Origin: Deltaproteobacteria bacterium
GTDB lineage: Bacteria > Desulfobacterota > Desulfobacteria > Desulfobacterales > Desulfosarcinaceae
Assembly (NCBI GenBank): GCA_021824175.1
Contig: JAKALP010000009.1
Span: 1 to 64,000 of the forward strand
Reading direction: 5' to 3'
DNA length: 64,000 nt
Shown here: one piece after another, positions 1-64,000 of the stretch
How positions within the stretch are numbered: the stretch's first letter is position 1
Layout: each line of letters begins with the position of its first letter
Made by a program: the position numbers and the translations under genes
The notes under the pieces: generated by a model
Databases searched by the model: none
What the model saw: only the letters and a program-made list of their open reading frames with translations
What the model was told of the DNA's origin: nothing

Positions 1-89
1 GTAACTGATTATTCCTAATTGCGTACGAAGATTTTTTAGAAGTACATTTTTTGCTAAAATTACAAGTTGGAACGGTAGTATAATTATAA

Positions 90-331
90 CTAATTGAAAT
101 TAAACAATGGTTAACCGGACAGCAGTGGCTCGGTACACTGCTCTGGATCGTTGGTTTTTGCTTCGAAGTCGTGGGAGATGCTCAATTGGCCGCCTTCAAG
201 GCCGATCCCCAAAACAGGGGCAGAGTGATGGACCGCGGTTTGTGGGCCTATACCCGGCACCCCAACTACTTTGGCGAAGCATTAATGTGGTGGGCAATAT
301 TTGTGATTGCCCTGGCTGGACTGATCTATGA
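90..331 (+). pseudogene. DUF1295 family protein, internal fragment
   Basis: Read from base 108, this frame gives a hydrophobic stretch ([17 protein letters not shown]) followed by the conserved core of DUF1295 membrane proteins (steroid 5-alpha-reductase-like): residues resembling [20 protein letters not shown] and [12 protein letters not shown]. The frame opens after a TAA at 87-89 with no plausible start or ribosome site. It loses similarity at about 325, where the sequence becomes the 3' end of the opposite-strand cfa gene. Intact family members are about 250 residues; only about 75 remain. DUF1295 genes often accompany cfa, DUF1365 and FAD oxidoreductase genes, so this is probably a relic of the same cluster moved onto the other strand. 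Confidence 0.7.
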
Positions 332-1591
332 AGTAAACCGAAATCCCGGTTTGGCCAAAAGCATTTGCACATTGCCGATATGCCGTTCGGCAAAGCCGGC
401 TTCGCAGTAGCACAGGTAGTATTCCCACATGCGGATAAATGCTTCGGAAAAGCCCAGCCTGCGGACCTCGGCGATGTTTTGAAAGAAGCGTTTGCGCCAT
501 TCGGCCAGAGTGCGGACATAGTGGCGCGTGATATCTTCCATATGGCATAAGTTCATGTCGGTTTTGTCTGTTACCGCCCGAATCATTGCGGCCATGGATG
601 GGATACAACTGCCTGGAAAGATGTAGCGCTTGATAAAATCCACGGATCGGCGATGTTGATCATACGCCTGGTCCTTGATGGTAATGGCTTGAAGCAGCAT
701 TAAGCCGCCGTCGCGCAGAAGATCTCCGCATTTTTTAAAAAAAGCGCCAAGATAGTGGTGGCCGACCGCCTCAATCATTTCGATGGAGACCAGCTTGTCG
801 TAACTTCCCTCCAAATGGCGGTAATCTTTTTTCAGCAGCGTGATCCGATCTTTTAGACCCGCTTCCTCAATACGCTGGCGTGCCATGGCGTATTGATGCC
901 CGGAAATGGTGGTGGTGGTCACAAGGCATCCATAGTTGCGCGCCGCATGCAGCGCAAAACCGCCCCAGCCCGTGCCGATCTCCAACACATGATCCGTCGA
1001 CGAAAGATTCAATTTTTTACAGATCCGATCGTACTTGGCGATGGAAGCCGCTTTGAGGGTGCTCTCCGGATGTTCGAATATGCCGGCGGAGTAGGTCATG
1101 GTTTCATCCAGGAACAGCTGGTAGAACTCATTGCCCAGATCGTAGTGGGCCACGATGTTTTCCCGACTGCCGCTGGGAGTGTTGCGTCTCAGAAAATGGT
1201 AGAATTTGTAGAGCGGCTCGGTCAGCCGCATCCAGCCGCGGTCCAGGTCTTTGAATAGGTGTTGGTTCAAAATGATGATGCGAATCAGGTCGGTCAACCG
1301 GTCCGTGGACCAAAGGCCTGCCATGAATGCTTCGGAGGTGCCAATGCTGCCGGCGAAAACGGTCCGGGTATACGTGTGCGGGTGGTGAACATGAAGGACA
1401 GCCGTCAAGGCCGATGGGCCTGACGAGGCTCCGAAGGTATGCCGGTTGGCCTGCTCATCGATGAGCGTGATCTGACCGACTTTGATTTGCTTTAACAGTT
1501 TAAAAACAATACGCCGTGACAGTTGGTCGATGGATCGTTTTTTAAGCCTTTCCGCCTCAGTCGAAGTGAACGGCATGATGGTGTCATTCAT
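326..1591 (-). CDS. cfa: cyclopropane-fatty-acyl-phospholipid synthase
   Basis: SAM-dependent enzyme that methylenates the double bond of unsaturated phospholipid acyl chains at the membrane surface. The 421-residue product has an N-terminal lipid-binding region and a methyltransferase fold with glycine motif [16 protein letters not shown], the family signature around [16 protein letters not shown], and the C-terminal [11 protein letters not shown] typical of Cfa. I chose the ATG at 1591 because GGGGAG lies six bases upstream; an ATG eight codons earlier lacks a site. It is last in a minus-strand cluster after the FAD oxidoreductase and DUF1365 genes, 82 bases downstream of the latter. The reading frame looks intact, although the first gene of the cluster is broken. 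Confidence 0.93.
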
Positions 1592-1673
1592 CGGCTGCTC
1601 CCCTGATCGATTCAAATTTTTGCCTTTGAGAAATCACTGCCAATATAATATCGGCCATGGATAACGCAACGGT

Positions 1674-2432
1674 TCAGGCCTTTTTCTTCGGATGCGAATA
1701 AAAAGGCGTCTTTTTAATGGCCAATTTCAGTGCCTGGAAGTAGATCATGGCAATAACTTTAACCGTCATCGGCGGATAAGAGAAAAGCATTCGAGTCAGA
1801 TTGCCATGGGTAATGGGCCGCTTGCGCAGTTGAAGGCTGGCGTCGAAGAGTAGGGTGTCCTGTTGGTAGTCAATCATGTGGACCCGAATTTCATCACCGG
1901 GCACCTTAAAGCGCCAATCATAACGAATGTCCATATCGATAAAGGGGGAGACATGAAATGCTTTGCCGAAGCGATGCCGCCGCCACTCCTTTAAGGGGTG
2001 TTCGTTGCGGGCCGCCGGCAGAACATAGCAAAACACTTCACCCCAGGGGGTATTGTGAATTTCCACGATGATGGTTTCCAGGTTGCGGTCTGTCTTGTCA
2101 AAGCAGTAGTAGAAGGTGGCCGGATTGAAACAGTGCCCGAAATAGCGCGGATGGGTCAGCATCCGGATGGGGCCTTGCGGGCTTTGTCCGGTGTGCTGCC
2201 GGACCAGTTCACGCACGGCCGTGTCCATGGGTTGGCGCGGATCACCGAAATGATCCGCGCGGCGGAAATAGGCGAGGTTGGGCTTTTCGAAGGACCACGG
2301 GGGATGGCCATCAAATAGGGTCGGCAGCTCCGCCAGGTCAAGATACATGAAAAACAGCCGGTATTGAAAATGGTTGGCGCGCGGGCGGTACCGGCGATGA
2401 CGGATAGTGCCCTCGTAAATTGAACTGTTCAT
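1674..2432 (-). CDS. DUF1365 domain-containing protein
   Basis: A 252-residue protein of the DUF1365 family, which is regularly encoded between an FAD-dependent amine-oxidase-like protein and Cfa. The family opening (YEGTIRHRRYRPRANHFQYRLFFMYLDL) is recognisable, as are the central LTHPRYFGHCFNPATFYYCF block and the C-terminal segment PPMTVKVIAMIYFQALKL. The role is taken from context and the family: membrane fatty-acid modification together with Cfa. The biochemical activity is not established from sequence. The ATG overlaps the stop of the upstream oxidoreductase by four bases (ATGA), so translation was probably coupled before the upstream frame was broken. Confidence 0.88.
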   Translation of the reverse strand: MNSSIYEGTIRHRRYRPRANHFQYRLFFMYLDLAELPTLFDGHPPWSFEKPNLAYFRRADHFGDPRQPMDTAVRELVRQHTGQSPQGPIRMLTHPRYFGHCFNPATFYYCFDKTDRNLETIIVEIHNTPWGEVFCYVLPAARNEHPLKEWRRHRFGKAFHVSPFIDMDIRYDWRFKVPGDEIRVHMIDYQQDTLLFDASLQLRKRPITHGNLTRMLFSYPPMTVKVIAMIYFQALKLAIKKTPFYSHPKKKA

Positions 2433-3673
2433 AGGTTTTTACCGAAATGCTTGCAAACGGCCAGGGCGCTGTTGACCCCGTCCTCATGAAAGCCGTAGCC
2501 CCAATAGGCCCCGCAAAAGTAAGTGCGGTTTTGGCCGTTGAGTTGATCTTGGCGTTGTCGAGCCGTCAGACTCCTTGGATCATAGACAGGATGGTGGTAA
2601 ACGGCCTGGAAAATTACTTTAGCGGGATCAAGCGTCTCCTGCATGTTCAGGGATACGCAAAATTCCTCCTTGGCCTTTATGCTTTGGAGCATGCTCATAT
2701 CATAGGTGACCGCGACGCGGCTTTTGGGCGTTGCCGGGATGTAGTAGTTCCAACTGGCCCAGGCCGCCTTTCTGGGCGGCAAGACCGAAGTGTCGGTGTG
2801 CAGGACCGTCAAGTTCTCCTGGTATGGGATGGCCCCCAGGATCTCTCTTTCCAGTCCCGGTGGATCGGCCAGCATGCGCAACGCCTGATCGCTGTGGGTG
2901 GCGATGACCACCTGGTCAAAACGCTCTTTTTCGCCCGAGGCGGTGACGATCTCCACCCGGTCAATGGATCGATGAATGGCTTTGATCGGTGTGTTGAGCC
3001 GGATGCGGTCACGGAAACGCCTTGTCAGGGGCGGGATATATTGACGCGATCCGCCCTGGATGACCAGCCATTGGGGTTGATCCCGCAGGTTCAGAAACCC
3101 GTGATTTTGGAAAAACCCCACCAAATATCTGGCTGGAAAATCCCGGAATTGGACCGGGTCCGCCGACCAGATGGCCGCGCCCATGGGGATGATGAATTTT
3201 TCAATAAAATAGCTGCTGTACCCCTTGTTATCCAAATAAGCCTGCAACGAGGTGCGGTAGTCGTCGCCGCGAATCAGCTCCAACGCTTCCCGCCTGAACC
3301 GGAGAGCGTCGCGCAGCATGCGGTAGAACCTGGGATTGAATAGATTCTTGCGCTGGGCAAAGAGAGCGTTCAGCGTGCTGGGTCGGTAATAGAGCCCCGT
3401 TTGCCGGCAATACACGCTGAAGCTCATATCCGAATCTTGCCAGGCAACGCCGAGGATTTTCATGAGCCTGATGAAATTGGGATAGGTCTTTTGATTGAAA
3501 ACGATAAAACCGGTATCCACCGCATATTAACGGCCGTTGGTGGATACATCCACGGTGTGGGTGTGGCCGCCGATTTAATCGTTGGCCTCGAAGACGGTCA
3601 CATCATGGTCGTCACTGAGCAAATGGGCGGTGACCAACCCCGATATCCCCGCGCCGATGACCGCGATCTTCAT
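2429..3673 (-). pseudogene. FAD-dependent amine-oxidase-like protein with two in-frame stops
   Basis: Translation from the ATG at 3673, which has AAAGGAG upstream, gives the Rossmann FAD motif [19 protein letters not shown] and then FEAND, TAA, IGGHTHTVDV, STNGR, TAA, YAVDTGFIVFN and a further 360 or so normal residues. The two ochre codons are at 3577-3575 (codon 33) and 3529-3527 (codon 49), both inside a well-conserved part of the family and with no frame change. The remaining open part begins at a GTG at 3520 and lacks the dinucleotide-binding loop, so it could not bind FAD. The family acts with DUF1365 and Cfa on membrane fatty acids. Either a real decaying gene or two sequencing errors. 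Confidence 0.8.
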
Positions 3674-3995
3674 CTGATATGGCTCCTTTGTGAGTATTAA
3701 AAGACCGGAACTTGCAAAGCAGGAGAAATATGGGAACTTGCCTTTTTATTGAATGAAAATATGCCAAAGATACGGTTGGGTGTCAATGTACGCGCCCATG
3801 CCCATAAGGAGGAGATCGATGCGGGGGTAATGACATCAATGCCGTGGTCTGGTATGGTGAAAACAGCCGGAGTCGTAGGGTTTTGTGGCTTGATGAATGT
3901 CGAACATCGAACACCCAACATCTTTGAAATTGAGGCGCTTGCTCAAGCGCGGAACCATATAACCAAATAACCGCGTAACTTTCATAGGAGAATCC
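3674..3995. other. intergenic region with a degenerate intergenic repeat
   Basis: No supportable gene. Bases 3893-3925 (gaatgtcgaacatcgaacac and following) match a low-complexity motif that I recognise as frequent between genes in Desulfobacterota; translations across it are not coding-like. The ribosome site of the next plus-strand gene (AGGAG) is at 3987-3991. Confidence 0.4.
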
Positions 3996-4310
3996 ATGAA
4001 ATGCCCGCAGTGCAACCATGAGGTCAAACTCACCTGGAAGAAATACTGGTCCGCCCCTTTGGGAAAGCACGCCTGCCCGGAGTGCAAGACCGCTTTCCGT
4101 CTGAAGAACTCCTTTCTTTACTACGCCGCCATTATCTCAGCGGCCTTTCTGCTGGGACTGCTTTTCCCTCTGCTGCGCGCCCGTTTCGGAATCGATTTCA
4201 TGCAAGGACTACTCATCTACTTGGCTTGCTGCCTGGTGATCATTGTGCCCCTGGACCGCTGGATCGACGACAAATGGCGCGGGACCATCAAGGCGAAAAG
4301 CAAGGGATAG
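3996..4310 (+). CDS. zinc-ribbon membrane protein, unknown function
   Basis: A 104-residue protein with an N-terminal zinc-ribbon-like pair of CxxC motifs (CPQC at residues 3-6 and CPEC near 29-32) followed by two hydrophobic helices (about 42-60 and 69-84) and a short basic tail. AGGAG lies just upstream of the ATG. Small zinc-ribbon/two-helix proteins of this type are common and mostly uncharacterised. It stands alone on the plus strand and converges with the MscS gene. I assign no function. Confidence 0.75.
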   Translation: MKCPQCNHEVKLTWKKYWSAPLGKHACPECKTAFRLKNSFLYYAAIISAAFLLGLLFPLLRARFGIDFMQGLLIYLACCLVIIVPLDRWIDDKWRGTIKAKSKG

Positions 4311-4346
4311 TCGACATCAGATCTTCTCTGTCGTTATCTGTAGATG

Positions 4347-6413
4347 CTATTTGGCCTCCGTGGCCACACTGCTGCGAATATGAATATCTCTTTGTGGAAA
4401 CGGGATTTCAATGCCGGCCTTGGCCAGGTTTTCGAAGATGGAGAAGTAAAGATTGCTGCGCACGAGGCGCAGCGGCGTGGTGCGCACATTGATCCAGACC
4501 AGTACTTGGAAATTGATGGAACTGTCGCCGAATTCTATAAAACGCACCGCGGCCGGGCGCTCCTTGGAGACCGACGGTTCAGTGCGCGCCACCTCCAACA
4601 GAATCTGTTCTACTTGGCGCGGATTGGCGTTGTAACTCACCCCCACCGGCACCTCGACGCAGATCAAGGGCGACCCCAACGAGTAGTTGATCAAAGTGCC
4701 GCTGATAAATTCATTATTGGGAATAATGTATTCAATCTCATCGCGGGTGCGCACCATGGTGGCCCGCAGGTGGATATCGGTCACCATACCCATGGTGCCG
4801 CCTACCTGAATCCAATCGCCTTTGCGTAGCTTGCCACCAAAAATCAAGGTAAATCCGCTGATAATATTGGAAGCGAGATTCTGTAACCCCATGCCGACGC
4901 CGATACCCAAAGCGCCGCCGAAGACCAGCAGAAATCGCAGATCCAGACCGACGATATTTAGTGAAATCAAGATGCCCATGGCCAGCACCAGGTATTTAAG
5001 GAAAGTATTAAGGGCGTAGCCTAAGCCCGGTTCAATGCCCACGGCCGGATAGACTTTATAGTCCAGATAGGATTGGGAGAACCGCGAGAAGAAGACAAAG
5101 GCCACCAGGATCACGGCAGCCTTGATCAAGATCCAAAGCGTGACGGCTGCCTTGCCCAGCTCAAAGACGGGAAAGGACATGGCCTGCTCCAGCAGGCCCA
5201 ACAGGCCGAGAAGATTTAGTACGATGAGCACCGTGGCCAATGTGGTTCCGTAGATCAGCAGGTTTTTACAGGACCGGAAGACCAGTTGGGCCGCCTCATT
5301 CTCCCTGTCCGTGCGAGTATGCCAGCGCAGCAAGGCATTGAGCATTAGATGATAGGCCATCATGATGGCCAGATAGATGGCGCCCGACATCCAGATCTTG
5401 GCCAGTAGCGCTCTTCCCAAGGCCCGGTAGCCCAGGCTCCCCAAGACAGCTAAAATCAGGGAGAAGAGAATTAGCGGGAAATAGCAGCGCCGGAAGAGGT
5501 TCAGAAATTTCTGGTAGCTGCGGTGGGGCAGTTGCGGCAGCAAGGATAAGAGGGCATTCTTCTTCAAGGCCAGCAGAAATAGCGCCAGCGCAATTGACAG
5601 AGAGATGCAGAAGCGTAGCAAGGCCAGCACATCCTGACGAAGGTTAAAGGCTAGGGCGGTCCAAAACAGGCCGAAACCAAAGAGGGTGTAAATCGCTACC
5701 AGCCGCGCCAGGCGGAAGATGGATTTGCCATGTTCGTGGGCAGTCTTAAGCAGGCCGCCCGTGAGCATTTCGCGTAACAGACTGATGATCAGAGCACCGA
5801 TGGCCCAGAGTTTGAGCAAACGGCCTATGAGCGTGAACCACCCGGCGTCGTAACTAATCAAGGCATCGACCAACGCATAGGCCGCCAGCAGCACCCAGGG
5901 CAGCAATGCAGCCACGATGATATGTATGGTCGGAAGCAGATAAGGATATACTTTCTCGGGAATTCGGTTTTGCAGGGGGGCCACTCGGGCGCCGATCCGC
6001 GTCATTATCCTTTTTTGTCCCACCAGACTGTAAATCACGGCCGCAAAAAGCAGTAGGACCAGAAGCGATCCCACCACTCCCAATAAGTGGCTTTGTTCAA
6101 CGATTTTTTGGGACAACTCAGGAATCCGGGGCGGCAAACTCAGAGCCGTTTCATAAAGGTATTCGACCGTGCCCCAGTCAAAACCCAACTTCTTGCGCTG
6201 AAAAAGAGGTGAGGCCTGTTTTTGGATCTGCTTCTTCACCTGCCCGGCTTGACGCGACATGGCTTGGCCCATGTCGTCGGAAATGGTGAATTCTTCTTTA
6301 TCTCCAGATTTACTACCTGGTTGGGCCGCAGCCCACGCCGGAAGTGCGGTTGCGGTGAAGATAAGCATGACAGCCACAAAGGTTATGTTGCGCGCAAGAA
6401 GTAATACTTTCAT
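4347..6413 (-). CDS. large MscS-family mechanosensitive channel
   Basis: 688 residues: signal peptide (about 1-28), a periplasmic or soluble linker, roughly ten transmembrane helices, and a C-terminal MscS core. The core shows the pore-lining TM3 rich in Gly and Ala (LLVFGGALGIGVGMGLQNLASNIISG, about 500-525), then the beta domain (GDWIQVGGTMGMVTDIHLRATMVRT, IIPNNEFISGTLINYS) and the alpha/beta domain. The extra helices make it a MscK/YnaI-like large member rather than minimal MscS. It releases small solutes on hypo-osmotic shock. Its ATG overlaps the stop of the metallo-hydrolase gene by four bases (ATGA), indicating coupled translation. Confidence 0.9.
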   Translation of the reverse strand: MKVLLLARNITFVAVMLIFTATALPAWAAAQPGSKSGDKEEFTISDDMGQAMSRQAGQVKKQIQKQASPLFQRKKLGFDWGTVEYLYETALSLPPRIPELSQKIVEQSHLLGVVGSLLVLLLFAAVIYSLVGQKRIMTRIGARVAPLQNRIPEKVYPYLLPTIHIIVAALLPWVLLAAYALVDALISYDAGWFTLIGRLLKLWAIGALIISLLREMLTGGLLKTAHEHGKSIFRLARLVAIYTLFGFGLFWTALAFNLRQDVLALLRFCISLSIALALFLLALKKNALLSLLPQLPHRSYQKFLNLFRRCYFPLILFSLILAVLGSLGYRALGRALLAKIWMSGAIYLAIMMAYHLMLNALLRWHTRTDRENEAAQLVFRSCKNLLIYGTTLATVLIVLNLLGLLGLLEQAMSFPVFELGKAAVTLWILIKAAVILVAFVFFSRFSQSYLDYKVYPAVGIEPGLGYALNTFLKYLVLAMGILISLNIVGLDLRFLLVFGGALGIGVGMGLQNLASNIISGFTLIFGGKLRKGDWIQVGGTMGMVTDIHLRATMVRTRDEIEYIIPNNEFISGTLINYSLGSPLICVEVPVGVSYNANPRQVEQILLEVARTEPSVSKERPAAVRFIEFGDSSINFQVLVWINVRTTPLRLVRSNLYFSIFENLAKAGIEIPFPQRDIHIRSSVATEAK

Positions 6414-7021
6414 GAGGCACCACGAAGAATGTCTTGGGGTTTAAATGCCGGCCCATGGCCGGGGTAAATCACGATGTCGGGCTGGGTCTGAATTCGCGGC
6501 AGAAGGATTCGGAAGTAGGTGTCGCGGGTCTGACTGTTTTCGAAATTCATGCCGCCGAAATGGTGGGAGGCCGCATTGACGGTCATCAGATCGCCGCAAA
6601 ACAGGGTCTCCTGGCTCCAGAGGGAAATACTGCCGTCGGTATGCCCTGGCGTTTCAATAATTGTCAACTTCGCATTCCCGAACACCAACACCTCCCCATC
6701 AGCGACAAACCGGCAGGAGTATTCGCCGTCCGGGATGAATTTGGCTTTGGTCATGGATTGCAGCCGGCGATGCTCCATCGCATGCAACAGGACCGGAGCG
6801 CCGTAGCGTTGATGGGCTTCGGCATTGCCATGGCAGTGGTCGGGGTGGGCATGGGTATTAATGATGTATTGTACTTCGATTTGATGATCCTGAATGGCCA
6901 TAAAAACCGCCGAGCAATCCTTGCCTGGATCAATCAACACCCCGGCACGGGTCGCGCCGCAAACAGCGAGGTAGGTATTGACCTGCATGATCGGGTCGGT
7001 GATGTGTCGATGGATAATCAT
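6410..7021 (-). CDS. MBL-fold metallo-hydrolase
   Basis: A 203-residue glyoxalase-II-like hydrolase. The metal-binding motif THAHPDHCHGN (HxHxDH) is near residues 73-83, with further ligands in ETPGHTDGS, LFCGD and YPGHGP. I chose the ATG at 7021 (MIIHRHITDPIMQVNTYL), which matches the family start; an upstream ATG at 7072 would place the acsE terminator inside the coding region. It lies directly downstream of that terminator and overlaps the MscS gene. Substrate unknown; the family hydrolyses thioesters such as lactoylglutathione and related compounds. Confidence 0.88.
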   Translation of the reverse strand: MIIHRHITDPIMQVNTYLAVCGATRAGVLIDPGKDCSAVFMAIQDHQIEVQYIINTHAHPDHCHGNAEAHQRYGAPVLLHAMEHRRLQSMTKAKFIPDGEYSCRFVADGEVLVFGNAKLTIIETPGHTDGSISLWSQETLFCGDLMTVNAASHHFGGMNFENSQTRDTYFRILLPRIQTQPDIVIYPGHGPAFKPQDILRGAS

Positions 7022-7026
7022 AAAGT

Positions 7027-7058
7027 AAAAGCCCCTCGCGGCCAATGCCGCAAGGGGC
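7027..7058 (-). terminator. intrinsic terminator after acsE
   Basis: Read on the minus strand, a GC-rich hairpin with 12-base arms (GCCGCAAGGGGC and GCCCCTCGCGGC in plus-strand order reversed, one mismatch) and a four-base loop is followed by TTTT. It lies between acsE and the metallo-hydrolase start and separates the acs operon from the next genes. Confidence 0.8.
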
Positions 7059-7088
7059 TCGAATGAAAGCAAAATTGGCCGCGCTTGA

Positions 7089-7985
7089 TTAGACTTCCAG
7101 CCAAGAGTCGGAGTACAGGGTTTTGCCCAAAATGACGTTGACGGTCTTGGCGTAATCCTGCATCTCCTTGGAGAGGCTGGCGATATTCGGTGTGTTGCCG
7201 TCCATCATACCGTAGATCAGGTCCACGATATCCTGGCGTTTGCCCTTGGCGATGGCGGTGAGTTGGTCATCCTTGGGATCGGAAATGACCGACCTCATGC
7301 CGCACTTTTGCAGCATCACCATGTAGGTCTGGTTCAGGATGGGGCGCAGGTGATCCGGGGGACCATTGGAGATGTTGGACAGGCCACAGGTGCTCTGGGC
7401 GCCGGGGCACATATCCGGAATCATCTTCTGGAACTCCATCAGGCTGATGGCCTGGGGCTGCTGGATGTTCACGGGCGTGACGATGCCGTCGATCCAGATC
7501 TTCTCGTTGGCAATGCCGGCTTCGTTGGCAAAGTAAACCAGTTCGACGCACAGGGCCGCGCGCTCGTTTTCATCGCGGGGAAGTCCTTCGGGGCCCCACA
7601 TCAGAGCGATGAAGTCAGCGTTGGTCGAAGCGGCCAGGGGCACCATGCGCTCGTAGCGTTCCGGACGGCACATGATGGAGTTGATGATGTGCGGCGTGCC
7701 GCTGGGGACCTGCTTGATCACCTTCAGGGCTGCTTCAATGGCATCGATGTTGGAGGTGTCCAGGGCCAGGGGAACATCGGGAACCACTTCCTGTACGACC
7801 TGAACCACCCAGGGCATCAGCTCGACACCGTCTTTTTTGGCCGGTCCGAGGTTGATATCGATGTAATCCATGCCCTTGCTCTTCTGGAACAGGGCCTCTT
7901 CCTGGATCGGCTTGGGATCGCGCTCTTTAAAGGCGCGGCCGATCTTCTTTGAGATGACGTTTAAACTTTCACCAATCAGTAACAT
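7089..7985 (-). CDS. acsE: methyltetrahydrofolate:corrinoid/iron-sulfur protein methyltransferase
   Basis: Transfers the methyl group between methyl-tetrahydrofolate and the cobalt of the corrinoid/iron-sulfur protein, linking the methyl branch to acetyl-CoA synthase. The 298-residue pterin-binding TIM barrel starts LLIGESLNVISKKIG and shows DYIDINLGPAKKDG, LDTSNIDAIEAAL, STCGLSNISNGPP and a C-terminal region typical of AcsE. Start chosen at 7985 because AGGGAGG precedes it closely; an upstream in-frame ATG at 8060 lacks this. It is last in the acs operon but separated from acsC by a strong terminator-like hairpin, so its expression may be lower or separately driven. Direction (acetyl-CoA formation or acetate oxidation) cannot be told from sequence. 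Confidence 0.95.
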   Translation of the reverse strand: MLLIGESLNVISKKIGRAFKERDPKPIQEEALFQKSKGMDYIDINLGPAKKDGVELMPWVVQVVQEVVPDVPLALDTSNIDAIEAALKVIKQVPSGTPHIINSIMCRPERYERMVPLAASTNADFIALMWGPEGLPRDENERAALCVELVYFANEAGIANEKIWIDGIVTPVNIQQPQAISLMEFQKMIPDMCPGAQSTCGLSNISNGPPDHLRPILNQTYMVMLQKCGMRSVISDPKDDQLTAIAKGKRQDIVDLIYGMMDGNTPNIASLSKEMQDYAKTVNVILGKTLYSDSWLEV

Positions 7986-8116
7986 TATTACCTCCCTTAA
8001 AATTATGCGTTCACGGATGTGTCGGATATTTATGCCGGCGCGCCGCTGTTTCATCCCCAAAGTTGTACCCGCTACCTACTAGAGTTTGGCGCCCGGTGCA
8101 AACTGTTTTGCCCATT

Positions 8117-8151
8117 AAAAACGGGGAGGACCGATCCTTGATCCTCCCCGT
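8117..8151 (-). terminator. terminator or attenuator between acsC and acsE
   Basis: On the minus strand ACGGGGAGGATCAAGG and CCTCCCCGT form a GC-rich stem followed by TTTTT. It sits directly after the acsC stop and 132 bases before the acsE start. It looks like a full intrinsic terminator inside the operon. Confidence 0.8.
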
Positions 8152-8156
8152 CTGTA

Positions 8157-9503
8157 TTACAGGAACCGCTCTCTGAGGAAGCCGGGAATGTGGGCGGCTT
8201 CCCGCGGACCCACGGTAATGGTCCAGCCGGGCAGCACTTCTTCAATATCACCCACGATGGCGGCCGCATAACCAGGGATAATCAATTGGGTGTGTTTGAC
8301 TTTATCCGCGATGCCGCTCTTCTTTACGAAGGCGCCGACATCATCGCCGGCGAACTTGCCGGCGGCCCAGGCCGTGAGCACGGACAGGCCTTCGGAGTCT
8401 TTGATCAGCAACCAGGAGGGCACGCGGCTGCTCTCAATTTCACCGGAGACGATGAAGTAGGTCAGAGCGAAGTTGGTGGTGACCAGCACCGGCGAATTCT
8501 CGTTAGGTGTGCCGATGGGGTAGATGCCTTCGGTGACCGTCATGGGCCGTTGCGGGTCAGTGAAGATGTTTAGACGTTCCAGCAGCAGCGGGAAGACGCT
8601 CTCGCCGGCAAAGTCGGACATGACTACGATGCCGCCGTACTTGGCGATGAACATGGCGCTCAGCATGGTCTCCACATCCAGATTGGAGGCCATTTCGCAC
8701 GGGAAGGCGATGGTTGGGTAGCCCACCGAACGGTTGCCGTTTTTCAGGGCCGCGCGGCGGATGGCGATCATATCGGTGTTGGACTGTTTGGGATCGCGGC
8801 TGCCTGGATCGAGCACTATGTCTTTGAGGCCCATGCCGGTCAGCTTGTCGCTGAGCTTGGCCAGGGCTTCCACGGACTCGGCCTTGATGGCCAGGGGCAG
8901 GTCATTATCCTTGGCCAGTTTGCCCATGTCGTCGGCGTTGGCGGCCGTGGCAGCATAGAGCAGGGGGCGTTTGAATCCGGCCGCGGCCACGCCGGCTTTC
9001 ATCACGTCCACCTTTTCGGTCATCAGGATCAGGTTGAATTCGGAAGTTTCGGCGATCTGCTTGGCCAGCTTGCCGAAGGTGTCAGCGTTGCCGTTGACAT
9101 CTTTCAAGGCCACCAGTTCGGGGCGCAGGTTCAAGCCCACGCGCTCGTACTGCAGGGCGTTCCATCCCTGGAGCTTTTTGGCCAGGGCATCGGCGGAAAT
9201 ATCCGATTTAACTTGGGCCGCCAGCAGGGTGGGATTGTAAAAGGTTTTCTCATGACGATACTGAACTGTTTCGCCGCCGGCCGTTGCTTTGCGTACGCCT
9301 TTACCGACCGCGACGGGTCGGATCGGGGGCGCCGAGGCTTCGGCCAATTGGGCGCGGGCCTCTTCGGAAACATAGGGGCAAGCGTCCAGTTCCGCCTTAC
9401 CGGATGCCAGGTTCATGGCAAAGGCCAGGCAGGTGGGCACCCCGCACTCCTTGCAGTTGGTTTTCGGAAGGAGTTTAAAAATCTGAATACCGGTTAATGC
9501 CAT
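8157..9503 (-). CDS. acsC: corrinoid/iron-sulfur protein large subunit
   Basis: Large (gamma) subunit of the CFeSP, which carries the methyl group on its corrinoid to the A-cluster of acetyl-CoA synthase. 448 residues: an N-terminal [4Fe-4S] domain with Cys17, Cys20, Cys25 and Cys42, a TIM-barrel middle, and a C-terminal cobalamin-binding domain (about 330-448, with SGEIESSRVPSWLL and QLIIPGYAAAIVG). AAGGAG precedes the ATG. It pairs with AcsD encoded at the head of the same operon. A GC-rich imperfect hairpin lies in the 75-base gap from acsB. Confidence 0.96.
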   Translation of the reverse strand: MALTGIQIFKLLPKTNCKECGVPTCLAFAMNLASGKAELDACPYVSEEARAQLAEASAPPIRPVAVGKGVRKATAGGETVQYRHEKTFYNPTLLAAQVKSDISADALAKKLQGWNALQYERVGLNLRPELVALKDVNGNADTFGKLAKQIAETSEFNLILMTEKVDVMKAGVAAAGFKRPLLYAATAANADDMGKLAKDNDLPLAIKAESVEALAKLSDKLTGMGLKDIVLDPGSRDPKQSNTDMIAIRRAALKNGNRSVGYPTIAFPCEMASNLDVETMLSAMFIAKYGGIVVMSDFAGESVFPLLLERLNIFTDPQRPMTVTEGIYPIGTPNENSPVLVTTNFALTYFIVSGEIESSRVPSWLLIKDSEGLSVLTAWAAGKFAGDDVGAFVKKSGIADKVKHTQLIIPGYAAAIVGDIEEVLPGWTITVGPREAAHIPGFLRERFL

Positions 9504-9578
9504 TGGTTTCTCCTTATCCTATTAAAGTGTCGAAGGGGAGGCGGTCATGTATCCCGCCCCCCATTAAGTTTATTGGTA

Positions 9579-11792
9579 TCAGCCCACGATCGGCGGCATG
9601 GACAGCGCCGGGTGGCCTTTTTCCTGCAAGAAGGGCAGAATCGCCTCTTCGGTGACGCCTACGGTTTCATCGGCGATCATGTCGTAGAAGTTGGGCACGC
9701 CCAGCTCCTTGCCGCGTTTGATCAAACGCTCCTTGATCTCTTCTTTCAGGATCTTGGGCATCCACACCATGCGTAGCAACCCACCATCGCCATTGATGAA
9801 CTTCTTCTGGGTGATGTTGAACTTCGAGTGACCCACAAAACCCGGAGAAGAAGCGCCGCCGCCCATGACGCCGGCCAGGGTGGTGAACTTCATGCCGCAG
9901 GGAGTGTCGCCGGCATACTCTCGATTGACCGTCATGACGCCGTTGCAGGCCGGCAGCATGGCCGCGATGGCTTCGCAGCAGCCACAAGTGGTCATGGGGT
10001 TTACGACCATGGAGTAGAAGTTGTAGGTTTCGATGGCGCCGCGGGAGGCTTTTTTGATGAACTCATTGACACCTGCGAAGGTGCCCATCTTGGCATCCAG
10101 CACCTCGCCCTTTTCGATGGGCTGGTTGGGGCCGGTGGGGTTGATTTCGAAGGAGGCTTTGCAGTCCATCCAGTTGTAGGCGCCGCACAGACCGGTACGC
10201 TCGGGGCTGACGGTGCACACGTGCGTTGGGGCAAAGGACTGGCAAAGGGTGCAGGAGTAGTAGGTCTGCACATCTTCGTCGGTCATATTCTCCACGCGCT
10301 CGTCGCGGTGCTTGTAAGCAGCGCGGGCCTGGGCCGTAATCTTGTCCACGTCTTCTTTCTTGGTGTAGAGCGTTACCTGAACCTTGTCCAGAATCTTGCC
10401 GAAGTCTTTGTGGAACTTGGCATGCAGCACAACGCCGATGTCTTTGAGCGTGAAGCCCTTTTCGACGGCCTGTTTGCTGATGCGCACCCAGGCAATGTCG
10501 CGCTGGCCCATGTGCATGATGCCCTGGATGTAGTTGATCAGGTGATGGGTCTGGCGCTCCAGGATGGGCTCGAAATCTTCCTGGAATTCGCGGCCGGCCA
10601 CTTGCATGAAAATGGCCAACGGGAAAGCGCCGCCCTCTTTGATGTCCTTGATGTCCGGACCGACGATGGTGACTTTACCGTCTTCGATCTCGCTCATGGC
10701 GGCCATCTTCAGATACTCGGTGCACTGGGTTTTGCCGCCGCCGGCCTGGCAGTAGAGATCGGCGCCGCGCACGCGCTCGCCCTCGAAAGCCGGACCAAAG
10801 GCGCACGGAATGTCAATCTTGCTGACCGTGGTCTTCAAGCCGCGTACTTCCACGGACTTCTGGACCATTTCTTCGTGTTTGACGTTGGCCACCACATGCT
10901 CATAGGTACAGATACCAGTGGGTAGTACTTCGGGAATGTCGGTGTCGGCGATGGTGGGGAAGCCCCAGTTAATCGCACCGGCCGCGGCCGCGGCCCATTC
11001 GGCGTTGACGTCGCCCAGGGCGTTGACGAAGGCAAAGATGCGGTCTTTGTTGTACTTCAAGATCTTCTTGTAATCGCCGGGTTGCACGCCGCCGAAGGCC
11101 ATGGCCGCGCGGTTGGCGAAACCCAGTGCGAAGATGGCCGAGGAGATGTCCGGGCCAAAGGGCACGATACGGGTGTTCCAGCCCACCTGCACGCCGGCTT
11201 CACGCAGCTGGTCGATGACCGTGGTGCCGTTCTGGTTGGCGGCGCAGAAGATGTACAAGCTGCGGCGCTGATACTCTTCCACGATCAGCTTGGCGGTGGC
11301 AGCGTCCGGAGCCGAGCCCACGATGGCGGCAAAACCGGGGGCTGAGCCGTCCACGAATTCCACGCCGCGTTTACGCATGATGGTGTCGTCAGCCGCGCCC
11401 AGCCAGATCTTGCCGGCTTCTTCGTCGACTTCTTCGGCCGGCAGGTAGAAGTTGGGTTCTTCCAAATAACGCAGGGCCTCTTCGATTTCAAAGGCGAACA
11501 GAGCGGCCATGCCGGCATCCAGCAGGGGTCCCAGGTAGGGCAGGTGGTTCTGGCCCTTTACATGGGGCGGCAGCAGTTTGCGGGCAAAGGCCAGCGGTTT
11601 CTGCATATCTTCCAGTTTCTCTACTTTGATGCCCAATAGGGAGTAGATCACCGGCAGATAGTATGCGGTGTTGGGGAAACCCACCTTGGTGTCGGCGTTG
11701 TAGGTCTGCAATGCTCTCTTGTACTTGCCTTCCACCTTGGAGACAATATTGTAACCGCCCTGGATGGCGGCGAATGCTACGAGTCGTGACAT
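9579..11792 (-). CDS. acsB: acetyl-CoA synthase (CODH/ACS alpha subunit)
   Basis: Condenses CO, the corrinoid methyl group and CoA into acetyl-CoA, or reverses this, at the Ni-Ni-[4Fe-4S] A-cluster. 737 residues, the usual length of bacterial AcsB. Cluster cysteines appear in CTLCQSF, THVC, GLCGAYNWMDC (about 510-545) and the CGC proximal/distal nickel motif in TTCGCCEAIAAM (about 602-605). AAGGAGGAAGG precedes the ATG. It is encoded directly after the CO dehydrogenase gene (39-base gap), as expected for the bifunctional alpha2beta2 complex. The product lacks nothing I can identify as essential. Confidence 0.97.
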   Translation of the reverse strand: MSRLVAFAAIQGGYNIVSKVEGKYKRALQTYNADTKVGFPNTAYYLPVIYSLLGIKVEKLEDMQKPLAFARKLLPPHVKGQNHLPYLGPLLDAGMAALFAFEIEEALRYLEEPNFYLPAEEVDEEAGKIWLGAADDTIMRKRGVEFVDGSAPGFAAIVGSAPDAATAKLIVEEYQRRSLYIFCAANQNGTTVIDQLREAGVQVGWNTRIVPFGPDISSAIFALGFANRAAMAFGGVQPGDYKKILKYNKDRIFAFVNALGDVNAEWAAAAAGAINWGFPTIADTDIPEVLPTGICTYEHVVANVKHEEMVQKSVEVRGLKTTVSKIDIPCAFGPAFEGERVRGADLYCQAGGGKTQCTEYLKMAAMSEIEDGKVTIVGPDIKDIKEGGAFPLAIFMQVAGREFQEDFEPILERQTHHLINYIQGIMHMGQRDIAWVRISKQAVEKGFTLKDIGVVLHAKFHKDFGKILDKVQVTLYTKKEDVDKITAQARAAYKHRDERVENMTDEDVQTYYSCTLCQSFAPTHVCTVSPERTGLCGAYNWMDCKASFEINPTGPNQPIEKGEVLDAKMGTFAGVNEFIKKASRGAIETYNFYSMVVNPMTTCGCCEAIAAMLPACNGVMTVNREYAGDTPCGMKFTTLAGVMGGGASSPGFVGHSKFNITQKKFINGDGGLLRMVWMPKILKEEIKERLIKRGKELGVPNFYDMIADETVGVTEEAILPFLQEKGHPALSMPPIVG

Positions 11793-11831
11793 ATAATCCT
11801 TCCTCCTTCGTTGAGGATGTTGGGTTTAATA

Positions 11832-13868
11832 TTAAGCCTCAAGTTTTTGACGGTCGGCCATATCCATGAGTACGCGGTCGCGGGCCTTATCGATGCCCAG
11901 AGCTTTGCGCTTCTGATCGATAACGGCGATCATGCGGCGGGCCATCTCGACGGGATCTTCGCAGAAATCCCAGCGCCCGCCGTATAGCTCGGCGATGCCC
12001 TTGAACAGGTAGTTCTGGAAGACCGGCGCGCCGGTCACCGGCAGATTGCCGCCGAAGATGACATAGACGCCGGAGGTGACGAAGTACTGGCCGATGGCAA
12101 TGGCTTTCTCGCTCATCCACTCCGGAGCTGCGCCCACGGCGGGGATATCGGAGAGATCCTTCCAGGGGCCGCCGGCCTTGATTACTTCGGTGGCCGCCAG
12201 CAGGATGCGGCTGTTGTCCACGCAGGAGCCCAGGTGCAACACGGGCGGGATACCGACCGTCTCGCAGACCTCTTTCAAACCGGGGCCGCAGTAGACGCCA
12301 GCGGTTTCCGGGGTCAGCAGGCCGTGCATGCCGGCCGCGATGCCGCCGCAGCCGGTGGTCAGAACCAGCACGTCGTTCTTGATCAACTCTTTCATCATCT
12401 CAATGTGGGCGTTGTTGTGTTTGGAGCGGGCGTTGTTGCAGCCCACCACACCGGCCAAACCGCGGATACGGCCGTTGATGATGTTGTCGTTGAGGGTGTA
12501 GTAGGAGCCGCGGAAGGTGCCGCCCAGATGATACTCGATGGATTCCACGCCAAAGCCCGCGATCTGGGTCGATTTGATATTGGGAATCATCACTTCGCCC
12601 TTGCGGTTCTGGAAGTTGTCGATGGCCATGGTGACAATGCGTTTGGCGTCGTCCAGGGCATGGTGTTCGTCGAACTCAATGTGAATCACATTGTCCTGTT
12701 CCATCTTGGCCATGGGATGGGTGGTGATCAGCTTGGTGTGGAAGCATTTGGCCACGTTGGCCAGGTTCTGGAACACGCACTGTACGTCCACGACCATGGC
12801 ATCGCAGGCGCCGGTGACAATGGCGAGTTCCTGCTGCAGGAAAGTACCTGCTGGCGGTACGCCGTGGCGCTGCAGTATTTCATTGCCGGTGCAGCAGATG
12901 CCGCCCAGCTGAATGCCTTTGGCGCCTTTGGTTTTGGCGTAATCCACCATCTCTTTGCTCTGCGCCGCGGCCACGATCATTTCGGAGAGCACCGGCTCAT
13001 GGCCATGGATGATGATGTTGACATGGTCCTGCTTCATGATGCCCAGGTTGGCTTCGGACTGCAAAGGTGTCGGACGGCCGAACATAACATCCTGCAGATC
13101 GGTGGCGATCATGGAGCCGCCCCAGCCATCGGCCAGCGAGGCCCGGCTGCACTGCTTGACGATGTTCTTGTAGTCCTGATCCACGCCCATGTGGGTGCGA
13201 TGCATGATGTCGACAACCTCGCGATCGATATTTCTCGGTTGCACGCCAAATTTCTTCCACTTTTCCTGCAGTGGCTGGGGCGCCCGTTTCAGGTAGGTCA
13301 AGGTGCCTTCGGCCTTGCCCCATTCAGCCAGGGCTTTCTCCGCCACTTCCAGGGCGATCTCGTCGATGTTGCGGTCTTTGACCGCGCCATCAGCGTTCAC
13401 CGTGGTCTCTACGCCAAAGTGCGGGGCGATGGCGAGCAGTTTGTCCACGTCTTTGATTTTGTAGTCATGGGTCTCTTTACGGGCCACGGACAGGAATACT
13501 TCAGCCACGGTGCGTCCATGGTCGGAGTGTGCTGCCGCACCAGCGGCCACCATGCGGGCGAAATTACGTGCCGCGATGGTGTTGGCGGTGGCACCGCAAA
13601 GGCCTTTGCGGGTGTCTTCACCCACGATGCCGGCTTTGGGCAACGGCAGGCGGCAGGGCCCCATGGCGCAGTTTTTACAGCAGATGCCCTGGATGCCGAT
13701 GTTGCAGGGTTTCATGGCCGCGGCGCGGTCAAACACCGTGTCGATGCCGAGCTTCTGGGCCCGGGCGATCATCTGCTGGGTGGCCACGTCGATAGAGGCT
13801 TCTTTGGGGTCAGCCAGTTTAGCGGCTTTCTCCTCGGCCGCTTCTTTAACCTTGGTGATTTCTGCCAT
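11832..13868 (-). CDS. acsA: carbon monoxide dehydrogenase catalytic subunit
   Basis: Ni-Fe-S CO dehydrogenase (also named cooS) that interconverts CO2 and CO, which is channelled to AcsB. 678 residues. The N-terminal cluster cysteines are visible in PCNIGIQGICCKNC and GPCRLP (about 53-73). Further conserved segments include GICCTGNEILQRHG, DVQCVFQNL, VVGCNNARSKHNNAH, TTGCGGIAAGMHG and HLGSCVDNSRIL, which carry C-cluster ligands. AGGAGG precedes the ATG. No cooC nickel chaperone gene is present in this window. Long antisense frames here are composition artefacts. Confidence 0.97.
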   Translation of the reverse strand: MAEITKVKEAAEEKAAKLADPKEASIDVATQQMIARAQKLGIDTVFDRAAAMKPCNIGIQGICCKNCAMGPCRLPLPKAGIVGEDTRKGLCGATANTIAARNFARMVAAGAAAHSDHGRTVAEVFLSVARKETHDYKIKDVDKLLAIAPHFGVETTVNADGAVKDRNIDEIALEVAEKALAEWGKAEGTLTYLKRAPQPLQEKWKKFGVQPRNIDREVVDIMHRTHMGVDQDYKNIVKQCSRASLADGWGGSMIATDLQDVMFGRPTPLQSEANLGIMKQDHVNIIIHGHEPVLSEMIVAAAQSKEMVDYAKTKGAKGIQLGGICCTGNEILQRHGVPPAGTFLQQELAIVTGACDAMVVDVQCVFQNLANVAKCFHTKLITTHPMAKMEQDNVIHIEFDEHHALDDAKRIVTMAIDNFQNRKGEVMIPNIKSTQIAGFGVESIEYHLGGTFRGSYYTLNDNIINGRIRGLAGVVGCNNARSKHNNAHIEMMKELIKNDVLVLTTGCGGIAAGMHGLLTPETAGVYCGPGLKEVCETVGIPPVLHLGSCVDNSRILLAATEVIKAGGPWKDLSDIPAVGAAPEWMSEKAIAIGQYFVTSGVYVIFGGNLPVTGAPVFQNYLFKGIAELYGGRWDFCEDPVEMARRMIAVIDQKRKALGIDKARDRVLMDMADRQKLEA

Positions 13869-13917
13869 TAGAGGTTCCTCCTCGTATTATGGGAACAGAT
13901 TCTGTTGAATATTAAAT

Positions 13918-15489
13918 TTATGCCACCCGCCGATGGATGCGATCCAGTTGACGGGCCATTTTATCCAAAGCATCCAGTTGCACGACCGCTGCGGTTTTGG
14001 CACCTGCGGCTTCCTTGGCTACGGCCTTGCGCTCGGCAGCCAGCTTTTCACGCTCGGCGGCCCGTTTCTGGCGCAGGGCATCTTCTTCGGCTTCGCGTTT
14101 GGCGGCCGCAGCTTTGGCGGCAGCAGCGGCATCCGCCTTGGCTTTGGCTTCGGCGTCTGCTTTGGCTTTGGCTTCGGCTTCAGCCTTGGTTTTGGCGGCG
14201 GCTTCGGCTTTGGCTTTGGCATCGGCTTCTGCTTTAGCTTTGGCTTCGGCGTCTGCTTTGGCCTTGGCGGCGGCATCCACAGCCGGGGCAGCAGCGGCGG
14301 CAGGCGCGGCAGCGGCTGCGGGCGCGGCGGCCGGAGCAGCGGGTTTAGCGGCCGGAGCAGCCGGTTTGGTGGCAGCCGGGGCGGCCTTGGGCGCTTCGGC
14401 CTTGGCAGCGGCCGGTTTGGCGGCGGCCGGAGCAGCCTTCTTCTCTTCTTCGATGGTCAGATTGGGCTTGGGAGCGATGGCGGCCAGATCCACTGGTTTT
14501 GCGCCCAGGGCCTTCTCAATGGCCTTGATTTGTGCGGCGTTGCCGCCGTCTGCCATGAGATTGATGTAAGATTTGACCAAACGGATGGCTTCGGGATGGC
14601 GCATAATCAGGATATCACTGCCCGCCAGCAGATAAGCCACGGCACCTACGGCTTCCATGAGAATGCCGCGTTTTTCGGGGTCACCCAAGGTCGGAGCGTC
14701 TTCAGCCTTCAGTTTGGCTTCTTTGCTCTTCCAGACTTCGTTGCCCAGGTTGTTGATGATGGGCAGTTGCAGTTTGTCGTCACCTTGAGCCAAAGCGGCC
14801 ATGCGCAGGCGTTCCATAACCGAGTAGGTGTATTCCAAACCGTAACCCAGACCGCCGGTAGTGGGATCAATGATCACTTTGGTCATGGGCATGCCAAGGT
14901 TTTCCAGCAGGATGTTGACCTGTTTGGCCAGGTTGACGTCGATGGGTGAAGAAGAGATCAAGGTGTGGCCATAAGCCATGGCTGCCGCGCCGATACCCTT
15001 GTGGTTTTTGTCTTCCACCGGTCCCAGGATCAGGGTGGCGCCCTGATGGTCTTCGCAAATCTGTTTCAAGGTGGCTTCGTCTTTGGCCGCATTGGCGCAT
15101 CCCCAGACGATCAAAGGCACTTTGATGGCGCCCAGTACTTTTTTCACCGTGGCCGATGCATCCTTGGGAGAAGCATTCAGGCCATTGGGATCGGTGCTCT
15201 TGAGCTGCAGCACGATCATTTCGGCGCCAAATTTCTCAACGCATTTTTTAGCCCAGGCAGCCGGATCTTTTAGTACATCTTTAAAAGGCTCGACGACGGT
15301 CTCGGACCAATCTTCGGGGGCCATGTCCCATATTTCCATCGCGATTCTTGGCTTATTGGGCATCTTGCCTTCGAAGAGATAGAATGGGTAGCTGGTCTCT
15401 CCACCGACGACCACGGCCTTGTCCCCTTTGCCCAAGGTGACCGGTTTTACGGCGCCGGAATAACTTTCCTTATAAAATTCGAAAGCCAA
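13918..15489 (-). CDS. acsD: corrinoid/iron-sulfur protein small subunit with long Ala/Lys-rich tail
   Basis: Small (delta/beta) subunit of the CFeSP; with AcsC it shuttles the methyl group. Residues 1 to about 335 form the expected AcsD TIM barrel (WSETVVEPFKDVL, LGPVEDKNHKGIGAAAMAYGH, DPTTGGLGYGLEYTYSVMERLR). It continues for about 180 more residues: a Pro/Ala/Lys linker (about 345-400), a highly regular AKAKAEAEAK-type helix (about 400-470), a charged segment and a C-terminal LDALDKMARQLDRIHRRVA. AcsD is usually 310-325 residues. Start is TTG with AAGGAGG six bases upstream. First gene of the acs operon. The tail may be a coiled coil or flexible tether; its function is unknown to me. Confidence 0.93.
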   Translation of the reverse strand: MAFEFYKESYSGAVKPVTLGKGDKAVVVGGETSYPFYLFEGKMPNKPRIAMEIWDMAPEDWSETVVEPFKDVLKDPAAWAKKCVEKFGAEMIVLQLKSTDPNGLNASPKDASATVKKVLGAIKVPLIVWGCANAAKDEATLKQICEDHQGATLILGPVEDKNHKGIGAAAMAYGHTLISSSPIDVNLAKQVNILLENLGMPMTKVIIDPTTGGLGYGLEYTYSVMERLRMAALAQGDDKLQLPIINNLGNEVWKSKEAKLKAEDAPTLGDPEKRGILMEAVGAVAYLLAGSDILIMRHPEAIRLVKSYINLMADGGNAAQIKAIEKALGAKPVDLAAIAPKPNLTIEEEKKAAPAAAKPAAAKAEAPKAAPAATKPAAPAAKPAAPAAAPAAAAAPAAAAAPAVDAAAKAKADAEAKAKAEADAKAKAEAAAKTKAEAEAKAKADAEAKAKADAAAAAKAAAAKREAEEDALRQKRAAEREKLAAERKAVAKEAAGAKTAAVVQLDALDKMARQLDRIHRRVA

Positions 15490-16145
15490 AGTTACCTCCT
15501 TATTATTAACAATACCGGTTAAAAGTTACAGGAATAACTGTGAAAAAAATCATCAGTCAAAATGTTCGGCTCGATTCATCCTCCTTTCAAAAAATGTGGT
15601 TTGTTTTGTATTTGGTTCGATTTTCAATCGTTTGTGCCGTGAAGGGTGGCTTGGAGGAAAACCAGTGGCATACCAAAAGATGCGGGACAGTGAAAGAGGT
15701 AGGCAGGGGTCAGCCTGATCGCGATTTGGGCCCAACAAGATCTTCATCTCAGCTCCGCTAGCCTTGGCTGGTCCGCTCCACTGGCGTGACGCTGTTCAGG
15801 CGCTGGCGACAATTTGTTTTTATAAATTAAAACAACTATTTATAACAAATTTTCAGCCTACCTTAAAACCAAGGGACCACATTAATATAGAGCTCTTTTT
15901 TTTGTCAATAGATATAGGTCTATATAAGGTAAAAAAGCGGTAGGCGGGCCATGGGATCACATTAGGATCGGCGGTGAATAATTCGACCGCTGGGCGTCGG
16001 GATCGGAATCGAAACACCCCGACCTCGATTCCGGTATGGCGCCGATGGTTCTCGGGAGGAATCTCCGCTTGATTTACCTGTTAAGGAGTGTTCTAAGCTG
16101 CAGCAAGATTTCAGCAGTGTACGCACACAATTTCGGGATGGGATC
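15490..16145. other. upstream region of the acs operon and rmuC
   Basis: About 650 bases without a convincing gene. The part next to acsD holds the TTG-start ribosome site and about 390 bases of potential leader. An AT-rich block (15800-15940) contains the promoter candidate listed separately. The part near rmuC is GC-rich with no clear promoter. Confidence 0.5.
15881..15925 (-). promoter_or_regulatory. candidate sigma-70 promoter and operator for the acs operon
   Basis: On the minus strand TTGACA (15908-15903) is followed by TATTAAT (15887-15881) with a 15-base gap, slightly short for sigma-70. Immediately upstream, 15912-15925 is a palindrome ATATAG-GT-CTATAT that could be an operator. If real, the mRNA would have a leader of nearly 400 bases before acsD. 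Motif inspection only. Confidence 0.4.
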
Positions 16146-17741
16146 ATGATGGAATATCTCAGCGGGTTGACTGCCGCGGCCGCGGCAAGTGGACTCCTGG
16201 TCGGCGTCGTATTAGCCGGATTGGTGGTCCGCGGCCGGATCAAGCACCGCTATGATCATCTGCTGGCATTGGCCCAGGGCGATCAACGCATTTTACAAGA
16301 GAAGCTCGGTGCCCAGCAGGAGACTACCGCTCAATTGCGCACCCAACTAGCCCAAACCACCGAAGAAGTGCTGCGCAACCGGCAGCAGGCAGAGGCTCTC
16401 AATGTGGCCAATGCTTCTTTGGAGACTCAACTCCAGCGAATTCCTCTGCTTGAAAAGGAGTTGGCCGAGATTAAGATCCAAAGCGACCGGTTGCAGATGG
16501 ATTTGCGCCGGGAATCGGCGGCCTTGGCCCAAGCCGTGGAGAAAAGCGCCCAGCTTCAAAAGCTGGAAGGTGAAAAAGCCCAAAAAGAAGAACAGTTGGC
16601 GGCCCTTCAACACCAGCTCTCTCAATGTCGTGCTCAAATGGCCGAACTGGGAACCTTGCTGGAAGAGCAGCGCAAACAGGCCGGCGAGAAGATCGCCCTG
16701 CTCAATGAGGCCCGCGACCAGCTTAAAAATGAGTTCCAGAACTTGGCCCAGAAGATCTTCGAGGAGAAGAGCACTCGGTTTGCCGATCAAAACAAAGCCG
16801 CCATGGATCAATTGATCGTGCCGTTGCGCGAGCAGATCGGTGATTTTAAAAAGCGCGTCGAGGATGTCTACGATAAAGAGAGCCGTGACCGCACGGCCCT
16901 GCACACCGAAATCAACCATCTCAAGGAGCTCAACCAGCGCATCAGTAAAGAGGCTCTGAATCTCACGCGGGCATTGAAAGGCGACAGCAAGGCGCGCGGC
17001 AATTGGGGCGAAGTGATTTTGGAACGGGTGCTGGAGGCGTCGGGGCTCCAAAAGGGACGCGAATATGAAGTACAGGTGAGTCTGAAAGATCCGGAGGGCA
17101 AGCGCTATCAGCCCGACGCCGTGGTGCGCCTGCCCGAAGGCAAGGATGTGATCATCGATGCCAAGGTGTCATTAAAAGACTACGAGGCATTCTACAGCGC
17201 CGAATCGGCCGAAGAAAAAGAGAAGCACTTGGCGGCGCACATCGAAGCCATGCGCGTGCATATCCGGGGTTTGGCGGCCAAGAGCTACGAAGAGCTGGAA
17301 GGGGTGCGCACATTGGATTTCACCCTGATGTTCGTGCCCATCGAAGCCGCCTTTCTGGCGGCCGTGGAAAAAGACGGCGCTTTGTTCGCCGAAGCCTTTG
17401 AGAAGAACATCATGGTGGTCAGCCCCTCGACCTTGCTTGTCACCCTGCGAACCATTCAAAACATCTGGCGCCATGAATACCAGAACCGCAACGCCTTGGA
17501 GATCGCCAAGAAGGCTGGCGGGCTCTACGACAAGCTGGTGGGGTTCGTGGAGGCCCTGGAAGAGGTGGGCCGACAACTCGACAAGGCTCGCGACGCTTAC
17601 CGCACGGCCCATGACCGGCTGGCGGCCGGCAAGGGCAATCTAATCAAACGCAGCCAGGAGCTGATCGATCTGGGAGTCAAGGCCGGCAAACGATTGCCGA
17701 ACAATTTGCTGGAGAATGCCGAAACGGAAGCGGAAGAGTAG
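16146..17741 (+). CDS. rmuC: DNA recombination protein RmuC
   Basis: 531 residues: N-terminal membrane anchor (about 5-27), a long coiled coil (about 35-210) and the C-terminal nuclease-like RmuC domain (ALKGDSKARGNWGEVILERVLEASGL, YQPDAVVRLPEGKDVIIDAKVSL, FVPIEAAFLAA, VVSPSTLLVTLRTI). The family limits inversions at short inverted repeats in E. coli; the enzymatic activity is not well defined. Stands alone on the plus strand, converging with the cytochrome genes. Only a weak GGGA ribosome site is seen before the ATG pair at 16146. Confidence 0.92.
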   Translation: MMEYLSGLTAAAAASGLLVGVVLAGLVVRGRIKHRYDHLLALAQGDQRILQEKLGAQQETTAQLRTQLAQTTEEVLRNRQQAEALNVANASLETQLQRIPLLEKELAEIKIQSDRLQMDLRRESAALAQAVEKSAQLQKLEGEKAQKEEQLAALQHQLSQCRAQMAELGTLLEEQRKQAGEKIALLNEARDQLKNEFQNLAQKIFEEKSTRFADQNKAAMDQLIVPLREQIGDFKKRVEDVYDKESRDRTALHTEINHLKELNQRISKEALNLTRALKGDSKARGNWGEVILERVLEASGLQKGREYEVQVSLKDPEGKRYQPDAVVRLPEGKDVIIDAKVSLKDYEAFYSAESAEEKEKHLAAHIEAMRVHIRGLAAKSYEELEGVRTLDFTLMFVPIEAAFLAAVEKDGALFAEAFEKNIMVVSPSTLLVTLRTIQNIWRHEYQNRNALEIAKKAGGLYDKLVGFVEALEEVGRQLDKARDAYRTAHDRLAAGKGNLIKRSQELIDLGVKAGKRLPNNLLENAETEAEE

Positions 17742-17791
17742 AAGGCGCCGGCCGATCGCCACCTCTCGCGGCTTTCTCATAGGATCGGAAG

Positions 17792-18631
17792 TTATTCCTG
17801 GAACATCTCCGGCAGGTAGAATTCATCGTACTTTTCCAGCATGCCCGTGACCGCCAGATTTTTTAGATTGTCAATGCGGACTTGGGAGAATCCCAAAGCA
17901 TTGAAATCCAGGATGCTGTTTTCGGAATGGCATTTACTGCACGTGAACCCCTTGGCTTTGATATTCTGATGAAATTTGTTCTTGACCCCCTCGCGCTGTT
18001 CCGGGCTGAGGCGATCCCGGACGTTCATGAAATCCTTGGCCATGGGCGCATCCTGCATCTGCACGGCGGGCTGAGCACTTCCCGATGATCGCGAGGGGTA
18101 AAAGGGCGCAATCTTGGCATATGGATTAGAGCCCCGAATCAGTATGCCGGTTTCCGGGTCATAGCCCGTGCCGTAGAAGGGACCGTGGGCATTGCTTTCC
18201 AGAGGCGAATACCAGCCATAGGTGATGTGGTCATCGGGTTTGGTATCCAGATGGCAGGTTTCGCACACCAGGAATTGGGTGTGAATATTCATCAATGCCC
18301 GGATTCGTTTTTCTTTGCTGTGGGGATACTCCGAATGGCAGATGTAGCAGACCGGTCGTTTGGGTTCGGGCAGCAATGGATAATCGGGCACCACGATGTG
18401 GAAATGCCGGTGCTTCTCTTCTTCGGCCAACCGCTGGGCTTCGGCCAGAATACCTGATTGGCGCTGCTCCTGATGCCTGGCCAACAGCCCCCTGAGCAAA
18501 CCGGGGCCACGCGGCGAAAGGGTCAGATGGTAGGCCACACCCACGAATACCACCAGGGTCAACAGGAGGAACAGCGCTCCAATCACGTAAGCGCTCCAGG
18601 GGTGGTTTAAATTTTTTGGTTTACCCGGCAA
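17792..18631 (-). CDS. membrane-anchored triheme cytochrome c (module copy 1)
   Basis: 279 residues: one N-terminal helix (about 13-35) anchors a periplasmic domain with three c-heme motifs, CYICH, CETCH and CSKCH. The first two sit in a conserved block (HFHIVVPDYP ... YPHSKEKRIRALMNIHTQFLVCETCH); the third starts a tail with LGFSQVRIDNL and YDEFYLPEMF. Homologues of the same layout are at 28946 and 31817, and the C-terminal part of the 25624 gene matches too. Start is TTG with GGAGG eight bases upstream. Last gene of the left cytochrome operon, directly after cytochrome b. Probably passes electrons between the quinone-reactive cytochrome b and soluble multiheme cytochromes. Confidence 0.85.
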   Translation of the reverse strand: MPGKPKNLNHPWSAYVIGALFLLLTLVVFVGVAYHLTLSPRGPGLLRGLLARHQEQRQSGILAEAQRLAEEEKHRHFHIVVPDYPLLPEPKRPVCYICHSEYPHSKEKRIRALMNIHTQFLVCETCHLDTKPDDHITYGWYSPLESNAHGPFYGTGYDPETGILIRGSNPYAKIAPFYPSRSSGSAQPAVQMQDAPMAKDFMNVRDRLSPEQREGVKNKFHQNIKAKGFTCSKCHSENSILDFNALGFSQVRIDNLKNLAVTGMLEKYDEFYLPEMFQE

Positions 18632-18685
18632 CTTTCAATCCTCCGAAGGCCGTCCCGGGGGACCGCCCTGGTTTCTGCCACGCCA

Positions 18686-19675
18686 TTAGTGGATGCGGGA
18701 CAGTTCCGAAGCAAGGATCGTATCAGAGGCTGGCTGCTCCCGCGGCGCCAGTGACAATTCTTTGAGCAGATCGCGCATATACTCCCTTTCCTCGGGGATT
18801 TCCCTGAGGTTGTTCAAATACTCCAAAAAGTGCTCTTCAATCTGGTGTTCCCTAGTAATCCTGCCCGTTAAAAAAGCCCATTGGAGAGGAAACCGGCCAG
18901 GTACGAAATGAACGTTCATCCAATGCCAGAAAGCCAAAACGATCAAGGCCAGCACGGCCTCGTCGGCATGCATGAGCCTGACCAGATCCTGAAAAAATGC
19001 GGAATACGAATCATTGCCAACCACCCAATGCGGCAACACTTTGCCGATGAGGCCGGGTATCGATTTGGCGACAATGTCAGGAAATAAAAGCGCTGATCCC
19101 GCCGTCATCAATACAAAGCTGCCGTAGAATACCGCCATATAGTGGAGCTTTTGCTTGTACATGAATTTTTCCATCTTGGGCCGGAAAGGCTCGATTCCCA
19201 AGAAGTATTTGATGTCGTGGAAGAAATCCTGCAGATCCTTGAGGCGCGGGATTTGGGTCCGTTTATAGTCGAATTCATGCCGCAGCAGTTTTACAATAGT
19301 CCCGCCGACTACCGTCACCACGTGATAGATGGAAGTGAACATCATGATAAATGCACAGATTCGATGCACCCAGCGTGCGATATCGATGCCGCCGAAAAGG
19401 TCGATGAGGTGCTTGGCCCAGAACAGATCGCTAAAGAAGATGGGCAGGCCGGTGGCCGCCAGAAGTATAAAGGTGATAAAGATCAACAAATGCTGGATCA
19501 CGATGTGAATGGAATAGCGCGGCAGGTCGCCTCTGGGGTCGGATTGAACGTGTTTGTAGATATCCCGTGGAATATGGCCGACGCCATCAACAAAAGTATA
19601 ATAGCCGTCCTCACCCATGGATCTATCCAAAGTGGGAGCGGGTTTTGGGGTTCCGGTATCCAATGACTGCTCCAT
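18686..19675 (-). CDS. four-helix cytochrome b subunit (module copy 1)
   Basis: 329-residue cytochrome b of the formate-dehydrogenase-gamma/thiosulfate-reductase type. Four hydrophobic helices with histidines placed for bis-His heme b: HIVIQHLLIFITF in helix 1, WVHRICAFIMMFTSIYHVV in helix 2, and HADEAVLALIVLAFWHWMNVHF in helix 4. A loop with DIKYFLGIEPFRPKMEKFMYKQKLHY separates the helix pairs. It is longer than copies 2 and 3 by an N-terminal extension of about 50 residues. It lies between an octaheme and a triheme cytochrome gene (7- and 54-base gaps). Inferred role: quinol oxidation or quinone reduction at the membrane. Confidence 0.88.
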   Translation of the reverse strand: MEQSLDTGTPKPAPTLDRSMGEDGYYTFVDGVGHIPRDIYKHVQSDPRGDLPRYSIHIVIQHLLIFITFILLAATGLPIFFSDLFWAKHLIDLFGGIDIARWVHRICAFIMMFTSIYHVVTVVGGTIVKLLRHEFDYKRTQIPRLKDLQDFFHDIKYFLGIEPFRPKMEKFMYKQKLHYMAVFYGSFVLMTAGSALLFPDIVAKSIPGLIGKVLPHWVVGNDSYSAFFQDLVRLMHADEAVLALIVLAFWHWMNVHFVPGRFPLQWAFLTGRITREHQIEEHFLEYLNNLREIPEEREYMRDLLKELSLAPREQPASDTILASELSRIH

Positions 19676-19682
19676 GACGCTA

Positions 19683-20765
19683 TCAACCTCTCTTTGGCCT
19701 GGCGTGCTTGTTGGGACGATGCCAGCTCGAACCGTTGAAGAGAATCAGGCGGATGCCCTCCCTGCGGCGGCCAAAAGTTTCAAACAGCATCAGGCCCACC
19801 ATGCTGATGACCGTGCCGTAAGTGGCAAGTTGGAGAAAAAGGCTCATCAGGTAGATAATTGGATTATCCTTGTGGATGGGGCTCGGATGGACCGCGATAT
19901 CGATGAACCAGTCGCCGGTTTTGGCGTGGCACTGCCGGCACGTTTGGGCGATGTTGGCCTTGTTGATCGATGCTTTGGGGTTATCCTTCTTGTAGATATC
20001 ATGCAGGGCGCTGGAAGCGTGGCAACTGATGCAATCCGCGGCCTTTTTTGATCCCAGCCGGACCAGCTTGCCATGAATGGAATGGTTATAACTCTCCACT
20101 GCTTCGGCCGCCCGTGGCGATGCGCCCAGTTGCAGCATGCGCTCGGAGTCTTGATGGCATTTGGCGCATAATGCCACGATCTGCTGGGGCGCGCGGGTGG
20201 TCTTCTTCCGCAGCCGATGAGCGATGTGCTGAAATGCCTGGATTACTCCGCCTTGGGGATGACAGTTTTGGCAGCGCCGCAATGCTTCCGCTTCGGGCAG
20301 ATTTTCTTCCGATATCTTGGAATATAACGGATTCTGGTGGCAAAAGATGCAATCGGGTTTGGCGGCTCGCATGCGGTCTGAGTCCTCCGGCGTGCGGCCG
20401 TGAGCGCTGCCATTGAAAATCGTCATGATGTGTTGATGGGAAAAGGTTTCCTGGGAAAAAGGCGGCTTAATATGACAGGAGTTGGCGCAATTGACCGTTT
20501 GGGTGACTGGATCATGGGGAATTTTGGTGATGTAGGTATGGCAGTCGTGGCAATCGATATTTCGATGAACCGTATGCCGGTACATCGTTTCATCGACGTT
20601 GTAGTTATGCAACTTGCCGTTGGCATCGATGCGGCCGATATAGCGGTGTTTATGGCACATCAGGCAATTCATTTTATCGGCGGCCTGGGCAGTGAGCGCC
20701 CAGAGGGGCACCATCAGAAGCGCCATGAAAAGACCTGTCTGCCATTTACTCCCGATTGGTCTCAT
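19683..20765 (-). CDS. octaheme cytochrome c with C-terminal anchor (module copy 1)
   Basis: 360 residues: signal peptide (about 1-28, ending TAQA-A), eight heme sites and a C-terminal transmembrane helix (about 305-328) with a basic cytoplasmic tail. Sites in order: CLMCH, CHDCH, CANSCH (CX3CH), CIFCH, CQNCH, CAKCH, CISCH and CRQCH. Non-motif histidines in HRNIDCH, FSHQH, SAHGR, HIAHR and NHSIHG are likely distal ligands. The same arrangement is found at 27028 and 29843. It precedes cytochrome b by seven bases. Likely a periplasmic electron relay docked to the cytochrome b. Confidence 0.88.
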   Translation of the reverse strand: MRPIGSKWQTGLFMALLMVPLWALTAQAADKMNCLMCHKHRYIGRIDANGKLHNYNVDETMYRHTVHRNIDCHDCHTYITKIPHDPVTQTVNCANSCHIKPPFSQETFSHQHIMTIFNGSAHGRTPEDSDRMRAAKPDCIFCHQNPLYSKISEENLPEAEALRRCQNCHPQGGVIQAFQHIAHRLRKKTTRAPQQIVALCAKCHQDSERMLQLGASPRAAEAVESYNHSIHGKLVRLGSKKAADCISCHASSALHDIYKKDNPKASINKANIAQTCRQCHAKTGDWFIDIAVHPSPIHKDNPIIYLMSLFLQLATYGTVISMVGLMLFETFGRRREGIRLILFNGSSWHRPNKHARPKRG

Positions 20766-20889
20766 AATGCCGACTTCTTCATCTCTTGTGAAGGATGCAT
20801 GGGGAACATTTCCGTCATCATAATAGGAACAATCTCCCGTTGGGTGTCAAGGCGAAAAAGCATGCTTTAATATTTCGGATAGGCACCAT

Positions 20890-21891
20890 TTAGCGCATGG
20901 GATGGCACTTGATGCACATATTGCCCTCCAGCCGATGGCGATGGGTTGTGCCCGCGCCTTTGGTGCCTGCGCGTTGATCCGGGATCAATCCTTTCTGATG
21001 GGGGTTGTGGCAGGTCACGCAGGTGACTTTGCCTTCCTGGTCCAAAGGTAACACCATATTGTACTGCTCCTGCATCTGCTTCATACGCTCGACCACTTCC
21101 CGGCTGGGCTTGCGCAGATGCTTGGAATGCATGGGCTGTCGGGCGGTGGCATAATGGCAGCCTTTGCAAAGTGCGCCGTAATTGCCGATGAGTTTTACTT
21201 CCCTATAAGTGGCGGTTTGGGCATCGGGAACATCGGTGTGGCAGTAAATGCATTGGGCCGTAATCATCCGCCCCTGGGCGTCGATCTGTTTATGGGGATC
21301 GCGCTGGACATAGCGGTTGGTCTCATGACAGCGGAAGCAAAAATCCAGGGAGCTCTTGTAGGGCATGCCGCGCAGGAATTTCTGCCCTTTTAAAAGCACT
21401 TTGTCGGCCTCGCTGTCACGGCATTGAATAAAGACATTATGACAGGTCAGGCAGGACATTTGGCCCTGATTGAGAGGAAATTCGGTGGGGATAGTAATCC
21501 CGGAAGATTTATCGGGGCGGCTGTCCACCGGATGGGCGTGGACCGACTCCGTATCAAAGTGGCACCGGCACAGAAAGCGGAAATTGCCGTTATACTTCAA
21601 CACTTTGGCCTCCGCACCGTTGGTGCGGCCGGCATGGCATTCGCCACAGTAGCGACCTGAAAAGTGGATATTGGTGCTTTTGGGCAGTTCGGCGCTTTCG
21701 GCTCGTGGGGGTGTGGCCGTGGGATGGGCCGGCGCCAGGGGCATCTTTTTTTCAAAGCGGGTTCCACTGCGGGCCTGCGCTATTTCATTGGCCTCAGTGT
21801 GCGCAACGACCGCCAAACATAGCCATACGGCCAGCAGGCCCAGCCACACCGCGCTTAACGAACAGCGCCTATGTTCCGCTGGCGGCATCAT
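20890..21891 (-). CDS. periplasmic multiheme cytochrome c (7 CXXCH plus one CXCH)
   Basis: 333 residues. A signal or anchor helix (about 13-33) is followed by a Pro-rich linker and heme motifs CGECH, CLTCH, CFRCH, CIYCH, CKGCH, CVTCH and CIKCH. Between the first two is CRCH, a CX1CH sequence at the place where an eighth heme would fall. No C-terminal anchor. Its ATG overlaps the stop of the 20-heme cytochrome gene (ATGATG), so the two are translationally coupled and probably act together. Not a copy of the octaheme module proteins: spacing and signature blocks differ. Role inferred as a soluble or lipid-facing electron carrier. Confidence 0.83.
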   Translation of the reverse strand: MMPPAEHRRCSLSAVWLGLLAVWLCLAVVAHTEANEIAQARSGTRFEKKMPLAPAHPTATPPRAESAELPKSTNIHFSGRYCGECHAGRTNGAEAKVLKYNGNFRFLCRCHFDTESVHAHPVDSRPDKSSGITIPTEFPLNQGQMSCLTCHNVFIQCRDSEADKVLLKGQKFLRGMPYKSSLDFCFRCHETNRYVQRDPHKQIDAQGRMITAQCIYCHTDVPDAQTATYREVKLIGNYGALCKGCHYATARQPMHSKHLRKPSREVVERMKQMQEQYNMVLPLDQEGKVTCVTCHNPHQKGLIPDQRAGTKGAGTTHRHRLEGNMCIKCHPMR

Positions 21892-24365
21892 GGCTCGAAG
21901 CTCTCCGTGTGGCCGGTGATCAGGGCCCGTTTTTCAAGGTCATGGAAGTATAGGTAGCGTGAAAGTGCTTCGGTCCCATGACAGTCCATGCAAATCATAT
22001 TGGTGCTGGTGGTCCGTAAAAAGCTGGTGCTCGCGTCGCCTTCCACCGGAGCAATGCTGCCTCTGGCGTTTACGTCGTTCGTCCACTGATGCGCATTGTG
22101 GCAGGAAGCGCAGGAGATTTCGCCATTGGCCAGGGCGCGTCCGGTGCCGGAGTCGAATAACGGAAAGTAGGCCGGGGTTCCTTCCTGGGTGTGGCCGATA
22201 TTTCTGAACAGCATGTCGCTGGGATGGGTGGCGATCTGGGGCAGCTTGGCCCCTCCCGGTCCATTTTTGAGATGACAACTGCGGCAGAGCCCCTCCTGGG
22301 GACTGTAGGCTGTTGGAATCTCCCGGGCCCAGAGCAACAATGGATTTTTGCTGTTGTGCACCAGATGACAGGCACTGCATGGGCCGGAATCCTTCACCGT
22401 CCGCCCCGACAGGTTTTGAACCGCGGGGCCGGTGAGATTCAAATCGTGATCCGTGGATAGCACCCGCGCCTGGTGGGTATGGCAATCGGCGCACAGTTGC
22501 GCCGAGGGGGAATTATCCAAGCGCAGAAATTTGCCGGACGGTTCGGCGGTCTCCGTCTGGATTGAAGTTTTGCCTTCGTCTTTGGGGCGCCGCCGGTGGG
22601 GATCATGGCAGGTATAGCACACCACCTGTCCGCCCTCGGCCAACCGCCCTTTGGCATCGAACAACGGCAGGCGCGATTTCATTCCCAGTTGGGCCGGGGA
22701 GATGTTGATGGGATGGGATGTCTTGTGAATCAATTTTTCAGGAGCCGCGCCCTTTTCGCGGTGGCAACTGAAGCATAGCGCGGACTGGAGCGGGTCATCG
22801 GCTTTGGGCATGGTTTTGGCCCACAAATATTGGGCATTGCCGCCGTGCACCAGATGACAGCCACCGCAAATGCCGGCCGTGGCCGGCGTCTGATCCAGTA
22901 GATTGAGTTCCTGGGGCGCGGTTTTGATCAGATTGTGGGTAGAGTCCGCCACCGCAAACTTATCCATATGGCATGCTTCGCAGATTTTGGGGGACGGCAG
23001 GCGCAGGAAGAGATCTCCGGGCGATTTTGAATTGTTCTGGGTTCCTGTTTTGGGCGCATCGCTCTTTTGTCGACGGTGGGGGTCGTGGCAGGTGGCGCAG
23101 GTCATTTTGCCATTGTCGGACGGCACGCCGTTGGGATCAAAAAGCGGCAGCTCCAGGTTGCCCTTTTGGGCTTGGGCGCTGACGATGAGACGATCCGGCG
23201 CCTGATTGGCAAAGGGCGTCACGCCCAAGGGGTGGGAAGCATTATTGAAAAGCTTTGGCTTGGCGGCCACCCGGCCCTTGGCATGGCAGCTCAGGCACGC
23301 CTGGGCCGCGGGCTCGCCAGCGCCGGAAAGCGTCAGGGCGGATTTATGGGGCAGGTGGCAGGCGGAACAGACACCGGCTTCGGCCACGGTCTGGCCCTGG
23401 GCGTTTTTGGTCTGGGGGGCGGATTTGGCCAAATTGTGGCCGGATTCAGCCACCGATTGCTTGTTGGTATGGCAGATCAAACACAAGCCGTCCTTGACTT
23501 CGGTCATGATCAACAGCTTCTGACCGCTTTGCTTGCCGTGAACTTTATGGCAGGTCAGACAGATCACCTCACCGGCTTTGCCCGTGCGGGCGCCCTTTTC
23601 CATTAGGGTGGCCGGGATGGTGGCCGTCACCGGCCGGGCGTTGATGACATGGCCGGGCTTTTTCAGCCCCTCGGCGGTGAGTTTGCCTTTATCCACATGG
23701 CAGGCCAGGCACAATTCCGCATTGCGGCTGCTTTTGATTAAAAAGGCATCGGCGGTGGAGCCGTGGGCCGCGTGGCAAATTTCACACGTGATCTTGTTGG
23801 GATCTTTGCCGGCGGCCGCGCTCAAACGAAGAAAAGCTTCCGGGGTTTTGCTTTTGACGATGCCCATGGGATGGCTGTGATCGGGAGCCGTGGTGTCCAT
23901 GCTGGGATGGCACATGCGGCACATGGCCGAGTCCTTATTGGAAATACGCATGAAGATGGTGGTCTCTTCATTGGGCCCGCTGGGCACGCCATGCGCGGTG
24001 TGGCAGGTGGCGCATTGGACTTTGCCGTTTTCATCCAGGGGGAAGATTTCGGGAATTTTCATGCCTTCGGGCGGAGCCACGTTGGTCTTGTGGCCGCGGC
24101 CGACGCTCATCTTCGCCCGGGAGTCCATGACGCTGCCGTCGTGGCATGAGGCGCACATTTCCGGCGTGGCCACTACTTTTTCCGACTGATAGGGCACCAG
24201 GTCCGTGCCGCGGCCCTCAATGAAGAAAGTATCGATCCAGCGGTAATGGCATAGCGCGCAGGCTTTGGCGGACTTGGGATTTTTGGGCACGGTCATTTCA
24301 GCCCAAGCAGTATTGAGGGGCAGGAGTAGAAAAAGGATCATCACCAATACCGCCACAAGCACCAT
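21888..24365 (-). CDS. 20-heme c-type cytochrome
   Basis: 825 residues with a signal peptide (MVLVAVLVMILFLLLPLNTAWA) and 20 CXXCH motifs spaced along the chain, with no transmembrane helix after the signal. The sequence is internally repetitive: a unit with CHDPHRR(R/Q), FLRL, an AC/LCxxCH site, STH(N/D)L and CSACHLVH or CGGCHLVH recurs from about residue 380, and shorter CxxCHxAHG units fill the N-terminal half. I chose the ATG at 24365; the longer frame from 24515 would translate an intergenic repeat and bury the signal peptide. Such molecules act as electron wires or reservoirs in the periplasm or outside the cell. No porin-like partner is encoded here. Confidence 0.87.
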   Translation of the reverse strand: MVLVAVLVMILFLLLPLNTAWAEMTVPKNPKSAKACALCHYRWIDTFFIEGRGTDLVPYQSEKVVATPEMCASCHDGSVMDSRAKMSVGRGHKTNVAPPEGMKIPEIFPLDENGKVQCATCHTAHGVPSGPNEETTIFMRISNKDSAMCRMCHPSMDTTAPDHSHPMGIVKSKTPEAFLRLSAAAGKDPNKITCEICHAAHGSTADAFLIKSSRNAELCLACHVDKGKLTAEGLKKPGHVINARPVTATIPATLMEKGARTGKAGEVICLTCHKVHGKQSGQKLLIMTEVKDGLCLICHTNKQSVAESGHNLAKSAPQTKNAQGQTVAEAGVCSACHLPHKSALTLSGAGEPAAQACLSCHAKGRVAAKPKLFNNASHPLGVTPFANQAPDRLIVSAQAQKGNLELPLFDPNGVPSDNGKMTCATCHDPHRRQKSDAPKTGTQNNSKSPGDLFLRLPSPKICEACHMDKFAVADSTHNLIKTAPQELNLLDQTPATAGICGGCHLVHGGNAQYLWAKTMPKADDPLQSALCFSCHREKGAAPEKLIHKTSHPINISPAQLGMKSRLPLFDAKGRLAEGGQVVCYTCHDPHRRRPKDEGKTSIQTETAEPSGKFLRLDNSPSAQLCADCHTHQARVLSTDHDLNLTGPAVQNLSGRTVKDSGPCSACHLVHNSKNPLLLWAREIPTAYSPQEGLCRSCHLKNGPGGAKLPQIATHPSDMLFRNIGHTQEGTPAYFPLFDSGTGRALANGEISCASCHNAHQWTNDVNARGSIAPVEGDASTSFLRTTSTNMICMDCHGTEALSRYLYFHDLEKRALITGHTESFEP

Positions 24366-24433
24366 ATAACGGGCGCTCTCTTTGGTAAGGAATGGAGAAA
24401 AATCCGATATGCCTTTTAAACCCCTCACCCCGA

Positions 24434-24455
24434 CCCTCTCCCCCAGGGGCGAGGG
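24434..24455. repeat. REP-like palindrome
   Basis: CCCTC-T-CCCCC-A-GGGG-C-GAGGG forms a near-perfect hairpin. The surrounding sequence (24416-24460) matches the common intergenic repeat of proteobacteria that encodes 'SPLGERVGVRG' when read through. A pyrimidine-rich degenerate stretch follows at about 24510-24590. Both lie between the NHL and 20-heme genes. Confidence 0.6.
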
Positions 24456-24574
24456 AGCACTCGCTCGTGAGACCGATAGTAATAACGGTATAGTGTCGTA
24501 TTGCGTTTCCCTCACTCCCTTAATCCCTTTGTGCCTTTGCGCCTCAGTGCCTTGTGTCTTTGTCCCTCAGTCCC

Positions 24575-25546
24575 TCACTCCTTCCCCCCAATACTATAAA
24601 CACCCACCCGATTGGCAAACATCTCCACCACATAAAGCCGGTTCTGGCGATCGATCCAAAGGCCGACCGGAGATTTGAAGCGTTTAATCTTCTTGGTGTC
24701 CGGATCACCGATAGCCGCTAGAAATTCTCCATTGTGTCCAAACACCTGAATCACACCCATGTAGCTGTCGGAAACAAAGACCCGGCCGCTTTTATCCAAG
24801 GCCACCCCCTTGGGGCGGAAGAACTGCCCTTTCTCTACGCCCCAATCACCGATGTTTTCTACGAACAACCCTTTCGAATTGAGCACTTGAACCCGGGTGT
24901 TGATTACATCGGAGATGTACAGCAGGCCTTCTTTGTCCTGGGTGATGAGAAAAGGATACCTGAATTCGCGATTGCCCGTGCCCGGTTTGCCGAAGGTATC
25001 GACCAGGCGCAAGGAGAGCAGATCAAACACCAGGATCTGGTGGTGATCGTTGTTGACCACATAGAGCCGTTTGGCGGAAGAATCGGCCACCATGTCGGTG
25101 GGATCGCCGGCCCGTCCCCCGGCCGGGGTGATTTTGCACTCGTTGATAAACTCTCCCTTGGGGGAGAAGATCTGCACGCGGTGATTGCCCGAGTCGGCGA
25201 TGTAGATCTTGCCTTCGGTATCGATGTCGATGCCCAACGGTTGGTTAAACTCGCTGGCCCCGGTTCCTTCGCGACCGAAACTGCCGTGAAATTCGCCATT
25301 GTATTTAAAAATCTTGATGGCGTTGTTAACGCCGTCCACCACATAAATGAAATCGGAGGCAGACACCGCCACTTCACTGGGGTTGTTGAATTGGCCCGTG
25401 ATATCAAAGAGGTGTTTGGCGAAAAGAAAATTGATTGCCCCGGCACTGGTGACATTGAAATGCAGTAGAAGCAGAACAAACAGCGTACTTCGCAAGCGGC
25501 CTTTAATATTGGCGGTATATTTCTTCGACCTCATTCGATCCATCAC
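24575..25546 (-). CDS. NHL-repeat beta-propeller protein
   Basis: 323 residues: a signal peptide (about 17-38) and about six NHL repeats (for example NQPLGIDIDTEGKIYIADSGNHRVQIF and FRPKGVALDKSGRVFVSDSYMGVIQVF), enough for one six-bladed propeller. No heme motif. NHL proteins are often encoded next to multiheme cytochromes in iron- and sulfate-reducing bacteria, where they are thought to be exported scaffolds or binding partners; the exact role is unknown. It is second in the left operon, 77 bases after the hexaheme gene. Confidence 0.88.
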   Translation of the reverse strand: MMDRMRSKKYTANIKGRLRSTLFVLLLLHFNVTSAGAINFLFAKHLFDITGQFNNPSEVAVSASDFIYVVDGVNNAIKIFKYNGEFHGSFGREGTGASEFNQPLGIDIDTEGKIYIADSGNHRVQIFSPKGEFINECKITPAGGRAGDPTDMVADSSAKRLYVVNNDHHQILVFDLLSLRLVDTFGKPGTGNREFRYPFLITQDKEGLLYISDVINTRVQVLNSKGLFVENIGDWGVEKGQFFRPKGVALDKSGRVFVSDSYMGVIQVFGHNGEFLAAIGDPDTKKIKRFKSPVGLWIDRQNRLYVVEMFANRVGVYSIGGKE

Positions 25547-25623
25547 CGTGGTCCTGAAGCCAACTGTTTTACGCGGGGCGACATCTGGTTTTTCTTATGG
25601 TTATACATCGGCCCGCGCTTCTT

Positions 25624-26565
25624 CTATTTCTCGAACATTTGGGGAAAATAAAAGGTCTTGTAGTGGGTCACCAGCCCCTTGAGATTGATGCTGATCAAAT
25701 TATGATGGGCTTTTTCATCAAAACCCAATTGCGCAAAGTCGAGAATACTATGGGTCGAGTGACACTCGTCGCAGGCCACGCTGATCTCCTTGCGGTTGAT
25801 GTCGCGGTGAAAATAGGCCAGGCGTTGTTTCCGCTCGTCCGCTTTCAGATTCTTTTCCTTTTCCAGAAAGGCTTTGGCCTCGGCCACATCCGATGAATTC
25901 ATCAGGGCCCGGGATTGACCGTCGATGGTGGTGAAAACCGTGATCCGGGAGATGAAGTCTTTTGATTTTTGGGCCTTTTTCAAATTGGGATTGTAGAAGG
26001 TGCCGAACGGCTCGCCGCTGAATTGGGCGCTCTCGGCGCCATTCCAAAGATAGCGATAATCGGCGTGGTTTTCCTTTTTAAGGTGGCACACCGTGCAATG
26101 CATAAAACCATTGTGCATATTCAGCAGGGCGCGGACCATATGGTTTTCGTAGTGGGGATAGAGCACATGGCAGACCCGGCAGGATGAGTCGTCCGTCAAG
26201 GAAGTAATGGCGGACTGCTCTTTTTGGTGAAAGCCGGCCAGCGGGAAGTTCTTTATTTTGGCTTTGTCTTTTTCATTGGTATGACATTGGGTGTTGCAAT
26301 TCACCTGGCTGACGCCGGTATGGGGCACCTGGTTGATGGCGGTGTGGCACTGCCGGCACGTCAGCTTGCCGTGGGGTGAGGCGAGATAGCGGGCCTCATC
26401 GATATGCACGACTTTCAGCACGTGCTTTTCGTCCAGGCGAACCAAGCCGGGATATTGATGGCAAGACAAACAGCCCTCGGAATCCATAGCCAGGGCAGGA
26501 AAGGTCATTCCCAGCAGCCAGATCACCCCGCACAAGCACCCCATGAGAAATTTGATAGATTTCAT
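25624..26565 (-). CDS. hexaheme cytochrome c, fusion of octaheme N-terminus and triheme C-terminus
   Basis: 313 residues with a signal peptide (MKSIKFLMGCLCGVIWLLGMTFPALA). Residues to about 115 match the start of the octaheme module proteins: CLSCHQYPGLVRLDE, SPHGKLTCRQCH, then CNTQCH (CX3CH). Residues from about 135 match the triheme proteins: CRVCHVLYPHYENH, RALLNMHNGFMHCTVCH, CDECHSTHSILDFAQLGFD and an ending YKTFYFPQMF. Total: five CXXCH plus one CX3CH. No transmembrane helix remains beyond the signal, so it should be periplasmic. Start chosen at 26565 because it gives a clean signal peptide and lies about 40 bases from the sigma-54 promoter candidate. First gene of the left operon. Confidence 0.85.
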   Translation of the reverse strand: MKSIKFLMGCLCGVIWLLGMTFPALAMDSEGCLSCHQYPGLVRLDEKHVLKVVHIDEARYLASPHGKLTCRQCHTAINQVPHTGVSQVNCNTQCHTNEKDKAKIKNFPLAGFHQKEQSAITSLTDDSSCRVCHVLYPHYENHMVRALLNMHNGFMHCTVCHLKKENHADYRYLWNGAESAQFSGEPFGTFYNPNLKKAQKSKDFISRITVFTTIDGQSRALMNSSDVAEAKAFLEKEKNLKADERKQRLAYFHRDINRKEISVACDECHSTHSILDFAQLGFDEKAHHNLISINLKGLVTHYKTFYFPQMFEK

Positions 26566-26614
26566 AGAAGCATCACATCGGTGGTTTGCGTTTACTTCGA
26601 AATGGTATTGCAAC

Positions 26615-26629
26615 GCAAGGATTATACCA
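26615..26629 (-). promoter_or_regulatory. sigma-54 (-24/-12) promoter candidate, left operon
   Basis: On the minus strand TGGTATAATCCTTGC has GG (26628-26627) and GC (26616-26615) separated by exactly ten bases, with the TTGC form of the -12 element. Predicted transcription start is near 26604, about 39 bases before the hexaheme start. It lies 87-144 bases from the three-site array. Confidence 0.65.
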
Positions 26630-26715
26630 TGCCCAGCTCGTTTCAAAAGAAGAGCCAAATGGCGCACGCCGATTATAGCACATCTTTGATCGGGGACTGC
26701 TGATTTGCCGCGATG

Positions 26716-26773
26716 TGGTGATATCACCATGTGGGCCTGGTTAAATCACCAGCCCGGCTTGGTGTTTTGACCG
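26716..26773. promoter_or_regulatory. array of three 14-bp activator-like sites, 22-bp period
   Basis: Sites at 26716-26729 (TGGTGATATCACCA), 26738-26751 (TGGTTAAATCACCA) and 26760-26773 (TGGTGTTTTGACCG) share TGGT-N6-ACC(A/G). The first is a perfect palindrome, the third has one deviation. Centre-to-centre spacing is 22 bp twice, about two helical turns, placing the sites on one face of the DNA. The array lies between two divergent sigma-54-type promoters, as enhancers of NtrC-type activators do. Confidence 0.7.
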
Positions 26774-26873
26774 ATATCCGCCGGCATCGCCTACGCCGGC
26801 GGATCAAAAAACCATTGTGACCATCAGCGGTTTGCGCATTGGCGCGCGCGGCGGGAAAAGCGGATGAAATGCA

Positions 26874-26889
26874 TGGCATATTCATTGCT
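26874..26889 (+). promoter_or_regulatory. sigma-54 (-24/-12) promoter candidate, right operon
   Basis: TGGCATATTCATTGCT matches the consensus TGGCAC-N5-TTGC well: GG at 26875-26876, GC at 26887-26888, ten bases between. Predicted start is near 26900, about 130 bases before the first right-hand cytochrome gene and 100-160 bases from the three-site array. Confidence 0.75.
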
Positions 26890-27027
26890 CTTCCAACTTC
26901 TTAGAGAGGATGCCGAAGCGAAAGCCGTTGATCTGGAAGCAGCCCGTATCTGCCCGTCAGGCCCACAGCCATGTTTGGAAGAGGCCTGATTAAACGTCAG
27001 TTTGAAAAAGGAATACAAGCGTGCTTA

Positions 27028-28089
27028 ATGGCCATGAGAGTTAAAAACCGCACCCTAAAGCGATTGGGCGCCTTTGCCATATGGCTGGCCTTGGTGTTGG
27101 TCGCCCATTCGCAAGCATATGCCTCGGACGTCGGCAATTGCCTGTTGTGCCACAAATATCCAGGTTTGAGCCGCATTGATGAAAATGGCAAATACCGGCT
27201 GCTCTATGTCAGCGAAGAGACGTTCAATCGAAGCATCCACGCCAAAGTCCAGTGCGAAGGCTGCCACACCGATATCAAGAAGATTCCCCACGATCCGGCC
27301 AAGAAAGTCGACTGCCTGACCCAATGCCACATCATTGAGCCCACCAGCGAACAAAAATTCTCCCATAAGGGCGTCGAGGAGTTTCTGGAGCACAGTGTTC
27401 ACGGCCGCTATGATAAAAATGGCAACCTGAAAAAGTTTGCCGAAGATCTACCGACTTGCAAGGATTGCCACGACAACCCCATGTTCCGGCCGCTGTCATT
27501 CTTCAAGCGGGTGCGGCCGGGCATTTCCGATGCGGCCCTGGGCCGTTGCCGGGTGTGCCATTCCAAGGATGAATTTATCTACCGGTTTTATAACCACGTC
27601 ACCACCCGGTTGCACACCACCCGCAACCCTAAGAATATCGCCGAAGTGTGCGCCCGCTGCCATGATAACTCCGAGCTCATCGCCCGGCACGGGCTATCGT
27701 TCAAAGCGGTGGCGACCTACACCGAGACCTTTCACGGCAAGTCGGCCGAATATCTCAGCGAGCGGGTGCCCGACTGCCTCAACTGTCATGTGAAAAAGGG
27801 ACAATCCCCGCACCAGATGCTCAGCTATAAAGATCCCCAATCCTCTACTTACAAAGACAACAAACTGGCCGTGTGTCTGACGGAAGAGTGCCATCCCAGC
27901 GCCGGCGCGAAGTTGGCGGACTACAATCCGCACCCCAATTTCGATCGCAAACAAAATCCCCGGCAATTCTATTTCACGGCTTTTTTCATCTTGTTGACCG
28001 GCGGGACGTTGTTGCCCCTGATGTTGGTCATGTTCCTGGATCTGCTCAGAACCATGTTCCCCCATGCATCCCTATTACGGAAGAAGTAG
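27028..28089 (+). CDS. octaheme cytochrome c with C-terminal anchor (module copy 2)
   Basis: 353 residues from the ATG at 27028 (AAGGA about 15 bases upstream; earlier ATG at 26971 has no site). Signal peptide ends AQAYA-S type; heme sites CLLCH, CEGCH, CLTQCH (CX3CH), CKDCH, CRVCH, CARCH, CLNCH and CLTEECH (CX4CH); then a C-terminal helix (about 310-335). Extra conserved histidines occur in SIHAKVQC, FSHKG, HSVHGR, HVTTRLH and TFHGKS. Homologous over its length to copies 1 and 3. First gene of the right operon, three bases before cytochrome b. Likely relays electrons between the membrane cytochrome b and periplasmic carriers. Confidence 0.88.
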   Translation: MAMRVKNRTLKRLGAFAIWLALVLVAHSQAYASDVGNCLLCHKYPGLSRIDENGKYRLLYVSEETFNRSIHAKVQCEGCHTDIKKIPHDPAKKVDCLTQCHIIEPTSEQKFSHKGVEEFLEHSVHGRYDKNGNLKKFAEDLPTCKDCHDNPMFRPLSFFKRVRPGISDAALGRCRVCHSKDEFIYRFYNHVTTRLHTTRNPKNIAEVCARCHDNSELIARHGLSFKAVATYTETFHGKSAEYLSERVPDCLNCHVKKGQSPHQMLSYKDPQSSTYKDNKLAVCLTEECHPSAGAKLADYNPHPNFDRKQNPRQFYFTAFFILLTGGTLLPLMLVMFLDLLRTMFPHASLLRKK

Positions 28090-28092
28090 GCC

Positions 28093-28941
28093 ATGGAAAA
28101 GCAATTCACCATAAAGATCAAAAATGGCAGGAAGTATTTCTATCGCTTTTCGCTCAACCAGCGCTTTCAGCATATTTTCTTATTTTCGACCGTCATCACC
28201 CTGGTGTTGACCGGAATGCCGCTGAAATTTTACGATACCCGCTGGGCCAAGCCGCTCTATGCCATATTCGGTGGCATCAATTATACGCCGGTCGTGCATA
28301 AGGTCGCCGGTGTTTTGCTGCTGATGTTGTTCGTCTATCACATCGGCTATCTGATCTATAATTTTACGGTCGACGAAGTAAAACCACTCAAAGCCGCCGG
28401 GCGACTCAACCTGCCAAGTCTTCTGCAGGCCATCATGCGACAGCCCATGATGCCTCAATGGCGCGACGCCAAAGAGATTTTGCAATTGATGAAATATCTT
28501 TTCTTCCTGACGCCCGAAAGGGTTGCCGGCGATAAATACACCTGGAAAGAGAAATTCGACTACTGGGCGCCCTTCTGGGGTATTGTGATCATCGGTTCGT
28601 CGGGGCTTATCCGCTGGCAAAAAGAGCTTTTCTCCCACCTGTTTTCCGGTGAATTGATTAATTACGCCGTCATCGCCCACGGGGATGAAGCCCTGCTGGC
28701 CGCCCTGTTCCTGTTTATCTGGCATTTTTATAACGTTCATCTATCCACCATGGTTTTTCCCATGGGTACCGTTTTTTTGACTGGTTATCTGTCCGAAGAG
28801 ATGATGATTCATGAACATTACGGCCAGTATGTGGAAGTGATGAAACAGGCCGGGCTCGAACGCGAAATCCAGCCCTTGCCGGGAAGCGGGGATCAACACC
28901 GCGCAAGAGGGCCGGAGACCGCCGCGCCAGTGGGGTACTAA
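28093..28941 (+). CDS. four-helix cytochrome b subunit (module copy 2)
   Basis: 282 residues, four transmembrane helices with candidate heme b ligands: FQHIFLFSTVITLVLTG (helix 1), VVHKVAGVLLLMLFVYHIGYL (helix 2), and AHGDEALLAALFLFIWHFYNVHL (helix 4). The central loop carries EILQLMKYLFFLTPERVAGDKYTWKEKFDYW, the counterpart of the loops in copies 1 and 3. Three bases separate it from the octaheme gene and four from the triheme gene, so the three products are presumably made together. Inferred to exchange electrons with menaquinone. The C-terminal 30 residues are polar and variable. Confidence 0.88.
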   Translation: MEKQFTIKIKNGRKYFYRFSLNQRFQHIFLFSTVITLVLTGMPLKFYDTRWAKPLYAIFGGINYTPVVHKVAGVLLLMLFVYHIGYLIYNFTVDEVKPLKAAGRLNLPSLLQAIMRQPMMPQWRDAKEILQLMKYLFFLTPERVAGDKYTWKEKFDYWAPFWGIVIIGSSGLIRWQKELFSHLFSGELINYAVIAHGDEALLAALFLFIWHFYNVHLSTMVFPMGTVFLTGYLSEEMMIHEHYGQYVEVMKQAGLEREIQPLPGSGDQHRARGPETAAPVGY

Positions 28942-28945
28942 TCGG

Positions 28946-29824
28946 ATGAAAAAGATCGTTTCAAGGCTGTATATTTTGATGTTGCTTGGACTGACGGTGG
29001 TATGGACCGTCATGATTTGGAATTTGACCTTTGCGCATTTGTATAAAGGCGATTCCCATGAGGTGCAGACCGCCAAAGACCCAGGTCGTGAGCAGCCCAA
29101 ACCAGTGGAGGGCAAGGCCGCCTTTCAAAAACAAATCCTGGACAGTGAAAAAACGGTCAAGCTTTATCTTGGTTATCAAGTGCTTGAGCAAAAGCAGTTG
29201 TTGGGCCATTTTCATATCGTCGATATCCAATTGAAGCCCGATACCCGCAACTACTGCATCAGCTGCCATGGGGATATTCCCCATGACAAATTCAAGGATT
29301 TGAGGGCCTTCGGCAATATGCACGCTTCTTTCATCGCTTGCCAGACGTGTCATATCCGGCTCGAAGGCGATCAAGCCACTCACATCTTCAAATGGTACGA
29401 CCGGGCCACGGGCCAAATCGTCCCCAGCCCGGTAAAGGATGGCGCCTTGCCCGGGACCTACAATGCCAAGATCATTCCATTCGAACGCGTGGATGGGGCC
29501 TTGCAGCGCATCGATTCCCAGGCCAGGATCGATTTTGCGGCCGAATACCGCAAACAGGAGCAGTCTTTGTCCGAGGTGCAGAAATCCAAGGCCAAGAAGA
29601 TCATCCACCAACAGGTCAGCAAACAACCCTACATGTGCGAGAGCTGCCACGTGCAGCAAGGGTCATTGCTGCCCTTTGAAGAACTTGGATATTCCAAGCA
29701 ACGCATTGATGCCTTTGTAGGGACCGAAGTGATCGGGATGATAAAGAATTATACTCAGTTTTATCTTCCCCATATATTGGAACCGGGCATCGGCAGCCAT
29801 GAACCTGAAAAGAAGGTCCAATAG
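28946..29824 (+). CDS. membrane-anchored triheme cytochrome c (module copy 2)
   Basis: 292 residues: N-terminal anchor (about 8-30), a charged linker, then HFHIVDIQLKP, CISCHGDIPHDKFKDLRAFGNMHASFIACQTCH and, near the end, CESCHVQQGSLLPFEELGYSKQRIDAFVG with a tail YTQFYLPHIL. Three CXXCH motifs. The order and spacing match copies 1 and 3, including the block that links hemes 1 and 2. Belongs to the right operon with cytochrome b upstream and another octaheme gene 18 bases downstream. Confidence 0.86.
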   Translation: MKKIVSRLYILMLLGLTVVWTVMIWNLTFAHLYKGDSHEVQTAKDPGREQPKPVEGKAAFQKQILDSEKTVKLYLGYQVLEQKQLLGHFHIVDIQLKPDTRNYCISCHGDIPHDKFKDLRAFGNMHASFIACQTCHIRLEGDQATHIFKWYDRATGQIVPSPVKDGALPGTYNAKIIPFERVDGALQRIDSQARIDFAAEYRKQEQSLSEVQKSKAKKIIHQQVSKQPYMCESCHVQQGSLLPFEELGYSKQRIDAFVGTEVIGMIKNYTQFYLPHILEPGIGSHEPEKKVQ

Positions 29825-29842
29825 CATTGATGGTGGAATAGC

Positions 29843-31024
29843 ATGAGGATGCGAGATACACGGCGGTCTGGCAGTTATGCGGCTTTTAAGATCATGCTGG
29901 CGTTATTGGCCGCTGCGCTTGCTTTCCCCCTCACAGCATTCAGTGCCGGCGGAGAGATTCGCACCGATACCGAAAATTGTCTGATATGCCACCGCTACCC
30001 TGGTATGGGCCGATTTGACGAAGCAGGCGTCAAACGCATTTACTACATCAATGAAATGAAATTCGCCAACTCCGTGCATGGCAAACTCAAATGCACCAAC
30101 TGCCACGTGGGCTTGGACAAAATCCCGCATACCGATATTCGCAAAGTGGACTGCACCACCCAGTGCCATCTGAAGGAACCCTCCACGGAGCGGGAGTTCT
30201 CCCATACCAACATGGTGGAAAAATACAATCACAGCGTGCACGGCAACAGCGATCCGAATAATCCCAAACCCTTTCCCGAAGATCTGCCGACCTGCACCTA
30301 CTGCCATGACAACAGTATCCGCAGCCCACTGGAAGGGGTGTGGGGAACCAGCCAGGCCCTGGCCAACGAAACCTTATCGCGGTGCGTGGGTTGTCATACC
30401 AAGGATCATTGGGCCCAGAATTACTACCTGCATGTCACCCATCGCATGCGCCATCTGCGCTCCCAGGCCGAGATTATCAAGTTATGCACGAGCTGCCATG
30501 AAGACAGCGAAAAGATGAGTCGCCACGGTCTGGATTCCATCGCGACCTTCAAAGACACCTTTCATTGGAATTTGGTCAAGTTCAAGGTGAAAGACGCGCC
30601 GGATTGCATCAGTTGCCATGTGCCCATCGGATTTACTACCCACGACATTCGGCCAAAATATGATCAAGCTTCCTCGGTGAACAAACGCAACCGGGTTAAC
30701 ACGTGTAGCAATCAGGGCGGCATCCAGAGCTGTCACCCTGGGGCCACCGATGATTTCGCCGGCGGCCGCGTGCACGCCTATGGCACCAAAGCTCAGTTGG
30801 TGGTGGACGGTGCCCAGAGTATTGCCGTGGAGGCCGATGAATCCTTGCTTTCCGAGCGGGCGCGTCGCGATATGTCCGAACGAGAGATCATGAATTTCAA
30901 AATTCTCTCTTATATTCGTTTGTTTTATAAGATCCTGATCCCCATGGTTATCGGGTTTATGGTGTGCCATCAGACGCTTGATCTTCTGGCCACCTTGCGA
31001 AAGAACCGCCATAACTCCCATTAA
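29843..31024 (+). CDS. octaheme cytochrome c with C-terminal anchor (module copy 3)
   Basis: 393 residues: signal peptide (about 1-34), heme sites CLICH, CTNCH, CTTQCH (CX3CH), CTYCH, CVGCH, CTSCH, CISCH and CSNQGGIQSCH (CX8CH), and a C-terminal helix (about 355-378). Distal-type histidines as in copies 1 and 2 (SVHGKLKC, FSHTN, HSVHGN, HVTHRMRH). About 40 residues longer than copy 2, mostly between the last heme site and the anchor. The CX8CH site occupies the place of CX4CH in copy 2 and CX2CH in copy 1. Starts the second module of the right operon. Confidence 0.87.
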   Translation: MRMRDTRRSGSYAAFKIMLALLAAALAFPLTAFSAGGEIRTDTENCLICHRYPGMGRFDEAGVKRIYYINEMKFANSVHGKLKCTNCHVGLDKIPHTDIRKVDCTTQCHLKEPSTEREFSHTNMVEKYNHSVHGNSDPNNPKPFPEDLPTCTYCHDNSIRSPLEGVWGTSQALANETLSRCVGCHTKDHWAQNYYLHVTHRMRHLRSQAEIIKLCTSCHEDSEKMSRHGLDSIATFKDTFHWNLVKFKVKDAPDCISCHVPIGFTTHDIRPKYDQASSVNKRNRVNTCSNQGGIQSCHPGATDDFAGGRVHAYGTKAQLVVDGAQSIAVEADESLLSERARRDMSEREIMNFKILSYIRLFYKILIPMVIGFMVCHQTLDLLATLRKNRHNSH

Positions 31025-31058
31025 AGTGTCGCGGGGAACTTGGTGGAGGGTCATGTCC

Positions 31059-31820
31059 ATGCAAACTAGTAATACCGAAAACACAACAATGGCGCTTTCG
31101 GCCGGGCCGCCGGATGACGGCCAAGAGCCGCTCTATTTCATTCGTCTCAACCGATCAGAGAAGATCCAGCATTTACTGCTCATGATCAGTTTCGTGGTGT
31201 TGGTCATCACCGGCTTTATGCTCAAATTGCCGGAGACCATAGTACAGAAGATCGGGCCTGTGGGTGAAACGCTTTTCTTCTATCGCAGTCTGCTGCATCG
31301 CATTGCCGGAACCGTGATGATTGCCGTCAGCGCCTATCATCTATTTTACCTCGCGCTTTATGAAGCGGGCCGGCGCTGGCTGGTGGATATGCTGCCCCAG
31401 TTCAAGGACCTCAAGGATCTGATTCAAAATCTCATGTACTATGTCAAGCTGCGCGATAGACATCCTGAATTCGACCGGTTTTCCTACATGCATAAAATGG
31501 AGTATTGGGCGCTGGTGGCCGGTACTACCCTGATGTCCCTGTCCGGCCTGTTGCTCTGGACCGAGTGGCGCTGGAGTAAATTCGTTCTGGATGTGGCCGC
31601 GGTCGTCCATGGCATGGAGGCCGTGCTGGCCTGTCTGGCCATTATGGTGTGGCACATGTATGAAATCCACTTGAAACCGCATAAGTCGCCCATGGACAAG
31701 GTATGGCTGACGGGCTGCATTGATGAGGCCGAGATGAAAGAAGAACATCCTTTGCACTATCAGAAGATTATGGCTGACAGTGCCCTTCAACATATTTATA
31801 TAGTCAGGCCGCCGCGATGA
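31059..31820 (+). CDS. four-helix cytochrome b subunit (module copy 3)
   Basis: 253 residues from the ATG at 31059, eight bases after GGAGGG; in-frame ATGs at 31053 and 30978 fit the ribosome site less well and the latter lies inside the previous gene. Four helices with IQHLLLMISFVVLVITGF, LLHRIAGTVMIAVSAYHLFYL and VHGMEAVLACLAIMVWHMYEIHL supplying candidate heme b histidines. The loop DLIQNLMYYVKLRDRHPEFDRFSYMHKMEYW matches the other copies. Its stop overlaps the start of the triheme gene by four bases (ATGA). Confidence 0.88.
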   Translation: MQTSNTENTTMALSAGPPDDGQEPLYFIRLNRSEKIQHLLLMISFVVLVITGFMLKLPETIVQKIGPVGETLFFYRSLLHRIAGTVMIAVSAYHLFYLALYEAGRRWLVDMLPQFKDLKDLIQNLMYYVKLRDRHPEFDRFSYMHKMEYWALVAGTTLMSLSGLLLWTEWRWSKFVLDVAAVVHGMEAVLACLAIMVWHMYEIHLKPHKSPMDKVWLTGCIDEAEMKEEHPLHYQKIMADSALQHIYIVRPPR

Positions 31821-32620
31821 AGACAACCCATTTGGATCAAAAACTCGCCAAGGTTCGCCTGCGATTGGCCAAGATTCTGCTGATCGTGCCCATGGTGGTG
31901 TTTGGCCTCTGGTTGCTCAAACTGGTCTACCTGCCCAATGTGGGAAGCGGAAAAGCCGGTACCCTGCGGTCTTCCACGGCGGACGGCGGTATTTTCGTCA
32001 AGATCTTGAGTGATCAGCAGTTGGTGCCGCGCGGCCATTTTCATATGGTGGACGAACATGTCAGCGCCCAGGAAACCTATCAAGTACTTTGCCTGAATTG
32101 CCATGGGACCTATCCTCACCGCAAGGAGAAGAAGACGCGCGCGGTGCTCAATTTCCATGGCGGCATCATGGATTGCACGGTGTGCCATGTGCGCAAAGAT
32201 CCTGCCCATCAAGAGCGGTACCTGGTTTGGCTAAACCATCAAACCGGCCAGACTTCCACCCATGTGGAAGGCGGATTTGGAAAATATCCGGCCAAAATCG
32301 CGCTGGTCAAGATGGGCGCGGAGAGCAAGCCGGTGCTGGTGCAACCGGTCAGCGAGGGCGAAGCCAAGGCGTTTTTAAAACTCAAAGAGCAGTTTACTCC
32401 TGATCAGATGGCCCGGGCCAAAATCAAGCTGCACGAGGGCTTATCCCAAAAGCCGGTGTTTTGCACCGAATGTCATAAAAAGGATGGGTATTTGAATTTC
32501 TCCGATTTGGGATTTGCCCCAAACCGCGTGGATAACCTGACCTCCAATGAAATCGCCCGCATGATCGAAAACTACGAAACCTTTTATATCCCCAAGGAGA
32601 TCGATTTTACCGGGCAATAG
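31817..32620 (+). CDS. membrane-anchored triheme cytochrome c (module copy 3)
   Basis: 267 residues: anchor helix (about 15-36), then GHFHMVDEH, CLNCHGTYPHRKEKKTRAVLNFHGGIMDCTVCH and, near the C-terminus, CTECHKKDGYLNFSDLGFAPNRVDNLT with a tail YETFYIPKE. Three CXXCH sites. Translationally coupled to cytochrome b. It closes the second module of the right operon; 116 non-coding bases then lead to the sensor kinase, so read-through expression of the regulators from the cytochrome promoter is possible. Confidence 0.87.
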   Translation: MKTTHLDQKLAKVRLRLAKILLIVPMVVFGLWLLKLVYLPNVGSGKAGTLRSSTADGGIFVKILSDQQLVPRGHFHMVDEHVSAQETYQVLCLNCHGTYPHRKEKKTRAVLNFHGGIMDCTVCHVRKDPAHQERYLVWLNHQTGQTSTHVEGGFGKYPAKIALVKMGAESKPVLVQPVSEGEAKAFLKLKEQFTPDQMARAKIKLHEGLSQKPVFCTECHKKDGYLNFSDLGFAPNRVDNLTSNEIARMIENYETFYIPKEIDFTGQ

Positions 32621-32736
32621 GGGCAAACGGACCAACGGCTCCCCGATTTCATTTCTTGCCACAATCTCTATTTATTAGGTAAAGTTACCGTAAGCGACAG
32701 GCCTATGAAGCGTAACCTTTTCAGCGAATAGGTTCT

Positions 32737-34929
32737 ATGAAAAAGCGGATCATTATCATTTTGAGCATCATTGTGGCGCTCTTTTTGGTGGGTGGGATCT
32801 ACATCATCACCACCATTGAGTCGGCCACCTCGCGTCTGGACCGTCTGATCACCATGCACCGGGTTGAAATCCTGCGGGAGCATCTGCTGATCGGCATCCA
32901 TAAGGTCCAATCCAATCTGCTGCTCATCAACACGCTGTTTGCCAGCGATGCGGATACGATTTCTTCCAATATCAACCATGTATCCAAGCTTTCCACCACT
33001 TGTCTGGAATGCCACCATAAAGCATCCGAGCAGAAACGCCTGGACCAGATCATCCGTGATATCCAAACCATCGGCACTCATATCCGGCAGGGGCTGGAGG
33101 CCCAGATGCCGGATGAAAGCCTTAAAATCCGTGAAATGTCTTATCAGCAGCTGGTGGTCTTAGAAACCCAGGTTGAAGGAATCGTGCACATCGCCAGCGC
33201 CAAGTTGGAGCGAGAAACCAATCTCGCCATTGAAGATATCGGCCGGTCCAAAAAGATTCTCTACGCCCTGGTGGGCTTGACTCCCCTGGTGGCCGGCGCG
33301 CTGGCATTTCTCTTTCTTCGCGCCATGACCGAGCCCATCGAGCGGCTTTTGGAAGCCACCCGCAAACTCAAAAGCGGCCATCTGGATTACCACATTGAAG
33401 TAATGAATAATGAATTTGGCGAGGTGGCCACCTCCTTCAACCAGATGTCCGACGCTCTGAAAAAGCAAATGCTTCAAATCAAAGAGAGCGAGACCCGCTA
33501 TCGCATGTTATTTGAAAGCGCCGGCGACGCGATCTTCATTCTGGAGGCCCAAGGCGAGGCGCGGGGTAGAATCGTGGACGCCAACCAGGCCGCGGCCCAA
33601 ATGCACGGATACACCCGGGAGGAGATGTCGCGGCTCCACATTGAAGACCTTGACGTGCCCCAGGATGCGGCCCTGGTCAATGACCGCATTCAACGCATGC
33701 TCAACGGCGAATGGATCAAGGCGGAGGTCGGTCATCGCCGCAAGGACGGCAGTGTGTTCCCGGTTGAAATCAGCGCCGGACTGATGGACCTGGAGGGGCA
33801 TCGATATATCCTGGCCTTTGATCGCGATGTAACCGAGCGTAAAGAAATGGAAGACATGTTGCGGAAATCGGAGCAGGAGTGGGCCGATACTTTCGATACT
33901 ATTACGGATATGATCACCTTGCATGATATGGACTACAATATTGTCAAATCCAATAAGGCCGCCCAACAGCTCCTGGGATTGCCGCGGGAGGAAGGCGTCG
34001 GCACTAAATGCTATCAGTACTATCACGGCAAGCAGACCTTGCCCGAGGATTGTCCGACTTGCGCCACGGTGAAGACCGGTCGGGCGGCATCCTTTGATCT
34101 TTTTGAACCCCATTTGGGCAAGCTGCTGGAGATCAGGTCCATACCGCGTTTCGGCGCGGACGGGCAGATGATCGGCGTGATTCACGTGGCGCGGGACATC
34201 TCCGAACGCAAACGCATGGAAGAGAGCCTGCAACGGGCCGAACAAATGAAGCTGGTGGGGGAGTGGGCCACGGCCCTGGCGCATGAGATCAAAAATCCAT
34301 TGGCCGGCATTAAAGTCTCCGTGGAAGTATTGAGTGAAGAACTGGCCACTGATGAGGATCGCAACGTGGCCCAAAAAGCGGTCCAGGAGATTAAGCGCAT
34401 CGAGCAGCTCATCAAAAGTCTGCTCAATTTCGCCAAGCCGCCTGAACCGCAACTAAGCCGGACCGACGTTAATGAACTGGTGGATAAGACCACGGATTTC
34501 GCCCTGAAACATCCGTCCCAGGTGGCTGATCAGAACGTGACCATCGAGGTCGCAAAAGCCCTGGAACCCAATATGCCCCAAATTGTGGTGGACCCGATGC
34601 AGCTGCAGCAAATTCTTCTCAATTTGCTGCTCAACAGCATTGAAGCAATGCCCGACGGCGGCCGGTTAACGGTCGCAACTCAATATGATCAAAAAGCGCG
34701 CACGGTTGCGGTGGAGATTGCCGATACCGGCGCCGGCATTGCCGCCGATGATTTTGAAAAGATCTTTCAGCCATTTTTTACTACCAAAAAGAAGGGCAGC
34801 GGGCTGGGTTTGGCCATTACCAAACGCCTGGTGGAACAAAACGAGGGGCGCATCTCCGTGGCCAGTGAGATGGGGCGGGGCGCCACCTTCACGATTGTCT
34901 TTCCTGTTCGCAATGAAGTAGGGGGCTGA
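32737..34929 (+). CDS. PAS sensor histidine kinase with a periplasmic c-heme motif
   Basis: 730 residues. Helix 1 (about 6-27), periplasmic domain (28-172) containing C89-L-E-C-H93 followed by another His, helix 2 (about 174-194), HAMP (about 195-250), two PAS domains (about 255-370 and 375-500), HisKA with H-box ALAHEIKNPLAG (His near 516) and an HATPase (NLLLNSIEAMPDGG, ADTGAGIAADD, KGSGLGLAI). The CXXCH faces the periplasm, where cytochrome c maturation occurs, so covalent heme is plausible and would let the kinase report on periplasmic redox state. The second PAS also has a CxxC-containing cysteine cluster (C425 region, DCPTC). Four bases before the response regulator gene, hence a pair. 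Confidence 0.9.
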   Translation: MKKRIIIILSIIVALFLVGGIYIITTIESATSRLDRLITMHRVEILREHLLIGIHKVQSNLLLINTLFASDADTISSNINHVSKLSTTCLECHHKASEQKRLDQIIRDIQTIGTHIRQGLEAQMPDESLKIREMSYQQLVVLETQVEGIVHIASAKLERETNLAIEDIGRSKKILYALVGLTPLVAGALAFLFLRAMTEPIERLLEATRKLKSGHLDYHIEVMNNEFGEVATSFNQMSDALKKQMLQIKESETRYRMLFESAGDAIFILEAQGEARGRIVDANQAAAQMHGYTREEMSRLHIEDLDVPQDAALVNDRIQRMLNGEWIKAEVGHRRKDGSVFPVEISAGLMDLEGHRYILAFDRDVTERKEMEDMLRKSEQEWADTFDTITDMITLHDMDYNIVKSNKAAQQLLGLPREEGVGTKCYQYYHGKQTLPEDCPTCATVKTGRAASFDLFEPHLGKLLEIRSIPRFGADGQMIGVIHVARDISERKRMEESLQRAEQMKLVGEWATALAHEIKNPLAGIKVSVEVLSEELATDEDRNVAQKAVQEIKRIEQLIKSLLNFAKPPEPQLSRTDVNELVDKTTDFALKHPSQVADQNVTIEVAKALEPNMPQIVVDPMQLQQILLNLLLNSIEAMPDGGRLTVATQYDQKARTVAVEIADTGAGIAADDFEKIFQPFFTTKKKGSGLGLAITKRLVEQNEGRISVASEMGRGATFTIVFPVRNEVGG

Positions 34930-34933
34930 TCGC

Positions 34934-36319
34934 ATGAAAAGAAGTCCCAAAGTGTTTCTGCTCGATGATGATGAATTGATTGTCTCGATGTTATCCAGGG
35001 CACTGAAGAGCGCCGGCTTTGAGGTCCAGGCGGATACCGACCCCAACGGCTGGATGGGTAAGATCACGACCTTCGCGCCGGATGTGCTGTTGCTCGATAT
35101 CCGCATGCCGGGCCATGACGGCCTGGACATCCTGGGTCAGATCCGGGAAAGGCAGCTCGACATCCAAGTAGTGATGTTGACTTCCGATGACACCGCCGAA
35201 ACAGCCGTCAAGGCCATGAAGCTGGGCGCCGCCGACTATCTGACCAAACCCTTCAACAAAGAAGAGGTCAAGATCGTCATTAACAATGTGATCGAAAAGC
35301 AGCAGCTACAGAAAGAGGTCCATTTCCTGCGCAGGGCCTACGCCAGCATGGTGGATCGGGAGCTCGTCGGTCAATCGGAACCCATCAAACAACTGTTGTC
35401 CCAGGTCGAGCGCATGGCCAAGGCCCAGGTCACCAATATCCTGATTACCGGTGAAAGCGGTGTCGGCAAGGAGGTTCTGGCCCGCTATCTTCACCACTTG
35501 ATGTTTGAAAGCGATTCGTCCGAGCACGCCCCCTTTGTTTCGGTCAACTGCGCGGCCATGCCGGAAACGTTGCTGGAGAGCGAGCTGTTTGGATATGAGA
35601 AGGGCTCCTTCACTGACGCCAAGGCGGAGAAGCAGGGGCTGTTCGAACAAGCTGCCGGCGGTTCGATTCTGCTGGATGAAATCGGCGAGATGAAGTTGGA
35701 GCTGCAGAGCAAGCTGCTGCGCGTGCTGGAAGGGCGCACCATCCGGCGCATCGGCGGCAAGGGTGAAGTGCCCATCAACATCACCGTGATCGCCACCACC
35801 AATAAAAATCTCTCGGAAGCCGTCAAAGCGGGGGAGTTTCGCAAGGATCTTTTCTTCCGCCTGAGTGCTTTTTACCTGCACATCGTGCCGTTGCGGGAGC
35901 GGCGCGAAGACATTCCATTGCTGGCGCGTCATTACCTGGAACATTTCTGCACCAAATACAATAACAAGACCATCAAAGGTTTTTCCCCGGAAGCGGAAGA
36001 TATTTTAATGGCCTCCACCTGGCCCGGCAATGTGCGGGAATTGAAAAATATGGTGGAGCGCATTGTCGTCCTGGAAAACTCGGAAGTCATTCAAGCCCAT
36101 CAGATTCCACGCTGGATCCATTCCGACGCCATGTTCACCGAATCCATACCGGCTACCGGTTTCATGTTGCCCGAAGAGGGTATTGATCTGGAAAACCTGG
36201 AGAAAAGCCTGGTCGTACAGGCGCTGGCCAAGGCTCAAAACAACAAGGCCCTGGCCGCCAAGCTGCTCAACATCAGCTATGACAGTCTGCGCTATCAGGT
36301 GAAGAAGTTCGGTTTATAG
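34934..36319 (+). CDS. NtrC-family sigma-54-dependent response regulator
   Basis: 461 residues: receiver domain with phospho-acceptor Asp near 55 (VLLLDIRMPG), AAA+ domain with Walker A GESGVGKE (about 173-180), the sigma-54 contact loop as GSFTDA (consensus GAFTGA), Walker B LLDEIGEM, and a C-terminal Fis-type helix-turn-helix (NNKALAAKLLNISYDSLRYQVKKF). It is the cognate partner of the upstream heme-motif kinase. The nearby sigma-54 promoters and the three-site array in the cytochrome intergenic region are its likely targets. GAFTDA-like loops are known to me from other active family members, so the change is not evidence of inactivity. Confidence 0.93.
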   Translation: MKRSPKVFLLDDDELIVSMLSRALKSAGFEVQADTDPNGWMGKITTFAPDVLLLDIRMPGHDGLDILGQIRERQLDIQVVMLTSDDTAETAVKAMKLGAADYLTKPFNKEEVKIVINNVIEKQQLQKEVHFLRRAYASMVDRELVGQSEPIKQLLSQVERMAKAQVTNILITGESGVGKEVLARYLHHLMFESDSSEHAPFVSVNCAAMPETLLESELFGYEKGSFTDAKAEKQGLFEQAAGGSILLDEIGEMKLELQSKLLRVLEGRTIRRIGGKGEVPINITVIATTNKNLSEAVKAGEFRKDLFFRLSAFYLHIVPLRERREDIPLLARHYLEHFCTKYNNKTIKGFSPEAEDILMASTWPGNVRELKNMVERIVVLENSEVIQAHQIPRWIHSDAMFTESIPATGFMLPEEGIDLENLEKSLVVQALAKAQNNKALAAKLLNISYDSLRYQVKKFGL

Positions 36320-36464
36320 AAGCCATTTCAACGCCTCCCCTCGGGCTCAAATCCTTGGCTGGACCAAAAGGATCAATCCTTAACATACTTCATGTATGCC
36401 GGCGGTTGAACCTTGCGGTCCGCCGCGGCCTTAAACCCGATGGAAGTTATTGAAATGGCTTCTG
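36318..36464. repeat. nested-palindrome intergenic element, copy 1
   Basis: Outer arms of 14 bp (AGAAGCCATTTCAA at 36318-36331 and its complement at 36451-36464) enclose nested inner pairs: GGACC/GGTCC (36361-36365 and 36417-36421) and a core CATAC-ttcat-GTATG (36384-36398). It begins at the stop codon of the response regulator gene and lies between converging genes. A related element is at 62374. Confidence 0.65.
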
Positions 36465-36476
36465 CGCGCAAGCCCG

Positions 36477-37616
36477 CTATTTGTTGCCGATGGTTTTAAC
36501 CGCCAACTCCACCATCTGGCGGGCCATGGCGTGGGCCGTGTTGACCTTGCCCCAGTCGAAGAAGAAGACGCCGTCATCGCCCTGGTTGTAGCTTTTGGCG
36601 GTCCATACCACCCGCCGGCTCTGGCGTTCGATAATTTGGGCGGCGAAATCGACCTTGGCGCTGCCGTAAGGGCCTTGGTAGTCCTGATAATCCAGCACTC
36701 TTCCATTGAGAATCAGATCGGCCTTCAGCTCGTGAAAGATCAAATCGGCATTGGCCAGCGATAAGCCATCGTCCATGATGATGCGCATATCCAGCAAAGT
36801 CTGGCGGACAACGCCGGGCTCGATGACTTCGATGTTATTGTGGCTGAGCAGGGCCTTGGCAAAATGCAGGGCCATGAAGTCATCGGCATGGGCTCTTTGG
36901 CTGAGGTTGTAGAAGGGAATTACAGCCACCCGGTATTTTTGGTCCGGCGCCATGAACGGTTTCTGGTAGATCTTTTTGGGACCAAACTTCTTCATTTGGG
37001 TTCGAGAGCAATCGCCACGGGCGTTGTCAGCGGCCAGGTGGGCGGTTAATGATTCCGCGAGATATTCAATGGCCTTTTGCTGCAGTTGGCGGGGGTCGGT
37101 AATCATGCCAAGGTCCAGCAGCCCAGGCGAATCATCGCCGGACAGACCGATGCCATTGATCCAGAGTATTTTTGATCCTTCACCAGTAGCAATCAAACGG
37201 CTGAAAATGGAGAACTTCGGCGGGTTAGAATTGCTATAGAGCTCAATGGTCGTCACCAGCACGGCCGCCGCGCCAGCCTCTTGCCGGAAGATCGCGGCGG
37301 TGGCGCTGTCCAGGCCGCCCAAATACCGCATGCGGTGTTTATCGACGAGGGTTTTGATCTGTTGCTCGTTGATCAGGTTTAGCCCGCCCTGGTTCAGGCG
37401 GTTGCGCAGGGCTTGACCAATTTCTTCAACGGGCGCCGGCGCGCCGCTTAAATTGACCGCTGGCAGGATCGCAATTTTGAATTCCGTGGCAGGCCCAGTG
37501 ACCGGCTCGGCCGGTTCAGCGGGCAAGGCCCGTTTGCCCGCGCAATTCAACGGTCCGGCCAGGGTCAGGCTGAGAAAGAGAATCAGTTTAACGCAGTAGC
37601 TTTTTGATAAGGTCAT
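36477..37616 (-). CDS. putative envelope protein with two CsgG/TolB-like domains
   Basis: 379 residues with an N-terminal signal-like helix (about 8-24, possible but atypical lipobox ending at Cys25). Two alpha/beta segments begin FKIAILPAVNLSGAPA (about 47) and YRVAVIPFYNLSQRAH (about 228), the pattern of the N-terminal domain of TolB/CsgG/LpoB-like lipoproteins. Each is followed by 'I-I-x-x-R-V/I-W' strands near its end. So it looks like an internal duplication. Overlaps the preceding related lipoprotein gene by 29 bases. Function unknown; CsgG-like proteins assemble envelope or export complexes. Confidence 0.65.
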   Translation of the reverse strand: MTLSKSYCVKLILFLSLTLAGPLNCAGKRALPAEPAEPVTGPATEFKIAILPAVNLSGAPAPVEEIGQALRNRLNQGGLNLINEQQIKTLVDKHRMRYLGGLDSATAAIFRQEAGAAAVLVTTIELYSNSNPPKFSIFSRLIATGEGSKILWINGIGLSGDDSPGLLDLGMITDPRQLQQKAIEYLAESLTAHLAADNARGDCSRTQMKKFGPKKIYQKPFMAPDQKYRVAVIPFYNLSQRAHADDFMALHFAKALLSHNNIEVIEPGVVRQTLLDMRIIMDDGLSLANADLIFHELKADLILNGRVLDYQDYQGPYGSAKVDFAAQIIERQSRRVVWTAKSYNQGDDGVFFFDWGKVNTAHAMARQMVELAVKTIGNK

Positions 37617-38175
37617 TGACAGCCGCTTCGGTCACATCGTTCATGGGTCTGCCCCCACCGCCGAACAGACGGTCCCATATGCTGATGCCGCCCTGGGTGG
37701 TGTTCGCGGACCATACTATCTTGCGCGTCTCTTTTTCGATCATCTCCATGCTGACGGAAATTACATTGGCGGTGGTGGTCCCTGAACGGACCGCGCCATA
37801 TTCTCTTAACACGCCGGTGATGATCGCATCGGCCTTCAGAATAGCGGCGATTTTTGCGATATCATCAGTGGAAGGGGCTGTGGGATTTTGGATCTCCGCG
37901 CGTGAAATGGCCCTGGCCACCTCGCCGGCCGGAATTACATAAACCACGCCGGTAGAAAGCAATGCCGTCATGAAAGTGTTGCGCACCCTTTCGGCGGCCA
38001 GCTGGTCCTCGGTCAGATTTGTAAAAGGCAGGACCGCGATGTTGTGCAGCGTTGAAAAATCGGTATTGGCATCATGGTATTTGTTCGGTGCATGGAAGGC
38101 GCACGATGCCAAGGCAACGCCAATAACTATCAGGCAGTAAATTTTAGCAGTATTGCGTGTTCGAAATGCCAGCAT
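37588..38175 (-). CDS. CsgG/GNA1162-like lipoprotein
   Basis: 195 residues from the ATG at 38175 (AAAGGA upstream). The signal peptide ends in a good lipobox, VALASC, so it should be lipid-anchored. The domain reads NIAVLPFTNLTEDQLAAERVRNTFMTALL ... VVYVIPAGEV ... KADAIITGVLREYGA ... KIVWSANTTQGG, the classic pattern of the GNA1162/CsgG/LpoB fold. It heads a two-gene unit with the larger relative at 36477. No function can be assigned with certainty. Confidence 0.75.
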   Translation of the reverse strand: MLAFRTRNTAKIYCLIVIGVALASCAFHAPNKYHDANTDFSTLHNIAVLPFTNLTEDQLAAERVRNTFMTALLSTGVVYVIPAGEVARAISRAEIQNPTAPSTDDIAKIAAILKADAIITGVLREYGAVRSGTTTANVISVSMEMIEKETRKIVWSANTTQGGISIWDRLFGGGGRPMNDVTEAAVNDLIKKLLR

Positions 38176-38357
38176 AATTGTTTTCCTTTGGCGGCGGGAG
38201 CTCTCAATTTCAAATGTGTTGCATATACCGTGTTTTACGCGAACAATCAAAAAAGATTTTCATTTACAGGGTAAATAACTCATTGATTTTATACTAAATC
38301 CGAAAATTTTATAACTATTTGAAAAATATAGCAAAAAAATGGTTAAGGATCTCTTGA

Positions 38358-40358
<2,001 letters not shown>

Positions 40359-40396
40359 AAGCAATTGGGGTTCAGTTGCGATGGCAAACGATTTTG

Positions 40397-40466
40397 CTCA
40401 TCCGTGTTATCCGTGTAATCCGTGGTCAATTTTTTTACCACGGATTACACGGATAACACGGATGAG
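40397..40466. repeat. 30-bp perfect inverted repeat between parE and parC
   Basis: Arms 40397-40426 and 40437-40466 are perfectly complementary over 30 bp around a ten-base T-rich loop. Each arm is built from CATCCGTGTTATCCGTGTAA-like direct subrepeats ('ATCCGTG'). This belongs to a widespread intergenic repeat type; as RNA it would form a very stable hairpin between the two coding regions. Confidence 0.85.
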
Positions 40467-40498
40467 CCCAAAAGCAATACTTTATAGGTAGAAAATAG

Positions 40499-42739
40499 AT
40501 GACCCAAGCCGACTTTCAGACCGAAACCATTCCCATCGAAGTATTCAGCGAACAGTCCTACTTAAATTATGCCATGTACGTCATCATGGACCGGGCCCTG
40601 CCGTTTCTCGGCGACGGCCTCAAGCCCGTGCACCGGCGCATCCTCTACGCCATGTCCGAGCTGGGCCTGAGCGCGCCGGCCAAGTTTAAGAAGGCAGCCC
40701 GTACCATCGGTGATGTGCTGGGCAAGTTCCACCCCCATGGCGACACGGCCTGCTACGAAGCCATGGTGCTCATGGCCCAGCCCTTTTCCTATCGCTATCC
40801 GCTCATCGAAGGGCAAGGCAACTGGGGCTCCATCGATGACCCCAAATCCTTTGCCGCCATGCGCTACACCGAAGCACGGCTGTCGCCTTACGCTGAATTG
40901 CTTCTCTCAGAACTGGGCATGGGTACGGTGGAGTGGGGCCCCAATTTCGACGGCACCCTGGACGAGCCCCTGTTTTTGCCGGCCCGGCTGCCCAATGTAC
41001 TGCTCAACGGCGGCAGCGGCATTGCCGTGGGCATGGCCACCGATATCCCGCCCCATAATATGAATGAGATCATCGCGGCCTGCATCCACCTGCTGGACAA
41101 TCCCAAGGCCACGGTGGAAGAACTCTGCCAGCATGTCAAAGGCCCGGATTATCCCGCGGGCGCTGAGATTATCACGGCAGCCGAAGAGATTGTCGCAATC
41201 TACCGCCAGGGAACGGGCTCCATCCGCATGCGGGCCGTATGGCAGCGGGAAAACGGCGATATTGTCATCAGCGCCTTGCCTTATCAGGTTTCGCCCACGA
41301 AAGTCATCGAGCAGATTGCCCAGCAGATGCAGCAGAAACTGCTGCCCATGGTGGCGGACGTGCGCGACGAGGGCGACAGCGATGCGCCGGTGCGCGTGGT
41401 CATCACGCCGCGCTCCAACCGCGTGGATGTGGATGAGCTGATGTCCCATCTCTTTGCCACCACCAGCCTGGAAAACAGTTACAAAGTCAACATGAACATG
41501 ATCGGCAGCGGAAGAAAACCCCAGGTGGCGGGGCTTGGCCGAATCCTCGATGAATGGCTGGAGTTCCGCAAGCAGGTCGTGCGGCGGCGCCTGGAGCATC
41601 GTTTGGCGCAGGTTTTAGACCGCCTGCACGTGCTGGCCGGCCTGCTGATCGCATTTTCAAACCTGGATAAGATCATCAAAATCATCCGGGCCAGCGACGA
41701 CCCCAAGCCGGAGCTGATGAAAGCCTTCAAGCTCAGCGAGCGTCAGGCCGAAGCCATCTTGCAGTTGCGGCTGCGGCAGTTGGCCCGCCTGGAGGAAGAA
41801 AAGCTAAAGAAAGAAGCAAAAGAGCTTGCGGCTGAAAAAGAAGAAATTGAAAAAGTACTCTCTTCGGCCACGCGGCTGAAGAATCTGATCAAAAAGGAGT
41901 TGATGGCGGACGGCAAAAAATTCGGCGACGACCGGCGCACCCGCATCGTGGCGCGCGCCGAAGCCAAGGCCATCTCAAAAACCGAATTGACACCGGTGGA
42001 GCCCGTCACCGTGATCTTGTCCAAGATGGGATGGGTGCGCACCGCCAAAGGTCACGATATCCAGCCCGCCGAACTCATCTACAAAGCCGGCGACGAATTT
42101 CTCTCCGCGGCCGCTGGCCGCAACAACCAGACCGCCATCTTCATGGATTCCAATGGGCGCACCTATGCGGCCGATCCTAACACCTTTCCCACGGCGCGCG
42201 GCTATGGCATTCCCCTGACCGGCCTCTTCACCATCGACTCCGGCACCCATTTCATTTCAGTGCTGATGGCCGAACCCGAGCAAAAAGTGATCGTGGCCAG
42301 CACCGCCGGCTACGGCTTCATCAGCACCGTGCAGGAGATGTATACCCGCAACACCAAGGGCAAGACCTTCCTGAATCTGCCCGAGGGCGCCCAGCCGCTG
42401 CCGCCCGTTCTCCTGACCAGCCAGGTAGAAGAGTTTCAGATCGTGGCCATCACCCAGCAGGGCCGACTGCTGGCCTTTGGTATTGCTGCACTGGCTCAAA
42501 TGCCCAAAGGTAAGGGCAACAAAATCATCCACGTGCAGAGCAAGAATTTAAAGGCTGGCGCGGACAGCCTCAGCTTCATTGCGTGCCTGGGCAGCCAGCA
42601 GAAATTGATCATCGCTGCCGGCAAGCGCACCTTCACCCTGACCCCCGAAATGCTCAAAGAGTTCTGCGGCGAGCGCGGCGCCAGGGGAAGTAAACTGCCG
42701 CGGGGGTTTCAGAATGTGTCGGGTGTCAGCATAGAGTAG
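40499..42739 (+). CDS. parC: DNA topoisomerase IV subunit A
   Basis: DNA-cleaving subunit of topoisomerase IV. 746 residues. The winged-helix region contains the catalytic tyrosine in [11 protein letters not shown] and the family motifs [50 protein letters not shown] coiled-coil arm (about 440-475, [24 protein letters not shown]) precedes a C-terminal beta-pinwheel that is shorter than in GyrA and lacks a GyrA box, supporting ParC. Follows parE. Confidence 0.92.
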
Positions 42740-42950
42740 AAGCGATTGCAAAACCAATCAATCCACGGGTGTCCCTTAGTCGGCAATATCATTAGCTTAG
42801 GAATCGATAAAATCTTACTCGTACTCAGCGAAGCAGTACTCGTACGCGTACTCGATATTGATGAGGGTGATCGCGATAAAATTTTGTCTGTTATGGGCAG
42901 AATTTTCCGTGGTGGGCGCTGATCTTTTTGGAAGGGATGACCGGTGCCAA
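42740..42950. repeat. intergenic stretch with TACTCG-type simple repeats
   Basis: No gene. Bases about 42810-42865 contain repeated ACTCGTACTC / GTACTCGTACGCG units, a low-complexity motif of a kind often seen between genes in this bacterial group. No promoter or terminator for parC recognised here. Confidence 0.45.
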
Positions 42951-42979
42951 ATAAAAAGGGCCGCTTTGAAGAGCGGCCC
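42951..42979 (-). terminator. intrinsic terminator downstream of the tRNA remnant
   Basis: Minus-strand GGGCCGCT / AGCGGCCC hairpin with a short loop followed by TTTTT. It lies just beyond the 3' CCA end of the tRNA-like remnant. Confidence 0.8.
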
Positions 42980-42992
42980 GTAATTTCTTGTT

Positions 42993-43062
42993 TGGTGATC
43001 CCAAGGGGATTCGAACCCCTGTTATCCCGCTTGGGAAGCGGGATGTTCTAACCGTTCCAGAC
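42993..43062 (-). pseudogene. tRNA remnant with Gly(CCC) anticodon arm
   Basis: On the minus strand a CCA end, acceptor 3' strand and T arm identical to tRNA-Glu (32 bases) are followed, 5'-ward, by a perfect anticodon arm CCCGC-TTCCCAA-GCGGG (anticodon CCC, glycine) and a D-arm-like GTCTGGAACGGTTAGAAC. The bases where the 5' acceptor strand should be do not pair with TGGGATC. I read it as a broken or chimeric tRNA, possibly a leftover attachment site. Confidence 0.6.
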
Positions 43063-43089
43063 AGAAAGAGCCACCCGATTGGGCAGCTC
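43061..43089 (-). terminator. candidate original tRNA-Glu terminator
   Basis: Minus-strand GAGCUGCCC-AAUC-GGGUGGCUC (nine pairs, two G-U) followed by UUUCUGU. Its position just beyond the tRNA-derived direct repeat suggests it ended tRNA-Glu transcription before the element inserted. Confidence 0.5.
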
Positions 43090-43101
43090 AGTTTTTCTCT
43101 T

Positions 43102-43150
43102 TTGGTGATCCCAAGGGGATTCGAACCCCTGTTACTGGCGTGAGAGGCCA
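43102..43150. repeat. left attachment site (49-bp direct repeat)
   Basis: Identical over 49 bp to 52339-52387, which is the 3' half of tRNA-Glu(CTC) from the anticodon stem through CCA. Similarity ends abruptly at 43151. Together with the adjacent integrase gene this marks the left boundary of an integrated element. Confidence 0.88.
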
Positions 43151-43267
43151 TCAATGTATATTTACCGCTTCATCCTTGTCTATCATTAAAGTCTTATAAA
43201 TAGGCTGTTTTCACAACATTTATTATAATCGAACTTACCTTCGAATACCTTGACTTTTATTTTGTGT

Positions 43268-43305
43268 GTGGGGTATAGTGTGGGGAATAGACAAACTCCC
43301 CACAC
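43268..43305. promoter_or_regulatory. putative integrase arm-binding sites, left end
   Basis: GTGGGGTATAGTGTGGGGA (43268-43286) contains two GTGGGG units; TCCCCACAC (43297-43305) is the exact inverted copy of GTGTGGGGA (43278-43286), ten bases apart. The same 19-mer recurs at 52259-52277 in the same orientation near the other end. Confidence 0.6.
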
Positions 43306-43319
43306 CATAGAGGTGCATT

Positions 43320-44513
43320 ATGCCAGCCCTAAAAAGATTCAAAACCAAGTATCAGGGTATCTATTACATCGAAGCCAAGGCGGTTGGGTCCAATAAGGCC
43401 GAGAAGGTTTTTTATCTGCGGTACCGCAGGGGCGGTAAGCTGGTCGAGGAAAAGGCCGGGCGCCAATTTCAGGATGACATGACGGCAGCCAGAGCAGCGC
43501 AGATCCGCGCGCGCCGAATTGCCGGGGATGAGTTATCGAATACGGGGAAAAGAGCAGTAATCCGAGCAGAGAAAGCCGCAGAGGCCGGGAAATGGACCAT
43601 TGACAGACTGTTTGATGCCTACATGGAAAGCCGCGCCGAAAATGAGGCCAGGGGCATCGATAAGTTGAGATACAACAAGCACCTGAAAACGGCCTTTGGA
43701 TCAAAGGAGCCCTGTGAATTGATTCCTCTGGATATAGATAGGATGAGAATCCACCTGTTAAAGAAGTTATCGCCCCAAAGCGTCAAACACGTGTTGAATC
43801 TGCTCACCTGGATAGTCAATTATGGGGTCAAAAAGAATTTATGTGCGGGGATTGCTTTTCACATTTCAAAGCCCCCAGTCAACAACTTGAGAACCGAGGA
43901 CCTTACCGACAGCCAGCTTAAGGCCTTGCTGAAAGCCATTGATGAAGATTCCAACATCCAGATTCAGAACCTCATGCGATTGGCTTTATGTACGGGCATG
44001 CGCCGGGGTGAGCTGTTTAAACTCAAATGGGAGCATATTGATTTTGATAGGGGCTTTATCAACATAGTCGACCCCAAGGGGGGCATTGACCAAAAGATAC
44101 CCCTTAATGCTGTTGCGCGTGAAATCCTGGAGAAACATGAACGGCCCAAATTTAAGGTGCCGGGGAATGAAGAGCGATTTGTTGAAAGCCCCTATGTCTT
44201 TCCAGGCAACAACGGCAAGCATAGGGTGAGCGCCCAGGCCGGGACCAACAGAATCAAAAAGGCTGCCGGGCTGCCAAAAGACTTCCGGCCGCTCCATGGG
44301 CTACGACATGCTTACGCGTCTATGCTGGCAAGTTCGGGCCAGGTAGACCTTTATCAGCTTCAGCGGTTGCTTACCCATAAAGACAGCCGCATGACCATGC
44401 GATATGCTCATCTTCGCGATCAGGCGCTAAGACGAGCTTCAGACGTAGCCGCTGACATTCTCGGGAGTGCAAGGCCGACCGAGGGCGAGAAGAAGGAAAG
44501 CAACGTGGCGTAG
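43320..44513 (+). CDS. int: tyrosine site-specific integrase
   Basis: 397 residues. N-terminal arm-binding region (to about 100), core-binding SAM-like domain (about 100-190) and catalytic domain with Arg in LCTGMRRGELFKLKW (about 228), HGLRH (His325/Arg328 region), the HK of LTHKDSRMTMRYAHL and a nucleophile Tyr near 362. GAGGTG precedes the ATG. Located 170 bases from the left attachment repeat, as usual for tRNA-targeting elements; it should carry out integration into and excision from tRNA-Glu. Confidence 0.95.
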   Translation: MPALKRFKTKYQGIYYIEAKAVGSNKAEKVFYLRYRRGGKLVEEKAGRQFQDDMTAARAAQIRARRIAGDELSNTGKRAVIRAEKAAEAGKWTIDRLFDAYMESRAENEARGIDKLRYNKHLKTAFGSKEPCELIPLDIDRMRIHLLKKLSPQSVKHVLNLLTWIVNYGVKKNLCAGIAFHISKPPVNNLRTEDLTDSQLKALLKAIDEDSNIQIQNLMRLALCTGMRRGELFKLKWEHIDFDRGFINIVDPKGGIDQKIPLNAVAREILEKHERPKFKVPGNEERFVESPYVFPGNNGKHRVSAQAGTNRIKKAAGLPKDFRPLHGLRHAYASMLASSGQVDLYQLQRLLTHKDSRMTMRYAHLRDQALRRASDVAADILGSARPTEGEKKESNVA

Positions 44514-44611
44514 TCTTAATATTGGGGCATAGGTGGACGCACCGAAAAGCCGAATCCGCAACGGCCTGGCCCCAACCTTAATAAATGCGGGTACCATTAG
44601 CGGAGATGGAT

Positions 44612-46189
44612 ATGAAGGTTGTCACAGACCAAAATATTTTGGAAGAAATCATCCTTAAGGCTCGCGCTAATCAATTTATAGATGAAATTCAACTACCTGG
44701 TTTATTGGCTATTGATCCTCAATATGACAGCATTCTTCCAGTATTATGGAAAAGGTTTGAATTGGGCAAACGGAAAAGCATGCCTGATATAACAACCATA
44801 GACGGTAGGGCAAAGGCTTGGTGGAATTTAATTTGCAGATGGACCACCGGCACCATTGCCGGAGTGCCTGGCCCACCTATATGCATGCTGCCTTGGCGAT
44901 CTGGTAAATCAGGATGGATTGACTTAATAGATTTGAAGGACTTTTTTCACAAATGGGAAATTCCCCTCCCGAGGTCGCTATATGAAAAGCATGAGATAAA
45001 GCGCGACCCGTTTATAGAAGAAGCTCTTTGGGAAAAACATATAGATCCTATTATAAAGGCACACAACCTCAAGACAATTAATGGGGAGTATTTTGAATAT
45101 CAATTCATTGAAAAATGCATCGATACTGCTGCCGTTGATCGCATGTTGCGAAAAACTATGATGATCTGTTTGAATATACTTTTCCCAAAGCCTGAAACGC
45201 TGCAAAACCGGCCTTTTTCTGGTGAACCGAATTGCTTATATGGTGGTGAAGACGACTTTATTAAAGCAATTATGTGGCGCCTGCGGGATGCTCAAGAAGG
45301 TCCCCAAAAATTCGCTTTAAAAAGCGGTGGGGAGATTGATCTTAGGGATGTTTTTAGGGACTTTCTTGATTCCATTTTCAACGAAGGAACCTTGCCAGAA
45401 TTTTTGGCGTTGCTGCATTTTGAGTTGCTACCTCTTCTGCCGACTATCAATGTAAAAACAACTTCCAAAGCACCGCCCCCTATAAATCCAGCACGCGGAG
45501 GTGGAGGGGTGCACCGATATATAGAACCAAAGCCCAATTATAATTATTGGGTAAAGTTCTCCTATTGGTCACTGTCCGAAGCTTCATGCCTTATTTGCGC
45601 CTGTGACCCCAAGCATGAAGAGAAAACCAGAACATCAGGGGCACGCCTCAACTCTAAATTAAAAGCAAGGGTTGACGACACATTTGAAATAATTCACCGG
45701 GCATATGAATCACATGAATTTAAGACGCCAAATAACATCTTCGATAAAAAATGTGTTGCGCCTGATGAGATATTGAAATGGGCAGTCAAAAAAGGGATTG
45801 AGCCACCGAACCAATTAAGGGATCTGATCCTCAATATACGAGCTAAGCAGAACACCGAAAGCCTATTGCAGCAATGCCCTAACGATCCCATAAATGAAAG
45901 CCAAAGAAACATGGATCTGGGGGATGATGAACTACTAAGCACGCTAGGCAAAAATGGCGCTGAGAAACGTTGGAAAGCCTACAAAAAATTGAAGGAAGAG
46001 GCTTGCAAGATGGCTGATGAAAAATGGAAAAATGGCGAGGAAGCATTACATGACGCAATGACGGTGTACCTCATTGGGCGAAATGAGTTTAAAAAACTCA
46101 AGCCGTTTAGGAAGGCCCTTTTGAAGGCAATTAAAGAAGTTGCACACAAGTATAACAGGGTCAGAGGTATTAAAAAAAAGGCCGAATAA
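44612..46189 (+). CDS. uncharacterised 525-residue element protein
   Basis: I do not recognise this protein. No signal peptide or membrane helix. The C-terminal 100 residues are strongly helical and Lys/Glu-rich (AEKRWKAYKKLKEEACKMADEKW; FKKLKPFRKALLKAIKEV). A CxxC pair (CLICAC near residue 330) and a glycine-rich RGGGGVHRY segment are visible in the middle. Codon use is more AT-rich than the chromosome flanks. Start chosen at 44612 with GGAG six bases upstream; frames also open to 44585. Lies between the integrase and AlpA-like genes. Confidence 0.7.
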   Translation: MKVVTDQNILEEIILKARANQFIDEIQLPGLLAIDPQYDSILPVLWKRFELGKRKSMPDITTIDGRAKAWWNLICRWTTGTIAGVPGPPICMLPWRSGKSGWIDLIDLKDFFHKWEIPLPRSLYEKHEIKRDPFIEEALWEKHIDPIIKAHNLKTINGEYFEYQFIEKCIDTAAVDRMLRKTMMICLNILFPKPETLQNRPFSGEPNCLYGGEDDFIKAIMWRLRDAQEGPQKFALKSGGEIDLRDVFRDFLDSIFNEGTLPEFLALLHFELLPLLPTINVKTTSKAPPPINPARGGGGVHRYIEPKPNYNYWVKFSYWSLSEASCLICACDPKHEEKTRTSGARLNSKLKARVDDTFEIIHRAYESHEFKTPNNIFDKKCVAPDEILKWAVKKGIEPPNQLRDLILNIRAKQNTESLLQQCPNDPINESQRNMDLGDDELLSTLGKNGAEKRWKAYKKLKEEACKMADEKWKNGEEALHDAMTVYLIGRNEFKKLKPFRKALLKAIKEVAHKYNRVRGIKKKAE

Positions 46190-46310
46190 AACCCCGTGCG
46201 ATAGGCCTATCACCCCACCTTATGGTGCATCCCCCCACCTTTCGGGAGCCTCCGAAAATTGCGATAGTTAACCCAGTAAGCAATAAATAACTATCAAATA
46301 GGAGGCATCA
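46190..46310 (+). promoter_or_regulatory. leader of the replication gene cluster
   Basis: Contains CACCCCACCTTATGGTGCATCC-like and CCCCCACCTTTCGGGAG-like short repeats (CCCCACCTT twice, 24 bases apart at about 46212 and 46234) followed by AT-rich sequence and the AGGAGG site for the AlpA-like gene. Could be a regulatory region; motif-level evidence only. Confidence 0.35.
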
Positions 46311-46535
46311 GTGGAAAAGCAGGAACTTTCACCAATATTCAACAAACGCTATTCGACCAAAGAGGCGGCGTCCCGTCTCGGTTTGCGGCCGCAAACCTTA
46401 GCGAACTGGCGCTTCCAGGGCCGTGGTCCACGATACCTTAAGATTGGTGCCAAGCCAATATACAGGGAGGAAGATTTGGAGGATTATGAGAATGCACATC
46501 TTGTCGACCCGGAGGCTGTCAATGCGAGCAATTAA
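46311..46535 (+). CDS. AlpA/excisionase-like helix-turn-helix protein
   Basis: 74 residues with a MerR-like HTH: YSTKEAASRLGLRPQTLANWRFQGRGPRYLKIGAKPIYREEDLEDYENA, the standard HTH_17/AlpA pattern. GTG start with AGGAGG six bases upstream. In satellites and integrative elements such proteins act as excision factors or activate the replication genes. First of a tight run of genes: the next one starts inside its 3' end. Confidence 0.85.
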   Translation: MEKQELSPIFNKRYSTKEAASRLGLRPQTLANWRFQGRGPRYLKIGAKPIYREEDLEDYENAHLVDPEAVNASN

Positions 46536-46701
46536 GCTCATCCATTGGAATCTGCTATCCGCGATCGAACGGGCTGCAGCGCACCTATGCAGGGTGGCAC
46601 TTGAAGCGCAGATGGAGCCCGATGCCTTTAACGAAGGTTTGAGCCGAAAGCTTGATTGCCTGACTTTCATTCTTGAGGCCAGGAGCCGCTTGACGGAATG
46701 A
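46522..46701 (+). CDS. small element protein, 59 residues
   Basis: Starts MRAIKLIHWNLLSAIERAAAHL with GGAGG six bases upstream and overlaps the AlpA-like gene by 14 bases in another frame and the replication gene by four (ATGA). Helical and mildly charged; no recognised domain. Supported by ribosome site and overlap spacing rather than by homology. Confidence 0.55.
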   Translation: MRAIKLIHWNLLSAIERAAAHLCRVALEAQMEPDAFNEGLSRKLDCLTFILEARSRLTE

Positions 46702-47402
46702 ATCGCGGGTACATCAAACTTTGGCGAAAAGCTTTAGATGCGGGATGGATCAGAAATCACAAATTGTGGGCCTTTTGGACGTGGTGCCTGATGAAATCAA
46801 CGCATAAAGAATTTGAGGCCATCGTGGGATTGCAAACGATTCGCTTGCTTCCTGGGCAGTTTGTGTTTGGTCGAAAGAAAGCATCCGAGGAAACCGACCT
46901 TTCAGAGCGGGAAATCCGCACCGCTCTAGCATTTCTGAAAAATGCCGGAAATTTGACCATCAAAACGACCAACAAATTTTCTATCATTACCATTGTAAAT
47001 TGGATTACTTATCAGGGCGAAGAAATCGAAAACGACCAGCAAGGCGACCAGCTACCGACCAGCTACCGACCACATACAAGAACAAAAGAACATAAGAATA
47101 TTCCTTCTGACATTTCTGAAAAAATCTCTAACCTGAAATCGAGATACAACTCCAAGTTGGTGGACCGCGTCTTTCAATCCCTGGCATCAACCCGTAAAAG
47201 CGGCAAGGTGTCCGATTCAACACTTCTGGCACAGCTTGAAAAATGGGCGGCCTATCCTCAGACCCAAGTTGAAACAGCGATCCGCACATATCTTGAAAAG
47301 GGCTATGCAGCTGAAGGCAAGGGAGAAAAGTACCTTATGGGCATAATCCGCAACGGCAAACCCCAAACAGCTACGGCACAGGGCGTGCCTGATTGGTATT
47401 GA
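46698..47402 (+). CDS. phage-type replication protein
   Basis: 234 residues. The N-terminal half (MNRGYIKLWRKALDAGWIRNHKLWAFWTWCLMKSTHK ... LLPGQFVFGRKKASEETDLSEREIRTALAFLKNAGNLTIKTTNKFSIITIVNW) is the winged-helix of phage replisome-organiser/DnaT-like proteins. The C-terminal part is a variable helical region. Located immediately before the primase-helicase gene, as replication initiators of phages and satellites usually are. Starts within the stop of the small upstream gene. Confidence 0.75.
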   Translation: MNRGYIKLWRKALDAGWIRNHKLWAFWTWCLMKSTHKEFEAIVGLQTIRLLPGQFVFGRKKASEETDLSEREIRTALAFLKNAGNLTIKTTNKFSIITIVNWITYQGEEIENDQQGDQLPTSYRPHTRTKEHKNIPSDISEKISNLKSRYNSKLVDRVFQSLASTRKSGKVSDSTLLAQLEKWAAYPQTQVETAIRTYLEKGYAAEGKGEKYLMGIIRNGKPQTATAQGVPDWY

Positions 47403-47409
47403 AGCGGCC

Positions 47410-49092
47410 ATGCAATCTTTCTCGGACCTGGGCATAGAAATTCCGGCTGGCACAACTGGGGAGGCCCGGACCACCTGCCCCCAATGCAGCGGGCAGCGGC
47501 GAAAATCTAAAGATAAGTGTTTGGCCGTCAACGTTGCAGAGGGCGCCTTTTTCTGCCACCACTGCGGATGGTCCGGGGGGCTCAAGAAGGAAGATGAAAA
47601 GCCATTGAACGCTGAACCCAAGACTTACCGGAAGCCTGAGTACAAACCAGCGCCGTCTCTGCCGGAAAAGGTGATCGAGTACTTCAAGACCCGCAAGATA
47701 CCCGAAGCAATCCTGACGGCCAACAAAATTGGCTATGGTAAATCCTGGGCTGATAAAGGCGGTATCCAATTCCCCTACTTCAAGGGCGGCGCAGTCGTAA
47801 ATGTCAAGCATCGGTCTCATGATAAGCAATTCCGCCAGGAAAAAGAGGCCGAAAAATGTCTTTATCGCTTCGATGAGATTGCGAAGCTTGCAGGTGATGC
47901 CCTTATCATCACAGAGGGAGAAATTGACGCCCTGAGCGTTCAGGCGGCCGGTTTTGAAATGGTGACGAGCATTCCAGCCGGCGCGCCTTCCCCTGGGGCG
48001 AAATCCTACACGACAAAGTTTGACTTCCTAAAATCGGCTGAGGAAGTGTTCAAGAGCTACAAAAGAATAATCCTTGCCATGGATGCCGACGCCCCCGGCC
48101 GAACGGCTGAAGTAGAACTTGCGCGGCGGATTGGGCCAGAAAAATGCTACCGCGTGAAATATCCCGAGGGCTGCAAAGATGCCAATGATGTTCTTGTGAA
48201 GCACGGGGAAGCCCGGCTTATGGCGATCATCGAGGGGGCCACCCCTTACCCTGTGTCCGGTCTATTTCGTGCTGAAGATTTCGTTTCCGACATTCAACGG
48301 CGCTACGACGAAGGCATTCAACGAGGGCTTGCAACCGGTTTCACTTCACTTGATGGGCTGTACTTTGTCAAAGAAGGCAGGCTTTGTGTGGTGACCGGTA
48401 TCCCTGGGCATGGGAAATCAACCTTCGTGGATAATCTCTGCATACTGCTAGCCATGCTTTACGGTTTCAAGGTGGCTGTTTTCTCCCCTGAGAATTGGCA
48501 GACCGATAACCACCTTGCACACCTTTTGCCAAAGGTCGCCGGCAAGCCCTTCCGTCAGACCAGATATTCCAATCGAATGAGCCCGGCGGAAATGCAGAAG
48601 GCCCTTGATTTTCTCAATGAGCATTTCTTTTTCATCGTGCCCGAAGAAGACATTTTAAGCGTGGACGTGATCCTTGAAAAGGCGCGTGTGGCAATTTTCC
48701 GGCATGGCATTAAAGGGCTCATAATCGACCCATGGAACGAAGTAGAGCACAATTACAGCGGACAAACCGAAGCCCAATACTTGAGCCTTCAACTGACTAA
48801 GATCCGGCGCTTTGCGCGTCAATATGGTATCCATGTGTGGATAATCGCGCACCCCCGAAACCTAATAAAAGATAAGCTGACTTGCAGCTATTCGGTTCCT
48901 ACCATGTACGAAATCAGCGGTGGTGCCCATTGGCGCAACAAAGCAGATATTGGGCTGTGCGTCCACCGGCCGAACTTAAATGACGATGTTTCGGAGATAA
49001 TCATTCAAAAGATGCGATTCTGTGAGGAAGGCCGAATAGGGAAAGCTTCTTTAAAGTATATTCGAGATACCGAACAGTTTGAAGATGTTTGA
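47410..49092 (+). CDS. zinc-TOPRIM primase with DnaB-like helicase domain
   Basis: 560 residues with T7 gp4-like architecture: zinc-binding CPQC ... CHHCGW (about 23-57), TOPRIM with ALIITEGEIDALSVQAAG and IILAMDADAPGRTAE (about 160-240), and RecA-like helicase with Walker A VTGIPGHGKST (about 330), Walker B GLIIDPWNEV and a region like WIIAHPRN. Would prime and unwind DNA for replication of the excised element. Starts eight bases after the replication protein gene. Confidence 0.9.
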   Translation: MQSFSDLGIEIPAGTTGEARTTCPQCSGQRRKSKDKCLAVNVAEGAFFCHHCGWSGGLKKEDEKPLNAEPKTYRKPEYKPAPSLPEKVIEYFKTRKIPEAILTANKIGYGKSWADKGGIQFPYFKGGAVVNVKHRSHDKQFRQEKEAEKCLYRFDEIAKLAGDALIITEGEIDALSVQAAGFEMVTSIPAGAPSPGAKSYTTKFDFLKSAEEVFKSYKRIILAMDADAPGRTAEVELARRIGPEKCYRVKYPEGCKDANDVLVKHGEARLMAIIEGATPYPVSGLFRAEDFVSDIQRRYDEGIQRGLATGFTSLDGLYFVKEGRLCVVTGIPGHGKSTFVDNLCILLAMLYGFKVAVFSPENWQTDNHLAHLLPKVAGKPFRQTRYSNRMSPAEMQKALDFLNEHFFFIVPEEDILSVDVILEKARVAIFRHGIKGLIIDPWNEVEHNYSGQTEAQYLSLQLTKIRRFARQYGIHVWIIAHPRNLIKDKLTCSYSVPTMYEISGGAHWRNKADIGLCVHRPNLNDDVSEIIIQKMRFCEEGRIGKASLKYIRDTEQFEDV

Positions 49093-49115
49093 TGGAAAAA
49101 AAGGAAGGACTAAAA

Positions 49116-49310
49116 ATGAAATTCAATCAACGGATTAGAAAGATCGAGGACGCACTTGATAGAAATGACGGCACACATCAAATAATAGTGGTCCTCCCGC
49201 ATGAAAACGAACAGGATGCCATAAAAAGATTTGAGGCTGAAAACCCTGGTGTTTCTTTCGATGTTTTGAGGGTCCTTTTCGCCTCGCCAGACGATGTTAA
49301 ATGTCTCTAA
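49116..49310 (+). CDS. small element protein, 64 residues
   Basis: Start ATG at 49116 has AAGGAAGG upstream. Sequence MKFNQRIRKIEDALDRNDG ... HQIIVVLPHENEQDAIKRF is typical of short phage-encoded proteins of unknown role with a helical N-terminus. Overlaps neither neighbour's core. Low-complexity helix at the start resembles the small proteins at 49708 and 49959, which also begin with a short coiled coil. Confidence 0.6.
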   Translation: MKFNQRIRKIEDALDRNDGTHQIIVVLPHENEQDAIKRFEAENPGVSFDVLRVLFASPDDVKCL

Positions 49311-49330
49311 CTGAGAGAAAATGTGGTGAT

Positions 49331-49711
49331 ATGAGAGAAATTGCCCCAAAACAGCAACGGGCCATCCTTGCCCTACTCGAATCACCCACTATTCAGAAGG
49401 CAGCTTCGCAAGTTGGAATTAGCGAGGCTACCCTCTACCGATGGCTTTCAAACGACGCTTTCAAGGAGGAGCTGAAGGCTACCAAACAAAAGATCGTGGG
49501 GCATGCCATTGCCCGCATTCAAAACGCAACTGGATTGGCCGTTGACGCACTGGTGGAGATTTTGGGCGATAAGAATAGCCCACCATCAACAAGGGTCGCA
49601 GCATCACGAGTGATTCTTGAGATAACCAATAAGGCTGTTGAGATCGAAGAGTTACAATCACGCCTTGACAGGATTGAAGGCATTTTAAGACATAAAGGTA
49701 ACGACAAATGA
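49331..49711 (+). CDS. HTH protein, possibly terminase-small-subunit-like
   Basis: 126 residues: N-terminal helix-turn-helix (KQQRAILALLESPTIQKAASQVGISEATLYRWLSNDAFKEEL) followed by helices (GHAIARIQNATGLAVDALVEILGDKNSPPSTRVAASRVILEITNKAVE) and a short coiled coil. This layout is common in phage HTH proteins annotated as terminase small subunits or transposase-like regulators. In a satellite a TerS would redirect packaging of a helper phage; no large subunit is present. Start could instead be ten codons earlier. The stop overlaps the next start by four bases. Confidence 0.6.
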   Translation: MREIAPKQQRAILALLESPTIQKAASQVGISEATLYRWLSNDAFKEELKATKQKIVGHAIARIQNATGLAVDALVEILGDKNSPPSTRVAASRVILEITNKAVEIEELQSRLDRIEGILRHKGNDK

Positions 49712-49929
49712 TGAAGATTGAAACTCGTATCGCCAAAGTTGAAACGCTGCTGCAATTAGACCGCCCGCTTGACGGCAGTATGGCCATAGCGAAACTGTTG
49801 GTTGAGATGGGGGTACTGAGCAAAAATATCGACCTTGAGAAAAAGGCTCGGGAAATAGCCACATCCAGTAATGGGAGACTCAGTACGTCAATGCAACAGA
49901 AACTTGATATTATTTATGGAGACCAGTAA
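49708..49929 (+). CDS. small element protein, 73 residues
   Basis: Begins MMKIETRIAKVETLLQLDRPLDG; helical, no recognised domain. Overlaps the preceding HTH gene by four bases (ATGA), which supports translation. Probably co-functions with it, but nothing more can be said. Confidence 0.6.
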   Translation: MMKIETRIAKVETLLQLDRPLDGSMAIAKLLVEMGVLSKNIDLEKKAREIATSSNGRLSTSMQQKLDIIYGDQ

Positions 49930-49958
49930 GCCGATACCTAAAAGAAAAGGATAGATTA

Positions 49959-50159
49959 ATGCAGAATAAAAAGATGGAGAAACCAATTGACGAACGTGTC
50001 GAGGATCTTGAAAAGGCCTTAAATAATTTGTTGAAGGCCCAATTAACAAACATCCTCTCTTTTTCAGATGCTCATACTGTCTTTGTTCGCGAAATCTCCA
50101 AACTAAAAGAAAAAGTTGCTGATCTTGAAAGGAAGCTGCAAATAGGCTACGTCGCCTAA
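49959..50159 (+). CDS. small coiled-coil element protein, 66 residues
   Basis: AAAGGA lies eight bases before the ATG. The sequence is helical with two heptad-like stretches (DERVEDLEKALNNLLKAQL and REISKLKEKVADLERKLQ). Its stop overlaps the stop of the converging protease gene by four bases. No function assigned. Confidence 0.6.
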   Translation: MQNKKMEKPIDERVEDLEKALNNLLKAQLTNILSFSDAHTVFVREISKLKEKVADLERKLQIGYVA

Positions 50160-51817
50160 AAAGACAGAACCATGACAACGCTGTCGCTAACTCTTTCAAC
50201 AACTTTCTCAAAATCTCCTTTTTTACCCGGTGTTGGAAGTATTTCAAACACTTCGGGCATTGAGCTTAGAAAGGCTTTCGCATATGAAGCTTTTATCGCA
50301 TAGTTGACATTCTGCGGCAGGCTGCTGGAGATTTTGTATGTCTCTTTTGCGTCAAGGATGGCAACAATTATCCCGGTAACATTGCCAACTTCATCGATCA
50401 GTGGCCCACCAGAGTTTCCGGGCTGGACGGCAACACTTATTTGGTACAACCGGATATCGTCCTGAAAGCCGGATAGGCTATTGATTTCACCCTTTGTGAG
50501 CTTGGGATTCGTCCCTTGCAGTTCTGGATTTGGGTAGCCTATGGTAAAAACTTCCTGTCCCATTTTAGCCGTTGAGTCTGGCGAAATTGGCAAGGCCTTG
50601 AAGCTGCCTGAAATCTTTATTAACGCAAGATCATTGACAGCATCCGTTTTTATTATATTGGCTATGTAGATGTTTTCTTTTATTTTGACTCTTACAGTGG
50701 CAGCTTCCTTGACGACATGATTACAAGTAAGAATGAAACCGTTGGTAGTCACCAAAAAGCCAGTGCCGCATGTTTTGAGCTGCGGTTCATCGGCTGGTAT
50801 AATTCGCTTAGTGGTTACATTTTGATCATTGATTTTTCGCTGAATTCTATCTGCTATTTCTTGTGCCTGAATTATCTGGTCGCGTGAAAGTATTTCGGCA
50901 ACTGAGTCTCTTATACTTTTAGCGAATATTTCTCCTTGTGATGCTGCCAGGCTAAGCCAAGCATATGCAGAAATATAATTTTGGGGTACACCTTCCCCTT
51001 CAATATAAGATTGGCCTAAATAAAATTGTGATCTTGAATCACCTGTGTTTGCAGCTTTTTCCCACCACTCTATTGCTTTGTGAATGTTTTTCGGTACACC
51101 TCGGCCTTCAGAATATGCAACCCCCATCCAACCTTGAGCCTCTGCATTTCCTTGTTCCGATGCCATTTTCCAGTAATTGAACGCCAAATTATAATCTTTG
51201 TCTACTCCGTGGCCTCTGTAATAAGCAATTCCCAAATGGCATTGGGCAGGGGCATATCCCTGCTCGGAAGCCTTACGGAACCATGATGCTGCCTTTTTGT
51301 GGTCCTTTGGCAAGATCTTTCCATTGTAGTAGACGTATCCTAAACTGTATTGAGCCTCTGGAAGCCCTTGCTCGGCAGCTTTCCTGACCCATTCCTCAGC
51401 TTTTTTATGATCTTGAGGAACGCCTTCTCCTTCGGTATATGCATAACCTAAATCAAACTGGGCCTCTGCGAATCCCAATTCGGCGGCTTTTTGAATCGCT
51501 TTTATATCCGAAGGCGCAGCGGAGAACGCTTCAATTGCTAAAGATTTCTCAATGAAACGATTGAAAGTTTCTTTTTGTTCTTGCTCCGATAGCATCTGAA
51601 ATTCGGGCAGAGATTCTATGTTTTTTTTAAACCAAACTTTTCTAATAATTTCTCGTTCATGTGTGCTGTAATTTGAAAGTTCCTTGCTTACCGCAAATGG
51701 CTCCCATTTTTGAAGAGTGTCCAAAATAGTATTTCCGCTACCCTCCAAATTCATGGCGCTAAACATAATGAGACAAGCGACGATAAAAGGCGGCAGGATC
51801 AAAAAGAGCTTTTTCAT
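50156..51817 (-). CDS. Sel1-repeat protein fused to a trypsin-like serine protease
   Basis: 553 residues: N-terminal signal or anchor (about 4-22), about five Sel1 repeats (about 105-300; GFAEAQFDLGYAYTEGEGVPQDHKKAEEW and similar), then an S1C/trypsin-like domain (about 340-530) with His in CNHVV (about 366), Asp in VNDLALI (about 395) and Ser in QPGNSGGPL (about 468). No PDZ domain, unlike DegP. It lies at the distal end of the element on the opposite strand, the place where cargo genes usually sit. Function unknown: possibly host benefit or phage interference. Likely exported or periplasmic. Confidence 0.85.
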   Translation of the reverse strand: MKKLFLILPPFIVACLIMFSAMNLEGSGNTILDTLQKWEPFAVSKELSNYSTHEREIIRKVWFKKNIESLPEFQMLSEQEQKETFNRFIEKSLAIEAFSAAPSDIKAIQKAAELGFAEAQFDLGYAYTEGEGVPQDHKKAEEWVRKAAEQGLPEAQYSLGYVYYNGKILPKDHKKAASWFRKASEQGYAPAQCHLGIAYYRGHGVDKDYNLAFNYWKMASEQGNAEAQGWMGVAYSEGRGVPKNIHKAIEWWEKAANTGDSRSQFYLGQSYIEGEGVPQNYISAYAWLSLAASQGEIFAKSIRDSVAEILSRDQIIQAQEIADRIQRKINDQNVTTKRIIPADEPQLKTCGTGFLVTTNGFILTCNHVVKEAATVRVKIKENIYIANIIKTDAVNDLALIKISGSFKALPISPDSTAKMGQEVFTIGYPNPELQGTNPKLTKGEINSLSGFQDDIRLYQISVAVQPGNSGGPLIDEVGNVTGIIVAILDAKETYKISSSLPQNVNYAIKASYAKAFLSSMPEVFEILPTPGKKGDFEKVVERVSDSVVMVLSF

Positions 51818-52258
51818 TTTTTACACACTTCCGGGTGCGGGACGGTGCAAAAGGAACCGGTCATTTGGCCTGATGGTTCAAGGAAAGGGGGGAACTTGAG
51901 ATCACTTACCGGATGGTAATCTAAAAATCAACCGGTGGGCAACGAAACGCGGTTTGCAATCAAGAATGAAGATCCCCCTTCCTGCGGCCATATCCCCGAT
52001 TGTCAATACGGAGAAACCTCTATGCGTGAGCAGTCCCACTTTATAGGATTTCACAGGTCCGTCTGCCCGAATCCTTGTACAAATTGACAAAAAAGAAAGC
52101 GTTGCAGGAAGGCAAGTCTGCAACCCCTTGCCGCTACTGGTGCGCCCGGAGGGATTCGATCCCGCGCCACACGGACTCGAAGCCCCTCTGTAATTATTTT
52201 TAGGCAAGCATGGCCGTAGTAAATTTTCTTAAGGTTCAAACCGGTTTTTGCTCACCGA
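51818..52258. other. non-coding right end of the element with a tRNA-Arg-like 3' fragment
   Basis: About 440 bases without a gene. On the minus strand 52188-52140 reads as a degenerate tRNA 3' half: an anticodon-loop-like CTTCGAG, a T-arm-like GGGATCGAATCCC and CCGGGCGCACCA, the end expected for a tRNA-Arg. Just beyond it, GGGGTTGCAGACTTGCC and GGCAAG repeats could form a hairpin. Probably another old attachment-site fragment. Confidence 0.45.
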
Positions 52259-52277
52259 GTGGGGTATAGTGTGGGGA
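52259..52277. promoter_or_regulatory. putative integrase arm-binding site, right end
   Basis: GTGGGGTATAGTGTGGGGA, identical over 19 bases and in the same orientation to 43268-43286. The two copies flank the element about 60-170 bases inside its attachment repeats, as arm-type sites of tyrosine recombinases do. Confidence 0.6.
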
Positions 52278-52295
52278 GTATGAATTTTGCTGAAA

Positions 52296-52328
52296 CAAAA
52301 AGGGCTTACCTTCAGCAGATAAGCCCTT
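52296..52328 (-). terminator. terminator downstream of tRNA-Glu, supplied by the element
   Basis: Minus-strand AAGGGCTTA ... TAAGCCCTT (nine perfect pairs, 11-base loop) followed by TTTTT, starting 11 bases past the CCA end of tRNA-Glu. Confidence 0.8.
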
Positions 52329-52339
52329 GATTTCATTAT

Positions 52340-52414
52340 TGGTGATCCCAAGGGGATTCGAACCCCTGTTACTGGCGTGAGAGGCCAGTGTCCTAACCGT
52401 TAGACGATGGGACC
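52340..52414 (-). tRNA. tRNA-Glu(CTC)
   Basis: 75 bases, complete cloverleaf: acceptor GGTCCCA/TGGGATC (one G-U), D arm GTC...GAC, anticodon arm CTGGC-CTCTCAC-GCCAG with anticodon CTC at positions 34-36, T arm AGGGG-TTCGAAT-CCCCT and encoded CCA. Its 3' half (52339-52387) is the right attachment repeat of the integrated element, so the intact tRNA is rebuilt after insertion. Confidence 0.95.
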
Positions 52415-52524
52415 ACGGTATTAAGTGGCGCGTAAATACAGAATGGCTCTGATTTTGTCAATACCGATCGCAGGCCTTTGATCGGCCCCAGCCAGAACCA
52501 ATCAACGAATCAACCAATCAACCA

Positions 52525-52734
52525 TTAAACCCCGCCTGCGCGCTTCCGGCACCCTCGACGCAGCCCCGCCGCTATATAAATGATGGGGCCGATAAAGGGG
52601 ATCAGGGCCACGATGGCCCAGATGGCTTTTTTTTCGATGCCGCCGAAATCCCTGCGGGCGATGTCGAAGATGGCCCAACAGGTGAGCAGGTAAAACAGGA
52701 CCCCGCCGAGCACTATCAATTGAGCGGTGCTCAT
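52525..52734 (-). CDS. PLDc_N-type small membrane protein
   Basis: 69 residues with two transmembrane helices (about 5-23 and 38-58) and the pattern of the phospholipase-D/cardiolipin-synthase N-terminal domain alone (WAIFDIARR ... KKAIWAIVALIPFIGPIIYI). Such stand-alone domains are common and of unknown function. Its ATG overlaps the stop of the transglycosylase gene by four bases, so the two are co-translated. Confidence 0.82.
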   Translation of the reverse strand: MSTAQLIVLGGVLFYLLTCWAIFDIARRDFGGIEKKAIWAIVALIPFIGPIIYIAAGLRRGCRKRAGGV

Positions 52735-53621
52735 GGCGTTGTTCCTTTAAGCAAGTCCCTGATTTTCAGGACGGCATCCACGTAATAGGAGCTGTGGTTG
52801 TAATTGTAGACCACCTTGGCGGCTGCTTGGCGGTCGATGCCCGGCTTCCAGCCATAATGCTCCAGATAACTGGCGATACTGTAGATGGCGTCCGCATCCT
52901 CGAAGAGATTGATGCGGCCGTCGCCGTTGCCGTCCTGGCCATAAGCCAGAATATTGCTGGGCATGAATTGGGCGATACCCACGGCGCCGGCATAGGAACC
53001 AATCACCGAGGTGGGTTCGATTTTATGCATCTCGGTATAGGTCAAAAAGGCTTTGAGTTCCTTATAGGCCCACTCGGCTTTCTGGTCCGCTTTCTTGTCA
53101 TATTCGGTCCGGGTGAAGCGGCGCTCCGTGGGCAGTTGTTCCCAGAGATATTCCCGCGGCTGGGGTTCGCTCAGGGTCGCCATGGTGGACAGGGTGTTGA
53201 TGATTGAGCGTTTGCCCAGGTAGCGGCCGAATTTGGTTTCCACCAGGATAATGGCGGTGATCACGCGGGGATCCACGCCGAATTTCTTTTTGGCCCCGTC
53301 CAGGGCCTCGGCATGTTCATGCATGTACGCCCGTGCTTCCTTGATCCAGGTGTCTTGGGTCAGTTTGTTATAATCCAGGGTGGCTTCGTTGTGTTGGAAA
53401 TAGGCGGTTACGCCCTTGACTTCAAAAAAGACTTCCTGGTTGCCGTAGATCTGTTTGATGCGCTCCGGATCAAAGCCATCAGCCACCAGTCTCTCCTTGA
53501 GCTTGTCAAAAAGATGGGGCGGTGGTTCCTGGGCGCAGGCGCGTACCACCGCCGTGGCCAGGACGAGCGTAAAAAAAATCGGAAGGATTAACCATCTATT
53601 TCTATGAATCGGATTTTTCAT
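52731..53621 (-). CDS. mltB: lytic murein transglycosylase B family
   Basis: Cleaves peptidoglycan glycan strands to 1,6-anhydro products in the periplasm. 296-297 residues (two adjacent ATGs) with a signal peptide (about 12-31) and the SLT_2/MltB fold. The catalytic Glu is in AIILVETKFGRYLGK (about residue 123); other family blocks are SYAGAVGIAQFMPSNILAYGQDGNGDGRINLFEDADAIYSIASYL and KVVYNYNHSSYYVDAVL. Slightly shorter than E. coli MltB. Transcribed with the PLDc_N protein, divergent from radA. Confidence 0.9.
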   Translation of the reverse strand: MKNPIHRNRWLILPIFFTLVLATAVVRACAQEPPPHLFDKLKERLVADGFDPERIKQIYGNQEVFFEVKGVTAYFQHNEATLDYNKLTQDTWIKEARAYMHEHAEALDGAKKKFGVDPRVITAIILVETKFGRYLGKRSIINTLSTMATLSEPQPREYLWEQLPTERRFTRTEYDKKADQKAEWAYKELKAFLTYTEMHKIEPTSVIGSYAGAVGIAQFMPSNILAYGQDGNGDGRINLFEDADAIYSIASYLEHYGWKPGIDRQAAAKVVYNYNHSSYYVDAVLKIRDLLKGTTP

Positions 53622-53841
53622 CATGCATTGGGCCTATGGGTAACATCCAACCTGTGGATTTATTGGCGTCTTAAGGGTTCAACTTGATAGGCTAACCTAT
53701 GACATGGTATTGTACGGCCTGTCAAATGACAATCCAGTGAATCTTTTTGAAAACCTTAGAGATAATTAGAGTTCTGAATGTTTGACCCATTGCAGCCCAT
53801 GGCTATAATCCGAGCAATACCCAACGCATGAACAGGTTCTG

Positions 53842-55212
53842 ATGGGACGTTCCGCCAAATCGATTTTCAGCTGCCAAGCCTGCGGTTACCAGTCGCCCAA
53901 GTGGCTGGGCAAATGCCCGGAGTGCGGCCAGTGGGACAGCTTTGCCGAAGAAAAGGCCGCGGTCACCGAAAAGAACAGCCCCTTGCGCGGCATCACGGCC
54001 GCGGTTAAACCCACGCCCGTGCCCATTGATTCAGTGGACATTGAAGATCAGCAGCGGCTCTCTTCGCGCATCGCCGAGCTGGACCGGGTGCTGGGCGGCG
54101 GCCTGGTGGCGGGATCGCTGGTGCTCATCGGCGGCGATCCGGGCATCGGCAAATCCACTCTGATGCTCCAGGCCCTGCACGGTATGGCCGCCAATGGCCA
54201 CAAAGTGCTCTATGTCTCGGGCGAAGAGTCGGTGCAGCAGTTGCGATTGCGCAGCAAGCGGCTGGCCGCGGCCGCGCCCCATCTGCTGGTGGTTTCGGAG
54301 ATCGATCTGGATGCCATTTTGCAGATGGTGAGCGAGCACCGGCCCGACGTGCTGGTGATCGACTCCATCCAGACCATGTACAGCAGCGATTTGACCTCGG
54401 CGCCCGGCAGCATCAGCCAGGTGCGCGATTCAGCCATGCGCCTGATGCTCAATGCCAAGAAATCCGGCGTGCCCACCCTGCTGGTGGGCCATGTGACCAA
54501 GGATGGGGCCATTGCCGGTCCCAAGTTATTGGAGCACATGGTGGATACGGTGCTCTATTTCGAAGGCGACCGCAACCATGTCTTCCGCATCCTGCGGGCC
54601 GTTAAGAACCGTTTCGGCTCCACCAACGAAATCGGCGTGTTTGAAATGCAGGCCGGCGGCCTGGCCGAAGTGCCCAATCCCTCGGCGGTCTTTTTGTCCG
54701 AGCGGCCCGACAATGCGGCCGGTTCAGTGGTCACGGCCACCATGGAGGGCACGCGACCCATTCTGGTGGAGCTGCAAGCCCTGGCCAGCAGCTCCAATCT
54801 GGGCACGGCCCGGCGCACCGTGCTGGGCTTGGACCCCCAGCGGGTGGCGCTGCTGGTGGCGGTCATGGAGAAGAAATTGGGTCTGGATCTCTTCGGTCAC
54901 GATATCTTCATGAATGTGGCCGGCGGCGTGAAGATTGACGAGCCGGCCGTGGATCTGGCCGTGCTGGCCGCCATTGCCTCCAGTTTTCTGGATAAGGCCG
55001 TGGCCCGCAACACCCTGGTCTTGGGAGAAGTGGGCCTGGCCGGCGAAGTGCGCGCCATCGGCAACGTGTCCGCCCGTCTGACCGAAGCCCAGAAGATGGG
55101 CTTTCACCGCTGCATCGCACCCAAGGGCAGCCTCAAGCGCGTCGAAACCCCGGCCGACATCGAGCTGGTGGGAGTGGGGACGGTGGTGGAGGCTATGGAG
55201 GTGCTTTTTTAG
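53842..55212 (+). CDS. radA: DNA repair protein RadA
   Basis: 456 residues. Zinc finger C11-x2-C14 ... C25-x2-C28, RecA-like ATPase with Walker A GGDPGIGKST (about 92-101), the RadA-specific KNRFGSTNE motif (about 255) and a C-terminal Lon-protease-like domain (GLDLFGHDIFMNVAGGVKIDEPAVDLAVLAAIASS ... LGEVGLAGEVRAIGNV). Processes recombination intermediates by branch migration. An imperfect operator-like palindrome ATAGG-CTAA-CCTAT lies at 53687-53700 in the divergent upstream region. Confidence 0.95.
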   Translation: MGRSAKSIFSCQACGYQSPKWLGKCPECGQWDSFAEEKAAVTEKNSPLRGITAAVKPTPVPIDSVDIEDQQRLSSRIAELDRVLGGGLVAGSLVLIGGDPGIGKSTLMLQALHGMAANGHKVLYVSGEESVQQLRLRSKRLAAAAPHLLVVSEIDLDAILQMVSEHRPDVLVIDSIQTMYSSDLTSAPGSISQVRDSAMRLMLNAKKSGVPTLLVGHVTKDGAIAGPKLLEHMVDTVLYFEGDRNHVFRILRAVKNRFGSTNEIGVFEMQAGGLAEVPNPSAVFLSERPDNAAGSVVTATMEGTRPILVELQALASSSNLGTARRTVLGLDPQRVALLVAVMEKKLGLDLFGHDIFMNVAGGVKIDEPAVDLAVLAAIASSFLDKAVARNTLVLGEVGLAGEVRAIGNVSARLTEAQKMGFHRCIAPKGSLKRVETPADIELVGVGTVVEAMEVLF

Positions 55213-55214
55213 GC

Positions 55215-55286
55215 GTTTGCCCGTTTGCCCGTTTGCCCGTTAGCCCGTGTGCCCGTTAGCCCGTTGGCCCGTGTGCCCGGATGCCC
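55215..55286. repeat. octamer tandem array, left of the HNH gene
   Basis: Nine 8-bp units GTTTGCCC, GTTTGCCC, GTTTGCCC, GTTAGCCC, GTGTGCCC, GTTAGCCC, GTTGGCCC, GTGTGCCC and GGATGCCC (consensus GTNNGCCC) begin two bases after the radA stop. Inverted counterpart at 56182-56220. Confidence 0.85.
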
Positions 55287-55420
55287 ATCCAGTTGGTCCT
55301 TTCCCTCATACCCGCGCTCAGAGTGGGAATAGTGCGGCAGGGGTGAGCATTGCTACATAGAGCATGGGAAGGTGGATGCAGACTTAAGCAGAGCGTGGAT
55401 CGAGAAATTGCATAAAAAGC

Positions 55421-56110
55421 ATGGCGAACGAAATCATCCCATATCTCGAAATGTGCCAACGGGAAGGAGTTAGCTTGCAACGTGGCATGAATTTCGAGCT
55501 CGGGCATAATCACTCTGTCATTCTTATGTCATTGCAGCCAAATGCGCCCTACGGAGACAAATTTGAAGAAGATGGAACTGTTTTGATTTATGAGGGGCAC
55601 GATGTGCCTCGCTCTAAATTAACGCTTAACCCAAAAGAATACGATCAACCTGAGAAGACACCCGGTGGTCGCCTAACCCAGAATGGGCTTTTTCATAAGG
55701 CAGCCCAGGCTCACAAATCGAATCAAAGATTTGCCGAACGGGTAAGGGTCTACGAAAAGATAAAACAAGGAATTTGGTCCTATAACGGCATTTTTCATCT
55801 CGTTGATTCATGGATAGAACTTTCCAATGGTCGAACCGTATTCAAATTCAAATTGGTTGCGGTAGAAGGAGAAGAAGATTTTTCATTACCCCCTTCAAGC
55901 AATCCAAGAATGCGAAGAATCATTCCTACTTGGGTCAAGTTAGAAGTCTGGAAAAGAGATGGCGGTAAGTGTACTAAGTGCGGGTCAGAACACGATTTGC
56001 ATTTCGATCATATTATTCCCTGGTCAAAGGGAGGCTCATCTGCAACTCCTGAGAACGTTCAATTACTATGTGGCAAACACAATTTGCAAAAGCATGACAA
56101 AATAGAATGA
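55421..56110 (+). CDS. HNH endonuclease, probable modification-dependent restriction enzyme
   Basis: 229 residues. C-terminal HNH nuclease: zinc pair CTKCGSEHDLHFDHIIPWSKGGSS and NVQLLCGKHNLQKH. The N-terminal 160 residues (FELGHNHSVILMSLQPNAPYGDKFEEDGTVLIYEGHDVP ... GGRLTQNGLFHKAAQ ... YNGIFHLVDSW) resemble SRA/YDG-like base-recognition domains found fused to HNH in type IV restriction enzymes. Clearly more AT-rich than radA and rlmE. It is bracketed by inverted octamer arrays, so probably an acquired single-gene defence cassette. The restriction role is inferred. Confidence 0.75.
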   Translation: MANEIIPYLEMCQREGVSLQRGMNFELGHNHSVILMSLQPNAPYGDKFEEDGTVLIYEGHDVPRSKLTLNPKEYDQPEKTPGGRLTQNGLFHKAAQAHKSNQRFAERVRVYEKIKQGIWSYNGIFHLVDSWIELSNGRTVFKFKLVAVEGEEDFSLPPSSNPRMRRIIPTWVKLEVWKRDGGKCTKCGSEHDLHFDHIIPWSKGGSSATPENVQLLCGKHNLQKHDKIE

Positions 56111-56181
56111 TAACGATCCTTGTCTGCGTAAGCCCGCGTGAAACAACGGCCCTTGGTGCCTTCGTTGGCATTTCCGGTCAA

Positions 56182-56220
56182 AGGCCAACGGGCACACGGG
56201 CAACGGGCCAACGGGTAAAC
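56182..56220. repeat. octamer tandem array, right of the HNH gene, inverted
   Basis: Units AGGCCAAC, GGGCACAC, GGGCAAC (one base short), GGGCCAAC and GGGTAAAC are the reverse complement of the GTNNGCCC units at 55215-55286. Together they form inverted boundaries around the HNH gene. Confidence 0.8.
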
Positions 56221-56250
56221 GCTTTATTGACTCAACCCCACAATAATATT

Positions 56251-56856
56251 ATGAATCGTAATAAAGGCAGCAAAGCCAACCAGTGGCAGGATCACTACAC
56301 CCGGCGGGCCCAGAAGGAGAATTATCCGGCCCGTTCGGTGTATAAGTTGGCCGAGATCCAGCAGAAGCACCGCATCATTGCCAAGGGGGATCGCGTGCTG
56401 GATCTGGGCTGCGCGCCGGGGTCGTGGTTGAAATACGCGGCTGAGCAGACTGGGCCCGGCGGAACGGTGCTGGGCGTGGATCTGACGCCGGTGACGGAAC
56501 GCTTGCCGTCCAATGTGCGCACTCTGGTGGGCGACATCCACCAACTGCGCGCCAATGCCGCCGAAGCCATTGGCCAAGGGTTTCAGGTGGTGTTGAGTGA
56601 CATGGCCCCATCGACCACGGGCGACCGCTTCGGCGATGGCGTGCGCTCCTTTGAGTTGTGCCAGGCCGCCCTGGCCGTGGCCGACGAACTGCTGCAACCC
56701 GGCGGCCGTTTTGTGTGCAAGATTTTTCAGAGTGAGGATTTCAAAGCTTTTTGCGATCAAGTCAAATCACGGTTCGATCGTATGCATATCTTTAAACCCC
56801 AAAGCAGTCGTAAAGCCAGCCGGGAAATATTCATCATCGGGCTGGGTAAAAAGTAG
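56251..56856 (+). CDS. rlmE: 23S rRNA 2'-O-methyltransferase (U2552)
   Basis: 201-residue RrmJ/FtsJ that methylates U2552 in the A-loop of 23S rRNA during late 50S assembly. SAM site VLDLGCAPGSWLKYAAEQ; catalytic K-D-K-E pattern from the Lys in YPARSVYKL, Asp in VVLSDMAPSTTG, Lys in FVCKIFQ and Glu in SREIFIIG. Start chosen at 56251 (MNRNKGSKANQWQDHYTRRAQKE), the usual family start; the frame is open upstream through the octamer array but that part is not protein-like. Nine bases before yebC. Confidence 0.93.
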   Translation: MNRNKGSKANQWQDHYTRRAQKENYPARSVYKLAEIQQKHRIIAKGDRVLDLGCAPGSWLKYAAEQTGPGGTVLGVDLTPVTERLPSNVRTLVGDIHQLRANAAEAIGQGFQVVLSDMAPSTTGDRFGDGVRSFELCQAALAVADELLQPGGRFVCKIFQSEDFKAFCDQVKSRFDRMHIFKPQSSRKASREIFIIGLGKK

Positions 56857-56865
56857 GAGGAACCT

Positions 56866-57606
56866 ATGTCAGGGCACAGCAAATGGGCCAATATCAAGCA
56901 CAAGAAAGGCGCCGCCGATGCCAGACGCGGCAAGATTTTCACCAAACTGATCAAAGAAATTACCATGGCGGCGCGTGAAGGCGGCGGCGATGCCACGACC
57001 AACCCGCGCCTGCGCACCGCCATCATCGACGCCAAGGCGGAGAACATGCCCAAGGACAACATCGAGCGGGCCATTAAAAAAGGCACCGGCGAGTTGGAAG
57101 GCGTCAGCTACGAAGAATCCACCTATGAAGGCTATGGTCCGGGCGGCGTGGCTATTTTGATCGACTCGCTCACGGACAACAAAAATCGGGCCGTCTCCGA
57201 AATTCGCCACGCCTTCAGTAAACACGGCGGCAACATGGGTGAGAGCGGTTGCGTGGCCTGGATGTTCCATAAAAAAGGATACATGGTGGTGGCCAAAGGG
57301 GCCATCAGCGAAGATGCCCTGATGGAACTGGCCCTGGAAGCCGGTGCTGAGGATGTGCGCGACGATGGCGACAATTTCGAAGTGATCACTGAACCCGATA
57401 ACTTTGAGGCGGTCAAGACGGCCATCGAGGCCAAGAGTATTGCCTTGGCCATGTCCGAAGTGACCATGCTGCCCCAGAATATAACCCCCGTGGAAGGCGA
57501 GACCGCTCAAAAACTGGTCCGCATGCTGGATGCCTTGGAAGATCTTGACGATGTGCAGAAGGTCTATACCAATGCCGATCTGCCCGACGATTTCGAGCAA
57601 GAATAA
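56866..57606 (+). CDS. yebC: YebC/PmpR family DNA-binding or translation factor
   Basis: 246 residues, canonical: [32 protein letters not shown], then [48 protein letters not shown] and [11 protein letters not shown]. Family members act as transcription regulators, or, for some, help ribosomes through polyproline stretches. AGGAGG before the ATG. Co-transcribed with rlmE and closed by a strong terminator. Confidence 0.95.
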
Positions 57607-57646
57607 CCCAGCCAGCCGTAACGGTTTGACGAACAATGATTGTCTC

Positions 57647-57683
57647 CGGCCATGCGCATGCCGATGCGCATGGCCGTTTTTTT
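57647..57683 (+). terminator. intrinsic terminator after yebC
   Basis: Perfect 13-bp stem (CGGCCATGCGCAT and its complement) with a GCCG loop (57660-57663), followed by seven T residues. Confidence 0.93.
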
Positions 57684-57825
57684 ACCCGCGGAAAAGCGTG
57701 GAGGTAAAGGCGGAGGTAAAGATAGATTCAATTTTCGATATTCGGTTTTTCAAAAGTCTGGCTTTTTGGCGAGGCACTGCTTAGTATTGCAGCATTAAAA
57801 ATCGCAGACACCATGAGGACAATGA

Positions 57826-62373
<4,548 letters not shown>

Positions 62374-62376
<3 letters not shown>

Positions 62377-62583
62377 TGCCTGACCGAAAATCCCCTATTT
62401 TCCCAATTTCTGCGTTGGGGCAAAATTTTAATCCTCGAAATACTCCATGTATTTCCCGCCCCTGGCGGGATTAAAATTTTGCCTCCGTCTTCCTGTCCCG
62501 TCGAACTTTAGAGCGGGTCGCAGATCCCGCCGCTCTTTGGCGGGAAGAACGTGGAAAAATATGGATTTTTCGGTCAGGCACTA
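62374..62583. repeat. nested-palindrome intergenic element, copy 2
   Basis: Outer arms TAGTGCCTGACCGAAAA (62374-62390) and its complement (62567-62583). Inside, 16-bp perfect arms at 62419-62434 and 62468-62483 enclose a core AAATAC-tccat-GTATTT (62438-62454). Same architecture and a related core as 36318-36464. Begins at the gltB stop codon and lies between converging genes. Confidence 0.7.
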
Positions 62584-62638
62584 GAGTAGGGCGCTCCGCG
62601 CTTTAATGTAGGTGCATGGAATGCACCCGACTATCAGC

Positions 62639-64000
62639 TCATTTGCTTCCCAGCGTCCCGATAAAACCGACGATTTCTTCCGCTGCTTTATTCGCTTGCC
62701 CGAACTGGATGGCGTGGGAGCTGTCTACGTGGACCAGGCGGTTTCCATTGCCGCCGGTGAAGCGGTGGCCGATGAATTGAAGCACTTTGGCGTTGTCCAC
62801 GATCCGGTCCTGATTCGCGATCACCATGAGCATGGGCCGGTCCACCTCCAGCATGGCCATCCATGAGAGCTCCTGGACTTCATCCATAATGCTGGCGGAT
62901 TTCAAGGTGATCATGGTGGTTTTCAACGGATCGTTGGATATAAAATCCAGCCAGCGGTCCGAAAGAGTAAAATCCGTGCCTTCCATGGGGATGGGAATGC
63001 AGGCGTGATCCCTGGCCGGAGTCAGGTCAAAGGTGTCGATCATCTTGAGCACCACTTGTTCGGCAATGGAAATGACCGAGCGGAACCGTTCATTCCAGAA
63101 GAATCCCGGCGTTAACAGAATCAGGCTGTCGATTGCTTCGCCCAGGCGAACCGCGGCAACACTCGCGAACTGGCAGCCCTGGCACCAGCCCGCCAGATGT
63201 ACTCTTTTAAAAGAGCGTTTCAGATAAAGCAGATGGTGGACTACATCCGCAATAACTGCTTTCACCGTGCCCAGATCGCCCTTGGGCGTGTTCAGGCCGC
63301 ATCCGCGCCGATCCAAGGCAATCACGGTCATCTGGGGATTCAAGTTTCTTATCGCTCCCGCCAGGGGGGCCTGCCAACCCGAATGACTCATGCCGCCATG
63401 CAAAATGACCAGCGCATCTTCACCCGTTGGGGCACCCCAGGTGCGATAATGGACCTTGTAGCCGTCGGGCATTTCCAGGCTCTCAATCATTGGTGCGCTG
63501 TCATTGATCTCGAAGTTGATGCGTCCCTCAACGCCAAAGCCCTGATTCCAAACTTCGGGGGCAACGACGTTCAAGCCCATGACGGTCTTGTAGTAGTAAA
63601 AAGTATCAAGGTCCAGCCGGCCTTTATGGCCGAAGCGCAGCATGGGTTTGACCGGTTCCCACTCCATGAGGTAATCGCCGAATGCGCCTTCATGGGCGAT
63701 GAGATGCTGGCCCGCGGCGCCGGCGGCGATCATGGCGACCCGGGTGAGAAGAGAAGTTTCGCCTACGTGGCAACCGATAATAATCCTCATGTCGCGGTCT
63801 TTTAGGGCTTTAATCAGTTCCAGGGCCCGCAGCAATCCACCCACCTTGGAAATCTTCACGTTGGCGATATAGGTGCCCGCGGCGCCCTCCAAGCGATCTA
63901 AATCTTCGAGGGTGAGGAGACTTTCGTCCAGAATAATTGCCAAGCCGGTTTCCGCGTTGACCCGGCGCATGCCCTCTATATCGCGGGCGCCGACTGGCTC
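62639..64000 (-). CDS. enolase-superfamily protein fused to an alpha/beta hydrolase (5' end beyond window)
   Basis: 454 residues visible, running off the edge with no stop. The N-terminal part (EPVGARDIEGMRRVNAETGLAIILDES, YIANVKISKVGGLLRAL, IIGCHVGETSLLTRVAMIAAG) is the C-terminal half of an enolase-superfamily barrel, muconate-lactonising/OSB-synthase-like, with the DES metal ligand. From about residue 185 of the visible part it is an alpha/beta hydrolase: LVILHGGMSHSG, DRRGCGLN, elbow GWCQG with Cys at the nucleophile position, ANQDRIVD, and HVDSSHAIQF with the likely catalytic His. A fused two-activity enzyme; substrate unknown. Frame confidence is high, function moderate. Confidence 0.8.
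   Translation of the reverse strand, partial: EPVGARDIEGMRRVNAETGLAIILDESLLTLEDLDRLEGAAGTYIANVKISKVGGLLRALELIKALKDRDMRIIIGCHVGETSLLTRVAMIAAGAAGQHLIAHEGAFGDYLMEWEPVKPMLRFGHKGRLDLDTFYYYKTVMGLNVVAPEVWNQGFGVEGRINFEINDSAPMIESLEMPDGYKVHYRTWGAPTGEDALVILHGGMSHSGWQAPLAGAIRNLNPQMTVIALDRRGCGLNTPKGDLGTVKAVIADVVHHLLYLKRSFKRVHLAGWCQGCQFASVAAVRLGEAIDSLILLTPGFFWNERFRSVISIAEQVVLKMIDTFDLTPARDHACIPIPMEGTDFTLSDRWLDFISNDPLKTTMITLKSASIMDEVQELSWMAMLEVDRPMLMVIANQDRIVDNAKVLQFIGHRFTGGNGNRLVHVDSSHAIQFGQANKAAEEIVGFIGTLGSK

Follow-up and report, generated by a model that had tools for sequence, protein, structure and literature searches.

A putative shared sigma-54 enhancer between two divergent multihaem cytochrome operons of a Desulfosarcinaceae bacterium, and its probable reader

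The closest described systems come from Desulfovibrio and Geobacter. Comparison of relatives has yielded predicted activator sites and sigma-54 promoters for DVU3142 and the octahaem cytochrome (ohc) operons of Desulfovibrio (PMC4641369), and the RpoN regulon of Geobacter sulfurreducens links sigma-54 to the cytochromes of extracellular electron transfer, with activator genes that often adjoin their target promoters (PMC2725144). Since sigma-54 activators of cytochrome genes are known or predicted in these systems, the kind of switch considered here is itself already known. The present locus resembles DVU3142/ohc in that a sigma-54 activator gene lies beside multihaem cytochrome genes; it differs in that DVU3142 is divergent from its targets whereas here a kinase-regulator pair stands in line with one target operon, and in that a single array is placed between two cytochrome operons (PMC4641369). 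The main text of PMC4641369, like that of PMC3333781, nowhere spells out TGGT or ACCA, the motif logos of both papers being in figures; the available part of PMC2725144 contains no such array or regulator for the G. sulfurreducens RpoN regulon, and PMC12285233 and PMC12316311, in the parts available, have little bearing on the question of a cytochrome switch. No description of this array, its regulon or the kinase was found in the open-licence literature, and the present switch, the sensor of which apparently carries haem, seems to be undescribed.

The window, by which we mean the whole 64-kb stretch of DNA analysed, belongs to a genome of 6.07 Mb in 61 contigs. Judged from the sequence and its relatives, it is quite probable that positions 26566-27027 form a shared sigma-54 enhancer-promoter unit for the two flanking cytochrome operons, which is read by the response regulator encoded at 34934 (Table 1). 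The minus operon comprises seven genes, including one for the c875 protein with its 20 CXXCH motifs, and contains no other sigma-54 match that scores 7/8 or more. In the plus operon, the first open reading frame opens at 26971, with the signal-peptide start probably at 27028, and the kinase gene followed by the regulator gene lies downstream of the two cytochrome triads, at the operon's end. The operon limits are estimates drawn from gene spacing and from the absence of more sigma-54 matches; a terminator scan returned 24 sites against 20.6 in shuffles, i.e. about equal numbers. Elsewhere in the window, the translations of the open reading frames at 7089-15489 (minus strand) look by eye like those of a CODH/acetyl-CoA synthase gene set.

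Table 1. Features of the proposed switch in window coordinates; operon limits and promoter assignments are predictions
Feature	Position	Strand	Remarks
Activator site 1, TGGTGATATCACCA	26716..26729	.	perfect palindrome; read directly; model rank 1
Activator site 2, TGGTTAAATCACCA	26738..26751	.	read directly; model rank 2
Activator site 3, TGGTGTTTTGACCG	26760..26773	.	weaker; read directly; model rank 3
Sigma-54 -24/-12 promoter, minus operon, TGGTATAATCCTTGCG	26614..26629	-	7/8 degenerate consensus positions besides GG-N10-GC
Sigma-54 -24/-12 promoter, plus operon, TGGCATATTCATTGCT	26874..26889	+	8/8 degenerate consensus positions
Minus operon (estimated limits)	17792..26565	-	c313 (multihaem), NHL-repeat protein, c875, c333, c360 / cytochrome b / c279 module
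Plus operon, cytochrome part (estimated limits)	27028..32620	+	two multihaem-c / cytochrome b / multihaem-c triads
Sensor kinase	32737..34929	+	CXXCH (CLECH, residue 89) before HAMP; two PAS stretches, HisKA, HATPase
NtrC/AtoC-like sigma-54 response regulator, proposed array reader	34934..36319	+	receiver, AAA+ with GSFTDA loop, Fis-type HTH

The original prediction had placed three TGGT-N6-ACC(A/G) sites at an exact 22-bp period between divergent -24/-12 elements with exact GG-N10-GC spacing, and direct reading of the letters confirms both statements. In a site model trained on nine relatives, with the window's genome left out, the three sites take ranks 1, 2 and 3 among approximately 64,000 positions, with scores of 24.0, 20.6 and 11.4 bits, the third site being clearly weaker. 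Neither an evenly spaced triple nor a pair at 15-39 bp arose in any of 20,000 dinucleotide shuffles of 26566-26970. The single loose pattern TGGT-N6-ACCR is itself not rare, as it has nine matches in the window on both strands (five of them supplied by the array) against 2.85 expected, a number attained in 1 of 100 shuffles. As for the promoters, which were scored against a consensus of the type TGGCACG-N4-TTGCW with GG-N10-GC, the two are the only matches of at least 7/8 in the whole 64-kb window, and a match of that quality on both strands was obtained in 19 of 20,000 dinucleotide shuffles of 26566-26970. The genome carries a sigma-54 gene (PF04552 match, E 3.2e-61), which, together with the -24/-12 elements, is what predicted promoters of the sigma-54 type call for.

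The array was followed through 21 genomes of the class, the window's included, which had been sampled through 12 loci of h (the first cytochrome of the plus operon) and through loci around regulator relatives, a sister cytochrome and chance hits. Ten of these genomes (G000, G100, G104, G110, G261, G267, G276, G300, G327 and G344) carry a tandem TGGTGAWWTCACCA array, the two sites of which rank first and second within their locus in nine of the ten under a model that leaves out one genome at a time (first and fourth in G110). The comparison with relatives, proposed as a check on the original prediction, came out in its favour: in eight of the ten array genomes, from six families, the array is retained between divergent sigma-54 promoters, a layout that is kept while the genes behind the promoters vary; the two others are G267, cut by a contig end, and G300, which has no sigma-54 match of at least 7/8. 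In G300 the array pair immediately precedes the kinase gene, in G110 it stands at the head of an operon of NHL protein, c875, kinase and regulator, and in G104 it stands before the genes for NHL protein and c875, the kinase gene following 2.3 kb later; because the G104 regulator sits on a separate contig, its joining to that operon is presumed. The h-gene operon of G104 and G110 has sigma-54 promoters and no array. Upstream of h in these genomes (L043:8755-8771 in G110, L047:9310-9326 in G104), a TGTC-N9-GACA palindrome replaces the TGGT array by eye, as if another activator had taken over. A second sigma-54 promoter (8/8) beside the array in G104 (L111:7643, minus) and G110 (L074:16228, plus) faces the 3' end of the d cytochrome gene, and since it points into that gene an antisense transcript is predicted.

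No array was found in the stretches read, some of them contig-cut, of nine genomes with genes of the set and without a 34934 relative at E<=1e-120 (G103, G116, G204, G211, G219, G236, G272, G346 and G368; in G116, G211, G236 and G368, 118 of 134-207 regulator candidates were scored), nor in the named loci L033-L035. In G374 kinase and regulator are present on contigs that begin inside these genes and so do not cover the region upstream of them. Two further pairs were set aside as chance: the C44 pair of the looser R pattern, the first site of which scores -7.5 bits and which lacks a promoter match, and the exact pair of G106 (L113), in a stretch without matches to genes of the set. Within the window's own genome, a search for TGGTGAWWTCACCA with up to two mismatches gave 116 forward matches against 51 for a reversed control. 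Of the 15 loci sampled from these (L048-L062), two are the window array itself, L062 was dropped as near a contig end, and none of the other 12 has a second site 18-25 bp away; about 100 further matches lie outside the sample and may include more targets. One of the 12, L058, has a 7/8 sigma-54-like match.

NtrC-type enhancers consist of tandem palindromic sites roughly 80-200 bp upstream, and sigma-54 enhancers work over variable distances. For the present loci, the transcription start was estimated as the T of TGG plus 25 bp, and the distance is that between the midpoint of the nearest site and the start of the closest promoter, with G300 left out (no promoter) and the nearer of two pairs taken in G261. 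The distance is 117.5-119.5 bp in seven of nine loci and 139.5 bp in the other two, i.e. one 22-bp step beyond that register; these figures of register and phase were computed after the distances were known and are descriptive, and shared descent could be part of the cause of the common register. In the window, the site centres lie 118.5-176.5 bp from the estimated starts, within the range of NtrC-type enhancers. The promoters had been called nearly symmetric around the array, which is fair given gaps of 86 bp on the minus side and 100 bp on the plus side. The register is that of the relatives on the minus side (118.5, 140.5 and 162.5 bp), the plus-side distances being 132.5, 154.5 and 176.5 bp, and this favours a reading in which the array serves one promoter only, in the window the minus one, with the other sigma-54 match weakly or separately controlled. 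G261 has a second, weaker site pair (L038:6492-6526, 21 bp) approximately 137 bp past the first and near the plus promoter, as if each promoter had its own enhancer, which would also suit service of a single promoter. We nevertheless hold that reading to be fairly unlikely, as both promoters are retained in eight of the ten array loci with different genes behind them, and as the tolerance of sigma-54 enhancers for variable distances would accommodate the plus-side values.

The shared enhancer for both operons being the preferred reading, its reader has to be identified among many candidates. The product of 34934 has the architecture of NtrC/AtoC two-component regulators, with a receiver (PF00072), a sigma-54 AAA+ domain (PF00158) and a Fis-type HTH (PF02954), and its best solved relatives are the NtrC-family structures 4l4u and 1ny5. 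Its best NCBIfam match is AtoC, at 410.7 bits against a cut-off of 714 bits, so that it falls outside the AtoC equivalog. Where regulators of this type have GAFTGA as the loop contacting sigma-54, it reads GSFTDA. The loop is GSFTDA, GAFTDA or GAFTDS in 18 relatives read, and the window's version is close to the variants GAFTDA and GAYTDA, which are listed for Desulfovibrio activators in the available part of PMC4641369. The genome has 57 matches to the sigma-54-activator domain, and the assignment of 34934 to the array therefore rests on co-occurrence and linkage. Relatives of 34934 at E<=1e-165 occur in 7 of 389 genomes of the class, the own genome counted (in these searches, as in those for the distant loci below, four candidates were scored per genome). 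A scan of as many genomes of the class that was blind to genes found an exact TGGT-N6-ACCA pair at 20-23 bp in five, always at 22 bp, and four of the five (G000, G104, G110 and G300) are among the seven with a close regulator relative (hypergeometric P 1.9e-7, or 8e-6 when the window genome is left out). Five genomes likewise carry the reversed control pattern, of which one (G327) is among the seven regulator genomes, so only the co-occurrence is informative, and not the number of pairs.

That a different activator reads the array as sigma-54 enhancer of both operons, 34934 being a linked neighbour, is an explanation we regard as improbable. The 57 activator domain matches leave room for it, linkage by descent can yield part of the co-occurrence, and, as the main objection to 34934, G261, G267 and G344, all of one genus, bear the array without a detectable kinase-regulator pair: there is no 34934 relative at E<=1e-120 (candidates scored 93/93, 118/119 and 118/176), no kinase sensor at E<=1e-15, and no close 34934-like DNA-binding domain, the best reaching E 3.2e-6 (G267). 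These assemblies are fragmented (470-700 contigs, 80-92% complete), yet assembly gaps can hardly be the whole cause of three misses in one genus; the regulator may have been replaced there and the spacing relaxed. Against another reader, no other DNA-binding domain of the window's genome matches that of 34934 at E<=1e-4, so that 34934 has no close paralogue with which to share the site; the array accompanies the kinase and regulator genes even where the cytochrome set differs (G300, G104 and G110); and the spacing is exactly 22 bp in 7/7 class genomes with array and kinase-regulator pair (G276 in pieces), as opposed to 20-21 bp in the three without the pair. The original prediction of one enhancer for both operons, with 34934 as its simplest reader, is in our view supported by the kept layout, by an array that tracks 34934 across genomes and by the presence of a sigma-54 gene.

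Binding of a repressor or of a Crp/Fnr-type factor in place of a sigma-54 activator is very unlikely: the 14-bp palindrome with TGA/TCA halves is superficially Fnr-like, but most of the tandem centres lie some 118-206 bp ahead of the estimated sigma-54 starts at a fixed step (one G261 pair being further away), the sites of a simple repressor should overlap the promoters, and an NtrC-type regulator gene is nearby. Chance palindromes beside chance -24/-12 matches, for which the stray matches of the loose pattern in the window might speak, have a negligible probability in view of the empty shuffles and of a layout kept in six families.

The kinase gene in front of the regulator suggests what the signal may be. 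Its CXXCH is found at residue 89 in 21/21 kinase copies read, of which nine are from the class (the window and a fusion in G219 included) and 12 are distant, a thirteenth distant locus, L140, starting after the kinase. Because the motif is invariant in all 21 copies, the kinase probably senses through haem c, the covalent attachment of which is deduced from the motif; the order of domains would place the CXXCH domain on the extracytoplasmic side. In the 12 distant kinases the alignment extends over sensor and kinase core but skips both PAS domains, which points to the haem part as main input. In the conserved CXXCH the sensor is like sCache_heme (DUF3365/Tll0287), an extracytoplasmic sensor of signalling proteins according to the available part of PMC12889525; unlike sCache_heme proteins, it has no match to that Pfam family (PF11845) up to E 10, and a sequence search against solved structures gave a best hit of only E 0.18. 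In G219 (L112:9638-11900), the same CXXCH sensor and a sigma-54 activator domain share one open frame, making a one-protein version of the pair.

The distant set consists of 13 further regulator relatives (53-61%) in 10 genomes listed only as belonging to the same phylum, for which the test and the site model were fixed in advance. Paired sites spaced 20-23 bp and lying 60-200 bp from a sigma-54 start are present at 5/13 distant loci (5/10 genomes) and at 0/23 control loci, with a Fisher P of 0.0034 that is optimistic, since the limits were tightened to these values after a first listing (18-26 bp, any distance) and since 17 of the 23 controls were already known to be without strong paired sites. 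The sites are weaker than in the class and drift towards GGGGAWWTCCCC; three loci have the 22-bp step, one has 23 bp and one 20-21 bp. The other 8/13 loci yielded no pair, and this, like the drift, counts against the preferred reading. Three of these eight (L145, L148 and L151) were seen post hoc to have the recognition helix YQSLRYQ for YDSLRYQ; the pair-bearing L143 also differs there (YESIRYH). At six loci (L141, L145, L148, L149, L150 and L151) a receiver-only stretch (27-32% identity), perhaps a small separate gene, adjoins the kinase-regulator pair, and in L141 and L149 this stretch directly follows an array and a sigma-54 match. The main reading is based on the class genomes and not on the distant loci.

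These observations lead to the following model. Dimers of the phosphorylated 34934 product would occupy the tandem TGGTGAWWTCACCA sites, which share one face of the helix (22 bp being about two turns), and the bound dimers would assemble an active AAA+ ring. By looping, this ring may reach sigma-54 polymerase at the -24/-12 promoter on either side, so that both operons would be switched on, the minus one from 26565 to 17792 and the plus one from 27028 to 36319. The kinase would sense the periplasm through its probable covalent haem c, the input probably being either a haem ligand or the redox state of the pool of cytochromes or quinones, and because the genes for kinase and regulator end the plus operon, the system is predicted to amplify itself.

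A wider version of this model is offered tentatively, as one that may well prove wrong. It sees a horizontally carried, self-contained redox cassette, in which a non-Cache haem-c kinase would read the redox state of the periplasmic cytochrome pool and, by way of an AtoC-like partner and an enhancer phased at 22 bp in fixed promoter register, would switch two divergent quinone-cytochrome respiratory operons in a self-amplifying manner, the unit being attached to different cytochrome modules across families. The h cytochrome has no relative at E<=1e-30 in 29 other searched genomes of the family, and of the 389 class genomes 12 others have close relatives of it (62-68%). The GC content of the cluster (0.52-0.55) resembles that of the surroundings (0.54-0.56), so composition does not indicate a recent transfer.

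If the preferred reading, a shared enhancer read by the 34934 regulator, is right, it describes a switch of large multihaem cytochrome operons that can be put to the test, in a group with many sigma-54 activators. It would predict the regulator, the DNA word (TGGTGAWWTCACCA with its 22-bp step) and the likely redox input, and the regulon would be findable in other genomes by a simple scan.
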